This document shows, one piece after another, positions 1 to 64,000 of a stretch of 64,000 bases of DNA. The translations under genes were made by a program, and so were the position numbers. How positions within the stretch are numbered: position 1 is the stretch's first letter; each line of letters starts with the position of its first letter. Origin of the DNA: Tetradesmus obliquus (taxonomy: Eukaryota > Chlorophyta > Chlorophyceae > Sphaeropleales > Scenedesmaceae); the NCBI GenBank assembly GCA_030272155.1, contig CP126205.1, positions 2,716,501-2,780,500 of the forward strand, written 5' to 3'. The notes under the pieces were generated by a model. The model did no database searches. It saw nothing but the letters and a program-made list of their open reading frames with translations, and had not been told where the DNA came from.

Positions 1-1702
1 AGGTACAGCAGCAGCAGCAGCAGCAGCAGCAGCCGATGGCTGCTGGTATGCCAGGCATGCCTGGGATGGGTCCTGGTGACATGGGGCTTCTGGGAAGCTT
101 GATGGGTCAAAACATGCAGGGTATGGGGCTTAACCCGCTGAACCCTATGGCTCCCATGATGGCAGGGCTTAGCCAGGGCATGATGGGGATGCCAGGCATG
201 CCAGGTGAGAGAGCAGCAGCAGCAGCAGTTGAGGCGGCATGCGTTGGCGCTGGTCTGTGCAGCAGTGCAACTTCATGTGCATCGCTGCATGCCCTGTCGC
301 CAGCCGCTTTTATAGAGGTCTTTTTACGCCGCGCGTATCAAGGTCATTGTGCCTGCATACACCACTGCACATCTACATGCCTGCTGCTTTTATACCCGCC
401 ATCCATGCTCATTTCTTCCGCAAGCTGGCTGGCACGACACATGCACCACACCTGCTAGCCTGCCGTCTTTCTCCAACACCCTCCGCTTGCTGCTGCTGCC
501 GCACTCAATCCCACAATCGCTCCTGCAGGTCTGCCTGGTATGCCTGGAATGCCGGCTCTCAGCCAAGCAGCAGCAGCAGCAGCAGCCAGCGGGCAGCTGC
601 TGGGCCAAGGTATGCCAGGCATGCCTGGCGGGCTGGGGCCGCTAGCAGGGGCAATGGGCATGGGGCCTATGGGCATGCCTGGCTTGCCTGGGTTGCCTGG
701 CGCAATGCAAGGCATGGGGCTAGGGCCAATGGCGCAAATGCAAGGTGAGGGATGGTGATGGCTGAACGTGATTGTTATAGTACAATGGTGATAAGGCCTT
801 TTGTTTGATATGGGGCCATGGGCATGGGGCCTATGGGCATGCCTGGGCTGCCTGGGTTGCCTGGAGCAATGCAAGGCATGGGGCTGGGCCCTATGGCGCG
901 AATGCAAGGTAACAACAACTGGCTTAGTAATATAGATGAAACACGTGGTAATACAGATGCCTTTGAAAGCGTATAGAGGCGGTAGGAATGCAGTCTCATG
1001 TTGCAGTGCTGGCCGAGATGTTCGCCGTGAACTGCTAGCTCATGCAGTCAAACTGACATGTTATGTAACAACCCGCACTGTCTCGCAGCCGCAGGCATGG
1101 GCATGCCAAACGACCCGGGCAGCATCATGAGCAGCATGATGGCCAACATGCAGGCAATGATCCAGCAGCAGCAGCAGGCGGCAGCAGCAGCAGCGGCTGC
1201 GGCAGCAGCCAACGCAGCACCATCCATTAGCGGCGGCGGCAGCAGCGGCGCGCCGCCGCACCAGCAGCAGCAGCAGCCGGGGATGCAGGCAGGGCTGCAG
1301 CAGCCGCCACTTATGCCTGGCGCGCCGGACCCTGCTGCTGCAGCGGCAGCAGCATATATGGCTGGCGGCGGCATGAACCCCGCAGCTGCAGCGGCGGCAG
1401 CAGCAGCGATGATGGGCGGCGCGATGCAGCAGCGGCAGCGGCAGCAGCAGGCCGGCGGCAGCGGCGGCGGCGCAAGCAGCAGCGGACCAGGCATAGCTGG
1501 CACGGCAGCAACAGCAGCAGCAGCAGATGAGAAGCCGGACTTCAGCCACATGTTTGATGACATGTTTGATGCTGGCGGTGTGCCAGGTGTGGGTGTACAG
1601 CCTGGGGTGGTGGCTCCTGCAGGCATTGCTGCTGGCGGGCGGGCGGCGGGTGCAGAAGGAGCAGGCGTTGATGAGTTCTTAGACTACTTTCTGAAGAGCT
1701 GA
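1..1702 (+). CDS. Met/Gly/Pro/Gln-rich protein, 3' part (partial)
   Basis: I do not recognise this gene. Three exons can be followed in phase: <1-204, 529-744 and 1095-1702, with GT-AG borders and phase 1 at both junctions, ending at a TGA just after residues EFLDYFLKS. The encoded protein is low complexity: GMPGMPG-type repeats, a poly-Gln stretch at the left edge, Ala and Gln runs (about 1160-1210 and 1400-1450), then a more ordered acidic tail with two Phe/Asp-rich patches (DFSHMFDDMFDAG and EFLDYFLKS) that could act as short helical interaction motifs. The composition resembles transcriptional co-regulators, but that is only an analogy. The 5' end lies outside the window. Low-complexity coding makes the exact internal exon set less certain than the last exon. 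Confidence 0.6.
800..908 (+). repeat. Exon echo of exon 529-744
   Basis: This intronic block repeats the last part of the preceding exon (GPMGMPGLPG through GLGPMA-MQ) almost exactly. It keeps a donor-like gtaac at its 3' end but has no convincing acceptor. It looks like a partial tandem exon duplication. Confidence 0.7.
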
Positions 1703-4261
1703 GGGGTCCGCTGATGCTTGATTGTGCTGATAAACACTTCGTGCTGACACAGATGAGTGTTGCTGCAGCTGCCTGCGCTGTGCTGCGCCAGCGATGGCTC
1801 TCAGCGTGCGGATTCCGGCAGGCAATGTGTGTGCACGCTTGAGTGTGTTTGCGCATTGGGCTTGTGGCGCTACGTGTGAGCACCGCAGCAGCCCGATCAG
1901 CAGCGCACGAGCCAGTCTTCTGTCATCAATGCAGTCTGCAGCAGGGCGCAGCACAGCCAGCATGCGGGGCAGCATATGCAGCGCCGGCAGCACACTGCGG
2001 TGCTGGGCATGACACGCGCTGCATAGGTGTCTGGACATGTCCAGTACTATCAGCACAGGTGCAGTTGTGTCATCTGCTGTGTGTGTTGCAGCTGCTGGTG
2101 CTGGTCATCATGCCACATGCAGAATTCGTTGCTGTAGCAGTCGGCTCAACGTGCCCGCTGCAGCCGCACACTGCTTGTTGCGAGGTCCTGCTGCATGTGT
2201 CGGCGTGTTTGCTGTTACTTCTGCATTTTGCTCCGTCCTTCGTGCTCTATGAACGAGTGTGCAGTTGCAGATATTGAGTTGTCGCCGTTGCGTGCAAAGC
2301 ATGCAGACGCATGCAGGTCACGCGCAGGACATGAGCCGTATGCTGCTATCACGTGAAACTGCAGCTGTCAGGTCAGTGAAGCTCAGCTGTCATTTCTATT
2401 GGTTGAGCTCAGCTGTCACCATGGCATGGCAGCAGCCCCTGCTGCAGCTGCTGGTGGCAAACAGGCTGCTGCAGGTACAGCACAAGAGTGAGTCCTGCAT
2501 GCACTGTGTGTGCAAAGAGTTGCAGGATACGCTTCTTGCAAAAGCGCAATGCAACCAACATAGTATGTGTGTCGTGTGTGTCGCCTTAGGTCATGCTGCG
2601 TGTGCTGCATGTACCAGGCATGGCGTTGCGTGTGTATGTGTGTGTTATTGCAGTAGTCCCAGCTCTGCTGATCCTGGCGCATCTGTTGCTGGCTGCTAGT
2701 ATTCTACGTAGATGCTTTGTTCGCACACATGGGCGGCGGCGGCGCTGAGCGCGTAGTAGCAGGTTGGGGCTTTGGGTGCATGAAACCCTAGTGCCCTAAA
2801 CCTCACACTGGTCGCACACTACTGGTATTCGTTGCTTGTGCATGTGCCGTGGCTGAGGGTGCAGGAGGGTTTGGGTCCTGGGTATGAACCCTAGTGCCCT
2901 AAGCCCCACTACTAGTAGTTCTTTGCAGACTGTTGCGCAGCACTGGCTATGTGCTGGTCCTTGCGTGCTTAATGTGGGCGTTGAGGCGCCAAGATCTGTT
3001 CACATCAGATCACAAGATACTTAGATGTATCTGATCTGAGGGCGGGGCTACGGCGGGGTGCACAAAATGACCTGAAACATGCTCACTTTGGCTGTGTGCA
3101 CCAACTGCTGCAGCCTTGAGAGGCGGCATGCAGGAGGCTGCGCTTCATGTTGGGGGTTAGCATGGGTTGGGAAATGGGGCAGCGCTGTGTGCACGCATGC
3201 ATGCATGCTTGAGCTGTTGCGTGCTCAGGGCAACATACTAGTATGCATATCCTTTGTTTCTCATCGTGCGTTGTGTGTACAGATGCTCTGGGGCGGCTGC
3301 AGGGTGCAGGTTTGTTGAGTGCAACGCAATGCTGTGCCTGGTTGGTTTTGAGCGGTTGCCGCTGCGGCAGCCTTGTTGGATGCTTGAGGGGTTATGTAGC
3401 TGAGGGTTGTGCAGGGTGCTGGCGACAGCGGAGTGCTGCATCACTTGTATTGTGTTGTGAGAGCTGCGTGAGCGCAGTGCACAGTGTTGTGAAGGCAGTG
3501 CGGCACTGCACAGTGAACAGAGGGTTGTCAAGACAGTGCTGACAGAACGCCCACCCACAGGCCGAGGTGTTCACATGCGTCTGCCTCCTTTCAAACGGGC
3601 CTGCCAGTCCTGCCTGCTTTTTGTACCCATCAGATGTGTGGTTGACCTCGACTGTGAAGTTATCATAACTTATGTGGTGTTGTGCAGCACCAGCAGAAGA
3701 CTCGCGTTGTGAACCCTTGAATGAAGCGAATGAGCTGACCAGCAGTGAGTACAGGCCTGTAGTGAGTGTAATGACTTTCCTGCACAGACCTTCTATAGTC
3801 ACCTAACAATGAGATGAGGAGTTTGTTTCATTCAGCTATGCATATGCCGTTCCTGCAACTCTTTACACTCTTGAAACATGGTGGCACGTGCACCAGCAGC
3901 AGATGCCATGCTGCCGCCCTTCTTTCCGCGAAGTGGACGCTGTACCCGTCTGAGCACCTGCCAAACTATGTTTATTTGGATGCTGAGCGTGTCTGGCACA
4001 TCATACGCTTGTTTGGGCTGCTACGTTGCGATCCATGTCATCCCGGCAGCACACCAGCTGAGCTGGCAGCAGCAGTTGAAAAGTGACATGCTGCGTGTCG
4101 AGCTGTAAAACGCATTCCGAAGGTACGTTACCTGAAAAATAGTCCAAGCTGTCCGATTCACTGCCGGTGCTTACGTGTTTTTCACCCCGGCACATCACTT
4201 CACCGCGCTTGGGCGCACCAGCAACTACAAACGCAGCTGTAGCTGCTGGTGAAAGGGAAAC
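1703..4261. other. Intergenic region, no supported gene
   Basis: No open frame here has exon-like structure or a recognisable domain. Visible items are GT-rich low-complexity stretches, two copies about 100 bp apart of a ccctagtgccctaa-containing block (2783-2802 and 2886-2905), and a hairpin at about 3007-3041 in which cagatca and gatac pair with gtatc and tgatctg around ttagat. The last part (about 3800-4261) probably holds the promoter and 5' UTR of the acyl-CoA oxidase gene. Confidence 0.4.
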
Positions 4262-7200
4262 ATGGGCTCTTTGGGCACTAGAAGATTGAATGTGCTCTCA
4301 AAACAGCTTGCTGGCGCCTCAGAGCAGGATGCCATGCTACTGTCGCGGGAGGACACTGCAGCTGGAGCAGCAGTGCGCTCCCTCCCCAGGTGAGCTACGT
4401 ACAGTAACTATACCTCCTGGTTTGAAGATTTAAGCACCTTCCATGCGATCATGGGGCCTCCATGCCAGCGATGCTGGTGCAGCAGCAGTGCACATGCAGA
4501 CCTCTGCACACATGCCATGTGTACCATGATGGTGCTGCCATCTTTCCTGCGAGCTCATCCATCACCACCTGCACTGGCACTGCACTGGTCAATTGTTAAA
4601 TATCACAGGTTCGACCCATACATCATGGAGACGTATTTGGATGACCTGCGGGAGATGAAGCGCCAGGTGTATGACCTGTTCAAATACAACCCAGAACTGC
4701 TGACTGGACCTGAGCTGAGCAAGGGTGAGCCGCCTCATGCGCTGAGCTTGTTACGGTTACCAAGTATTTGAGCGTTCATGGCAACTGCAGGCTCAAGCAG
4801 CATGTGATAGTTGCATGGGCGCAAAGGCGCAGCTCTAGCCGCATGCTTCGCAGGTGCTGCCGGCAGGGCACGAGGTTTCTGCACCCCAGCATACAGCTCG
4901 CTGAATAAAAGAGGCAAAGAAACAACTTTGCATGCTGCTGCTGCCGCTGATGCTGGTGCTGCTGCAGAGGAGCACCGCGCCATGGTGCGCACACAGCTGC
5001 GGGCGCTGCTTAAAGAAGGCATCAACCCGCTCACCTTTTTCGACAGGGACTACAAGAAGTACTTCTACCTGGCAGGTGCGGGGAGAACGAATGCTTGCAG
5101 GAAAGGGAATGATTGAAAGCTTGCAGGAAAGAGAGACAGACGCCAGGAGGAGGGCCTCAGCACCATTTTAGTATGCATGGTGAAGACGTAATTTGGTTTG
5201 GTTGGCGGGCGTTTGTAGCTCTCCTTCATGCAACACAATGGAACTGTGTTGCTCAAGGGGGGCATCACCCGCTCACCTTATTTTGACAGGGACTACAAGA
5301 AGTACTTCTACTTCGCAGGTGCGGCGAGAACGAATGCTTGCAGAAAAGGGAATGATTGAAAGCTTGCAGGAAAGAGAGACAGACGCCAGGAGGAGGGCCT
5401 CAGCACCATTTTAGTATGCATGGTGAAGACGTAATTTGGTTCGGGTGGCGGGCGTTTGTAGCTCTCCTTCATGCAACACAATGGAACCGTGTTGCTCAAG
5501 GAGGGCATCAAACCCCTCACCTTTTCTGACAGGGACTACAAGAAATACTTCTACCTCGCAGGTGCGGCGAGAACGAATGCTTGCAGAAAAGGGAATGATT
5601 GAAAGCTTGCAGGAAAGAAAGACAGACGCCAGGAGGAGGGCCTCAGCACCATGTTAGTATGCATGGTGAAGACGTGATTTGGTTGGGGTGGCGGGCGTTT
5701 GTAGCTCTCCTTCATGCAACACAATGGAACCGTGTTGCTCAAGGAGGGCATCAAACCCCTCACCTTTTCTGACAGGGACTACAAGAAGTACTTCTACCTC
5801 GCAGGTGCGGGGAGACAGCAAGCTTGCAGGAAAGGTATCAAGAGCGGTTTCAACCATCAACGCATAGTAGTAGTTGTGCATATTTCCCAGTATCTTCCCT
5901 GCATGCAGAGTGCATGTCCATGTCTGGTGTGCAGAACAGCCTGTAGGAGGCAGTGTGCTCACCCTTGGCATCCAAGTCATCATCTTCCACTAGGATTATC
6001 AAGATATTTGTGTTCAACTGCCTATCCTTTCTGTATGCAGAGTGCCTGTCCATGGTGGACCTCAGCTTGATGGTCAAGTCTGGTGTGCAGTACAGCTTGT
6101 GGGGCGGCAGCGTGCTCAACACCTGACTCATCATACATATTGTTCACCTTTCCCCCACCTTTCCTGCAACGCAGAGTGCCTGTCCATGGTGGACCTCAGC
6201 TTGATGGTCAAGTCTGGTGTGCAGTACAGCCTGTGGGGCGGCAGCGTGCTTAACCTGGGCACAGAGCAGCACCGGCGCGCATACTATGATGACATAGGCG
6301 CCTTCAGGCTGCCGGGCTGCTTTGCGATGACGGAGTTGAAGCACGGCAGCAATGTGAGTGGTGATCTTGTGCTGTGGGCATGATGGGTTCAGCAGCAGCG
6401 GCAGACAGGGTGTTGGGCTGCTTTGCGATGACAGAGCTGAAGCACGGCAGCAACGTGAGTGGTGATCTTGTGCTGTGGGCATGATGGGTCAGCAGCAGCT
6501 GCAGATAGGGGGCCGGGCTGCTTTGCGATGACGGAGCTGAAGCATGGCAGCAATGTGAGTAGTCGGCAGTGGGTGATGCATCCTCCAGTTGGTGTTTCAT
6601 GATTGCTGCAACGGGTGGTGCGTCAGCAACAGCAGCAGCAGCTGGCGAGAGCTTGCATCAAGAATTGTGTGTGTGTGTGTGTGTGTTTTCCTTCTGGTTT
6701 AGCAACATCGCGTTGCCCGCTTGCATCGATTGCGTGTGCACATGTCCAGGATTCATCCCAAGTATGTTGCTGAGTTCAACCACGGTCACAAATTTCAATC
6801 TTTCCGTGGGTGGCTGCGCTGCAGACGGAGGCAGTGCTGGATGTGCTGACAGACGAGTGGGTGGTCAACACCTTCGATGAGGGCACCATCGTACTTGACT
6901 TTGGACTATTGTCATTTTGTTGTTTAACTGTCCTGCAGGTGGCTGCGCTGCAGACGGAGGCAGTGCTGGATGTGTCAACAGACGAGTGGGTGATTAACAC
7001 GCCTGATGAGGGCGCCATCATGCACGACATTTGAATGTTGTCATTTTGTTATTTTACTCTCCTGCAGGTGGCTGCGCTGCAGACAGAGGCAGTGCTGGAT
7101 GTGTCGACAGATGAATGGGTGATTAACACGCCTGACGAGGGTGCTATCAAGTGGTGGATCGGCAACGCAGCAGAAGACGGCAAAGCAGCAACTGTGTTTG

Positions 7201-8423
7201 CACGGCTGAAGGTGCCGTCACAAGACAGTGAGTGGCCGTACGCAGACAGCTGCAGTGCTGTGCACCCCTACCTGCATGTACGCAGCCATATCTGCTCTCA
7301 CTGTATGTGAATTGTCCAGACTGATGGAACCTTTTTTGCATGTGGCTGCAAACGAGGGTGGGCTGTGGACCATGTCGTGCATGTGCTTGAAGTGACGCTG
7401 CGCCAGCTTTGCACAGTGTGCACGTGCCCAGGTCACAAAACTCTGCATTCCTTGCTTTACTCTGTGACTGTAGGCCAAGCAGGGCTGGTGGATCATGGCG
7501 TGCATGCCTTCGTGGTGCCGCTGCGTGACGAGGCGGGCCGCTGCCTGCCTGGTGTGGAGATCCACGACTGCGGCTACAAGGTGCGCAGACAACAGGTTGC
7601 ACAGGGTTTACAAGCATGATTTAAATGGTGCGCTGCGCGACGAGGCGGGCCGCTGCCTGCCGGGATTGGAGATCCACGACTGCGGCTACAAGGTGTGCTA
7701 ACCAATTCATAATTGCAGAAGAAACATCAGCTGCCATAGTTGCCATAGTTAGGCCCCTATGTTTGCTCGTACTGTGAGTGATAGTGACAGTGGCAGCTTG
7801 TTCGACGCTCGTACTCGCACTGCGAGTTGCGCATGACATCAGGGCAGCCATGCGCCCACTACATGGCGTTTCAAAAGTATCCTGCATGATCCTCTTTGCT
7901 GCACGCTGCCATAGGTGGGCCTGAACTGCGTCGACAATGGCACCATCCGCTGCAGCCACGCTTTTTGAGGTATGCATGTCATGATGGCGGTCTGCTGGTT
8001 GGGTTGCTGCCGCAGGTGGGCCTGAATGGTGTTGACAACGGAGCCATCCGCTTCAGCCACGTGCGCGTGCCGCGCATGAACTTGCTGGACCGCTTCGCGA
8101 CTGTCGACAAGAGCGGGCGTTACAGCAGCCCACTCACCAGCGAGGTGAGTGCAGTGCGGGCTGCTCCTGCTTTTGTGGTTGTGTTTGCGACTGCGTGGAC
8201 CTGTTAGATCGCTTTGCGATAGTTACTAAGAGCGGGCGCTACAGCAGCCCACTCACCAGCGAGGTGAGGCCACCACGGCTGCTGCTGCTTGAGCAGCGCA
8301 CGAGGTGTGCGGCCATCCCTGCGGCAGCTCTGTATGCACTTAGAAAAGAAGCCCTGCGATATGGTTTAAAAAGCAACACTGTACCTTTTGCCGTCCTCCC
8401 TCCACCATCTGACCTTCTTGCTG

Positions 8424-8476
<53 letters not shown>

Positions 8477-11400
8477 TACAGAGCCGCCGCTTTGCCGCCA
8501 CGCTTGGCGAGCTGACTGGCGGCCGTGTGGGCTTGACGTGCGGCAGCGTGGGCGTGCTGAAAGGCGCAGTCACCATCGCAATCCGCTACAGCGCAGGGCG
8601 GCAGCAGTTTGGGCCACCAGACAGTGCGGAGGTGCGGTGGCTGATTCGATTGCATTTGCAACAGTGGTGTCCGTGCGGTGTGATTGGCAGCTGCTGTACA
8701 AAGTGTGCTGTGCGATGTTTGTTGTGATTTGTGCTTGGCTGTGGGTGGTGCGGCATGGTCGCTTGGGACGTGCTGTGGCAGCGTGGGCGTGCTGAAAGGC
8801 GCAGTCACGATCGCCATCCACTACAGCGCAGGGCGGCAGCAGTTTGGGCCACCAGACAGTGCAGAGGTACGGGGACGCTGCAGCATAGCTGGTGTGTAGT
8901 TTTGATGGTTTGCAGCAGTTGTGTCAAATGAGGCTGATGGGTGTGCAGATGCCACCCTACAGTGGAGAGAAGGAACGTTTGATGTGCGCGGCGTGTTTGC
9001 ATGCAGCTTGGCCAGCTGCCTGTGTGTGAGAGCTCACGCATGTCCGTTTGTGTGTGGGTGTGTATGATAGACTTGCCACGGCATCTGGCAGCAGGATTGG
9101 AGCTAGCATGGATCTAGCCACTGCTGCTGCCGCTGCCGCTCCTGATCATGCATTGTATGACTGTTGTTTTGGCTTGCCGCAGGTGTCTGTGCTGGACTAC
9201 CAGAGCACGCAGCTCAAGCTGATGCCGCTGCTGGCGACTGCCTACTGCCTGCACTTTGCCAAGGACCACCTGGTGAACCTGTACGTTGACATGAAACGCA
9301 CCAAGGACGCGCTGCTGGTTGAAGAAGTGCACAGCCTCAGGTGAGGTCGCTTACTGCTTCTTCACACTGGTGTGCTTACGTTATGTTACATGACGACTTA
9401 CGGTGAATCACCACGGTGATGTGGCTGTGCAGTCCAGTAACACGTACAGCGTGTTTCATTTTGTTACCTGGCTCTCCGGCTCTTCAACTTTGAGACGCTG
9501 CTTCACGCGCTGCTGGTTGAGGAGGCACACAGCCTCAGGTGGGAATGAATACACTCAACAATGATGATGATAACGAGTAAAACAAATGCATAGCGTTCAA
9601 CACCGCTTTCACGCAATGCAATGCAAACGCACTTGCCAGCTGCGCTGCTTACTTTGACTCCTGTCCGCTGTGCAGTCGCAGTGCCGGGCTGAAGGCCTAC
9701 ACCACCGCCTTCACGCAGGACGCGCTGTCCATCTGCCGCGAGGCCTGCGGCGGCCACGGCTATGCAGCCATCAACAGGCTGGGCTTACTTTGCCTGCCAC
9801 CTGCAACTTCCTGCCGCCACGCAGTGCCGGACTGAAGGCCTACACCACACGAAAACACGCCGCAAGCGTACTGGCTGAGTGACTCATTACTTGCACCCTG
9901 CTGCTGTACCCTGCTGCTGTGATGTACCTACAGTGCCGGGCTGAAGGCCTACACCACCGCCTTCACGCAGGACGCGCTGTCCATCTGCCGCGAGGCCTGC
10001 GGCGGCCACGGCTATGCAGCCATCAACAGGCTGGGCTTACTTTGCCTGCCACCTGCAACTTCCTGCCGCCACGCAGTGCCGGACTGAAGGCCTACACCAC
10101 ACGAAAACACGCCGCAAGCGTACTGGCTGAGTGACTCATTACTTGCACCCTGCTGCTGTACCCTGCTGCTGTGATGTACCTACAGTGCCGGGCTGAAGGC
10201 CTACACCACCGCCTTCACGCAAGATGCGCTGTCCATCTGCCGCGAGGCATGTGGCGGCCACGGCTACGCGGCGATCAACAGGCTGGGGCAGCTGCGCAGC
10301 GACCACGACATCTTCCAGACGTTCGAGGGAGACAACACCGTGCTGCTGCAGCAGGTGCGGCATCGCAGGCAGCTTGACAGGCTTGCTGGCATTGCCCTGC
10401 ACGGCTACAGGCCGCAGCGCTGAGTCAGGCCTGCAGCAACAGTTGCTGAATCTTGCGCAGTGCGTGTCGAATGCATTGCAGCGTTCCAGGTTGGTCCCAC
10501 TTGCTGCTGCTGCTGCTTGCGCTGCCATGAGTTGACAGGCGCACCGCCTCAACAGAGACTGCCCATGATTTGTGTGTTACCTTCTGTGCGCGTGTGCCGC
10601 CTGCTGCTGCTGCTGCTGTCAGGTCACGGGCACGCTGCTGAAGGGCTACCGGGCGCGCTTCAAGGGCGCACCCCTCAGCAGCACATTCAGCTACCTCAAG
10701 CAGTACGTGGCGGTGAGTGCAGCTGCATCTAAAGGGTTGAGTTTAAAAGGTTGCGTTTGTTTTTGTTGAAGGTTATGACCTTGTGTGAAGTAGACTTTAA
10801 GGGAGGACGAAAGGCTCTGAAAGACACGTTACAGTTTCATACAAGAATCATAGCTTATATACCCAAACAGCCCTCGGCTGAAGCCGGGGATTAGGCAAGG
10901 AAGCTACCATGGGAGGCTTCCCGGCACATTTGTCGGGCCGGCACATTATGCAATCCCGGATCCTTAGATCATCCCACGGGATGACATGTACCGAATCATG
11001 TCGATACACTCGCAACATAGATACAGAATACACAAGTATGTGCATAGCGATTGAGCATGCAGCTCTCTGGTGGAGAGCTGCAGGGGACAACATAATCTCC
11101 CAAGTTAGCTAAGAGATCCAGGCCAAACAGACCCTGGATTCTCAACACTCCCTCGTGGACTGGCATCTCAGCTTAGCAACCTTGGCATGCATTGCTGCTG
11201 AAGTCCGAGTTGGTGTGGACGCCATACGAGTAGTGGGCTGGTAATACACGACTGCTGATCAGACACAGGTGACAGGTACAGTGCGGACTGCATCCACGCA
11301 CTGCAAGTTATTGCAATACTGTGGAAAAAGCTGCTGCTGCAGAACAAACTCCCTCGGAGCCTGGGACACATCAGACAAGGGTCAGGCAAGCTGCATTGGT

Positions 11401-14400
11401 CATACAATCAGAAAACAAGGCAATGCGGGCAATTTGCTGAATCTATAAACTCCCTCGGAACGCAACAAGTCGGTCAGGGCCACTACATCGTATAACAGTA
11501 CACAGTGGGTGTACAGTGAACCGTGGCACAAGATGACACGCAGCTGCTGCGCAGGCGCAGGTCAGCTTTTGCGCACACACGACAAGTCTGGAACTCAAGT
11601 CTGTCTGCAGGGTGATACCGTACAGAGCGGACTGCTGTGGCAAGGTGAACAAGCACAGAGAACAAGCACACAGAACATGGGACACATGACACTTGAGAGA
11701 GCATAAACAAACTGCACAGCTGCTGCGTTGAGCCGGCAGGTGGCTGAATGATGCCTCAGGCATACATGACGGGAAGAAACAAGGCACGCAAAGCTATTGT
11801 TTTTTTTTTGCTTTATATATGTAGTCTGTAAAGGCTGGGACTTAGAGCAAATACTGTCGGCGTGTGATATGCAGTGATTGCACACCAACAACATCTACTG
11901 GTGCTCCCTCGTGGGGTGCATTCACGCATGGCCGCACGCTTGAATCAAAGGGACACGGGTCACAACTCCCTCGCTGCTGGGGTACCGTAGACCGTAATAA
12001 ATATGCTGCTGCTGTAGTACAAAGCACAAATGGTCAAACACACAAATGTCCTGAGAGCTGCGGAGCGCCTCGCTCTGCTGCGGACACCGCCGTTATCGAG
12101 TTCACCAGAGTACGGGCTTCTTGCTGCTGGCCTTGGGCGTGTTGCCTGCGTGGTGTGCGGAGACGTGGCCGGGGTCGCTGTTGATGGTGCGGCGCTGCTC
12201 TGCGCGCATGCGGCCGCGGCAGTCCTGGATCTTGTGCCCTGCCTTGTGGCAGTACAGGCACTTGAGCGGGGGCTGGCTGGCGCTGCTGTTTGCTGAGGCT
12301 GAGGGGCCGTTGTTGTAGTGCCCGTGGCCGGAGGCGCTGCTGCCGTACTGCCCGTAGCCGGAGGGGCCGCCGTTGCCGTGCTTGGCGGTGAAGTACGCCT
12401 GTGCCTGCATGGGCATGGTCTCGCTGCTGATGTTGAGGGACTCCTGCCGCATGAGCTTGGGCAGCATGGCGGTTAGAGAAGGCAGCGGCTCTGTGTCCAG
12501 GAAGATGATCTGCTGTGTGCGGAAGCAGGGCAGCAGGCCCGTGACGAAGGCCATGGCGGTGTCTGTGGCGCTGGTGGCGACGCCTGCTGCTGTCAGGTCA
12601 GCGCCCAGCACCTTGACACGGGCAGCGTAGTTGGCGACGCTCTCGCCGTGCTGCTGCTTGAGTGAGTGGAACTCCACCTTGATCTCCTGGGTGCGCGCGA
12701 CGCTGTTGGCGTGGTACATGGCCTTGAGCGTGTCGTACATCTCCTTGCCGCTGGTGCAGTCGGAGGTGAGGGCAGTGTGCTGGCTGGAGAGGGTGCTCTG
12801 GATGAGGTTCATCAGCTTGCCAGAGTTGGCATCATCGGCGCGGTCGAAGGCTGGCTCCCAGCTGGGAGTCTTGGAACGCGCCTGCAGGCGCACCACCCTT
12901 TCCCATTCAGTGAAGGGAACACCTTCAAAGCGCACGTTTGGGCCTGTGGTGAAGGTGATGCTGTCCATGTTGGATTGGCTGAGCTGCGGTTGGGGTGTTG
13001 CAGTTGGGTGCTGGGTTTGGGAACTGCGCAGCTGCATGTAGCAGGGGGCTGCAGCGCTGCAGCGGTGGCTGCAGCTGACTGTGAGCTGAGTTGGAGCTGT
13101 GGGGGACTGATGGGCCTGGTTGCCGGAAGGTAGGCTCTGTTTTGTCCACCCTAACCGTGTGCTTGGGTTCCCGGTGCGGGAGACACGGAGGGCGCCTTGT
13201 TGCAGCACCGGGAGAGTCGATGTCCGTAGCCTCCTGCGGGTGCAACGAAGGGCAGAGAGGCAGTGGTGCCTAGGCCTTAGTCGAGCTCTTTAAAGATAGA
13301 GGACTGATAAGCTGTGTTGCTCTGCCTGGTATCGATGAGGTGTCGCTGCTCAGGACAGGAGTAGTCGCTGGACGGAGAAGTAGCTACGGAACTTCTGGAA
13401 AGCAGCGGGATGTGGCTGCTTGTGCTGTAAAAGTGGATAAAGTCGAGAAAGCCGCTGGTAGAGGTGCGCAGCTTATCCACTGGGTAGCTTCGAGAGCAGC
13501 CTGATGTGACACAACAGTGCTACTGCGTGAGTGGCCTGATGCCACGAGACTGCTGACTGACGATACTTAGCGGAGAAAGAAGTCACAGTCGGAATCCAGC
13601 GATGAAGGCTGAATGGCAAAGGTCGGCCTGGGGTAGACGCGTCCGTCTTGCGAAGGGCTTGGACCTGTGCTGGAGACAGCCAGTGCTGGAACGATGCCTG
13701 TAGAGCTAGAGGCGAAAGTGTTGATGGGCTAATAGGAGTCTACTGTGTTGGAGCTGGGTGGTTGGCGCAGTGGAAGCGTGAAGATGGGCTCATAACCTGT
13801 TGAAGGTTACGGCCTTGTGTGAAGTAGACTTTAAGGGAGGACGAAGGGCTCTGAAAGACACGTTACAGTTTCATACAAGAATCATAGCTTATATACCCAA
13901 ACAGCCCTCGGCTGAAGCCGGGGATTAGGCAAGGAAGCTACCATGGGAGGCTTCCCGGCACATTTGTCGGGCCGGCACATTATGCAATCCCGGATCCTTA
14001 GATCATCCCACGGGATGACATGTACCGAATCATGTCGATACACTCGCAACATAGATACAGAATACACAAGTATGTGCATAGCGATTGAGCATGCAGCTCT
14101 CTGGTGGAGAGCTGCAGGGGACAACATAATCTCCCAAGTTAGCTAAGAGATCCAGGCCAAACAGACCCTGGATTCTCAACAGTTTTGCTGGAGATTGTGC
14201 TGCCAGGGCTTTTATACCGGACTGTGAAGTGTGCACCTGAGCTGCACCTTCAGCTACCTCAAGCAGTGTGTGGCGGTGAGTGCTTGACCTGCTGCTTCTG
14301 TTGGTTGGTGAGTTCATCAGCACTGTTTGCGCAAGGGCGACAGATACGACTAGCCAGCGCCCAGGAAGACATGGGTGCAAGATGCGCGCTTGTCTCAATA

Positions 14401-14857
14401 GTCTGCGCTTGCCTGATTATGCTTCCATCTGTGTGCATTTGTGTTCAGTTGCATGCAGGACATGCTTATGCACGACCTCAAGCTTGCCTGGAGAGCCTGC
14501 GCCTGCCTCTGTTGTTTATGTGTGTGCAAGGCGTGCTGCCGCACACCTCGCTGGTCACGCACGAAGCCGATGTTTGTGGTGTGCTGTTGTTATGTGTGTG
14601 CCAACAGCATGTGTCTGCCTGCCTGCCTGCCTGCCCGCCTGCCTGTGTTGTCACATGCTTGCAATGCGCTGCAGGGTGCGCTGCCGCGCAACCCGCTGGT
14701 GACACACGAGACCGGTGTCGCTGGATGTCTTTCATCACGCCTGCCTGCCTGCCTCTGCTGTCTTTTTTGCACATGTAGGGTGCACTGCCGCACAGCCCGC
14801 TGGTCACGCGCAAGACTGATGGTCGTGGTGTGCTGTTGTGTGTGTGCCAATAGCCTG

Positions 14858-14888
<31 letters not shown>

Positions 14889-17800
14889 GTTGTCACATGC
14901 TTGCAATGCACTCTAGGAAGCGCGGCCGCGCAACCCGCTGGTGACACACGAGACTGATGCTACTGCATATAATGCCCTAAAGCCTGCGCTTGCCTGCCTG
15001 CCGCTGCTGTCTTCTTTGCGTATGTAGGGTGCGCTGCCGCATAACCCGCTGGTGACACACGAGACCGGTGTCACTGCATGTCTTTCATCAAAAGCCTGTG
15101 CCTGCCTGCCTGCCTGCCTCTGCTGTCTTATTTGCGTATGTAGGGTGCGCTGCCGCATAACCCGCTGGTGACACACGAGACTGATGTGCGGCACCTGAGA
15201 GACCCCGCCTTCCTGCGAGGAGCGCTGCGCTACCGGGTGGTGAGGAGGCATTTCCGTTTTGGCGATATGTATGGATATGGGCTGCATCAAACAATAGCAG
15301 CAGCATTTGTGGCAGCAGCTGCAGTGCCAGCAGGAGACAGCTGGTGCGCAATGCAGGCAACGCGGTTTTGTTAAAGTCAGCAGGCCCAGAGAACCAGAAC
15401 CTGTTGCATACAAACAGCTGGACTGCACACGTCTGCACATTCTTTCTCCACAGTCTCACTCCGGCATTGGTTGCAGCCGTGTGCGTGACAGAGAGAGAGG
15501 TATGTTACGTGAATGTCGCTTCCGGCTGCGCGTCTTGCCTTTACTCGTTGCAGGCGTGGCTGCTGTTCAAGCTGCAGCTGCCTCTGCAGTGCACATGACA
15601 AGGTTTGCAGCAGCTTACATTGAGTCAGTGTGTGTTCTGCCTGCTGCATGTATCAATTGCTGTTGCAGGCACGGCTGCTGTTCACGCTGCAGCTGCGGCT
15701 GCGCAGCCAGCGCGGCAAGCTGGGTGATTTCTACGCCTGGAACGCGTGCCTCTCCCACATCCTGGCGCTGGCGCAGGTGCGCAGTTCAATTGCTTTGGTC
15801 TGTTCTGGACAGGACGGTTGTAGTTTTTTTAATCATGTCAGCAAGCTGGGCGACTTCTACGCCTGGAACGCGTGCCTGTCCCACATCCTTTGCTGGCGCA
15901 GGTGTGCAGTTTGGTTTTCTGTGCAGTTGCCCAAAACCTGCAGTCTTGTAACGGGGGTCAGTTCAGTTACTTGATCTGTCTGTCTGTGCCGACCTCTGAT
16001 CATCTGTATCGTCCGCAGCAAACGGCACTGGCGTAGATGAGCTTCAGAGGTGTGTCCAAAGTTGCCGCATGTTGTCCTCTTCGCGCAGGTGCACGTGGAG
16101 AGCGTGGCGCTCAAGTTCTTCCAGGCAGCGATGAAGGCATGCATCGACTGCAAACAAACGTTAACAACACATTGTGCCTGCAGGCGCATGTACAGAGTGG
16201 CGCTCGGTGGCTTCACACTAGCTTGGACGCATGCATCAACTCGCACATCAGAGGCATGCTCCATCTGCAAGCATATCGACCTTGCTGCGTGTTTCTTTTC
16301 AACCCGCAGGCGCACGTGGAGAGCGCTGCGCTCAACTTCTTCCAGGCAGCTGTGGAAGCGTGCGTCTATCTTGACTGCATCCGCCAACATGCATTCAACG
16401 ACAAACGGTGTTGTGTTTTGTTTCTGCAGGCGCACGTAGAGAGCGTGGCTCTCAATGCCTTCCAGGCGGCCGTGGAGGCGTGCATTGACCCCGACTGCAG
16501 GCGGGCCCTGAAGGCGCTGTGCGACCTGTTTGCGCTGCGCTGCATCGAGAAGGACACACTCTTCCGCAACGACGAGTACGTGGCACCCGCAAAGGTAAGA
16601 TCAGGAATGGTACGTGTTGGTGTGCCGCAAGAGGACTGCTTGACTTGCTGCGCTGGGCTGCATTGAGAAGGACACGCTGTTCAGGAGTGACGAGTACGTG
16701 GCCCCGGCAAAGGTAAGGCTTGTGCTCAAGCATGGCTGGTCGGCTCGCTCAACAAGCCATAGATGTGCCTGTACAGCGACGCTGCACTGCGTTGAGAAGG
16801 ACACGCTTTTCAGGACAATGTGTACGCGGCACTGGCAATGGTGAGGGCAGTTTGTCAGTTGGATTGTTGAAGATACTATTGGATTTGCAACCTGTTTGCG
16901 CCGCGCTGCATTGAAAAGGACACACTGTTCAGCAATGACGAGTACGTGGCCCCGGCCAAGGTGAGGACAATGAGGACAGTATTTTCCCGGACAAAGCAAC
17001 ATGACAGCCATGTACATAGGCCTTTGGTCTGGCATGTGGTGTGCGCTGCAGACCTTCTCGCGCCGCGCACAGCGCCTCAATGATGCACTTCCTGTGCGGG
17101 TGCATTCGCATCTGTTGCTGTGTCTCACAATACTTTCCATCTTTACCAACGCGCCAGGCCAGGGCATGCAGCGGCTGATCGTGCAGCTGTGCAGTGAGCT
17201 GCGCGGAGCTCACCGCGCCATGTTTCTGTGCCGGTTGCGCTTTCAAAGACACCTGACAGCAGCGCATAGGCATTTGATGACACTGCAGGCAGTGCCAACT
17301 TAACGGTGTTTCCTCTTCTGCTGCGTTGGCTGCTTTTTGCTGTCCAGGCCAAGGCCATCCAGCGGCTCATTGTGCAGCTGTGCAGCGAGCTGCGTGGTGT
17401 GGCGCTGCCGCTGGTGGCACCTGTTCAGGATGTTGCCTCTCATGCCTCCACCCAAATCTACTTCCACACAACCTGACACGCAAAGACATGCGATCGCACA
17501 GCATGCCGCCTAGCCATGTTTGATCGCCTGCTCTTGCCCCGCCTGCCTTCCTGCCTGTGCATCTTTTCTCTGCTTGTCACGCCATTTCCCAGGCCAAGGC
17601 CATCCAGCGGCTCATTGTGCAGCTGTGCAGCGAGCTGCGCGGAGCGCCATGCTTCTGTGCCGGTTGCGCTACGAGGGACACCTGACAGCAGCGCATAGGC
17701 ATTCAATAACACTGCAGGCAGTGCCACCCTGACGTTGTCTCCTCTCCTGCTGCATTGGCTGCTCTGCTGTCCAGGCCAAGGCCATCCAGCGGCTCATCGT

Positions 17801-18199
17801 GCAGCTGTGCAGCGAGCTGCGGGGTGTGGCACTGCCGCTGGTGGCACCAGTTCAGGATGTTGCCTCTCATGCCTCCACCCAAATCTACTTCCACACAACC
17901 TTACACGCAAAGACATGCGAATGCACAGCATGCCGCCTAGCCATGTTTGATCGCCTGTTCCTGCCCCGCCTGCCTTCCTGCCTGTGCATCTTCCCTGTGC
18001 TTGTCACACCATGTCTCAGGCCAAGGCCATCCAGCGGCTCATTGTGCAGCTGTGCAGCGAGCTGCGTGGAGTGGCGCTGCCGCTGGTGGCTGCCTGGGGC
18101 GTGCCGGACCACATCCTGCGTGCCCCGATCGGGCTGGGCGTGCACAGCGGCGTGGACATTTACAAAGAGTACCTGGCAGCAGTGGGCTTCGACGTGTGA
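4262..18199 (+). CDS. ACX2: Peroxisomal acyl-CoA oxidase (ACX2-like), 15 exons, 679 aa
   Basis: Flavoprotein that would catalyse the first, H2O2-producing step of peroxisomal beta-oxidation (acyl-CoA to trans-2-enoyl-CoA). Exons: 4262-4389, 4609-4724, 4968-5075, 6175-6353, 7068-7227, 7474-7580, 8016-8144, 8482-8631, 9183-9340, 10186-10354, 10623-10712, 15144-15236, 15669-15776, 16430-16594, 18020-18199. All junction phases agree and the total is 2040 nt (679 aa plus stop), close to the known size of plant ACX2. Family signatures in order: [72 protein letters not shown], and TFEGDNT, whose Glu aligns with the catalytic base of the family. The start is set by a PTS2 nonapeptide right after it. 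Intron 11 carries an LTR element. Most exons have tandem copies in neighbouring introns, so transcript data are needed to see which copies are used; the set given here is the one that keeps the family sequence and frame. Confidence 0.93.
4283..4309 (+). other. PTS2 peroxisomal targeting nonapeptide
   Basis: Residues 8-16 of the oxidase read RLNVLSKQL. This fits the PTS2 consensus R-[L/I/V/Q]-x5-[H/Q]-L at the expected N-terminal place. The C-terminus (GFDV) is not a PTS1, so import would depend on PTS2. Confidence 0.85.
4833..5804 (+). repeat. 243-bp tandem repeat carrying exon 3 of the oxidase (4 copies)
   Basis: The true exon 3 ends at 5075. Copies of its second half plus the downstream intron end at 5318, 5561 and 5804, an exact 243-bp period. 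The copies keep the [11 protein letters not shown] coding block and the GT donor, but their 5' sides have no acceptor in the right phase. They differ by point substitutions. Confidence 0.85.
5889..6130 (+). repeat. Two 5' echoes of oxidase exon 4
   Basis: Before the true exon 4 (6175-6353), its 5' half recurs at about 6043-6122 (near exact up to SVLN) and as a more decayed copy at about 5907-5965. Both follow a cag acceptor. Neither is followed by a usable donor in phase. Confidence 0.75.
6404..6554 (+). repeat. Two 3' echoes of oxidase exon 4
   Basis: The exon end encoding [13 protein letters not shown] is repeated at 6404-6454 and about 6510-6554, each followed by gtgagt like the true donor after 6353. 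The period is about 100 bp. Confidence 0.8.
6810..7019 (+). repeat. Two 5' echoes of oxidase exon 5 (129-bp period)
   Basis: The start of exon 5 ([11 protein letters not shown]) occurs at about 6810, at 6939 and at the true exon start 7068, an exact 129-bp spacing. The second copy keeps the cag acceptor and an open frame through NTPDEGAI, then diverges before the IKWWIGNAA core. Confidence 0.82.
7626..7692 (+). repeat. Echo of oxidase exon 6
   Basis: The 3' half of exon 6 ([11 protein letters not shown] to HDCGYK) is repeated 112 bp downstream and ends with its own gtgtgc donor-like site. Confidence 0.8.
7915..8263 (+). repeat. Echoes flanking oxidase exon 7
   Basis: The true exon 7 is 8016-8144. 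A 5' copy starts at 7915 after an ag acceptor and decays after about 50 bp. A 3' copy of its second half (LLDRFA to SPLTSE) ends at 8263 with gtgagg. Confidence 0.8.
8417..8474 (+). repeat. CTG microsatellite next to the exon 8 acceptor
   Basis: A long CTG run lies only a few bases before the tttacag acceptor of exon 8, in the place normally taken by the polypyrimidine tract. Shorter CTG runs precede exon 11 and other acceptors in the window. Confidence 0.85.
8770..8866 (+). repeat. Echo of oxidase exon 8
   Basis: The second half of exon 8 ([11 protein letters not shown] to QFGPPDSAE) is repeated 235 bp downstream with only a few substitutions. It ends in a gtacgg donor-like site but has no acceptor before it. 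Confidence 0.82.
9682..10185 (+). repeat. 252-bp tandem repeat carrying the 5' part of exon 10 (2 copies before the true exon)
   Basis: Exon 10 starts occur at 9682, 9934 and 10186, exactly 252 bp apart. Each follows a cag acceptor. The first two copies encode [16 protein letters not shown] to YAAINR nearly perfectly, then run into intron-like sequence. Only the third continues into [12 protein letters not shown] and a donor. Each unit also contains a shorter inner copy of the exon start. Confidence 0.88.
10764..11147 (-). repeat. 3' LTR of the gag-only element
   Basis: A 384-bp LTR, 3' in element orientation. It is preceded on the minus strand by a purine-rich tract (cgagggag) that serves as polypurine-tract candidate. 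Confidence 0.88.
11147..11973 (-). repeat. Five PPT-like repeats cgagggag
   Basis: The plus strand carries ctccctcg at about 11149, 11349, 11450, 11904 and 11966; on the element's sense strand this is cgagggag. The copy at the LTR border is the expected plus-strand primer site. The others could be extra primer sites or a decayed tandem array. The region between LTR and gag (11148-12101) holds no gene. Confidence 0.55.
12102..12968 (-). CDS. Copia-type Gag with CCHC zinc knuckle, 288 aa
   Basis: From the ATG at 12968 (MDSITF...) the frame runs 288 codons to a stop. The frame is open further upstream to 13208, but the upstream part looks like leader. The first two thirds resemble the gag/UBN2-type capsid of Copia elements (W-containing N-terminal block, then a helical region around [19 protein letters not shown]). 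The C-terminal part has a CCHC knuckle with spacing C-x2-C-x4-H-x4-C ([14 protein letters not shown]). The Gag would form particles and package RNA. The frame is intact, so it may still be expressed. Confidence 0.85.
   Translation of the reverse strand: MDSITFTTGPNVRFEGVPFTEWERVVRLQARSKTPSWEPAFDRADDANSGKLMNLIQSTLSSQHTALTSDCTSGKEMYDTLKAMYHANSVARTQEIKVEFHSLKQQHGESVANYAARVKVLGADLTAAGVATSATDTAMAFVTGLLPCFRTQQIIFLDTEPLPSLTAMLPKLMRQESLNISSETMPMQAQAYFTAKHGNGGPSGYGQYGSSASGHGHYNNGPSASANSSASQPPLKCLYCHKAGHKIQDCRGRMRAEQRRTINSDPGHVSAHHAGNTPKASSKKPVLW
13763..13797 (-). promoter_or_regulatory. Primer-binding site matching the 5' half of initiator tRNA-Met
   Basis: Directly next to the 5' LTR, the plus strand reads like the D-arm to anticodon part of eukaryotic tRNA-iMet (GCGCAGTGGAAGCGTG ... 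GGGCTCATAACC). The element's RNA would be complementary to it. The region 13209-13762 is untranslated leader. Confidence 0.75.
13798..14181 (-). repeat. 5' LTR of the gag-only element
   Basis: A 384-bp LTR, 5' in element orientation, differing from the other LTR at about three positions near the U5 end. Confidence 0.88.
14245..14275 (+). repeat. Echo of oxidase exon 11, beyond the LTR element
   Basis: The end of exon 11 (TFSYLKQ-VA followed by gtgagt) is repeated here. The LTR element therefore landed between an exon and its echo, and the echo is older than the insertion. Confidence 0.75.
14531..15143 (+). repeat. Five 5' echoes of oxidase exon 12 with GCCT tracts
   Basis: Copies of the exon 12 start ([12 protein letters not shown]) begin at about 14531, 14674, 14779, 14917 and 15028, before the true start at 15144. 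Most follow an ag acceptor. They are separated by runs of GCCT (for example 14612-14643 and 14862-14887). Only the last copy continues into VRHLRDPAF. Confidence 0.85.
15555..15901 (+). repeat. Echoes flanking oxidase exon 13
   Basis: A 5' copy ([11 protein letters not shown], after gttgcag) starts at about 15555. A 3' copy of [16 protein letters not shown] lies at about 15840-15901. The true exon is 15669-15776. Confidence 0.8.
16089..16429 (+). repeat. Three 5' echoes of oxidase exon 14
   Basis: Copies of the block [18 protein letters not shown] start at about 16090, 16183 and 16310, each after a cag, ahead of the true exon at 16430. The middle copy is the most decayed. Confidence 0.82.
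16650..16960 (+). repeat. Three 3' echoes of oxidase exon 14
   Basis: The exon end ([17 protein letters not shown]) recurs with ends at 16712, about 16840 and 16960, each followed by gtaagg or gtgagg. Confidence 0.82.
17158..18019 (+). repeat. Four 5' echoes of the oxidase last exon
   Basis: Copies of [17 protein letters not shown] start at about 17158, 17348, 17593 and 17775 before the true exon at 18020. Several are near identical in coding sequence and keep the ccag acceptor. Spacings alternate (190, 245, 182, 245), which suggests that a two-copy block was itself duplicated. Confidence 0.83.
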
Positions 18200-18741
18200 G
18201 CATCTCAGTGCTGCAGTGTTGTGCAGCTGCTGGCAGCAGCTGGCTGCAGCAAGCTGTGATGTACAGAGCTGGTTTGCTGATTGCTGGCGTGGTGGGCTGC
18301 ACAGCGGCGTGGACATCTAGAAAGAGTACCTGGCAGCGGTGGGCTTCAACGTGTAGCTGCAGCCTGGTGGGGCGATCAGGTCGTGCCCGCGTGGTGGCCT
18401 GCACAGTGTCGTAGACATCTACAAAAAGTACCTGGCAGCGGCAGGCTATGGCGTCTATAGGCCTGGTGGGCTGATTGGGTCGTTGCCCAAATGGTGGGCT
18501 GCACAGCAGCGTAGACATCTACAAGGAGTACCTGGCAGCGGTGGGCTTTGACGTGTAAACATTTCAATGTTACAGCGCCGTGCAGCTGCTGCCAGCAGCT
18601 GGCTGCAATAGGTTATGATGTACAGGGCTGCTGCGCTGGTTGTGCTGACTGCGGATGGGGCTGGGCGTCCACAGAGGCGTTGACTGTATCCACACGGAGT
18701 ACCTGGCAGCAGCGGGCTTTGATGTGTGAGCAACTCGGTGC
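18200..18741 (+). repeat. Four 3' echoes of the oxidase last exon
   Basis: After the stop codon, the block [20 protein letters not shown] plus stop is repeated in decaying form with ends at about 18356, 18460, 18558 and 18729. These lie where the 3' UTR should be. Confidence 0.78.
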
Positions 18742-19374
18742 TGCAGCATTGTTTGGTGTGAGGCCAGGTGTTTCGGTGGATACCTGCTGGGGAGTACCTG
18801 GCTGCGCTGGGCAATGTGGGGAGATGAGTGATTATACAACATGCTGTATTGCAGGTATGCAGCAGCCGCGTCCTGGTGAAGTGGGAAGCGCCAAGAAGCC
18901 CAGCACAGGCTGTGACTTTGGCCTTTACTTGAAGCTTGTAGTGCCTACCATGGGGTGTTAAAGATTGCGATCGCTTTGTTGGCTAGCTGTGTGCACTGGC
19001 GCTGCTGCACAGCACAGCTAGTAAGGTGGCGGCCTACGAGGTTTGACATAGCCAGGTTGTCATGTTGCAGTGAATTGTGTGAGAGCCTGACGACCATGGA
19101 ATCGTGATCTGTGTGTTCACTGTGCAACGGAATCGCTGTGTTCTTGATCTGTGCACAGATCTGTGTGGCAGCAGGGCCATGTGTCCTCTATGGTGTGTGG
19201 CTGATTGCGCACTGGACTGCGTGCATAGATGCATGTGGTGCATGGGATGATGCAGCCTCAAATCCCAACCTGCTGGTAGTGCTCAAAAGTGCAATGATGT
19301 CGGCAAGATTCGAAATGCGACCGTTGAAAACAACGTTCATAGTGTGCAAGTTTGAGGATTGGTGCATGGAAAAC
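18742..19374. other. Intergenic region, no supported gene
   Basis: I see no exon-like coding sequence, repeat or RNA gene between the oxidase echoes and the tRNA. Confidence 0.4.
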
Positions 19375-19447
19375 GGGGTCGTAGCTCAGATGGTAGAGCG
19401 CTCGCTTAGCATGCGAGAGGTAGGGGGATCGATACCCTCCGACTCCA
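19375..19447 (+). tRNA. tRNA-Ala (anticodon AGC)
   Basis: A 73-nt cloverleaf: acceptor GGGGTCG pairs with CGACTCC and contains the G3-U70 wobble pair that marks tRNA-Ala. The D arm is GCTC/GAGC, the anticodon arm CTCGC/GCGAG around TTAGCAT (anticodon AGC), and the T arm GGGGG/CCCTC with loop ATCGATA. The discriminator is A. No intron. CCA is not encoded, as usual in nuclear genes. Confidence 0.95.
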
Positions 19448-21779
19448 TCGCTGCTGCGGCAGTTTTGCAGCGTGCCCGACCAGAGTTCCATTGTGAAACG
19501 CTCCACTCCATCTTTTAACCCCTTTTCTTGCTCCACTCCATTTTTTTAAGCGTAGCCGCCAGCGCACGAAGTGGCAGCATGATGTATGTTAGTATGTGCG
19601 TGTGCCGATGGAGCAAGTTCGAACTGGAATTCCTGCACGCTGCATGTGTAGGAACTTATGTTGACATGCCTACCAGTCCCTCCTTGGCTGCAGGTGCAAC
19701 AGGCACCATGCCAAAATGTTGCACCAGGCCTGCTGGTCACCAGTTGACGTTCAACTTGGCTGTCTCAGTAGCACGCTGCACCGCGGTAAGCCTGTCAACT
19801 GCTGCGCGTAGCACAGCGCACACCTCCGCTGCCGTACCCATGCTGCTGGGTGCGACACAGCGGCTGTTTATGGAGTCCACATTTGGTATCATCAGCATCA
19901 TGTTACCCATCAAGCCATAGCAAGTCCACATTTGGTACATATATGACTGTGCCAGTGTAGCATGCAGAAGAAAGCTGGAAGGAGTACATGGTGCCAGCTT
20001 GCTGCAATGCTGTAGGTGGATAGGATGTTGGTGCCGCAGCTGCACAAGGCGTGGAGGGGCACCCTTCAAGGGTGACTGCTCGTACCTTAGCCACCAACTC
20101 GGACTTGCAAGTCCAGCAAACTCCCAATCGGAGTCGGTACAGGAATTGTGCGGTGGCCGCTGCATAACATGGTTATGGCGGTCACATCTGTGGCATGTTT
20201 GGGCTCTGTTATGCATCAAGTTGGTGACATGTTACAGCTGGTCAGATCTTGGAATGTTGTTGCAGCGGACAACAGCTAAGCAGCAGCAGCAGCATGACTG
20301 CACAGAGCCAGGTGGTGACCAGCCTGGTCTGCCACTGAGTGGAAGGGATTCACACGACACAGTGCAGCCAGCTGGTTCAACATGTGTAGTGCACTGCGAC
20401 CCATGGCAACATGCTGGTGATCTTTGACAGCTTCAGGTCTGCACTGCTGGTTGTACAAGGGGCGCCTCTTCCATGTAGTTTGGTGCTGACAGTGCTGGGT
20501 GGTGCTTGCATGTGTTGACTGATGGGGCATGCAACATAGCTGCCTGTAGGCAGAAACACAATGCACTCCCTGTTCAGTGGTTGACCAGTGCATTGCAGGC
20601 CTCGCTGGCTACTAGCTTTCCGTTGGCTTGGACGTGAGATTGTGCTTAACTGCATCAACATGTGTGTGCCCTGTTAAAATCTGACGCTGGTTCAGGTTTA
20701 ACTTTTGCCCTGCTGACAGTACTGTTGAGAAGGGTCCAGGAGTGGGGGGGCGTACCAACAGGTGCCCGTGCAGGGGTGCGCCATAGACATGTAACAAGTA
20801 CTAGGACACCTTGCATCAAAAGTGTGTGTGTGTGCTGCCGGAAGTTGAACCGCTTCATTGGGTTGTGCTAGCGCCAGCACGACTAGCGTTGCTGACACTG
20901 CTGTAGAAAGGGGCTGCGCGTAGGAGCCTGCCAAAAGTCACTGAGTAACTTATACAGGTGTGCTCCCTGGACATATAACAGTACTGGCTGTCCGGCACCG
21001 GCTACGTAATGATGTTTTTGTCGTAAAAGCATGTCCAGAATCTCTTAGAAGATTTGCTGCACACGAATGCTAACTTCTATTGAAGCCTCATGGCGTGCTG
21101 CCATTAGTGGCCATTCATGGCAGCTGCTGTAGCCTGTAATCAAGGCCATAACAGCCTGATTGCACGCATCTGACTGCCAACCTTCTGCTAGCGTCAACAA
21201 GGCAACCTCGTACAACAGTGTCATTGTAGCACGCAACACTGTATGATCGTGAAGATGCCAAGAGCACCGCACGGTGCCAGCTGGGTGATGCTGCAGCCGC
21301 GCCCTAGCTGCATGGGAAGGGCATTCTTGAACCTCAGCTGCATGTGCTGCCAGCCGAGGAGCATGACAGCAATGATTGGGGACATGCAGTGCAAACCAAC
21401 TAGCCAAATGTGTGCGTTTTGCCAGCCGCCAATGCTGTGCAGCAGCGCTGCTGCTGTAATCGGACAAAATTTTGCTGCTAGCGCGACACTGCGCCTCATA
21501 TGATGTCAGGTAGGAACCATTGCTGGCTGCGGCTTCCCAGCACCTGACAGCCGATAACACGCCTGCTTTCCAGAATGTGCATTTGTACATGCTTGACAAG
21601 GAGCTCGAGCCTGCTCAGCGTGCACCTGCTGGCACCACTTGTAGCTCATGAACGCCCCCCCTCCATTGGCTGCACTGCCGCTGCTGGTGGTGTCACTGCC
21701 TGCTGCTGCCACTGCTGTCACTGCCTGCTGCTGCTGGTGTCACTGCCTGTTGCTGCCGCTGGTGTCACTGCCTGCTGCT

Positions 21780-21894
21780 GCTGCTGCTGCTTCTGCTTCT
21801 GCTTCTGCTTCTGCCTCTGCCTCTGCCTCTGCCTCTGCCTCTGCCTCTGCCTCTGCATCTGCTGCTGCTTTTGGTTCTGCTTCTGCTTCTGCTA

Positions 21895-21930
<36 letters not shown>

Positions 21931-21937
21931 TCACTGC
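21780..21937. repeat. TCTGCC/TTCTGC hexamer and CTG microsatellite
   Basis: A run of ttctgc, then tctgcc units, then CTG. It opens long but meaningless frames on both strands (for example alternating Glu-Ala), which I do not call genes. Confidence 0.9.
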
Positions 21938-22136
21938 CTGCTGTTGCCGACCTCGACCAGCTGCTCGACATGCAACGGCAGGAGACACGCTCAGCGTGAC
22001 CAGCCGCAACAGCAAGTAGGGGCACTGACAACCAAGAAACACGGTGACAGCCAGCTGTACATACTTCAGCAACAGGGCAGGCTGGCACGTAATTTGCTGA
22101 CGCATCAGTACTCCGCCTTTCACTATGGCAAAAAGC

Positions 22137-22215
22137 ATCCACAGAATGTCCACAACTCATCCACAAGCACCCCATCCAGCATCCACAGGACCATGCTGTG
22201 GATGGTACTTGCCCT
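22137..22215. repeat. Cluster of atccaca / tgtggat motifs
   Basis: Several tccaca motifs, then tgtgga in the other orientation, within 80 bp. This is the same pattern as at 37776-37924. It may be the subterminal part of an unidentified DNA transposon. Confidence 0.45.
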
Positions 22216-22429
22216 GACTTGTGGAACAATGCAAGGAAGCCATTAGCCCCCCTCTCACTGCAAAAATATATATTCATACCATCTTACATTTAGTTTTTCA
22301 GGGGGGACATGAGCGGAGCTGCAGCTTCAGGATGCCTCCAGACACAGCAACTCACACATGATGTGGAAGCCATGCAAACCGCTTTTGCAAGTGCTCGGTG
22401 CAACATATGTGCATAAGCCAATGATTGCA

Positions 22430-22826
22430 TGTTGAGATTGGGTGTTTGACAGAAGCCTCAGAGCTACAGCTCACACTTGATGTGTTACTGTAGTGTGTCA
22501 CAAGTCGCTGCACTGACAGTTGTCTGCAGCATCTGTGCTCACAGTATATACACGACCTTGGAGAGTGTATCAGTCGGATATCCTGCTTTGTCTGACTCGA
22601 TGCGAAGCATCGAGTCAACTGTGTTATGACCTTCGGGCAATGGCACATGGATTAGCAACCCTTCTAAAAAGAAGGCATTCAATCCTATATATAGCAGCAT
22701 TATATGCTCCTATTCTTAAGTCTGTTAGATGGTTCCTATGCCGTAACTCCCAGTCCCAGTCTGTCCTGTCAGTTCTTCCTGTCTCCTATAAGCGCCCCTT
22801 AGTACATACGTAGATGCAATTCAACA
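22430..22826 (+). repeat. Inverted (outer left) LTR
   Basis: A 397-bp LTR reading TGTTGAGATTGG ... ATTCAACA on the plus strand, opposite to the other two. By eye it is closer to the outer right LTR (about two differences) than to the middle LTR. Confidence 0.9.
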
Positions 22827-22842
22827 GGTCTGAATTTGCTGA

Positions 22843-22875
22843 GTGACGCAGTGGAAGCGTGATGGGCTCATAACC
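22843..22875 (-). promoter_or_regulatory. Primer-binding site copy (tRNA-iMet 5' half) in the left spacer
   Basis: The plus strand shows GACGCAGTGGAAGCGTG then ATGGGCTCATAACC directly before the middle LTR. This is the arrangement expected beside a 5' LTR, not a 3' LTR. Confidence 0.75.
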
Positions 22876-23272
22876 TGTTGAATTGCATCTACGTATGTAC
22901 TAAGGGGCGCTTATAGGAGACAGGAAGAACTGACAGGACAGACTGGGACTGGGAGTTACGGCATAGGAACCATCTAACAGACTTAAGGAAAGGAGCATAT
23001 AATGCTGCTATATATAGGATTGAATGCCTTCTTTCTAGAAGGGTTGCTAATCAATGTGTCATTGCCCGAAGGTCATAACACAGTTGACTCGATGCTTCGC
23101 ATCGACTCAGACAAAGCAGGATATCCGACTGATACACTCTCCAAGATCGTGTATATACTGTGAGCACAGATGCTGCAGACAACTGTCAGTGCAGCGACTT
23201 GTGACACACTACAGTAACACATCAAGTGTGAGCTGTAGCTCTGAGGCTTCTGTCAAACACCCAATCTCAACA
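22876..23272 (-). repeat. Middle LTR (3' LTR of the coding interior)
   Basis: A 397-bp LTR next to the polypurine tract gagtgggag that ends the pol region on the minus strand. It carries several private substitutions relative to the two outer LTRs. Confidence 0.9.
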
Positions 23273-23323
23273 CTCCCACTCAGAAGGTGAAGAGCTGGAC
23301 TGGTATCACATACTGTAGTATGA

Positions 23324-26300
23324 TCATCGCAGACCAATGCCAGCACAGCAGAACACGTGCTTGGCTTCAGGCACTGCCTTTGTCAGCATGTCTGCCAGCA
23401 TCTTGTCAGTGCTGATAAAGCTGATCTTGATGCGTCCACTTGCTGCTTGCTCACGCACAAAGTGATAGTGCACATCAATGTGCTTGGAGCGCATTGATGT
23501 GATGGGGTTCCTGATGAGCTTAAGTGCTCCCTGGTTGTCGCCATACATCTGAACACGTGAGGTGCCAAAGCCGGTCTCAAACATCACCTTGTCAAACCAG
23601 ATAGCATCACGCGCTGCATGTGAGGCTGCTACATACTCTGATTCACAGGTTGACAGTGTGACACACTTCTGCAGCCTGCTGGACCAGATGACTGCTCCGC
23701 TTGCTGCTGTGAACACTGAGCCGCTAGTGCTGCGCCGTGTGTCTGTATCATCACCGTAGGAGGCGTCACAGAAACCACGCGGCTGCAGGCCGCCCAGCTT
23801 GCCATTGAAGACCAGGCCCATTGAGGTGGTGCCATTGAGGTAGGCCAGCACAGACATAGCTGCTTGCCAGTGCTGCTTTGTGGGGCACGACAGGTAGCGG
23901 CACAGCAGGCTGGATGCGAAGGCGATGTCAGGGCGTGTGCATGTAGCCAGGTAGTTGAGGGCGCCTACCACACTGCCGTAGTGGTACACAGATGTGTCGA
24001 GTGGCTCGCCTTCGCCTGCTGCCAGCTTGATGCCTGTGGGCAGTGGCGTGGAGCGGGGCTTGCTGTCGGACATGCCGTACTTGGCGATGAGCTCCTTGGT
24101 GTACTGCTCCTGCTGCAGGTGTATTGTTGCTGCTGCTGGGTCCCTTGTGACGGTCATGCCCAGGAAATAGGAAGTCTCGTCCATCAAAGGTACTGAGCAG
24201 CTGGGTCTTGGTCTCCTCCACGTGGGCGGTGCCGCCATATATGATGTCATCCACCCAGACCAGAGCCAGCAGGATGCCGCCTGAGTCGTTGCGGACATAG
24301 AGGCCTGGATCTGCTGAGGTGGGCTGCAGGTGCATGTCGTGCAGCGCTGCCTTGAGCTTTGTGTGCCATGCGCGTGGTGCCTGCTTGAGGCCATAGAGCG
24401 CCTTCTTGAGCTGCAGCACGTAGCCAGCAGGGCCTTTTACAAAACCAGGTGGCTGCCGCACATACACTTCTTCCTCCAGCTCACCATTTAGAAAAGCAGT
24501 AGTGATATCTATATGGTGTAGGGCAAAGCCGTATTGGGCAGCCAACGCCAGCAGGATGCGGAATGTGCTGTGCTGGCTGACGGGCGCGTACACCTCTGTG
24601 TAGTCAATGCCCTCACGCTGCTGGAAGCCCTTCACCACAAGGCGTGCTTTGTAACGCTCAATTTTGCCGTCTGCATGCCGCTTGATCTTGAAGACCCATT
24701 TTACATCAAGAGCTTTGTGGCCTGCAGGGAGCTGCATCAGAACCCAGGTGGCGTGCTGCTGCAGGGAATGGAGCTCTCTGTGAATGGCATGGCGCCACTC
24801 CCGGGCTTGGGGGCCTGACAGGGCTTCTCCAATTGTTTTGGGTTCCACGATGGCGTCATCGTCTGCGTGCTGCGCATAATCTGATGCCGGGTAGCGCGTG
24901 GAGGGCTTGCGCGCACGGCCGGAGGGGCTGGCTGACAGCGGAGGCGGAGGAGATGTGTTGCTGCTGGGCGGACTGGCAGGTGGGTCTAGGGCTGGCCAGG
25001 GGCTGGTAGTACGGGCAGGCGATGTAGATGACGACCTGTCAATGGCTCCAGCTGGTTGATGGCTCCTACCGGCTCCAGCTGGTTGATTGCTCCCACTGGC
25101 TCCAGCTGGTGATGGGCTGTCAGTGGAGGCAGCTGGTGGCGTGTTGCCAGGCTCTGCAGTAGCGAGCGTGGGGCTCCAGCTGACAGATTTGGTTGGCTTG
25201 GCAGTGGGATTCTGCTGCAGTGTAGGGATGGTAGGGGCTGGCAGGCACTCATCAAAGTACACATCCCTGCTGATGACAATGTCACCAGTGTCATTTGACA
25301 GGATGCGGTAGCCTTTAGGTGCGTAGCCCACCAGGGTGCCCAGAGTTGCCTTCGGATCCAGCTTCTTGCGCTTTGAGGGCGGGGTGACACTGTAGACTTT
25401 GCTGCCAAACACACGCAGATGGCTGATGTCGGGCTTCTGGTTGAAGAAGGCCTCATAGGGGGTGCAGGTCAGGCCTGCCGCTGGAGCCAGTAGGTACAGT
25501 TCGTTTGCTGTGTTGACTGCTTCAGCCCATAAATTCTTAGGCAGGGAGGCCTCTATGAGCATGGCGCGGGCTTTCTCCATCAGAGTCTTGTTGAAGCGTT
25601 CAGCCATCCCGTTCTGTTGTGGGTTGTACGTGACCGTGGGCTCGTGCCTGATGCCATTCTTCTTGAGGTAGGCCAGCACGGTATTGCTCATGTATTCAGG
25701 TCCGTTGTCGGAGCGCACAGCCTTGACCTTGTGGTTGGTTTGCCGCTCCATGAATGCCAGCGTGTAGGGCAGGACAGTCTTGATGTCGCCCTTGGACTCC
25801 ATGGGCACAGCAATGGAGTACTTTGTGAACTCATCGATGAAAGTAGCCAGCCAGAGCTTGCCGCCCAGCGATATCTCTTCCATAGGGCCCATGACGTCTG
25901 TGTGTACCCGTGCCAGGGGCTGGGTGGCCTTGGCTGATGAGCTGTGGCTGTGGTAGGGCAGCTTTGAGCCCTTGGCCTGCGGACACACATCACAGAACGC
26001 CTTGGAGGCAGCTTGGATCTGGCTGGTGGTGATGTGCATGCCCTTCACCATGTGCAGCTGCTTGGCGAGGCTGCTGTAGCTGAGGTGAGCCTGCCTGTGG
26101 TGCCACAGCTGTGGGGTCTCTGCTGACTTTGCCAGCATTGCAGCTGCCTGGGGGACAGCTGAGTGGCCAAAAATATAAATGTTGTTGATCTCAGGTGTAC
26201 TGGCAATGAGGTCGGTGTTGTGGAAGAAGTTGCAGTTGCCACCTGCAAACACAAAACTCATGCCAGGTAGCTTGGAGGCCTTGCCAATGCTCAGCAGGTT

Positions 26301-27263
26301 TGCTGTGGCTTCTGGGACGTAGTACACATCATGCAGCACGATGTCTCGGGTGCCAGAGGTGGGGTGCGCAATCTGTACAGTGCAGTCGCCTATTGCTGTT
26401 GCGTAGCCCTTAGTGTTGTTGGCAAAGGTGAAGCACACGTCCTGGTTAGGTGGTCGTAAATTGGTTAGGTGCGCCAGGATGTGGGTGAGGTGTTTGCTGC
26501 AGCCGGAGTCCATGATCCAGGCAGTGTCGTCGCCATCATCCGTAGCGGCTGTAGCAACATACTCCATGTCACATCCTAATGTTGTTGCTGCTGTGCTGCT
26601 GCTGTTGCTGCAGGTGCATGGGCACAGGTCAGCAATGGGCAGGTCAATTACTTGGCTTGTAGCTGCATAGCGGGCGTGGCGGGCTGATGGCAGGTCAGCG
26701 CCAGGCGCATCTGCGGAGTGGATGCCGGAGAACAGGTCAGCAGCGGTGCCATCAGGATTGCCAGGCTCCAGGTCAGCATCAAACTGTCCCGCAGTGAAGC
26801 AGCTGTCCTTGATGTCGTCCAGGGCTTTATTGTACTTGTTCAGCTGGCGCTGGCGGCGTCGTTGGACCAGGCGAGATATACAGGAGACAGGTTGCGCATT
26901 GCTGGGCGCGCTGGAGCAGCAGTTGGGCTTGGCATCGGTGCTGCTGATGGCACTTAGAGCCAGCGTTGAGTAGTTTGGGGCTGCTGAGTATTTGGGGGCT
27001 GATGTGTTGGCCCGCCTGTCATCGGCACGCTGCTTCTTGCGGCATTCTTCTATTGCATGGCCTGTCTTCTTGCAGTACTTGCAGATAGGCGATCTGCCGC
27101 TGCCGTTGTCACTGTTGTCGTGGGGTTCAGTGTAGTTGCTGCTCTTGGTGTGGCGGTGGTCCTGGTAGTCTTGCTGGTGGTTCTGCTGGTGGTCGAAGGT
27201 GGCGCAGGAGTTGCGGGAGGGAGCAGCGCCGTAGTTGGGACGAGCGTGGTCATGGCTGGGGCT
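23324..27263 (-). pseudogene. Copia Pol: zinc knuckle, protease, integrase, RT, RNase H (frameshifted)
   Basis: This is the pol part of a single gag-pol frame, entered from the nested insertion at 27263. Order: CCHC knuckle (CKYCKKTGHAIEEC), aspartic protease (WIMDSGCSKH), integrase with HHCC region (HHRQAHLS ... CDVC), D-D-E core (HTDVMG, RSDNGPEY, NGMAERFNKT), reverse transcriptase (ARLVVKGF, DITTAFLNG, WVDDI) and RNase H (FCDASYGD, TLSTCESEY), with the stop at 23324. The integrase-before-RT order is diagnostic of Ty1/copia. A one-base indel near 24180-24195, just after the RT active site, shifts the last third into another frame. Without the nested insert the whole gag-pol spans 4690 nt, one base over 1563 codons, consistent with a one-base net insertion. 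Confidence 0.93.
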
Positions 27264-29997
27264 CACTATGGTCACCGAGATGTCCAGCTGCATGTCCAGG
27301 CATGTCCAGTGGCACCAAATCGTGTCCAGTTGGTGGGTTTGCATGTCCAGTTGCAGGTCCACTGGACTGGCAGTCTGCCTGCAACTGGACATGTGCTGCT
27401 GCTGATGCGTTGTACGGCACTATACCCGGCTAAAACGCCGCAAGTAGGTGTTGTTGCATGTATGCCGCTTATACTGTGTCGCTGAACAGCCAGCACGTCA
27501 GCTGGCCAGCCCATGGGCTTGCTGTAGGGTTTGTCGATATCACGTCAACACCGGCTTAAAATTCACGCCAAAGCGTGCGATAGTGCAAATAATCATCATA
27601 TAAAGCAGCATTTATGGTGTCTTATGACACGACAGCGCCTCAAGGCGAAGATCAGCATGTCACTACAGCATTGCACGACTTTCCCACGCTGCCGAAGCAG
27701 CAGCCTTTCCAAACACATCGTTTAGTTCTATTACAGTAAGTTTAATGGCCCGTATAGCCCCATTGCGCGCTGCTGCAAGATGTGTCACTTGTTAAAATAC
27801 AAAATGGTCAGTTGGCATACGCTCGTGAACTGTTCGTCTACTGGTAAGCAAACAGCTGCAAACGATGATCAATATGATTACTGCTGAAGCATTACAGCGA
27901 TCGCACCTGTGTCGCGCACTGCTGCTGCGTTGCATATGGTGCACGGGGCTGAAACAGACTGCAAGCTCGTGTCCACTGGCAGAGACCATCGCTGAAAGCG
28001 TAATGAATGACAACAGATCAATGCGGTTATTGGGCGTTTGTGAGGCTGCAGACGCCTGCTCATTGAGCAGCAGCAGTCCTTGAAGCACTATGCAGCTGCA
28101 AGGTTGATAATGCAGGATTTCAAGGCTGTAGAAAGCGCATGGAGCTGCTACTGCTTATCTTGATACTTTGATGACATGGTGAGCGACTCTTACCCAGATC
28201 AGCAGCGGCTGAAACGACAGCACCCAGCCCTGCAGCTGCTAGGGCGCCCAGCTCACAGCAGCAGCAGCAGCAGCTACAGTTGCAGCAGTGCAGCAGTACT
28301 GTCGCAGGAATGATCACACCATTACCAGATCAAGATCAGTTGCAGCAGTGCAGCAGCATCAGCCGTGCTATGTCAGCTGTAGAGGCTGGGTGCATGCAGG
28401 TTGTCCACAGGTGCAGTTGTGTGTCACCTGCGTTGCTGCTGCTGCTGCTGTGTGCAGGCTCCTGTCAGCTGCCCGTCTCCCAGCATCACAGGTAGGTCAG
28501 AATAACGAAAAACGTTAGAACCTAACAGGTAGCAGGTTACAGCTGCTGCTACTGCTGCTGCTGCTGCTGTGAAGTGACAGCTCTCCCCAATCAAGAGCAT
28601 GCCGCTTGCTGCAGGGCTTGTCGTGATTATTCTTGGCAACGCGTGCATGAACATACGCACGCAGCAGACAGCATGCCCAGCAGGCCAGCAGTTGCATAAT
28701 GTGGAACGTGCTTGCGACGCACTTCACACACACCATACTTGCTCGCAATGCCCTCCATGTGGTGTGCGCGCCACCCATCCAGCTTTTACTTCCTGCGTGC
28801 ATGGGTCCTACTTGATTGCAGTCAGCATGGCGCCACTGTATCTAATGCAGCAGCAGACAGCCTGCTTGGAGACCACCATTGTGATATGTTGACATGACAC
28901 CTCTGTTGGTGCGCAGACCTTCCCTATAGAGACACAGGGGCCGACTTTCCGGCAGCGTGGCATGGCTGATGCACTTCCTGGTGAGCTTGAGCGGTGTGGC
29001 ATTGCAAGCAGTCTGCCTCATATGTGCGATTCAGTGGCAGCGATTATGTTGGCGCAGATGCTGCTGCTCTGTAGTGTTGCATGTAGTGGTGCGTGGCGGG
29101 CGCCAATCAACGCGCAAACGCCGGTTGGCCCAGACCTTGATTGAGATAACGCCAACCTCAACAAGTGCCACATCCTACGCTGCAGCATGCAAATGTAAGT
29201 GCAGCTGCTCTGTTTCTGCTGCACTGCTGCAGGGGTGTTCTTTGAAACAACCGCTACACTTGTGATCAATGCAGGCAGTGGCAGCCTGCCAACTCGCAGT
29301 TGATGCCGGCTACGCAGACACCAGTGCGCGATCAGCAGCTGCTGGAACTTGTATGTTTTCGTTGGCAGATGGTGGCATGCAGCGGTAGTGGCAGCTGGTG
29401 CATTGCTGTGCTGGCGCTGCCTGCAACAGGATGCACAGTGAATGCAGTTGGCATAGGCATCATCTGTACAAGTGGTAGAGACGCAATCTTGACAATGCAG
29501 TTCTTGGCAGCTGTTCCGCGTGGTGTCCTCACTGCTTATGTTGTAATTGCAGCAGCTGGGTGCCTTTGCTGTCAAGCAGCAGCTGCGTGCTGTTGATGTT
29601 GTTGTGATTGCAGCAGCTGCCAGATTCTGTTTGTATTGCAGCAGCTACATGCTGATTGTGTTACAGCCCATGGGTCACTTGCCCACTTGGCAGTTGCAGC
29701 TGCAGTGACTTGGTACCAGGGGGTCGAGGGCGCCAACCCAAGCACCTCGACATTGCTGTCCTGCCGCGAACACTTGTTTACTGCATCAAATACGTTTGTT
29801 ATAACGGTAATAGGCAGTTTATGAAAGTCCAATTGCCGTGTCCAGTATCGTGTCCAGTCACCTACTCGATGTCCAGCAGCATGCTGGACATGGCCATGTC
29901 CAGTCTCACACTGGACATGCCACATGGCATGTCCAGTTGCACACCATGCAACTGGACATGCCTGGACATGCAGCTGGACATCTCGGTGACCATAGTG
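27264..29997. mobile_element. Nested TIR DNA transposon, 2734 bp, non-autonomous
   Basis: Perfect 47-bp terminal inverted repeats (27264-27310 and 29951-29997) begin CACTATGGTCACCGAG. They are followed on both sides by many copies of tgtccag in both orientations (to about 27400 and from about 29830). Flanks carry a 9-bp duplication gctggggct (27255-27263 and 29998-30006). Removing the element and one target copy rejoins gag and pol in one frame, which confirms the borders. The 9-bp target site fits Mutator-like elements, while the CACTA terminus and subterminal motif array recall CACTA/EnSpm, which normally makes 3 bp. No transposase is visible inside; the interior (27400-29830) has only short frames and CAG runs. 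Confidence 0.88.
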
Positions 29998-30756
29998 GCT
30001 GGGGCTGCTGCCGTTGTAGCCATTGGTCTTGTTATGCCAGGAGCCCAGTGCGGAGTCGTCCTTGTGCTCGTTCTCGCGCTTCATCTGGCCTTCCTTGCTC
30101 AGCAGTGTGACAAGCACGTCTTCAGCCTTCAGGGTCTTTGAGTTGTGGTATGTTATCTTGATGATCTCCTTGCGTGTGTCGTAAGCTGGTGTCAGGCCAG
30201 CCAGCAGTATCAGGGCGTGGTCCGTCTCATTGACGTGGCCTCCAGCAGACTTGAACAGCTTATACAGGCAGTTGCCCCTGCTGAAGTACGTCTGCAGGGA
30301 CTCGTTGGGGCGCATGCGGATGGTGTGGTAGTCGTGCTGCAGGTCGAAGCGTGAACCTTCGTTTTGCCCGCGCCAGTAGGATTTCAGCGTCTCCCAAATA
30401 TCGTACGCTGTCTTGTCACGTGGAACCAGCTCCCTGATTTCGGGGCTAATGAAGTGCAGGATGATGGCCTTGGCCTTGTTGTCCACGGCACGGTTGACTG
30501 GCGTGAAGGTAGGCAGCTGCTTGTCCTCGTTGTCCTCTTCATCATGGTCTTCGCCGTCTTCTTCATCGGCCTCATCTTCGTTTTCCGTCTCAGTGAAGCC
30601 GGTCTTGGTGGTTGATGGCTGTACATTTCTTGGCCTGCGAATGGCTTCACCCAAGTTGTTGAAGTCCAGGTATCCCACGAACGTCGGTTCCCAGTCAAGG
30701 AAGTCGCTGATGCTCTTCAGGACGTCTGGTTTGGGTAAGGGGCAGGAGGACGACAT
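29998..30756 (-). pseudogene. Copia Gag, N-terminal part, cut by the nested transposon
   Basis: Starts at the ATG at 30756 (MSSSCPLPKPD). It encodes a UBN2-type gag with the block AYDIWETLKSYWRG and the later LAGLTPAYD. It includes an acidic stretch (EDEADEEDGEDHDEEDNED, about residues 60-80). At 30006 the frame meets the 9-bp target copy and the nested element; beyond the element it continues at 27263 toward the zinc knuckle. Confidence 0.9.
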
Positions 30757-30850
30757 CTTGAAAACGCCTTGCTGTAATGGGAGGACAGCTGGGAAGGCGA
30801 GAGAGATGGTCACTGCGAGCTTCAAGGATAAGCGCAGTACATTTGCTGAG

Positions 30851-30882
30851 TGACGCAGTGGAATCGTGACAGGCTCATAACC
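30851..30882 (-). promoter_or_regulatory. Primer-binding site (tRNA-iMet 5' half) of the Copia element
   Basis: The plus strand reads GACGCAGTGGAATCGTG then ACAGGCTCATAACC, abutting the 5' LTR. It is less perfect than the copy at 22843-22875. The leader 30757-30850 has no other feature. Confidence 0.72.
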
Positions 30883-31279
30883 TGTTGAATTGCATCTACG
30901 TATGTACTAAGAGGCGCTTATAGGAGACAGGAAGAACTGACAGGACAGACTGGGACTGGGAGTTACGGCATAGGAACCATCTAACAGACTTAAGAAAAGG
31001 AGCATATAATGCTGCTATATATAGGATTGAATGCCTTCTTTTTAGAAGGGTTGCTAATCCATGTGCCATTGCCCGAAGGTCATAACACAGTTGACTCGAT
31101 GCTTCGCATCGAGTCAGACAAAGCAGGATATCCGACTGATACACTCTCCAAGGTCGTGTATATACTGTGAGCACAGATGCTGCAGACAACTGTCAGTGCA
31201 GCGACTTGTGACACACTACAGTAACACATCAAGTGTGAGCTGTAGCTCTGAGGCTTCTGTCAAACACCCAATCTCAACA
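30883..31279 (-). repeat. 5' LTR of the Copia element (outer right)
   Basis: A 397-bp LTR differing from the middle LTR at roughly eight sites by eye. Confidence 0.9.
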
Positions 31280-31284
31280 TTGCA

Positions 31285-31549
31285 TGGTGGATTTATGTCA
31301 GCATGAGGCAGACATGAAGTGGGCCTGTCAAGAGACCCCCACTGACTGTCAGTAACTAGTTACACTGCCCTTGCAGCATCCATCAGGAGGCCACACACAT
31401 CCTAAGCCCACCTGCATATAATTTAGTTTTGATACCGCATCAATGTTGCTTTCGAGTGCGCAAGCACCCACTCTACTAGCTGCCGGCCTTCCCTCTGGTT
31501 CTCTGGCTCAGCTCTCACACGCCAGCTATGTGTATTCCGTGACGTTCAT
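31285..31549. other. Spacer between Copia and the next open frame
   Basis: No feature seen beyond the short target duplication at its left edge. Confidence 0.4.
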
Positions 31550-31816
31550 ATGATTGCGAAAGGCGCCAAAGGCACCGAGTTTGACGAAGCTGTCGTCGTC
31601 TTTGACACAAACGGCAAGGAGTTGACGAGAAATTGTAGAAGGTGCCAGCGGCCAGACCCGCGGCAGAAAACGCAGTTCAACCTTTACCATGGCCCTGAAA
31701 AATGCCCCCTGGTCGATCCCGCACCTCGCAGCGCTCCGCAGGACATGGACGTGGACGCTGCAGCTGCAGGCGACAGTGAGGGTCCGGTTGCGGTGTCCTG
31801 CTTGTTGCAGCAGTAG
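31550..31816 (+). CDS. Hypothetical 88-aa frame with C-x2-C ... H-x4-C pattern
   Basis: An ATG-started frame (MIAKGAKGTEFDE) without low-complexity bias in its first 60 codons. It contains CRRCQRP followed about 15 residues later by HGPEKC, which could coordinate zinc, then an Asp/Ala-rich tail. It might be the first exon of a longer gene, with continuation donor unclear. It may belong with the decayed exons at 34882-37406, with the satellite array between them, but this is speculative. I cannot name a family. Confidence 0.35.
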   Translation: MIAKGAKGTEFDEAVVVFDTNGKELTRNCRRCQRPDPRQKTQFNLYHGPEKCPLVDPAPRSAPQDMDVDAAAAGDSEGPVAVSCLLQQ

Positions 31817-31997
31817 TGGATAGAGCAGTTGATATGACAGAATGTGCCGTATGGTTATGTTCATGTGTCATCAAGACTTGCTGCTTGGTGGTTGATCACC
31901 CTGCATCATGATGCTGGCAGCAGCTGCGGCAGCCCCAACCCCTGCAGCATGCCTGTGCTTGTGCTTGTGCCGTGCATCCGACGGTTTTGCAAGCTTT

Positions 31998-34270
31998 CAT
32001 GAAACCCTGCTGTACACACCTGCAAGACAACAGACGCTTAGAAACAGACGGCTGGCAGCGCAGCAAGCATGCGTGGCATGCCATCAAACATGCTCACAAT
32101 CAACAGCGCCTGCAGCAAATTACAGGCGAAGGCAGCTTGCGCTGCGCAAACTGGTGTCCCGACAGCAGGACCTGAAGGCAGCATCATTTGCCGTGGTGAA
32201 GCACGCAGCGCAAGCGCATCTAATTGCCTTTCAAGGCCCCTGCTTGCGGCGCGTTTGTTGGCGCATACAATATGCTGCTGCTGCCTGCTGTGCACACCTG
32301 CAAGTCAACAGCCGCTGTGACGCAGACGGCCGGCAGCGCAGCAGGCATGCGTGGTATGACAGCAAACATGCCCAAAATCAACAGCGCCTGCAGCAAATCA
32401 CAGGGTTGGCAGCCTGCGCTGCGCAAACTGGTGTCCTCTCAACTGCAGGAGCTGAAGGAAGCAAGTATCATCTGCTGTGGTGAAGCACGCAGCGCAAGCG
32501 CAGGCAACTGCCTCTCAAGGCCCCTGCTTGCGGCGCGTTTGTTTGCGCACACAATGTCCTGCTGCTGCCTGCTGTTCACACCTGCAGACAACAGCCGCTG
32601 TGACGCAGACGGCCGGCAGCGCAGCAAGCATGCGTGGCATGCCATCAAACATGCTCACAATCAACAGCGCCTGCAGCAAATCACAGGCGAAGGCAGCTTG
32701 CGCTGCGCAAACTGGTGTCCCGACTGCAGGAGCTGAAGGCAGCATCATTTGCCGTGGTGAAGCACGCAGCGCAAGCGCATCTAATTGCCTTTCAAGGCCC
32801 CTGCTTGCGGCGCGTTTGTTGGCGCACACAATGTCCTGCTGCTGCCTGCTGTTCACACCTGCAAGACAACAGCCGCTGTGACGCAGACGGCCGGCAGCGC
32901 AGCAGGCATGCGTGGTATGACAGCAAACATGCCCAAAATCAACAGCGCCTGCAGCAAATCACAGGGGAAGGCAGCCTGCGCTGCGCAAACTGGTGTCCCT
33001 TCAACTGCAGGAGCTGAAGGAAGCATCTGCTGTATAATCTGCTGTGGTGAAGCACGTAGCGCAAGCGCAGGCAACTGCCTTTCAAGGCCCCTGCTTGCGG
33101 CGCGTTTGTTTGCCAACACAATGTCCTGCTGCTGCCTGCTGTTCACACCTGCAAGACAACAGCCGCTGTGACGCAGACGGCCGGCAGCGCAGCAAGCATG
33201 CGTGGCATACCATCAAACATGCTCACAATCAACAGCGCCTGCAGCAAATCACAGGCGAAGGCAGCCTGCGCTGCGCAAACTGGTGTCTTGATTGCAGGAG
33301 CTGAAGGAAGCAAGTATCATCTGCTGTGGTGAAGCACGCAGCGCAAGCGCAGGCAACTGCCTTTTAAGGCCCCTGCTTGCGGCGCGTTTGTTTGCGCACA
33401 CAATGTCCTGCTGCTGCCTGCTGTTCACACCTGCAAGACAACAGACGCTGTGTCGCAGACGGCCGGCAGCGCAGCAAGCATGCGTGGCATGCCATCAAAC
33501 ATGCTCACAATCAACAGCGCCTGCAGCAAATCACAGGCGAAGGCAGCTTGCGCTGCGCAAACTGGTGTCCCGACTGCAGGAGCTGAAGGCAGCATCATTT
33601 GCCGTGGTGAAGCACGCAGCGCAAGCGCAGGCAATTGCCTTTCAAGGCCCCTGCTTGCTTCGCGTTTGTTGGCGCATACATTATGCTGCTGCTGCCTGCT
33701 GTGCACGCCTGCATGACAACAGCCGCTGTGACGCAGACGGCCGGCAGCGCAGCAGGCATGCGTGGTATGCCAGCAAACATGCTCACAATCAACAGCGCCT
33801 GCCGCAAAACACAGGCGAAGGCAGCCTGCGCTGCGCAAACTGGTGTCCTCTCAACTGCAGGAGCTGAAAGAAGCACTGATAATCTGTTGTGGTGAAGCAC
33901 GCAGCGCAAGCGCAGGCAAGACCACTGCTTGCGGCACGCCTGCTTGCACACACATTCTGCTGCTGCTGCCTGCTGTACACACCTGCGAGACAACAGCCGC
34001 TGAGACACAGACGGCCGGCAGCGCAGCAGGCATGTTTGGCATGCCAGCAAACATGCCCACAATCAACAGCGCCTGTAGCGAAACACAGGCGAAGGCAGCC
34101 TGCGCTGCGCAAACTGGTGTCTCAACTGCAGGAGCTGCAGGCAGCAATGATCATCTGCTTTGGTGAAGCCACGCGAGCACAGGCGAGGCTGTTGCTTGCG
34201 GCGCGCCTGCCAGACAATAAATGCTGATCACTGGCAGCGCAGCAAGCAATCACGGCGTGCCTCAAAACAC
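31998..34270. repeat. Tandem satellite, about 280-bp unit, about 8 copies
   Basis: The block cacacctgcaagacaacag recurs at about 32016, 32293, 32577, 32854, 33146, 33427, 33704 and 33977, with spacings of about 274-292 bp. Units share most of their sequence but differ by substitutions and small indels. Two alternating subtypes are visible (atgctcacaatc versus atgcccaaaatc). Long frames run through it on both strands because the unit lacks stops, but the frames change between copies, so I do not call a protein. A final partial unit ends near 34270. Confidence 0.88.
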
Positions 34271-34881
34271 TATTCAGCTGCAAAGAGCTGGCCCATTCAC
34301 ATCCTGCACTCTGCACAGAATGCACACCAGCAGGTCGCGTCACACAGCTTACCCATTCAAAGACATGCGGACCCGACAGGCTGCCAAAGAACTTGCTTCC
34401 AGTGGTGTTTGCTTTGCCTGTACCACCCAGCTATGTATACCACCGTGGCCACCTTCAACACAAGTGAGCTCACTGCTCGCGAGCAGCTGCTGATGTCGGT
34501 TTTGAAAATACAGAAACAAGCAGGCACCAAGTCAAGGTGGCATACTAGCTGTACGTACAGTATACATAATAGTTATCTGGTAGTGGTACTGTGCGCACTG
34601 GTGGTACTGTGAGCACTAACAGAGAGGCGCTATGGACTCGGAGCAGAACAGCAGTTGCCAGCTGCTCGTGCTGGTAGTCTAGCGGACATGAGTTAGCTGC
34701 TACCTGCGCCAAGTCCAAAATTATTAGGACATGATGAATAAAAAGGTGTAAACTGACCAGATAACTCTTCCTATGATCTGTTTTTTAAATGTGGGGTTCA
34801 CGCTGTTGTAACAGCTGTCCAGACCCTTCCTCCAGACGTTGCGTCCAAGTACACTGACAGCGAGCTGTGGGATTGTCAGCA
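34271..34881. other. Non-coding spacer after the satellite
   Basis: No exon-like sequence, RNA gene or repeat recognised. Confidence 0.35.
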
Positions 34882-37406
34882 GCCTTCGCATCACGCCATA
34901 TGGATGAAACCATCGCAGACGTTGCTCTTGGGGCTGCTGCTCGGGGCAACCATGCAGCAGACACACTCTACATAACTGAGGTCAAGATCTGCGCAGGCAA
35001 AAAGTTTGAAACCGTTGGAATCGTTAGATTCGGCAAATCGAGCGAGGCGCTGGCCGCTGCCTTTTACAGGAACGTGAACCTGCCCTTCGGTGGCCTCTGC
35101 ACGCAGCTGGGGTTGGAGAACACGGCGCTAGTCGCTCAGATTGCGCAAAGGCGGTCCCATCGTAGACAAGGAGGTGTTGGCCGCGTTGGTGCATGAGGCA
35201 GACGCTGACAGCTGCCGCGCCCACGGGTTCACAGTGAGGACACCACGCTGGTGATCTGGGCAGATGTTTCCCACAGGTGAATACTGCCGGTGCTTTCAGG
35301 CTAAAATCAGCAGGGATGGTATGAACACCTTGACTGCAGGATGCGGCGTTTGACTTCACGTCTTGTCGCGCAGGTGCAACAGTCAGCAGTGGTGCAGGCA
35401 ACAGCAGGGGCAGCAGGCAGCAGCGCGCCTCTGGCAGCAGCAGCGGTGGCGGTGGCGGTGGCGATGGCAGCATGCTCTCCGCATCTTCTATCACAAGGAA
35501 GCTGCAGCAGTACTGGGCAAAGCGAACACACACTACGCTCGTGAGTGGTGTACAGGTTTCGTGCAGCTAGTGTACAGCTAGCGTATGCTTGCACGTGCTC
35601 TGCAGGGTTATGTTGGTGTTCTCCAAACATGGAAAACCTGATGGCAACATGTTATGTGATTTGACACATACTCAATGTGTGACGATGGGTATATAGTTGG
35701 GCATCATGCACGGTGACATATGCCTGCGCAGGAGGAGGATAGCATGCTATCATGATCAGCTGCCAGGATAAATGAACGCATGTATTTTAGCAGCAGCTTC
35801 GTCATCCTCGGAGCTGATCATTTTGATAATGGAAGTTGGTGATAGCGTGCATGGTTTGAATAAGAACGGTTGAGGCTCAGCATGCTGTCCGATAAGCAGC
35901 ACATCATGTTGGGCTACCCTGCAAGTTTGTGTTCACTGTTGCAGGTGTACCGGGTGCACAACGCTGAGACAGACACGACACAGGAGCTCACCGCCAGCAG
36001 CCTAGAAGAGGTGCCCGAGCTTGGCACACCTGGCGTTGAACTGGTATGGAACAAGTGCCGCATCAAGGGCCAGATGCTGCCTCCCACCTGCGCAACAAAG
36101 GATGAGCAGTGGCCCGACATGGACACCTTCAAGAGATCGCCTTCAAGATGAACTCCAGCAAGGACATCAGTGGCTGGAAGGAGCACTTCGAAAGGCAAGT
36201 GTTTGCTGCCAGATGCAGCTGCAGGTGTGAGCGGATCGGCAAGGGTACGGGCTACGGGACAGCACTGATAGCCGACTCTGTTGGCTGGCAGGCAGCAGAA
36301 GCATGCTACATATGCTTCCATGTACCTGACGATATCACTCAGCACATCAGCATCTGCATACTCAGTATACTCACCCACACTTGCGAAAGACTTGTGATAT
36401 ACTGTACACACTGCTTTTTTAGGGTTTCAATGATGCTGCAATCGCTGCTGAACACTCCGACAAACCATGCAGGACGCGCAAGCAGCAGTCCAGGGAGGTT
36501 TTCAACTCCATGATGAAGGAGTACGACCCCGACTGCGAAGTGCGCGCCTGTAGGGAAGGCGGAGGAGGGCGCCGACAGCTGGCGCGCAGCGTTTGGCAAC
36601 TTATACGATGCGCGCCACCAGAAGGACGTCTCAAGCAGCAAGCTGCCTGCTCCACTCGTGCGGCTGCACCAGCTCTACTACAACTGGGACAGCTCTGCAG
36701 GCCAGGGCACAGTGTCAGGCAGTGGCGGCTCAGTCGGCTCTACACAGGTAGATCTGCAGGAGCGGAGTATCTCTCGCTGTAGAATAGATCGGAGGGAGTC
36801 GCCTGCCGGTGCTTGTTCATTGCTAAAGAGCAAAAGCACAGTATGTGCGTTTGGTTTCTGCCATGCTTGATGGCAACGTTGCGCAACGTTATAACTAGCC
36901 TTGACAGCAGCAGCATATCCCTGATTACACAATGTTACGCTACCTACCTCACTGGCTTGGTCGAGTGTTGCGTTCAAGAGCGCTTGCTATCATGTAGCAG
37001 ACTGCTCAGTGTTTACAGCCATATATCACAAGTGTTGAACATTGTGCAACATACTGCTTCTATCATTGTCACTGCTGTGCAGGGCCGCCGCTTCTCACAG
37101 CCACCTTTCCCTGTAATCGGGGGTGTGGAGCGCGCAGCAGGAGCAGCAGCAGAGGCGCCAGGGCCGGACAGCGGGCAAGAAGATGCTGGTATGCTGCTGG
37201 ATGTGTCCGCGTTTGCAGCGACGCAGAATGACACCGGCACGCAGGCAGGAGCAGCAGCAGGTGCAGAAGCAGGGGGTGATGCTTCGACTCCTAGCAGGCG
37301 TTCTGCCAGGCTTGCACGCCAGCAGCAGCAGCAGCAGCAGCACTATGGGGATGGTGCGCCTGGGGATGGTGCGCCTGGAGGGATGTCTGGCAGACGTACC
37401 CTGTGA
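34882..37406 (+). pseudogene. Decayed multi-exon gene of unknown function
   Basis: Several blocks with protein-like composition lie in order on the plus strand: about 34882-35140 (ETVGIVRFGKSSEALAAAF, LPFGGLCTQLGLEN), about 35370-35535 (Gly/Ser-rich then SSITRKLQQYWAK), 35946-36190 (VPELGTPGVELVWNKC, then NSSKDISGWKEHF), 36422-36760 (QSREVFNSMMKEYDPDCEV, then WRAAFGNLYDARHQKD, LVRLHQLYYNWD), and a last exon about 37083-37406 with RRSARLARQQ and a stop. Within blocks the frame must be shifted at about 35138 and 36130 to stay protein-like, which suggests frameshift decay (or sequence errors). I do not recognise the family; a domesticated or dead transposase is possible. Confidence 0.45.
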
Positions 37407-39247
37407 TATGAACAGTTGACATGGTTACATGTTGTGGACACTGCATTGCTTTGCACTTCACCCCAAGCATGCTGTCCTCTGTCTTAATGTGGCAGCAGGA
37501 GGGATGACATGCATGCTGGCTGCTGCTGCTACTGCTGCTTGTTGTCCTTTGGTATCGACATCAGCATGGACTACCAGCACATGTTGATATCCTTTATTAT
37601 CATCCTGCAGCTGCAGCATCAGCGGCGATGGCATGCTAGCAGCTGCAGCTGCTGCTGCTGCTGCTGCTGCTGCTCGCTGTGCTCGCGTACGGGCACAAGC
37701 TCGACGGAACATTATTTACAACTCATATATTGTAAATGTAAACGTGTTTAAGCAGTGATTCGAGGCTCATTTGCACAATCCACAAATGATCCACACGCGA
37801 TCGAGGCTTATCCACAAAATTTGTGGACCGTTCCGGTGGTGGACGGCCTTGTGGACGGCCCTAGCCCGTTGTGGATGGCTTGTGGATGGTCTGCTGTGGA
37901 TGACTTGTGGATGACTTGTGGATTTGCTTTGACCATAGTGTTTGAAGGTGAAACATACGCAAAGGCAGCACACGCACAAACACCAGGGGTGTGCTGGCTG
38001 GTGAGAGCATGGAATGTCAGCAGCATAAGACAAACATGCACCGATTTCACTGCTCACCTTGCAGCCGGGCCCAGCTGCCCGGGCAGCGGCACTGCCTCAC
38101 CCTGAGAGCGTCAGACACACGCATGCGAACGTGTCATTTATGAGGCACAAGTATGTCAGACCACTCATGAACCACAGGAGCAGTGCTGTTTCTCACACAC
38201 GTATGTTATACCGCATGACACCTGTCACACGTGTGGGACAGTGATGGGTACAGACTCTGGAGTACCTCTGAGAGGCGGGCTCCAGTGAGTAACTGGTTCT
38301 GACAACAGTGTCACAAAAATGTGCGTACCGGGTGTCTTCTTAAACGGCATAGGTTTGACTCTTCAACAGATATCGCTTGGTGTATGACCTTTAAAGAGCA
38401 TCCCTGATGCAGGTTGATACGTGCATCGTGCGTGTGTGACAAACGGGTAGCAACTGTGATCCAGGGCGAAAGCAACATCTTTAGCCACGGGTTACAGCTT
38501 TGATAGACATAGGTAATCAATTAGTCCAACTGCGCTTGACCAGCGGGACTACAGGAGTTGCTTACGGAAGCTTTGCGTTAACGTTTGGGTGAGTCTTCAC
38601 TTCGCATGTGGCGTATCGCAGTTGATCCAAAGCACACTTGAGAGGTTCTTGCCCGCGCCTTTGATTACTAGCCCTGTTCATGTGGCGTTTACGCGTTGAA
38701 GGTCGCACAGCCTCGCCTCGCACAGCAAGTGCTTTTGTTCATGGGGGCTGCAGCACTTCGAAGTGCTGAGGGAATTCCCTCAGGGAAGTTCAAGGCCCTG
38801 GAAGCGTTCCGTAGACACGCAGCAGTTGTCTGGAAACCTGCACTTGCGACCAAATGATTCCGGGAGCTTGCCGAAAAATAATGTTTTCAGCAGCCAGTGC
38901 CTCCCGAAGGCCTCAGAGGCCGCGGCCGCGTAATCCTCACTATATACTTACGCTCTTGATAAGCAGGTCCTCAAAGTTCACAGTTTCGATATTTTGTTAT
39001 ACAATAAAGCATACTACAGGGCACGAACAGCAGACAGGACGCACGCTTGTCAAGGCCATCATGTCCTGCAGGCCTGGCAGGTATTGCCAGCTGCTCATGT
39101 AATTGGGTAAGGCGCATATGATGAAAACCTGCTGAAATTGTGGTCAAGGCTGTCAAGTAAATGGTTGACTGCCACTTTGACAAGCGCTAGCATCAACACC
39201 GCAGACAGGAGGCACGTGTGGTGCGCACCACCTTCAGCTTGCTGCAG

Positions 39248-39283
<36 letters not shown>

Positions 39284-39645
39284 TGCTGCTGCAATACTGA
39301 TAACGGCAAAAATCAGCAAGTCACACAGCTACACGGCTTCATAGATATAAGACAAAAGGGCCTGGTAACATCTGATGCACATGACTGGCGGCATGGTTGC
39401 TGCTGTATCACAGGACACAGCCGCTGTTGCAGGCAGGTGCTCATTGAGGGCCATCAGCCAGAAGAGGCGCGCCTGTCGTGTCATTCAATATTGATGCAGC
39501 AAGCTGGTGCGCACCAGCTTGCGCATGCACACTGGCGGCATTGCAACAGCTGCAGTGTCGGCACCAGTAGACTTTGCAGCAGCAGAATGTGGTAGCGCAG
39601 CAGCAACATAGGAAAACGCAGCTGCATCAGCTGCAGCCGCATGAT

Positions 39646-39689
<44 letters not shown>

Positions 39690-40232
39690 AGGTATCATAA
39701 CAGGACATCGCATGTGACTGACAAACACATGTGCATTCTTTGCAGCAGCTGGAAAGGCAGCCGCAACTGCTGCAGCGGCTGCTTTCTCCGCTGCTGCAGC
39801 AGCTGTGCTGCTGTGTTTGTCAGCGCTGCGACAAGCAAGCGGGCGCCGCCAGCAGGCCATACAGTTGCACAGCAGCTGAAGCTGCTTCACAATCCAGCAG
39901 CAGGCAGCCCAACACTCAAAAGACAAAGCTGCAAGCAGCAGCGCGGCAACGTGCAGATGCAGATGCTGTTGCATGGAAGGCAGTAGACCGCAGCACATCA
40001 GCGTATGACCATGGCAGCAGGATGCAGCAGTGTGCACATTTGCCCTGTACAACATGACGGCTCAAAATGGCTGCCTGTGCTGTTGAGCTGGGCACCGAAT
40101 ATGGTGGTGTGACCGGTCAATCCAGGGTTGATGTAGTTGTGGCGCTGCCTTTGCCGGTTGCTGGTAGTGACGGCTGCGGCCGCCGCCACCCGTCCTCCAT
40201 GTTCTCTTCTTGTTATGTTGGTTGCTGATCCT
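37407..40232. other. Long intergenic region with CAG repeats
   Basis: No gene supported. Contains an 18-bp palindrome cagcacttcgaagtgctg at about 38752 followed by the palindrome gagggaattccctc, CAG microsatellites at 39250-39282 and 39646-39688, and the tgtggat cluster listed separately. The open frames are repeat-driven. Confidence 0.4.
37776..37924. repeat. Inverted cluster of atccaca / tgtggat motifs
   Basis: Three tccaca motifs on the left and about seven tgtgga motifs on the right, in opposite orientation, around the perfect palindrome tccacaaaatttgtgga at about 37811-37827. It resembles the subterminal motif arrays of DNA transposons or a protein-binding array. Confidence 0.6.
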
Positions 40233-40294
40233 GGCCGGCAGCGCTAGCAGCCGGTGCTGATCCTAGCCGGCACCGGCTGCTAGCGCTGCCGGCC
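40233..40294. repeat. Strong 25-bp perfect inverted repeat (hairpin)
   Basis: Arms 40233-40257 and 40270-40294 are exact reverse complements (GC-rich, containing gctagc) around a 12-nt loop. It lies about 400 bp before the start codon of the RCC1-FAD gene. It could be a transcription terminator-like or cruciform element, or the remnant of a small inverted-repeat element. Confidence 0.85.
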
Positions 40295-40696
40295 GCGGTG
40301 CATCACTAGCTGTTGCCGGGCCACGCTGGTGACAGCCTCGCCCTATCAAACTTATGTTGCGCTACACTACTAGTATAGTAGCACAAGTAGTACTATCCAA
40401 CACCATCAGCACCTGCCAGGCCACTGGCACGTCCTGCTAGGCTCCTGCTGCTGCTGTTGTGCTGAGGCTACATAAGGCTGGGGCCAACCCCAGCTGCATA
40501 CGCAATGTATGTCCATCGACGGCGGCTGGTTGTACAGCAGTGTGCATGCCGCATGGCAGTGCCAAGCTGTGCCGCTACGGGTATGACTCCGGCAAACTGC
40601 TGATACCACCACGGTGGTGTTTTGTCTTTTGCTCTCACACAATTTCTTTGTGCCATCCATGTGCTGCAGGTAGTTAGACCGTTGTCACCCATCACC

Positions 40697-43600
40697 ATGA
40701 AGCAGAAAATCAGCTCTGCTCTGGCGTGCATGTTGATCAGTGTGATATGGTGGCTAACCCCAGGTTTGGAGGCTGCAAGCAGTGGAACTGTTGGCCAGGC
40801 CACTGGTGTGAGCAACAATCCCGATTATTGCAGTGGCGCGGTTGAGGTAGCAGCTGGATATTTGCGCGCATGCGTTGTTCTGAAGGACCGCACTGTGCGA
40901 TGCTGGGGTGGCAACGATGATGGCGAGCTGGGTGATGGCACAACCACTCACAGCCATGTGCCCGTGGTGGTGTCAGGCCTGAGCAATGTGCACAGCATTT
41001 CTGCTGGATCACATCATACATGCGCTGTTTTGGAGGACGGCTCTGCACGCTGCTGGGGATTAAATGGCAGCGGCCAGCTGGGTGATGGCACCACCAGCGA
41101 CAGTGTTGTACCCGTCGCGGTGTCTGTCCTTACCAATGTGCGCAGCATTTCCGCTGGGGGCCATCACACCTGCGCAGCTCTGGCAGATGGCACTGCAAGC
41201 TGCTGGGGACAAAATTACCTAGGCCAGCTGGGTGATGGCACACGGTATGTCCCCAGCAGCGTGCAGTGCCATCTTCAAGTACTGCGCACGTGTGAGCCCA
41301 ATTAGCAATGATGTTGCGCACATTGCTCAAGCCTGGCACCACCACGGGCAATGTGCCCGTGGTGGTGCCAGGCTTGAGCAATGTGCGCAACATCGTTGCT
41401 AATTGGGCTCACACGTGCGCAGTACTTGAAGATGGCACTGCACGCTGCTGGGGACATAATGGGAACGGCCAGCTGGGTGATGGCACCACCAACAACAGCA
41501 TGGTGCCTGTGTTAGTGTCTGGCTTGAGCAGGGTACGCAGCATTTCTGTTGGAGACATGCACACCTGTGCAGTGCTGGAGGACAGCACAGTGCTCTGCTG
41601 GGGATACTTATATGCTGGCGGGTTGGGTGATGGCACCAACAATAACATGCCCACAGTGGTGTTGGACTTGAGCAATGTGCACATCATCACGGCTGGGTCT
41701 CACCACACATGCGCAGCTCTGGTGGATGGCACTGCACGCTGCTGGGGAGCGAATTTCAATGGCCAGCTGGGTGATGGTACCACCATTGGCAGCACTACAC
41801 CCGTAGCGGGGTCCGGTTTGAGCAACGTGCGCAGCATCTCCGCTGCAATGACTCACAACTGCGTGGTTCTGGAGGATGGCAGTGCACGCTGCTGGGGAGA
41901 TAATGTTGCAGGCGCACTGGGTGTTGGCACCACTGATTTCAGCGCGGTGCCTGTGCTGATGTCGGGGTGCGCATTGGAGCTAAACACCAGCAACTACACT
42001 GAGTGCCGCCAGGTCATCCATTTCGAGAGCCTGATGATGTACAGCAAGCCCTGCAGGTCTTCTACGCCTCTGAAGGTGACCATTGCCCCATGCCAGCGCT
42101 TTGAGTACCTTGCTGCAACCAAACCACAGGTCAGCGAGTGCGCAAACCAAGATGACAACACTTGCTGGATTGAAGTCGTTCACAAAGGCACGCGCGGTTG
42201 GATCATGGCCGGCACCGGTTGTGCAGGTGGCAACAACCCAAGTGACATGGCGCTGGTTGCATACTGCCCTGCCGCTGCTTGCCCTGCTCAAGGTGAGCTG
42301 CGGTGACATAAGGCATTAGCTTCATATAAAGGGTTTGCATGCAGCCTTTTTAATTGGCTTGTTGCGTCTGAGGCTGACGATTCACAGTGTAAGCAGCTGT
42401 TCAGGAGATCAAAGTATTTGCTACTGCTGCTGCTGCTGCTCCTGCTCCTGCTGCTGATGCTGATGCCGCCACGGCCGCCGCCGCCGCTGCTGCTGCTGCT
42501 GCTGCGGTCGCCCACTGTTTTGCGCAGCGCCCTCAAGCACCTGCCAGCAGATTAACCACGATGAGACCTTGACCATGAAGCAGGGGCCATGCTTTGGCTC
42601 TGCAACTGTTCTTGTTGGCAGCACCCCTGCAGAGCTCGTGCGCGGCGACACTTTCGTCTACACCAACACAGACAGCAAGCAGACATCGATGTGCAAAACG
42701 GGCGCTGCCTCTGACCCCCCTGGCCGCACCCTCTGCTGGGTTCAGGGCAGTTTCAAGGGTGTCATGGGGTGGTTGCCTGTAGGAAGAGGCACCTTCAAGG
42801 ACGCTTTCTGCTCTGCAGAACCTCAGGCAGCGCAAAGCTTTGTGACGGAATCATGTGGTGAGTCTGGCTGGTGAATCCATATACTTGCTTAGGCTAGGCT
42901 AGGCTAGGCTAGGTGTACACTAGGCTACACATAGTAACACACTTCCATGCGTCCTTACATGTGCATGCTTGATTGCTGCAGTGCCTTACGACGTGGTGGT
43001 TCACGGCTCTGGGCTCGGAGGCATCGCAGCAGCCCTTACGGCTCGGGCAACCCTGGAATCTCAGATCATACCTAAGGGCAGCCGCTTGCCAAGGGTACTG
43101 CTGATTGCCACAGATAGCAAGCTGGGTGGCTTGGCAACAGTTGGAGGTCAGAACTTTTATGACATTGCACATTTCCCTCCAACTCAACAGTTGGTGCCCA
43201 GCCAGATGCCGCAACAAGGCAGCCATAGGCTGTTTATTGAAGCAGTCAAGCGGCAGTGCTATGCAACTAGTGACATGGCAGCGCAGCTGTACCAGCTTCT
43301 GAGCGGCGTATCAAGCAAAGGTCTCACAGTGATGGGCGGCGTTGACGCCGCGTCTTTGGCACATGACGTTATTCCTGGCAGCATGTCGGTCACTGGCGGA
43401 AAGATTGCATCCATAACGGTACAGAAGCTCAAAAGGCAAGGTTTGGTCTATGTGTTTGACAGCTCTGCCCCCAAAACAGAAGTACGAGCAAGCGTGTTCA
43501 TTGATGCGTCTGAAGACGGGAAGCTCACGCGCATGCTCAGTGGCGTTGTAAAGTCCGCCACATACGTTATTGGGAGAAAGAGCAGGTCCTACCCTGGAGG

Positions 43601-45301
43601 TGAGGGTTGCCACTCAGTTGTTGCCGCTTCAGTGCTCTGCCCATCAACTGCTTTATCTATCGCTGACTGCTGATGGCCTTCGCATGCTTACTTGCATGCA
43701 GACAATGGGAGGTGGGGGCAGTTCATCTGTTAGCAACAGCTTCATTGATAATCTGATGAGTGGGTGGGTGGCTGGGTGGCTGGGTCTAGATCTAGATGCC
43801 CAACGTTAAAGGGTGCTGGGGCGTGTCAGGGTTTCTTCAACATGCTGCCCTGTACGTTCTTGTGTGCCCTCCCCCCCATGATGCAGGCAAGATCCAACCG
43901 CGTTGTGTACAACAGCAAACCTATATGTACGACCAGCCTTGCAAACAATCACCAAAAGTTGTGCTGCCAAAGGGTGCCAGAATCATGTACAGGCTTGCTA
44001 CTGGAAAGACTGGTAGCAACTGTCTGTTGGGAAGCGTGACCAAAGATGGAGTGGCAACAATCGACAAGCAGTGCTACATTAATGCTTCCTACGGCGCTCG
44101 CACAGGTTGGGTTCCTATTTCGGCAGATTGTAGCCCAGGAGTTTCCAATGTGGCCTCCTTCCTGGGGTGCGCTGGATGTACGGGCGCTGACACACACAAA
44201 TGCTCATCCTCCGATGGACTTGACGACCAGTTGCAAATGGCTGCAAGCTTGATGTTTAAGATCAAGGGCGTGACATGGGATCGGAGGCAGGATGGCGCTG
44301 AGACGTGGTGCTATGATGAGTGGAAGAGAGCCCTGCCGGGAACAACTGCAGACTATGCAATGTCAACATTCAACAAAGAGGGCCCTGGTGCAACCGCCAT
44401 GCAAGGCCGTTTTGCTCTGAAAAACATCAATGCAGCAATTGATGTGTACCATGGCCCAGGATCTCCTGAGAATGAGTGGTGGATCAATGGCATGCTTGTC
44501 TTTGGAGTTGATGGCCTTTGCTACCCTACCAGAGATGGGGGCAAGGGGTTGTGCACCAATGCAGGCAGCTATGCGACAACCACACCTGGTCAGTCAGCCC
44601 TGGAGATATGGGATGCTGAAAGAGCATATGCAGAGGCGTACGCTGTCATCGAAGAGGCTGCCAAGCATCCAGAAAGAAGCAGGTTCCTGGCTGACCTCAA
44701 AACACACCTATGCGCTGTAGACACGACCGCTGTGACGAGCAGCTTTGGCATTGCTACGGACCCTGTGACACGCGCCCCCCTGGTGGGTGAGCGTCTGTAC
44801 GTGCGCGAGACAATTCACATGAGACCACTTGACCAACATGTCCTCACCGGGCAGCGTGTTTTTGATGGTGGCAACCTTGATGACAGCATTGCCCTTTCGT
44901 ACTACTTCATGGATTCCAATGGCTACCGCATGCTGCGGTACGGCTACAAAGGGGACACAGGCAAATGGACTGGCCTGTGGATGGTAGCGGGAGATCCAAA
45001 CGGGTATGCGCAAAGCGACAAGTCAAATCCCACCCAGCTGACGGCAATACCTTACAGGGCGATGCTGCCCGAGGTGGTGTCAAACCTGCTTGTGGCGGGC
45101 TATGCTTTGAATGCAGATGCATGGGCCTGGGCACAAGTGCGAATGTTGCCCACACTCACGGTCATTGGTGATGCTGCCGGCGCAGCTGCCGCCCTTGCGT
45201 CAGTCATTGACCCACCGTTAGATGTTGCTTCAGTGAGTGTGAAAAGCATCCAGGAAGCTGTTGCACAACTGGAGCCCTATCCTGGGAAGGTTCGGTTCTA
45301 G
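40697..45301 (+). CDS. Secreted RCC1-repeat / SH3-like / FAD-oxidoreductase fusion (interrupted by a 98-bp insertion)
   Basis: Exons 40697-42292, 42528-42857, 42982-43599, 43887-45301 join in phase 1-1-1. The N-terminus is a signal peptide (MKQKISSALACMLISVIWWL, cleavage likely near LEA/AS). Seven RCC1-type repeats follow (HTCAVLEDGTARCWG ... GQLGDGT), a full propeller count. Then come two cysteine-bounded modules ending in CWIEVVHKGTRGW and CWVQGSFKGVMGW, probably SH3-like. Next is an FAD_oxidored-type domain (VVVHGSGLGGIAAAL, KLGGLATVGGQNFYD, FIDASEDGKLTR) into which a third such module is inserted (about 43890-44150), then the rest of the oxidoreductase to GDAAGAAAALA near the C-terminus. 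Between RCC1 repeats 3 and 4 an inverted insertion brings a stop codon; without its 98 bp the frame is 1286 aa. Whether the insertion is genomic or an assembly error is open. The substrate is unknown. Confidence 0.85.
41246..41458. repeat. 105-bp-arm palindrome from a snap-back insertion in the RCC1 exon
   Basis: Arms 41246-41350 and 41354-41458 are reverse complements with about one mismatch and a 3-nt loop (atg). The right arm is normal coding sequence of RCC1 repeat 4; the left arm is its inverted copy. Taking out 98 bp (about 41241-41338, between two ggca tetranucleotides) restores the frame and a standard repeat junction. Confidence 0.92.
42889..42912. repeat. GGCTA pentamer microsatellite
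   Basis: About four perfect units in the intron between exons 2 and 3 of the RCC1-FAD gene. Confidence 0.9.
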
Positions 45302-45925
45302 GGTTAAATTGCCGTCTTGCTTTCGAGGCAGACATGTAATGTTGGGGGCTACAGGGCAGGGAGGTAAATGTGACATCTGGAGCTGTCTACAGTTGTTGAG
45401 CACCCATATGCGTGTGCAGTATTGGCTTCTTGTTTGGCATGGTGGCTGTAGCATCCATGACCATCCTGACTGACAGACTGTCACAGCACATGAGTTGTAT
45501 AACACTGACCTTGCGAGGCCAGGTTTCAGGCACATCATGGGTGCACGTGGGTCTCACAACGCCTGCACCAACAAACTATAAGGCTGAAGTGGTGGATGGA
45601 AGCAAGGGGCAATGTGCCAACCGTAGGCAGCCGGTGATTCTCTGAAGGCCCCGTTGGCCTGCTGGCACAGGGAGTAACCCTTTTGTAATGTCACTGCAGG
45701 CTCAGGACGAGCTGTCGAGCATGAGCTTGATGCACACTAGTACTGCTGGTGACGGGCCAGCTGCATTGCATGCACCATGGTCACCATCGTCAAGTGCTTG
45801 CACTGTTGGCTCTTCAGTGGCTGCAAGTGACTGGTGCTGCTGCAAGGGCGTTGTGTGCTCTTTGCCCAGGGTTCAGTGGCTTGCATGTTGTTAGAGCGCT
45901 GGCTGCAACCTGCGTCGTGTTGAGC
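45302..45925. other. 3' flank of the RCC1-FAD gene
   Basis: No supported gene. Probably holds the 3' UTR and start of the duplicated segment. Confidence 0.4.
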
Positions 45926-46596
45926 ATGTTGGTACTGGTGGCAGCCAGAGCAGCAATTGCAGTTTTGCAATGCACGATACTTGGAGCAAAATTCGCGCCT
46001 GGATTTAGTTGGATGTAACTAGCCAACTGTCGGCTATTACAGTGCTGCACGTCATCTCAGGGTTGATCACTGCAATGCAGTGCAATGCGGACAATGTTGG
46101 TCACTAGTATCACTTGGTAGGGACGTGAGGGGTGCGCCTCACAGCTCTGAAATGTGTGTACTGCTGGGATCAGGTTGCTGCTGACAATTTCATCCTAGCG
46201 ATGCTGACAGTACTGATGCGAGGAACAAACATACATGGGAATCTGCCAAGAGGTGCTCAAGGAGAGGCGATCCCTACACATGTAACCAGTCCATTGTTGA
46301 GCAAGATACACAAACTTTGAAGGGTACTGTAAGCAAGTCCTGCACCACGCAGCAGCATTCCGGTTGCCAAAGCATGCTCAGGGCGTGCTGGACAAGATGC
46401 TGTGCATGTACGCTAATAATGTGTGTGCCGTGGGGTGTGCACACCACCACGTGCTGCCAAACGCAGCAGCCACAGGCCCATGTTCCTGGTCAACAGCAAT
46501 CCTCCTCCTCATCATCAGTGCCTTCTTTGGCAGTAGCTGTAATGCGCAACTGGTCTGTGCGTGTATATGTGATACAACTGCACTGGACTCACTACA

Positions 46597-48688
46597 TCAT
46601 CTGGATCCCTGGAGCAGCATGCTGCGCCGCTGCCTGTCTGCAAACTGCTGGGCGTATTGCATAGCTCGCCGCCGCTGCCGCGCCCATGATGACGGCTGCT
46701 GCGCCGGCGAGTGCACCGCGAGGTTGTGGGTGTCCTGCGCAGGCACAGCAGTTACATGATGTGAAGTGTAGAACCGTGGCTGGCTGCTTTCACACAAGAC
46801 TTCAAACAGCAGCCGGCTGCCGGACATGCGCAGCAGTCTAATGCTCCTGCAAAGCGCGCTCGCCGTGCATTTGCTGGCACCCTTGGAGCTCAAACACCCC
46901 AGCTACCTTGTACGCCAGCTGCCTTGGAACAAAAACAGGACAAGTTGCCCTGCTCCCTTCCGAACATGGCTGCCACCCAGGCAATAGGCGGCAGTGTTAG
47001 AAGCGGCAGAACAGATGCTGGCTGCGCCTTTACAGCAGTGGTTAAATGTAGAAGCTGCCTTGCAGAATGCTTGGCAAACTATGACTGTGGTAAGCGTCTA
47101 CTACCTACCGTGCAGTGGCTGGCTCCCTTGTAGCTCACAAATGCCACCCGGGCCTTGGCAGCAGTGCTGCTGCTGCTGCTGCTGCTGGCGCTGCCTGCTG
47201 CTGCCAGCCTCCTGGAGATGCTAGAAGCAGGAGGCAAGCCTTGGCTTGCTGCAGCCCCAGACTGCTGCTGCTGCTGCTGCCTTGTTTTGACTGTAGAGTG
47301 TGCAGCAGGCCTGACATCCTCATCAGACAGGAAACTTCCACCAGCCCATCCTGCACACACAAGATCAGTAACAGGCCAGCCACTTTACTGAGCAGCTGCA
47401 TGCTGCACAACTTGTGCATTTAATATGCAGTGCTGGCAGTTAGGGTTGATGATTGAACTCAAGCAGGAGACGAGCACAGGGCGACGTGCCGGTGGAGCAC
47501 TTGTTTGTACATGCAGCCGGTCCAAGGCTGTGTCAATCGTGATGGATTTTTTGCTGCTGCAGCATAGCAGTGCAACTGCTGCCACGACAGCCAGCACGCC
47601 ACATGCCAAGCACTCCCCCACTCACCATCAAACTCTCCATTCGTGAACACCACCCCCCCAACCTCCCGCAGCAGCCGCTTGACGTCCGCAGCAACAGCAG
47701 GCACCTTCAGCCTTGGCAAATCTTGCCCAAAGATCTGCCGGCACTCTGATTCCAGCTCTTTCTGGTGCACCTTGTAAGGAGGCACCAGGGTGTGTCTTCT
47801 GGTGTGCCTCTCAGGTAGCATCGCTGTGTTGGGAAAGCCTTGGGTGCAGCTTTGGTATGTGTAAGTAGAGGGGCCTGCAGGCGGCAGGTTAAAGCACAGG
47901 AATTGTTGGTTCGTGACTGGCTGCCTGTAAAGAAAATTGTTTTGTGTGCCTCTCAGGCAGCATTGCTGTATTGGGGAAGCCTTGGCTGCAGCTCTGGTGG
48001 TTGTAAGTAGAGGGGCCTGCTGGTCACACAGGAAGTGGTGAGTGGCAATGTCAGGTGGAGGGGCCTGCAGGGAAGAAATTGCAGTGCTCCTTAAGCTGCT
48101 GCGGGTTGTGATGACACACCAGTGCATACTGCTTCCTTTTCATGATATTGCCGCATGTGAAGTGCTGTAGCAATCAGCCTGCAGCTCACGCACCAGTCAT
48201 AAAGAGTGTGGCGTTGAAGTCGTAGCACCACCCAGCAGAACCATTTGAAGCAAAGTAAGTTGTGGCAGCCGCCAGCGCCTGGAGCTCATCGCCACCCTTT
48301 GTTATAACATCTGTCATGACGTCACATGCCAGGGCAACTTGGCCCATGAGTGGCGGCTGGTTTTAGACCTGAGCAGCAGCACAAACAGTGGTGGCATGCT
48401 GCCAGACATCCTTTCCAGCATGTTGAGGTGTATTGCAGTGCGCGGCTGCACATAGCAAAGGCATGGCAAATGTCACGGGCCAATGCAGCATAGAGCCAAC
48501 ATGCACTCAGGCATCAGCAGGGCCCCCCCTCTCACCTGTGCATAGCCTTCAAACCAGCCGTACTGGTCCATTTCCAGGGCAAACACCGCCCTGGGATCTG
48601 GCAGTACTGCATCAGCCGCCCCACACAGGTTGAATGTGTCAGCCAACTGCTGCCGGCCTCCAGCAGTGCTGCCGAGGTGCTGGAACCT

Positions 48689-48734
<46 letters not shown>

Positions 48735-49290
48735 GACATGACATCATTGTGCTGGGTCATTGTACAGTGAGCCATTGGTCCCAAATTGTTGACGATGAGT
48801 ATGCGAGGAGGCAGGTGCCATGCGGATGCAGACATCGTAGGGAAGCCCGGACCAGCAAACAGCAGCCAGTCATCAGCACAGCGCTCAGCACTTCAAACTT
48901 CAATGTCAAAGCCCTTGCTCTCACCCTGCTAATCCCCGCCTGATGGCATCACCACAGACTGGGCTGCATGAATTGCCACTTATAGCAGCTGATATGATGC
49001 GGTGGTACCTGCAGCAGCAGCAGGAGCAGGAGCAGCAGCAGCAGCAGCAGCAGCAGCACAGAGAGTTTGTCCGTGCAGCTTCACATCTTCAAACTGTTTG
49101 GCAGCCGACTTTGCAGAAAACATATCTTGATGCCACAGTCAAACAAAGCATTGTGCACTTTATGTCTTTACAGCAGCTGTGCAGCAATCAAAGCACTCGG
49201 TAAGTGTGCACCGCCTCACCTGTGAGAGGTCTCCTCCCACTGCTGCAAGCCAACATGAAACTGAGCGGAGCGCTTGCGGCAATGGCTGCA
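46597..49290 (-). pseudogene. Peptidase S28 pseudogene (5'-truncated left copy)
   Basis: Exons matching the 3' half of the neighbouring S28 gene: 46597-46734, 47109-47350, 47626-47874, 48194-48368, 48536-48686, and part of exon 4 at 49220 to about 49290. The exons coding for the start of the protease and for the GGSYGG nucleophile are missing. The exon at 48194-48368 has an in-frame TAA as its second codon (48363-48365), and exon 4 has a one-base deletion. The Asp (TNGEFD) and His (ASHC) regions are kept. It cannot make an active enzyme. The rest of the frames are still open, so the loss is recent. Confidence 0.85.
48690..48732. repeat. CAG microsatellite at an S28-pseudogene acceptor
   Basis: A long CAG run (CTG on the coding strand) directly abuts the acceptor of the exon at 48536-48686. 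The functional copy has a much shorter run at the same place (54270-54285), so it expanded after duplication or shrank in the other copy. Confidence 0.85.
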
Positions 49291-49315
49291 GCAATGATGC
49301 TAGCTGCCCCAACTG

Positions 49316-49355
<40 letters not shown>

Positions 49356-50338
49356 TTGCAAGCAGCGTGACCTCAGGGTTCCTACACCATCAGCCTCGCC
49401 CGGTCCATCACATGCTGTCACAGCCTGCCTCTTTGCATGCAGCCTGCAGTGAGCGGCATCACCTGCTCCACCCCGCTCACCTGCCACACGCTGTCACTGC
49501 CCGCTGACTCACATGCTGCCTACAGCACGTCACTCATGCTGAAGCAGCCTGCTTCCCTTCCAGCTTGATTCTACTGCTGCTCCACCAGCTGGTGCCTGCT
49601 GCGTGTTGTCCCAGTTGCCCTGCATGGGGCTGGGGGGGGGGGGGGGGGGGTAATTAGCTGTGTCGTTTGCTGGGCTCCCCAGATGCGTTCGCTGCTATCA
49701 GCCGCATACAGAACCTGTAACGTAGTATCAAGCCTTAGCGTGCAGCTGTCGGCGTCCTGTGAGCAAGGCACCGGCTTAAGAGGGCTTGCACCCCGCACCC
49801 GCACAACGGAGGTGAGGACCGATTGCCGCAGATCGTCTGTGCCTGAATGGCTCACTATCAGCTGTGACAGTTGCTAGATTGTGCTCTGGTACTAAGCACG
49901 AGTTTCACTCCAGCTCTGCTGTAAACGGAGTCGGTTTCCTCTGCGTTCCTGTGGCCTCGGTTCTCCTGAATATTGAATCAACGGGACAGCAGTCTTCATG
50001 TCTACTGGTGAGCTTGTTGTTGGGCCCCTGCAAGCACGCTAGCAGACTGTAGCCCCATGGCCTTAGAGCATTTCCAGCAAGCGTAGAGAACATATGCACA
50101 GTATGCTTACCAGCTGCATCTTGTTGTGTTCAGTGGCGTAACATTAGCTGGCTGTCCCAGTGCTTTAGGTGCAAATGTGCCCATTGACACTGCTGCGGCC
50201 GTTGTCGAGGCTGTACGTGCGATTTGGATCAAATAGAACTGCCACATAGTATTGGAGCTATGCGTCGAGGCATATTGAAGCATGACGGCACCCAAATTGC
50301 CACTTCTCTGACACCAGCATGCGCGGAAGAGACTGACA
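49291..50338. other. Spacer with CTG run and a G19 tract
   Basis: No gene supported. Holds a CTG run (49317-49353) and an uninterrupted run of 19 G at 49632-49650. Confidence 0.45.
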
Positions 50339-51389
50339 ATGCATATGCCGCTCTCTGTTGTATCTTTGTTATATCCCGTTTGCGCCGTTGTTGCCGCGGC
50401 TCTCGCCACTCTGCCGAGCGTGCATGGCCTGCTTGTGATGCAGCTGCACAGCCATGCAGCAGCAACTCGGTCATTAAGAGCACTGCATGCACGCAGATGT
50501 GCACATGCCACTACCACGGATGCATTGTATGCACTTAAAGGCTCTGCAGCTCTGCTTAACATGGCCCGCTTTCTTTACTGCGCACAGATGTACACACCAT
50601 ACACAACACTTCTAGTATTCCCTTATGACTCTGGTGTACTGCCCACTTGCAGACCAGCCATCGCTGACCTCAGCCTCCTTCAAAGCTGGCATGGCAGGCT
50701 TGCGAGAGGAATTGCAGCAGATCCTGGTTGCTCAGGAGCAGCGACTAGCGCAGCAGCACCAGGAAACACTGGCTGCTCAGGAGGATCGACGCAAGGCAGA
50801 TCTGGCCAGTCAGGAGCAGCGTTTCCGGCAAGCTCTGGCTGATGCTCTGGCTGACCAGAAGAAGGAGATTTTGGAAAGCATCGGTGAGCAGGATGCTGGG
50901 GTGCTGGGGTGCACTTGTAGCATTGTTTGCCAAGTAAATACTAGCTTGAGCCGCACTGAAATCAAGAAACACAAGCCAGGAACACAGACATGTGATGGAT
51001 CATGAATGGGGTTGCATATGAAACAACCGTGCAGGAACCACTTTGTTGTCCGGTGCTGATCTCTATTGTGGGGTTTGCCTCGTGCAGGAAAGGGCAAACA
51101 TCTGAAGGCACACTGAAGTTTTTTCACCTGTTCTTCAGGGCCACGCATGCCGACATTCAGAGAGGCCCTGTTCAGGGTGGTGCTGCTGCTCGTTGTGGCA
51201 GCGGCGTTTGGCGTGCTTGACTGGCGGTTTTGGGAGGGCAGCCAACAGCGCTTCCCCTGGGCGAGCTTTGCATTCAACGTGACGAAGGCAGCAGCATCCT
51301 TCTTTGTCCTGCTGCCAACCTCTCGGTGCTTGACTCAGCTGCAGCAGTTGAAGTGTTATGAGGCGTTGCAGGCTGTTTTCAAGAGTTAG
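50339..51389 (+). CDS. Hypothetical coiled-coil membrane protein
   Basis: A candidate small gene. A possible first exon from the ATG at 50339 has a hydrophobic start (MHMPLSVVSLLYPVCAVVAA) like a signal or transit sequence; its donor is not resolved. Exon 50653-50883 encodes a clear Gln/Glu/Lys/Ala-rich coiled coil (ELQQILVAQEQRLAQQHQE ...) and ends in GT. The exon from 51139 starts in matching phase and encodes FREALFRVVLLLVVAAAFGV, a membrane helix, then a stop at 51389. A different 3' splice pattern running to about 51618 is also possible. It lies between the two copies of the S28 duplication. I do not recognise the family. Confidence 0.5.
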
Positions 51390-51766
51390 CAGTTGACATA
51401 GCACACGGGGTTCAACTGGCTCCTGATCCGCTACTTGGTTGACTGATGGTGTTTTGGTTTTTAGCATGTCAACAATGTCACCAGGTTGAGCCGCTGCTCT
51501 GCTGCCGCTGCAAGAATTTTGTTTTTCGTTCAGGCCCACGTGCTTACTCACAAGTTGGCAGGTCTTGCATGCAGCGCGGAGGATGCACTCAAGGAGATTG
51601 GGCACCAAACATGTATATAGTCATGTCACCATTAGACCATAGCTTGCTATAACACATGGGTGTTAAATGGTGTGTTATATGTCAGGGTGTACAAAGACGA
51701 TTCTATACGGGCGCGATAATACTGCACCAGCTCCTGGGGGCGAAGAACAATGGTTTTTAGTTCAAC

Positions 51767-54700
51767 TGGTGGCAGCTAGAGCAGCATTGCTAGGTTTGCA
51801 ATGCACGATTCTTGCAGGGCAATGTGGCCCTGGATTTAGCTGAATGTAACTAGCCAACAGCTCTCCGGGGTTGATCATTGCAACAATGCAATGCGGACCA
51901 CTTTAGTCGCATTTTTCATTTGGTTGGGACGTGAGGGGGTGCCGCACTGCTCTGAATTGTGTGTACTGCTGGGATTAGGTTGCTTCTATCGAATTCATGC
52001 TAGCATTGTTGACAGTACTGATGCAAGGGGCAAACATACATGGGAGTCTGCCAAGGGGTGCTCAAGGAGAGGCGATCCCTACACATGTAACCATTCTATT
52101 GTTGAGCACAAAACACATAGTATTGCATCAGCAACGCAGCAACATTCCGGTTGCCAACGCACGCTCAGGGCGTGCTGGACAAGATGCTGTGCATGTACGC
52201 TAATAATACGAGTTGGTGCCTTGGGAACACCACCACACGCAACAGCCACAGGCCCTTGTTCCTGGTCAACAGCAATCCTCCTTCTCATCATCAGTGCCCT
52301 CTTTGGCAGTAGCTGTAATGCGTACCTGGTCTGTGCATGTATATGTGATACAACTGCACTGGACTCACTACATCATCTGGACTCCTGCAGCAGCATGCTG
52401 CGCTGCTGCCTGTCCGCAAACTGCCGGGCATACTGCATTGCACGCCGCCGCTGCCGCGCCCATGACGCCGGCTGCTTCCCTGGTGAGTGCACCGCGAGGT
52501 TGTGGGTGTCCTGCACAGGCACAACAGTTGAAAGATTCAAAGCGAGAACTGTTTTAACCTGCAACACCCGTTGCTGGCAGCTGCTGATAAAACTTTACAT
52601 GAGGCAATGGCTCCCGGAATGCTTGCCGGAAACCCCACTTGCAGCCACCTTGTGATGCCCAGCAGACAAGCCGTTGTGACAGACATAATGTATAGTTGGG
52701 ACTTTGCTGGCTGCGTCGTTGCAGCACCTGAAGTATCAGCTGGCTCCTAGAATGCTTGGCAACCTATGGCTGAGGAGAGCCTACCACCTACCGTGCAGTG
52801 GCTGGCTCCCTTGTAGCTCACAAACGCCACCTGGGCCTTGGCTGCACTGCTGCTGCTGCTGCTGCTGCTGCTGCTTGCGCTGCCTGCTGCTGCCAGCCTC
52901 CTGGAGATGCTTGAAGCAGGAGGCAAGCGTTGGCTTGCTGCACTTCCAGACCACCGCTGCTGCTGCTGCTGCTGCTGACGTGTGGCTGCAGAGTTTGGCG
53001 CAGGCCAGACATCCTCGTCAGACAGGAAGCTGCCGCCAGCCCAGCCTGCGCAAACCAGACAACAAAAGAACATGAAAAGACGGTCAGCCACGGTACTGAC
53101 CTGCTGTATGCTGCATGAGACACTGTTTGGGCAGTTGATCACGCAATCAAACGAATGCATGGGTTGTGCACAGGGCATCAAGCTTGGGAAGTGCATGGTT
53201 GCAGCGGGTCGGCGGCGGCATCATACAGCAACCTGCAGTGCTGCTTGCTCACGACTAGCAGTGCCTGCGCTGCCAGGACAGGCAGCACGCCACATGCCAA
53301 TTGCCATCCTTACTCACCATCAAACTCTCCGTTGGTGAACACCACCCCTCCAACCTCCCGCAGCAGCCGCTTGACGTCCGCAGCAACAGCAGGCACCTTC
53401 AGCCTTGGCAGATCTTGCCCAAAGATCTGCCTGCACTCTGATTCTAGCTCCTTGTGGTGCACCCTGTAAGGAGGCACCAGGGTGTGTCTTCTGGTGTGCC
53501 TCTCAGGCAGCATGGCTGTGTTGGGGAATCCTTGGGTGCAGCTCTGGTCAGTGTAAGTAGAGGGGCCTGCAGGCGGCAGGACACCATGAAGATGCTGCAG
53601 AAAGCGCGGCAAAAGCACCAGGACATGGACTCTGCTGCCAACCGCTTTGCTGCGACCACTATGCCGATGCTGGTGCTGTTGCTGCTGCTGTCAATCATGC
53701 AACGCATGATGCACACATGTGGCTGGACATATCAAATGCGCACAACTGTGGGTGTAAGTAACCTGCAACTAGCCCACCTGTCATGAACAGCGTAGCATTG
53801 AAGTCGTAGCACCACCCAGCAGAGCCGTTGGAAGCAAAGTAGGTTGTGGCAGCCGCCAGCGCCTGAAGCTCATCACCACCACCTGTTATAACATCTGTTA
53901 TAACGTCACATGCCAGGGCAACTTGGCCCATGAGCGGCGGCTGGTTGTTGACCTGTGTAGCAACACAAACAGTGGTGGCACGCAGCCAGGAATCTTTTCC
54001 AACATGTTGAAGTGTACTGCAGTGCGCGGCTGCACATAGCAAAGGCATGGCAAATGTTACGGGTCAATGCAGCAAAGAGCTAACATGCACTCAGGCATCA
54101 GCAGGGCCCGCCTCTCACCTGTGCATAGCCTTCAAACCACCCATACTGGTCCATCTCCAGTGCAAACACCGCCCTAGAGTCCAGCAGTACTGCATCAGCT
54201 GCCCCGCACAGGTTGAAGGTGGCAGCCAACTGCTGCCGGCCTCCAGCAGTACTGCCGAGCCGCTTGAACCTGCAGCAGCAGCAAGGCATGGTTTGCCTTG
54301 CGCTGGAGCCATACATGTTGAGCCATTGGTTGAAACATGTGAATGAGGGGTACGCAAGGAAGCAGGTGTCATCTGACCGCACAAACATCATCAGGCCCAC
54401 GCCAGCAACTAGCAACCAGTCACTAGCACAGCACTCAACATATGAAGCATCACAGTTGAAGCCCTTGTTCTCACCCTGCTAGGCCCCGCCTAATGGCATC
54501 ACCACAGGCTGGGCTGCCTGAATTGCCATCTATGGCAGCTGCAATGATGTGGTGGTACCTGCAGCAGCGGCAGCAGCAGCAGCAGCAGCAGCAGTAGGGC
54601 TGTGCAGTGAACGCGCATCTGCAGTTGTGGATATGTGGCAGCTGGCGCTGTGGAAGGGAATTTTAGCGAGTGGAGCAGTGCATTGTGGTGAGCACTGTTG

Positions 54701-54930
54701 CACAGCTATTCAACTGTAACACTATCTCACCTATGCGAAGTGTCCTCCCACTGCTGTGTTCCCACCATGAAGCTGAGGGGAGCGCTGGCAGCAGTGGAAC
54801 AAGAAGCATTGGCGATGCTTGCACGGCAGTCGCCATCAATCGACCATTCAATCACCTGTGTGAAGTGTCCTCCCACTGCTGCGTGCCAACCATGAAGCTG
54901 AGGGGAGCGCTTGCGGCAATGGCTGCAGCA
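51767..54930. repeat. Segmental duplication, right copy
   Basis: Counterpart of 45926-49290. This copy contains the intact 3' exons of the S28 gene plus about 600 bp of its downstream flank. Confidence 0.85.
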
Positions 54931-56409
54931 AATGCGGCTGGCTTGGACACCCTGTGGTAGGTGGCCAGCATGCCACCATAGCTGCCTGCAGGCGCAGAAG
55001 GATAGCCGGCACACAGCTTTGTCAGGATAGTCGGCACACAGCACACAGCACACAGCACACAGCATACAGCATACAGCACACAGCACACAGCTGTGCAGGA
55101 TGGTCTGCACACAGCAGGATATTCGACACACAGCAGGATAGTTGGCACACAGTTTTGGACATTGCGTTAGATACAGCTGCCAACAGACGGCATGCCGATA
55201 TGTGATCGTGAAGTGCGCTGGCAGCTCAACAGTAGAGACTGCGCACACACGCCACGTTACCTTGCTGCAGACCACATCCTGGTGACTTTAGTTGGATGCC
55301 ATGCGTTGTGAGACCGCTTTTGCAATGCGCCCCCATCTGCCTGCTGCAGACTCTGCTAGCCCGGCTGCACACCAAACCTCAAACAACAAGCTGTCTTATG
55401 CATTGTATCAAACATGGTGAGCACAGCTTACCTCCAATCACGATAGCAGGCACTGCTGCAGGCACCCGCAGCTCCCGCCGTACTGCTGCCAGCACAGCAG
55501 CAGTGTCCTCAATGACCTGCTCCACTGACAGCCACCGGTACAGTGCTGAGCTGTTGAGCATGCCGTCGGGCTGGAGGTTGTCAGGAAACGGCTGGCTGTC
55601 CCCGTAGTACCTGCATGATGAATGGCAGAGTAGCAGCAGCCGCCGCAGCAGACACGTGAAGTGCGCAGACGGTGTGGGCATCACATGATCATTGTTGAAT
55701 GTTGGTACTTGGAACGATGTTGGTCATTACCATCATCACTGCTTATGTTGGTTTGCTTATTCATCATCATTTTGCACTGCCCACCTGTGCTCCACCTGCA
55801 GCACCAGCGCATTCATGTCCCGGGCCTGCTCAAATACAATCGGCTGGGAAGGAGTGCCCAGCGGCGACTCGTTGCCCAGGAAGACAATGATGCTGCCCTG
55901 CTGTGCCTGCACTTCAGCCGACATTGTTGCCAACGGCAGCACCCAGCGGCAACACGCAGCAGCAGCGACACAGCAACAGTACAGTGTTTTGGAAGGCATG
56001 CATTGTAACAACACGACTGTGTTGGTTGTTTAAAAGTACATTTGCTGTTAGGACAGCACGTGAGATGAGAACAAGAGTGCGTTAGTACAGAGTCCCTCGT
56101 TGGCTGCTTTGTGCAGCTTGGAGTGTGAATACTGCTGCTTCACCAACTGATGCAGTCCGTTCATTACAGCCTGTACCATTCCAGCTTATTCTTACCTGCT
56201 TCTTTGCACTCTGCGGCCATGCATCATCGCACACCCAGTACGTCTGCTTGAAGCTGCGCTGATCTGCCCGGTCAAAGTGGTCCAGGGTTTGGTCAAAGTG
56301 ACGCTTTTGGCAGTTGAAGTCGAGCACAGGCGGCAGCGGCGGGCTGCGCTGTGCGCTGCTGGCTGTGAGAGAGTAGCCGCTGCTCTTGGGCAATGCTTTC
56401 TCACAGTAG
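52373..56409 (-). CDS. Peptidase S28 (lysosomal Pro-X carboxypeptidase-like)
   Basis: Serine peptidase of the prolylcarboxypeptidase/DPP7 family, normally secreted or vacuolar. Exons (minus): 56197-56409, 55785-55906, 55432-55610, 54856-54985, 54119-54269, 53778-53952, 53318-53566, 52792-53045, 52373-52510; all phases agree. Motifs: QTLDHFD near the start, EHRYYGDSQPF, the nucleophile GGSYGG across the exon 3/4 junction, the Asp region TNGEFDGWAGG, and the His region YKGASHC. The Asp motif has G where most relatives have P (D-P-W). A Gln/Ser-rich low-complexity insert lies between Asp and His regions. The start codon and signal peptide are not resolved; exons at 56801-57432 join in phase and could be an N-terminal extension or another gene. 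Confidence 0.85.
54731..54797 (-). repeat. Echo of S28 exon 4
   Basis: The end of exon 4 (SAPLSFMVGTQQWEDTSH plus GT donor) is repeated about 125 bp downstream with very few changes. Confidence 0.82.
55022..55092. repeat. ACACAGC heptamer microsatellite
   Basis: About nine units of a cacacag/catacag heptamer in the S28 intron after exon 3, next to several longer cggcacacag-type copies. Confidence 0.88.
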
Positions 56410-56800
56410 CTGTACAGGAGTATGCAGCATTGGTTGCATATGGGTGAGCAGAACAAAACACATGAGAAGGACAACTCCTGGCCAGTCAGCTTTTGCCAAC
56501 AACGCAGCAGAGCAAGGCTAAGCTTGGTGATTGCCCTTGCACGTCAATGGCTGCTCACCCTGCCCAGACAGATCTGGCTGTATATAAAATAAAGTCACTC
56601 AACCAATACCAACCGCGCAAAATGCCACAAGTTGATCAAGCAGGCATGCGGCCTCGCGTATAGCCTGCCTTACTCACGTGCCCAGGGCTTCACACAGCTC
56701 AAAAGGCCCCCCGTTCGTCCGTGCATTGCAAGTAGTCCTCCTAGCGCACACACATCTGTTCATACGTCCCTTACACCATGCATGCAGCCCGCTTACTCAC

Positions 56801-57432
56801 GTGTCCAGGGCTTCACACAGCTGAGCAGGCCCTGCATTTGCTGCTGCCACCAGCATGTCCTTGAGCCCAGCATCCCCCAAAAAGAATATGTAGCTGCTGT
56901 AGCTGCAGCGCTGCAGCTCCTGCAGGTGACATAGCAGTGCACAATGCACAGCATGCAACAATCATATGTGCTGGACAAATCGCAAGGAAGCAGCTCGGTG
57001 GGCTTGCCGGCTGCGCTACGGTCCAGGGTACTGTTGGCATTGACGTGCTGTGTTCAACAGTGCTGCTGTTGCTGCTGCTGCTGCAGAGCCAGGTGCATTC
57101 AGACCCTGCAATGCCAGCGTACCACAGTGAACTGCAAACAAGGCACAGGTGGCAGTTCCAACCAGTACTCACCTGTACGAGAGCCTTGGCTGTTTCAATC
57201 CAAACATGATCTAGATCCCCATCATCAACATCAAATTCACGCACCTGCACATATGTTGTGTCCACCTCCAAGTGCCCCGCGATCATTGCTCCATAAGTGC
57301 CATTGATGTGCTGCAGCAGCAGCTTGGACAGCTTCCCAGCTTTGGGGCATTCTGGCAGCCTGGCTGGATTCGACAGCAGCGGCGCCTCCACTGTCTGCTG
57401 CAATGTGAGGCGCAGGAGCTCCCCACTCCTCT
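56801..57432 (-). CDS. Two exons of unknown function upstream of S28
   Basis: Exon 57173-57432 (includes KAGKLSKLLLQHINGTYGA and EFDVDDGDLDHVWIETAK) and exon 56801-56919 (SYIFFLGDAGLKDM, NAGPAQLCEALD) have good GT-AG borders, match in phase, and have balanced composition. The second ends in phase 2, which also fits the first S28 exon. They may be the 3' part of a separate gene whose last exon I cannot find, or the 5' part of the S28 transcript. A decayed echo of the second exon's end with its donor lies at about 56677-56700. Family not recognised. Confidence 0.5.
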
Positions 57433-58558
57433 CTGCAAGAGTCAGATTGTGTGTTCGGCAAGAAGAATCCTGTAACTGAGTTGAGGCAGTTGGCTTGGCG
57501 CGAATGTTGCATTGGTGCTGACATTGACAGCAAGATGTGTCATGAGGTGTGCTACATTGCGCTCCACGACACCCTCACAGGCACTATACACACAAACGTT
57601 ATGGTAGTTTGCCGCCTGACTGACCACAAGCAGTGCCTGTTAACTGGCGGGAGCTACTGCTGTGGTGTGATAAAGTTCAGGCAGTTGCAGCATAATAACA
57701 CCCACCAGCATGCAGCAGCGCCGGTAGGTTTGCATGAAACTCCTCGGTATGAGCGCTGTTCCACCTGCAATGTAAGCAGGAGTGCATGAGGCGTGTGGCC
57801 TGGAATAGAGCAGCAACAGCCTGCAAAGCTGTGGAGAGACTCACGTATCAGTCAGTGGCTTGCACGCTCCTTTATGTCCATAGAAAACCAGAACGATGAT
57901 CGCATAAGCCCACATGGCAATAGACTGCATCCCTTACGGGCTTAGCATGCTATACGGGCGTACACGGTCTTGTCGCCCAGCTGCAAGTGATCCGTTGTGT
58001 TCAGGGCACGTACAGGGCATTCAGCGCTTTGATCACAGAACAGGATGAACGGGCATTCGTTGTTACAGCAGAAAGAGCGGTACAAACGGCTGAACATGCA
58101 AAACCCACGTGGTCTAGGGTTTCAAACAAGCAAGCGTCACATAACCACCTTCACGGGACTCAATATACAACCAGGTTGGCGCACTGCTATGCGTTGCCCG
58201 CCCAACAAATGTCTGCAGCGACTCATCACGACAGCTGAGATTCTGCAAGGCATTCGCTCGCCTTCAAGCACTGCCAAAGTACACCTGCCACCGCAGCGTC
58301 CTGTCAATGCCGGCTGTCATTGCCAGCCAACACCAACTGAGACCAGTCTGTCAGCAACCTGTGCACGCTTTCACTGCTTTATCCCGCAGCTGCTACAAGT
58401 CATACCCGGCGTCTTCCAACAAGTATGTCACAGTGATCACACGTACATCATACATTGCCATCAGACACACACCCCAAACCTCTGGAGCTGCTTTCAGCAA
58501 TGCTGCGCAGCACTTTGTTCCAATCCCATGCATCTCAGCAGCTCAGCTCAGCAAGGCT
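57433..58558. other. Spacer between the unknown exons and CAP-G
   Basis: Includes the 3' flank of CAP-G. An open frame at 57451-57789 (plus) has no splice or domain support and I do not call it. Confidence 0.4.
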
Positions 58559-61500
58559 TCACTGCTGGCTGTTGTCGACAGTTGTTGGGGCCAGTGGCTG
58601 CCTGGCTGTAGCAGAACTCCTGCGGGAGCCTGCCTTGCCCAGCGCTGCTGCAGCAGCAGCAACATCACCCTTGCCGACAGCTGCTGGCGCTGCTGCTGCT
58701 ATCTTCTGGGCAGCTGCCTCCTCTGCACGTGCCCTGCTGCTGTCCTCATTTCCTTCATCGCCGCTGTCGTCATCACTCTCCGTGGCGCTGCTCTCCGATG
58801 ACTCCTCATCCTCATCATCGCTGCTGCTGATTGCAGCAGCCTTGAGCCTGCCTGCCGGCCTGCGCTGCGCAGTCCTTGGCGCTGCTGCTGCACTCGCAGC
58901 GCCAGACCTGCTGCTGCCACCTGCAGCAGCCTTGCGTGTGGTGCGTGGCGCAGCAGGCGTCGCTGCTGCCTCATCCCCAGCAGCAGCAGCAGAGCCCGGC
59001 ATTGGCTTCAGCTCCCGCAGGCACATCTCCTGCATCTGCTCTATCATGCGGTCCAGCGCCTCCGCAGGCAGCTGCTGCTGCTGCTCACTGCTGCCAGCCT
59101 CCTGCAGCAGCCGGCCCAGCAGCAGCTGCACCGATGCGACCTCCTTTTTGAGCGTTGCATCGCTGACCGCTAGCGCCAGCCTGTCAGCCAGGCGCTGCAT
59201 GCACTCAAAGTGGGGCTGCGCCGGGTGCAATGGCAGCTCACACACCACCTGCAGCAGCAGCAGTTGAAGCAGCAGCAGGTAACATCAAGTAAGAGCACGC
59301 AGTTTCAGCAAGCAGGCCAGGCGCTGCATGCACTCAAAGTGGGGCTGGGCTGGGTGCAGTGGCAGCTCACACACCACCTGCAGCAGCAGCAGCAGCAGCA
59401 TGCAGTGTCAAAAAGCAGGCAAGATCGCCCTAGAAGTGGGGCTGGGCTGGGTGCAGTGGCAGCTCACACACCACCTGCAGCAGCAGCAGCATGCAGTGTC
59501 AAAAAGCAGGCAAGATCGCCCTAGAAGTGGGGCTGGGCCGGGTGCAGCGGCAGCTCACACACCACCTGCAGCGGCAGCGCAGGTAACAGCAAGTAAGGGC
59601 ATGCAGGTTCAACAAGCAAGCCAGGTTGATGTTCCAGAAAGCAGGTGTGTTTGGACTACTGGCAGGGCTTGCAACATTTTTAAACGGAAGTCAACCCACA
59701 TCTGCAGCGTTGCAATTGCGCACGCACACGCACACGCCTACATACGTTGCAGCGTCTCACATGCAGGCGCGCACACATGCGCCAGAGCTACTCGACACAC
59801 AGAGCAGCAGCAAACACCCCACCTTGAGCACCGCTGACAGGTGCGGCTTGAACTTGGCGGGCTGCACCTTGGCTGCACGTTGTCTGCATGCCTACACATG
59901 CATATGGCTGCAGCGGCACCACGCACGCTGCACCACGGCTGCAGCACACGCCTCACCTTGAGCACAGCTGATAGGTACGGCTTGAACCTGGGGAACTGCA
60001 CCTTGGCTGCACCTCGGCTGCATGCTAAACATGCAGCCACACGCATACAGCTGCAGCACACCAACGCACGCACACAACAGTAGCAGCCGCAGCATCAGCA
60101 AGCGGCCCACCTTGAGCACAGCCGATAGGTACGGCTTGAACTTGGCTGGCTGCACCTTGGCTGCCAGCAGCGGCGCGCCAGCCTCCACTTCACCCAGCAG
60201 CTGCAGCGCCAGGCTGTCATAGCTGTCACCCAGCAGGGTTGGCACAACACCTACATGCAGAGCAGCAGAGGTTGTGCAGCATGATTAGAGAGAAGGTTTG
60301 TGCGGGGCTGGGGCAAGCACAGCATGTTGGTGCCTGCTGCACCCTCAAGAACCAGCTGCAGCGCCAGCCTGTCATAGCTGGGACCCAGCAGGTTGGAAGC
60401 AGCACCTGCATGGAGAGCAGCAGAACACAGGATGCTTATGCAGGGCTAGGGTGGCGCAGGGTAAGCGCAACATCAGGTGTTGCAACAACAAACGGCAGCC
60501 GCAGCGCCAGGCTGTCGCAGCTGTCACCCAGCAGGCTCGAGACAGCACCTGCATGCAGAGCAGCGATGTGCAGGCAGTGAGGGTGCGCATTGTACTGCAA
60601 AAGACTCGCGCCAGCCTCCACTTCACCCAGCAGCTGCAGCGCCAGGCTGTCATAGCTGTCACCCAGCAAGCTTGGCACAGCACCTGTGCAGTGTGCAGTT
60701 GAGGTGTACAAGCACCAGCTGCAGTGTCAGGCTGCTGCCGGCACAAAACAGCACACAAGCAGTAGCTGCTGATTCATGCAGCGTGCTTCAAAATCATACG
60801 GAGGAGGAGTGTATGGGCCAAGTGGTCCAAATGAATGTTGCGATTCTGTAACAGCAAGCAGCAGCTGCATTTCAAGGCTATAATGGAGTCAAAGCATCAC
60901 CCAAGCAACAGCGCCAGCATCCTCTCACCTGTCGGCTGCTGCTGCTGCTCCGCATCACCGCCGTCTGTCGCCTGCAGCAGCTGCAGCACGTACTTCACCA
61001 GCAGCGCTGCTGGATTCTTCTTGCAGACCACATGCAGCGCCTGCCGCGCAGCAGGCAGCACAGCCGCCACCAGCTGCAGCCTGAACTCCGCATTCGCTGC
61101 TGTGAACACGTCAAAGAACACACTCAGGCACTGCCGCAGCTCCATTGCTGCCTGTGTGGCAGGGTGGAACTGCAGCTGCAGCAGCAGCGCCAGCGCGCGG
61201 CGCAGCAGCCGCGCATGCTGCTGCCGGCTACCGGGAGGGAACGGCGCAGCGCATGTTGCTGCTGCTGCTGCCGCTGGCGGCGGCGTGGCTGCATGCTCTG
61301 AATCGCTGCTGCCATCTGCTGCTGCTGCAGATGCTGCAGCTGGGGTGTAGTGCTCGTAGTGGCGCAGCCATGCACGCTGGTGCAGCAGCAGCTTGCACAG
61401 GGATTCGGCTACTGCTGCCAGCAGCTCTGCAGTTGCGGCTGGCAGCGGTGCTGGTTCTGCCTTAGATGCTGACGTGGGCCTGCAGGAACCAGTGACAGAG

Positions 61501-63855
61501 ACAGACATGGCAACCAAAGAGAGTGGCATCGCACATGGCGCATGCTATGTCTGCTTCGTAGAAGGCAACACCTGTTGGTTTTCCGCATGAGGTTGCTGAG
61601 TATGCCAGCTTGTGCGCTGTACCAAAGTGCGCTGCATGTGCAAAAGCACAAGCTGTGCCCACCTGCCGCCGCGCTTGGGCTTTGCAGCTGTTGCCCGTGC
61701 CTCTGCCAGCAGCACCTCTGCCTGCTCCAGCAGCAGCTCAAGCAGCCCTCTGGACAGCCCAGATGACACATCAGCAGCAGCAGCAACAGCAACACTGTCT
61801 GTAGCATCTACATTTGCCTCGTCACCTGCTGCTGCTGCTGCAGCAGCAGCTGTGCCAGGCGCTCGCAGCATCGCATCCACTGCAGCTGGCCGCAGCAGCA
61901 GTGCGAGGTCTGTCAGGGCTCTGACCGCTGCTCGCTTGGTGGCGTAGCAGCTGTCAGCCAGCAGCAACGGCCCCAGCAGCTGTACAGCACTGGTCAGCAG
62001 CCAGGGCCTGCTGGCGCCAGCCATTGCACACAGCCCTATGCATTCCACTGCTTTGGCCCTGAAATGGCAGCAGCAGAGTGCAGGGAAAGGAACGTGCGTG
62101 TCCGGTGAGAACCGACTGCCATGTCTGGGCGACCTTAAACTTCCTTGGATCCAGTACGTGTTCTCAAATCGCCTGACACGTGTTGCTGCCAACGCTATGG
62201 CACTGAACAGTGCTCAAGTGGGCTGTGCAGCACAGCAGCACTTCCACTTGTTGTGTGCATGCGCAACAGCAACCTACCTGATCTCTGGCTGCTCCTGCTT
62301 CAGCGCCAGCAGCAGCAGCGTCTCCCACAGGCTGTCAAAGCTGATGGCAGCTCCCTCATCTGGCACAGGCCTGCCACTGGGCAGCTGCTGCAGCAGCAGC
62401 TTGATGTATGCCAGGCACTGCAGCACCTGGCTGGGCTCTGCAACACACACTGCAGCGCAAGCAGACAATACAAACATGCACACGTGAGAATCTGGCAGGC
62501 ATAGATTGGAGAAGCTTAGTACGTGCTCTGCTTGTGCTGGCTGCAGTGTCTGGATTTGATCATCTACAATTTTTGAATGTCCACCCTTTGCTGCTGCAGG
62601 GCCCCTCAGTATGCCCAGCAACTCTGGATCCATACTGCCATCTGCTGCTGACTGTCGCTGCTGCTGACTGTCGCTGCTGCTCTGCCTATAGCGCCCGAGC
62701 ATGTTGCTTCCTGCATTCCCCACCTGTGACCGCAGCAGCAGCAGCAGCGCCCGCCTCGCCGCCTGGCTTCGCCAGCAGCCCAGCAGCAGCAGCCAGCGGT
62801 GCAACCCCATCCAGCATCGCCACTGTAAAGCCAGCTCCAGCGCCCTGCACTGCCAGCACCAGCTGCGTCACAGCAGCCTCAAACAGCCCTTCGCCTCCAT
62901 TGCCTGCAAGCTGCAGGCCTGCCGCAGCAGCAGCATCTGCTGCGTCATCATCATCGTCTGACATCAACTCGTCCTCCTGCTCTGCTTCTGACTGAGGGTC
63001 TAGCCCGATTAGCTGCTGCAGGTACGGGGCAGCCATGCTGCGGCTCGCTGCGTCGACCCACTCCTGCGGGCCACAACAGCAGAGCAGGGGACGCCAGCAA
63101 GTGATCAGCATGCGCACAGCGCAGGCAGTCGCCAAAACATACTGTTCACTTTGTTCACAACCTCTGCAGGGCGCTTTCAGCAACACCGGGCCGGCATCCC
63201 GTTCCGCTGCAAACGCTGACGCGCCGAGTGACCGCTTGTATGCAGCAGGCTGCTGCTGAACTCCAACAGAACATGGCGCTGTCCCTAACATACCAAAGGC
63301 TGCCTCAGAACTGTTGCAAGCCTCACCACGCAGCTTGACGCGATGATCATCAGCTGCGCCGCTGCGAAGCGCGCAGCAGGCCCAGCAGCAGCGTGCCGCA
63401 TCACCAGGCCCATCAGCTGGCCTGCAGACTCCGGCAGTGCGCGCTCCAGCACCTGGACAGCAGCAGCAGCAGCAGCAGTAGCACATTGTGTGGCTGAGGG
63501 CACGAGCTTGCCGATTGAACGCATTGTAGTCCGGATGGCTTCCTGCAGGTCCACAAACATGCTTTACATGAGGCCACTCCCGTGCAACATCCAATCCCTG
63601 CGCAACATGCCACAGATCAAACACCAGCTGTCTTGCATGTACCGCACAGGACACGCAGCGGCAGCCTCTTGAACAATGGAAGTCGTCTGTACGCATCAGG
63701 GCACAACCTCTTTTGTGACTGAGCGTCACTCATGCCGCACCTCATGGCGCTCCGCTGCCACTGCTGCCTGCACTGCAGCCCTGGCGCCACCCGTTGCTGC
63801 AGCAGCCAGGCCCTTGCTGATGGCATCGCTGCGCAGCCACTCGCACAGGCAGCGC
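58559..63855 (-). CDS. CAPG: Condensin complex subunit 3 (CAP-G), C-terminal part (partial)
   Basis: HEAT-repeat subunit of condensin, needed for mitotic chromosome compaction. Exons (minus): 63741-63855, 63327-63542, 62724-63063, 62278-62437, 61663-62058, 60929-61479, 60111-60250, 58559-59248; junction phases all agree. Family-like blocks: KAVECIGLCAMAG followed by helical HEAT repeats, and LRQCLSVFFDVFTAANAEFR, which matches the conserved C-terminal Cnd3 domain. An acidic loop (SDDDDDAADA) interrupts the first part. The tail is Ala/Ser/Asp/Glu-rich (SSSDDEDEESSESS) with basic clusters, a likely phosphorylated disordered end. The N-terminal half is beyond the right edge. Several exons have echoes. 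Confidence 0.85.
59331..59565 (-). repeat. Three 5' echoes of the last CAP-G exon
   Basis: The exon start (VVCELPLHPAQPH, after ctgcag) recurs with starts at about 59377, 59474 and 59565; the true start is 59248. Each copy keeps a CTG-rich acceptor. Confidence 0.82.
59823..59990 (-). repeat. Two 3' echoes of CAP-G exon 60111-60250
   Basis: The exon end (QPAKFKPYLSAVLK plus donor) is repeated with ends at 59823 and 59957, about 134-154 bp apart. Confidence 0.8.
60345..60683 (-). repeat. Three 5' echoes of CAP-G exon 60111-60250
   Basis: Copies of the exon start (VPTLLGDSYDSLALQLLGEVE) begin at about 60405, 60548 and 60683. The farthest copy is the most complete and keeps an open frame to EAGASLL. 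Confidence 0.82.
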
Positions 63856-64000
63856 CTGCAGCACACACAAGCAGTTGATGGACAGATGTGCTGAATGTTG
63901 GGTGTGAGGTACAGGGAGTGGTAATGCGCCATAGACAAAGCAACATGTTGGTGCGCTGCTCAATGCCAACGGTGCTGGTTCATATCTCAGTGCTGCCAGT
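63856..64000 (-). other. CAP-G intron reaching the window edge
   Basis: No exon recognised here; the acceptor of the next CAP-G exon is at 63856. Confidence 0.45.

What the first reader, a model, noticed from the sequence alone, without database searches (positions are those of the whole stretch)
4833..18741. Exon echoes: almost every exon of the acyl-CoA oxidase has tandem copies in its flanking introns
At least eleven of fifteen exons have between one and eight partial copies next to them. Each locus has its own period: 243 bp (exon 3), about 100 (exon 4), 129 (exon 5), 112 (exon 6), 235 (exon 8), 252 (exon 10), about 120 (exons 12 and 14), 180-245 (exon 15). Copies often keep one splice site and the reading frame while the far side is lost. 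The substitution load differs from nearly none to heavy, so duplication is continuing and is not one event. Introns away from exons do not show this. It suggests a duplication process guided by transcripts, splice-site CTG/CAG repeats or selection on exons. I know of no described system that does this to nearly all exons of one gene.
Basis: partly seen in the sequence, partly recalled or inferred. Interest (0 to 1): 0.9.

Follow-up and report, generated by a model that had tools for sequence, protein, structure and literature searches.

The report
Exon-end echoes in green-alga introns
In this green alga many exons have shortened copies of their own ends lying about 120 bases away in the neighbouring intron, apparently left behind by DNA repair at exon-intron borders, a pattern that would confuse gene annotation and might preserve fossils of old alleles.

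Summary
The acyl-CoA oxidase gene (15 exons, 680 aa) has partial copies beside 13 of 15 exons; all 15 repeat clusters counted in it include a true exon (9.2 expected, p=0.005). In 294 kb of the genome, identified here as Tetradesmus (Scenedesmus) obliquus, 70 of 138 confident exons have an echo. Exon 3' ends are copied downstream (70:2) and 5' ends upstream (66:2), as tandem duplication across a border gives. Offset, 124 +/- 19 bp, is the tightly held quantity. In spaced pairs homology ends a median 12 bp past the border. Differences are mostly synonymous (13:1 in the closest echoes), too many for echoes decaying freely from birth. Best reading: recurrent repair-born junction duplications, mostly non-functional, possibly templated by a diverged allele. 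Tandem duplications of this size are a known plant mutation class, and one potato case crosses an intron-exon border; density, exon tie and synonymous-first divergence are new. Caveats: most exons are ab initio predictions; repeat coverage per base is similar in exons and elsewhere in 15 sampled loci; held-out test marginal (8 of 17 clusters, p=0.05); no RNA or second haplotype.

The parts
4262..4389 (+). ACOX exon 1 (no echo)
4609..4724 (+). ACOX exon 2 (no echo)
4968..5075 (+). ACOX exon 3
5250..5804 (+). three downstream echoes of exon 3 3' end (5250-5318, 5493-5561, 5736-5804), 243-bp array
6175..6353 (+). ACOX exon 4
5905..5970 (+). old degenerate upstream echo of exon 4 5' end
6037..6120 (+). 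close upstream echo of exon 4 5' end, 97.6%, offset 134
6406..6554 (+). two downstream echoes of exon 4 3' end (6406-6453, 6512-6554), period 101
7068..7227 (+). ACOX exon 5
6810..7020 (+). two upstream echoes of exon 5 5' end (6810-6891, 6939-7020), period 129
7474..7580 (+). ACOX exon 6
7626..7698 (+). downstream echo of exon 6 3' end, 91.9%, offset 113
7360..7402 (+). weak upstream echo of exon 6 5' part
8016..8144 (+). ACOX exon 7
7905..7960 (+). upstream echo of exon 7 5' end, offset 101
8193..8290 (+). downstream echo of exon 7 3' end, offset 119
8482..8631 (+). ACOX exon 8
8767..8872 (+). downstream echo of exon 8 3' end, 92.5%, offset 232
9183..9340 (+). ACOX exon 9
9505..9541 (+). downstream echo of exon 9 3' end, offset 198
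10186..10354 (+). ACOX exon 10
9682..10035 (+). two full upstream echoes of exon 10 5' end (9682-9783, 9934-10035); 27-bp remnants at 9822 and 10074; period 252
10623..10712 (+). ACOX exon 11
14236..14283 (+). downstream echo of exon 11 3' end, separated from it by the later LTR element
10764..14181 (.). gag-only copia-type LTR element in intron 11; LTRs 381 of 384 identical; not part of the echo process, relative date marker
15144..15239 (+). ACOX exon 12
14530..15071 (+). five upstream echoes of exon 12 5' end (14530, 14675, 14779, 14916, 15028), alternating units
15669..15776 (+). ACOX exon 13
15547..15587 (+). upstream echo of exon 13 5' end, offset 115
15841..15911 (+). downstream echo of exon 13 3' end, 90%, offset 126
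16430..16594 (+). ACOX exon 14
16085..16379 (+). three upstream echoes of exon 14 5' end (16085, 16172, 16306)
16649..16965 (+). three downstream echoes of exon 14 3' end (16649, 16780, 16886), offsets 118/247/366
18020..18199 (+). ACOX exon 15 with stop codon
17155..17845 (+). four upstream echoes of exon 15 5' end (17155, 17341, 17589, 17768)
18293..18752 (+). four downstream echoes of exon 15 3' end, past the stop codon (18293, 18396, 18495, 18654)

Best explanation
Echoes are by-products of a recurrent DNA-level event at exon-intron borders, seen in most parts of this genome sampled. During repair of a break or paired nicks near a border, about 124 bp is duplicated, so a shortened exon end plus splice signal is left 100-150 bp into the intron. 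The exon copy still joined to the rest of the exon stays functional; the other becomes an echo. Later rounds add echoes or amplify units into arrays, and echoes then decay. Shown: geometry, offset, exon tie by cluster, junction-limited homology in spaced pairs, mostly synonymous differences. Inferred: repair as the cause. Most tentative step: the two copies often come from two diverged homologous sequences (alleles or hybrid parents), strand invasion anchoring in the conserved exon and end-joining in the unmatched intron. The differences would then be synonymous at birth and the intron flanks unrelated from the start.
For: Geometry: 3'-end echoes 70 downstream, 2 upstream; 5'-end echoes 66 upstream, 2 downstream; 17 internal, 4 whole. 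Held-out loci: 9 of 9 3'-end echoes downstream, 5 internal, no 5'-end ones. Offset 123.8 +/- 19.2 bp (62 first-order echoes); exon part and spacer anticorrelate (rho -0.54), and the offset spread is smaller than in all 2000 permutations. Exon tie: 83 of 113 clusters outside this gene touch a predicted exon vs 41.6 expected; in full-unit repeats, ACOX included, 41 of 52 vs 22.8 (sums). Homology ends a median 12 bp past the border in 104 border crossings of spaced pairs, 9 bp in 21 in ACOX. Flanks 40 bp past the border: only 21 of 51 spaced pairs beat the 95th percentile of unrelated flanks. Differences: 13 synonymous to 1 nonsynonymous at >=96.5% exon identity, falling to 132:120 below 86%, against 41.5% synonymous expected for a neutral echo. 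Three spacers searched are found nowhere else in the assembly, in a search that skips simple repeats and very common words. One strain of the species assembled at 208 Mb against 109 Mb for another (PMC5552973, whole text); that this means two diverged haplotypes is my reading.
Against: The allele step has no direct support: no second haplotype was available. In full-unit repeats introns stay alignable at similar synonymous divergence (pS 0.190, intron 0.156), so allelic introns should not be unrelated. The fall of the synonymous share with divergence may partly be saturation of synonymous sites. The missing intron part is not universal among close pairs: one search looked at partial pairs only, and 7 full-unit clusters (all with more than two copies) are as close, >=95.5%. 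Exon tie at birth is weakest where it matters most: full-unit repeats at >=93%, 4 of 6 outside ACOX vs 2.2 (p=0.12). Best coding score within the cluster span gave no enrichment: mean percentile 0.508 in 113 clusters. Repeat coverage per base is 11.6% in exons and 10.8% elsewhere in the 1-Mb loci. In the D1 protease gene one cluster touches the 6 known exons. 5 of the 20 loci have no such repeat. Held-out loci: 8 of 17 clusters touch exons vs 5.2, p=0.05.
Confidence: 0.38

Rival explanations
1. Plain tandem duplications of 100-150 bp arise at random on one chromosome by nick or break fill-in, as in rice. The exon tie is ascertainment: exon-containing pairs stay recognisable longer because one copy is under selection.
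For: Size and geometry fit. In rice tandem duplications are the commonest source of insertions, enriched at 50-200 bp, with their share falling beyond 125 bp (PMC7971508, passages and section 7). Repeats without predicted exons have the same offset range (65 pairs). Synonymous and intron divergence are similar in full-unit pairs (0.190 and 0.156). Repeat coverage per base is about even. Seven full-unit clusters are as close as the closest partial pairs.
Against: Twice the lifetime gives probability 3e-6 for 15 of 15 clusters in ACOX; about tenfold is needed to reach 0.03. A neutral echo predicts 41.5% synonymous differences; observed 61% of 303 in ACOX and 57.8% of 366 elsewhere, and 13 of 14 in the closest echoes.
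Confidence: 0.3
2. Echoes are maintained by selection, as functional splice-site copies or because gene conversion from a mutated echo would damage the exon, so echoes with nonsynonymous changes are purged.
For: pN/pS 0.24 in ACOX over 39 echoes, 0.28 (95% 0.23-0.35) in 59 other echoes against 1.62 and 2.15 in the wrong frames. AG kept in 64 of 68 5'-end echoes.
Against: Donor GT lost in 16 of 65 3'-end echoes. Offsets show no frame preference (56/51/54). An echo in the exon 3 array carries single-base gaps. Echo-echo pairs within ACOX have pN/pS 0.51. No translated use is apparent.
Confidence: 0.15
3. Assembly artefact: two haplotypes of a heterozygous strain merged so that both versions of an exon end appear side by side.
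For: Synonymous-only differences in the closest partial echoes, unrelated flanks, offsets near short-read length, spacers unique in the assembly.
Against: A continuum of identity from 97.6% to about 76% in ACOX, lower elsewhere, with gaps and a stop, arrays of 3-5 copies with higher-order units, an echo split from its exon by an LTR element with 0.8% LTR divergence, and no N in the window or in 20 loci, which suggests long-read assembly.
Confidence: 0.07
4. Mobile introner-like elements insert at exon borders and make long target-site duplications.
For: The closest partial events look like copy - insert - copy.
Against: Of 13 spacers compared with the held DNA the longest listed match elsewhere is 18 bp (hit lists capped), and three genome searches found the spacer only at its own place.
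Confidence: 0.03

Closest known systems
Short tandem duplications from patch-mediated repair of adjacent nicks (rice; Arabidopsis recalled); Pol alpha-primase/CST fill-in at breaks in mammalian cells
   Same: DNA-level, head-to-tail, size around 100 bp; rice share declines beyond 125 bp (PMC7971508 section 7; PMC8355091 abstract)
   Different: In what I read the class is not described as tied to exon borders; here half of the confident exons carry one, often with the intron part missing, and copies differ mostly synonymously
[quoted passage not shown]
   Same: A tandem duplication crossing an intron-exon boundary, splice signals inherited from the parent
   Different: One event that made a new intron; here recurrent across the sampled genome, and the ACOX model needs no new intron
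Tandem exon duplication / mutually exclusive exons (recalled; PMC5740500 seen only in a listing)
   Same: Exon sequence repeated beside the exon
   Different: Whole exons with both splice sites; here 4 of 161 hits are whole
Introners (PMC9860276, listing only)
   Same: Insert flanked by repeats inside genes
   Different: A repeat family is required; the spacers tested are unique
Minisatellites (recalled)
   Same: Arrays at exons 3, 5, 10, 12, 15
   Different: Each locus has its own sequence, anchored on its exon, with few copies

Membership tests
Short tandem duplications from DNA repair | Copies head to tail with unit about 10-200 bp | tested here: met
   offset 124 +/- 19 bp, direction law 136:4
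Short tandem duplications from DNA repair | Whole unit duplicated, alignment length equal to offset at birth | tested here: inconclusive
   at >=95.5% identity 9 single exon-end copies lack the intron part (partial pairs only), while 7 full-unit clusters, all of more than two copies, have it
Short tandem duplications from DNA repair | Copies identical at birth, later differences without regard to coding | tested here: not met
   13:1 synonymous in the 14 closest echoes; continued constraint could also cause this
[quoted passage not shown]
   ACOX aligns to homologues with the 15 exons alone, so none is needed in this gene; no RNA data
Introners | Many similar copies of the insert in the genome | tested here: not met
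Tandem (mutually exclusive) exons | Duplicate exon has both splice sites | tested here: not met
   4 of 161 hits whole
Tandem (mutually exclusive) exons | Copies spliced alternatively into mRNA | not testable with these tools
   no RNA data
Assembly artefact | Absent from single long reads | not testable with these tools
   no reads available

The most novel reading that the evidence does not exclude
Echoes are fossil alleles. In a species with strongly diverged haplotypes, break repair at exon borders copies the exon end and first intron bases of the homologous chromosome and joins them by end-joining upstream of the old exon end, so each echo keeps the discarded allele with its own intron flank. 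A large share of exons would then carry a readable record of past alleles, and the process would continually rewrite intron ends.
Probability: 0.25. Interest if true: 0.85.

Novelty: new variant of a known kind. Interest (0 to 1): 0.6.

Why it matters
If it holds genome-wide, one alga has a mutation process that repeatedly lengthens introns at exon borders, a testable route for intron growth and for new splice sites. Gene predictors may call echoes as exons: a simple model trained here on ACOX alone did so in ACOX, so annotations of this biofuel species may be systematically wrong. The synonymous-first divergence makes a clear prediction, that echoes match other haplotypes, which resequencing can settle.

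Tried and rejected
First gene model had exon 10 one base off and broke the frame; corrected. A 60-aa phmmer query found nothing. Self-training of the gene finder drifted to implausible gene models and was dropped for a model trained on two known genes only, ACOX and the D1 protease. The best-coding-score percentile test showed no exon enrichment (0.508). I kept the exon-prediction test, because a random span in gene-dense DNA often holds some coding peak, but the two disagree. RNA-guided copying was considered and set aside (intron bases kept, geometry, stop-codon end echoed). Introners were tested and rejected (one search was a poorly chosen query, in effect a unique-sequence control). Exon-limited gene conversion from exon to echo was considered: by my reckoning it predicts no more than about 41.5% synonymous differences and so does not explain the excess alone. 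G/C direction of differences is symmetric (37:43 and 190:175). The identity column is ungapped and was not used. Rows dropped: clusters over 1500 bp, alignments over 400-700 bp (by call), pairs under 75%, 85% or 68% identity, exons scoring below 8, 9 or 12 (by call), pairs spanning the LTR element; one echo per exon side.
Full report
What was given. Exons of its D1 protease translate to a protein identical at 189 of 189 residues to PDB 1fc7 over the C-terminal part and at 352 of 354 over a longer stretch, apart from one residue at a splice border that I had left out. That structure is from Scenedesmus obliquus (recalled), so I take the organism to be Tetradesmus (Scenedesmus) obliquus.

The gene. 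I rebuilt the acyl-CoA oxidase by hand: 15 exons, 680 aa. Pfam and a match over residues 72-676 to an ACOX structure confirm it. No close paralogue was found among the scored candidates; other hits are 36-52% identical, so the echoes do not come from a second copy of the gene in this assembly.

The echoes. Exons 3 to 15 all have partial copies. In ACOX copies of exon 3' ends lie downstream (15) and copies of 5' ends upstream (16), with 2 internal. Some are full tandem arrays (exons 3, 4-3', 5, 10, 12, 15). Others share only the exon part and a few intron bases (for instance exons 4-5', 6, 8, 9, 13, 14), at 86-98% identity, and the intron parts differ between echoes too. All 15 clusters counted in the gene include a true exon (9.2 expected, p=0.005). 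An LTR element with LTRs 381 of 384 identical lies between exon 11 and its echo, so that echo is older than the insertion.

Not one gene. Self-comparison of 20 further 10-kb loci found repeats of this kind in 15 (one of them, L023, only long arrays) and none in 5. In 264 kb, 208 pairs have offsets that pile up at 100-160 and 220-260 bp. A gene finder trained on ACOX and the D1 protease recovered 14 of 15 ACOX exons, which were in its training data. Clusters touching a predicted exon: 43 of 43 in homology-chosen loci (21.7 expected; one of these loci holds the training gene D1 protease), 25 of 48 in the 15 loci at the 1-Mb marks (12.5), 15 of 22 in the rest of the C15 stretch (7.5), together 83 of 113 (41.6 +/- 4.5). 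The coding score ranks homology-defined exons outside the training genes at a mean percentile of 0.92 in 15 stretches. In three random held-out loci the figure was 8 of 17 vs 5.2, p=0.05. Two results run the other way: the best coding score inside the span shows no enrichment (0.508), and repeat coverage per base is even, 11.6% of predicted exon bases against 10.8% of others in the 1-Mb loci (18.6% and 12.5% over all outside ACOX). Clusters without a predicted exon (29) also show period-3 mismatches (z=2.9) after masking trinucleotide runs, so some exons were probably missed.

Geometry. From 138 confident exons (ACOX and D1 protease included), 161 echo hits fall on 70 exons: 3' end down 70, up 2; 5' end up 66, down 2; internal 17; whole 4. 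Offset 123.8 +/- 19.2 bp is the same for both types (123.6 and 124.1) and is the tightly held quantity: exon part 57.7 +/- 17.1, spacer 66.2 +/- 23.7, rho -0.54 (62 first-order echoes). This is what a duplicated unit of about 124 bp laid across the border gives.

Where homology stops. In spaced pairs it ends a median 12 bp past the border (104 crossings outside ACOX, 66 of them within 19 bp) and 9 bp in ACOX (21 crossings); arrays run far into the intron. Beyond the border 21 of 51 spaced pairs have flanks more alike than 95% of unrelated flanks, and the rest do not; 9 of 9 arrays do. Among 14 partial pairs of at least 95.5% identity, 9 are single exon-end copies separated by 40-177 bp of unrelated DNA, the other 5 being arrays or echo-echo pairs. 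In 7 of the 9, where an exon edge was modelled, the copy takes 0-9 bp of intron; in the other two I judged this by eye. That list held partial pairs only; 7 full-unit clusters are equally close, all with more than two copies. The last exon's echoes stop between 11 bp before and 49 bp after the stop codon, so a splice site is not needed.

Nature of the differences. Exon versus echo in ACOX: pS 0.29, pN 0.070 over 39 echoes. Elsewhere: pS 0.202, pN 0.057 over 59 echoes, ratio 0.28 (0.23-0.35), against 1.62 and 2.15 in wrong frames. With the mutation spectrum of non-exonic array pairs, a freely decaying echo beside a perfectly conserved exon should show 41.5% synonymous differences. By exon identity the counts are 13:1 (14 echoes, 3 of them without any difference), 62:26 (24), 50:30 (17), 77.3:47.7 (16), 132:120 (23) synonymous to nonsynonymous. 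So neutral echoes from birth are rejected under that expectation. Either both copies were coding before the event (diverged alleles) or echoes stay constrained; saturation of synonymous sites makes the trend alone inconclusive. Echo-echo comparison inside ACOX gives pN/pS 0.51.

How much bias is needed. For random 124-bp units in this gene, 2509 viable positions cross an exon edge by 20 bp and 6695 are intron-only; 15 of 15 clusters touching exons has probability 3e-9, 3e-6 with twofold longer detectability, 0.03 with tenfold. Full-unit repeats, whose detection depends less on the exon, are also tied to exons: 41 of 52 vs 22.8 with ACOX (sums), but the closest class outside ACOX is small (4 of 6 vs 2.2, p=0.12).

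Mechanism. Repair-born tandem duplication is the base: in rice such events are the commonest insertions, enriched at 50-200 bp, and their share declines past 125 bp (PMC7971508, passages and section 7), and a biochemical route at breaks is known (PMC8355091, abstract). A potato gene shows one such duplication across an intron-exon border (PMC4974935, abstract). What that base does not give is the synonymous-first difference and the missing intron part in many close pairs. An allelic template would give both. It is my favoured but unproven addition: the species has assemblies of 109 and 208 Mb (PMC5552973, whole text), but introns in full-unit repeats remain alignable at similar divergence, which speaks against unrelated allelic introns.

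Odds.

Novelty. My ten literature searches listed no paper that by title or abstract start describes exon-end echoes across a genome; several lists were capped (for instance 20 of 799, 12 of 2166), and only open-licence PubMed Central was searched. I rate it a new variant of a known kind.

Noticed in passing
10764-14181: Non-autonomous copia-type LTR element with a gag-only reading frame (12102-13289, minus), LTRs 381 of 384 identical, inside intron 11.
   Followed up: partly
23928-30906: Copia retrotransposon on the minus strand: reverse transcriptase, integrase and gag domains in two reading frames.
   Followed up: no
32006-34189: Satellite-like array, 278-bp unit, 7.8 copies, 87% matches.
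   Followed up: no
19375-19447: tRNA-Ala (AGC) just downstream of the ACOX gene.
   Followed up: no
40604-42306: RCC1-repeat protein; its 150-bp DNA repeats look like protein repeats, not echoes.
   Followed up: partly
43796-45301: FAD-dependent oxidoreductase reading frame (PF12831).
   Followed up: no
L025: A peptidase S41 gene whose best match reads across three TGA, probably an intron; its reading frames show repeated peptide stretches.
   Followed up: no
L007 6877-7367: 63-bp minisatellite, 99.8% identical copies, overlapping predicted coding sequence.
   Followed up: no
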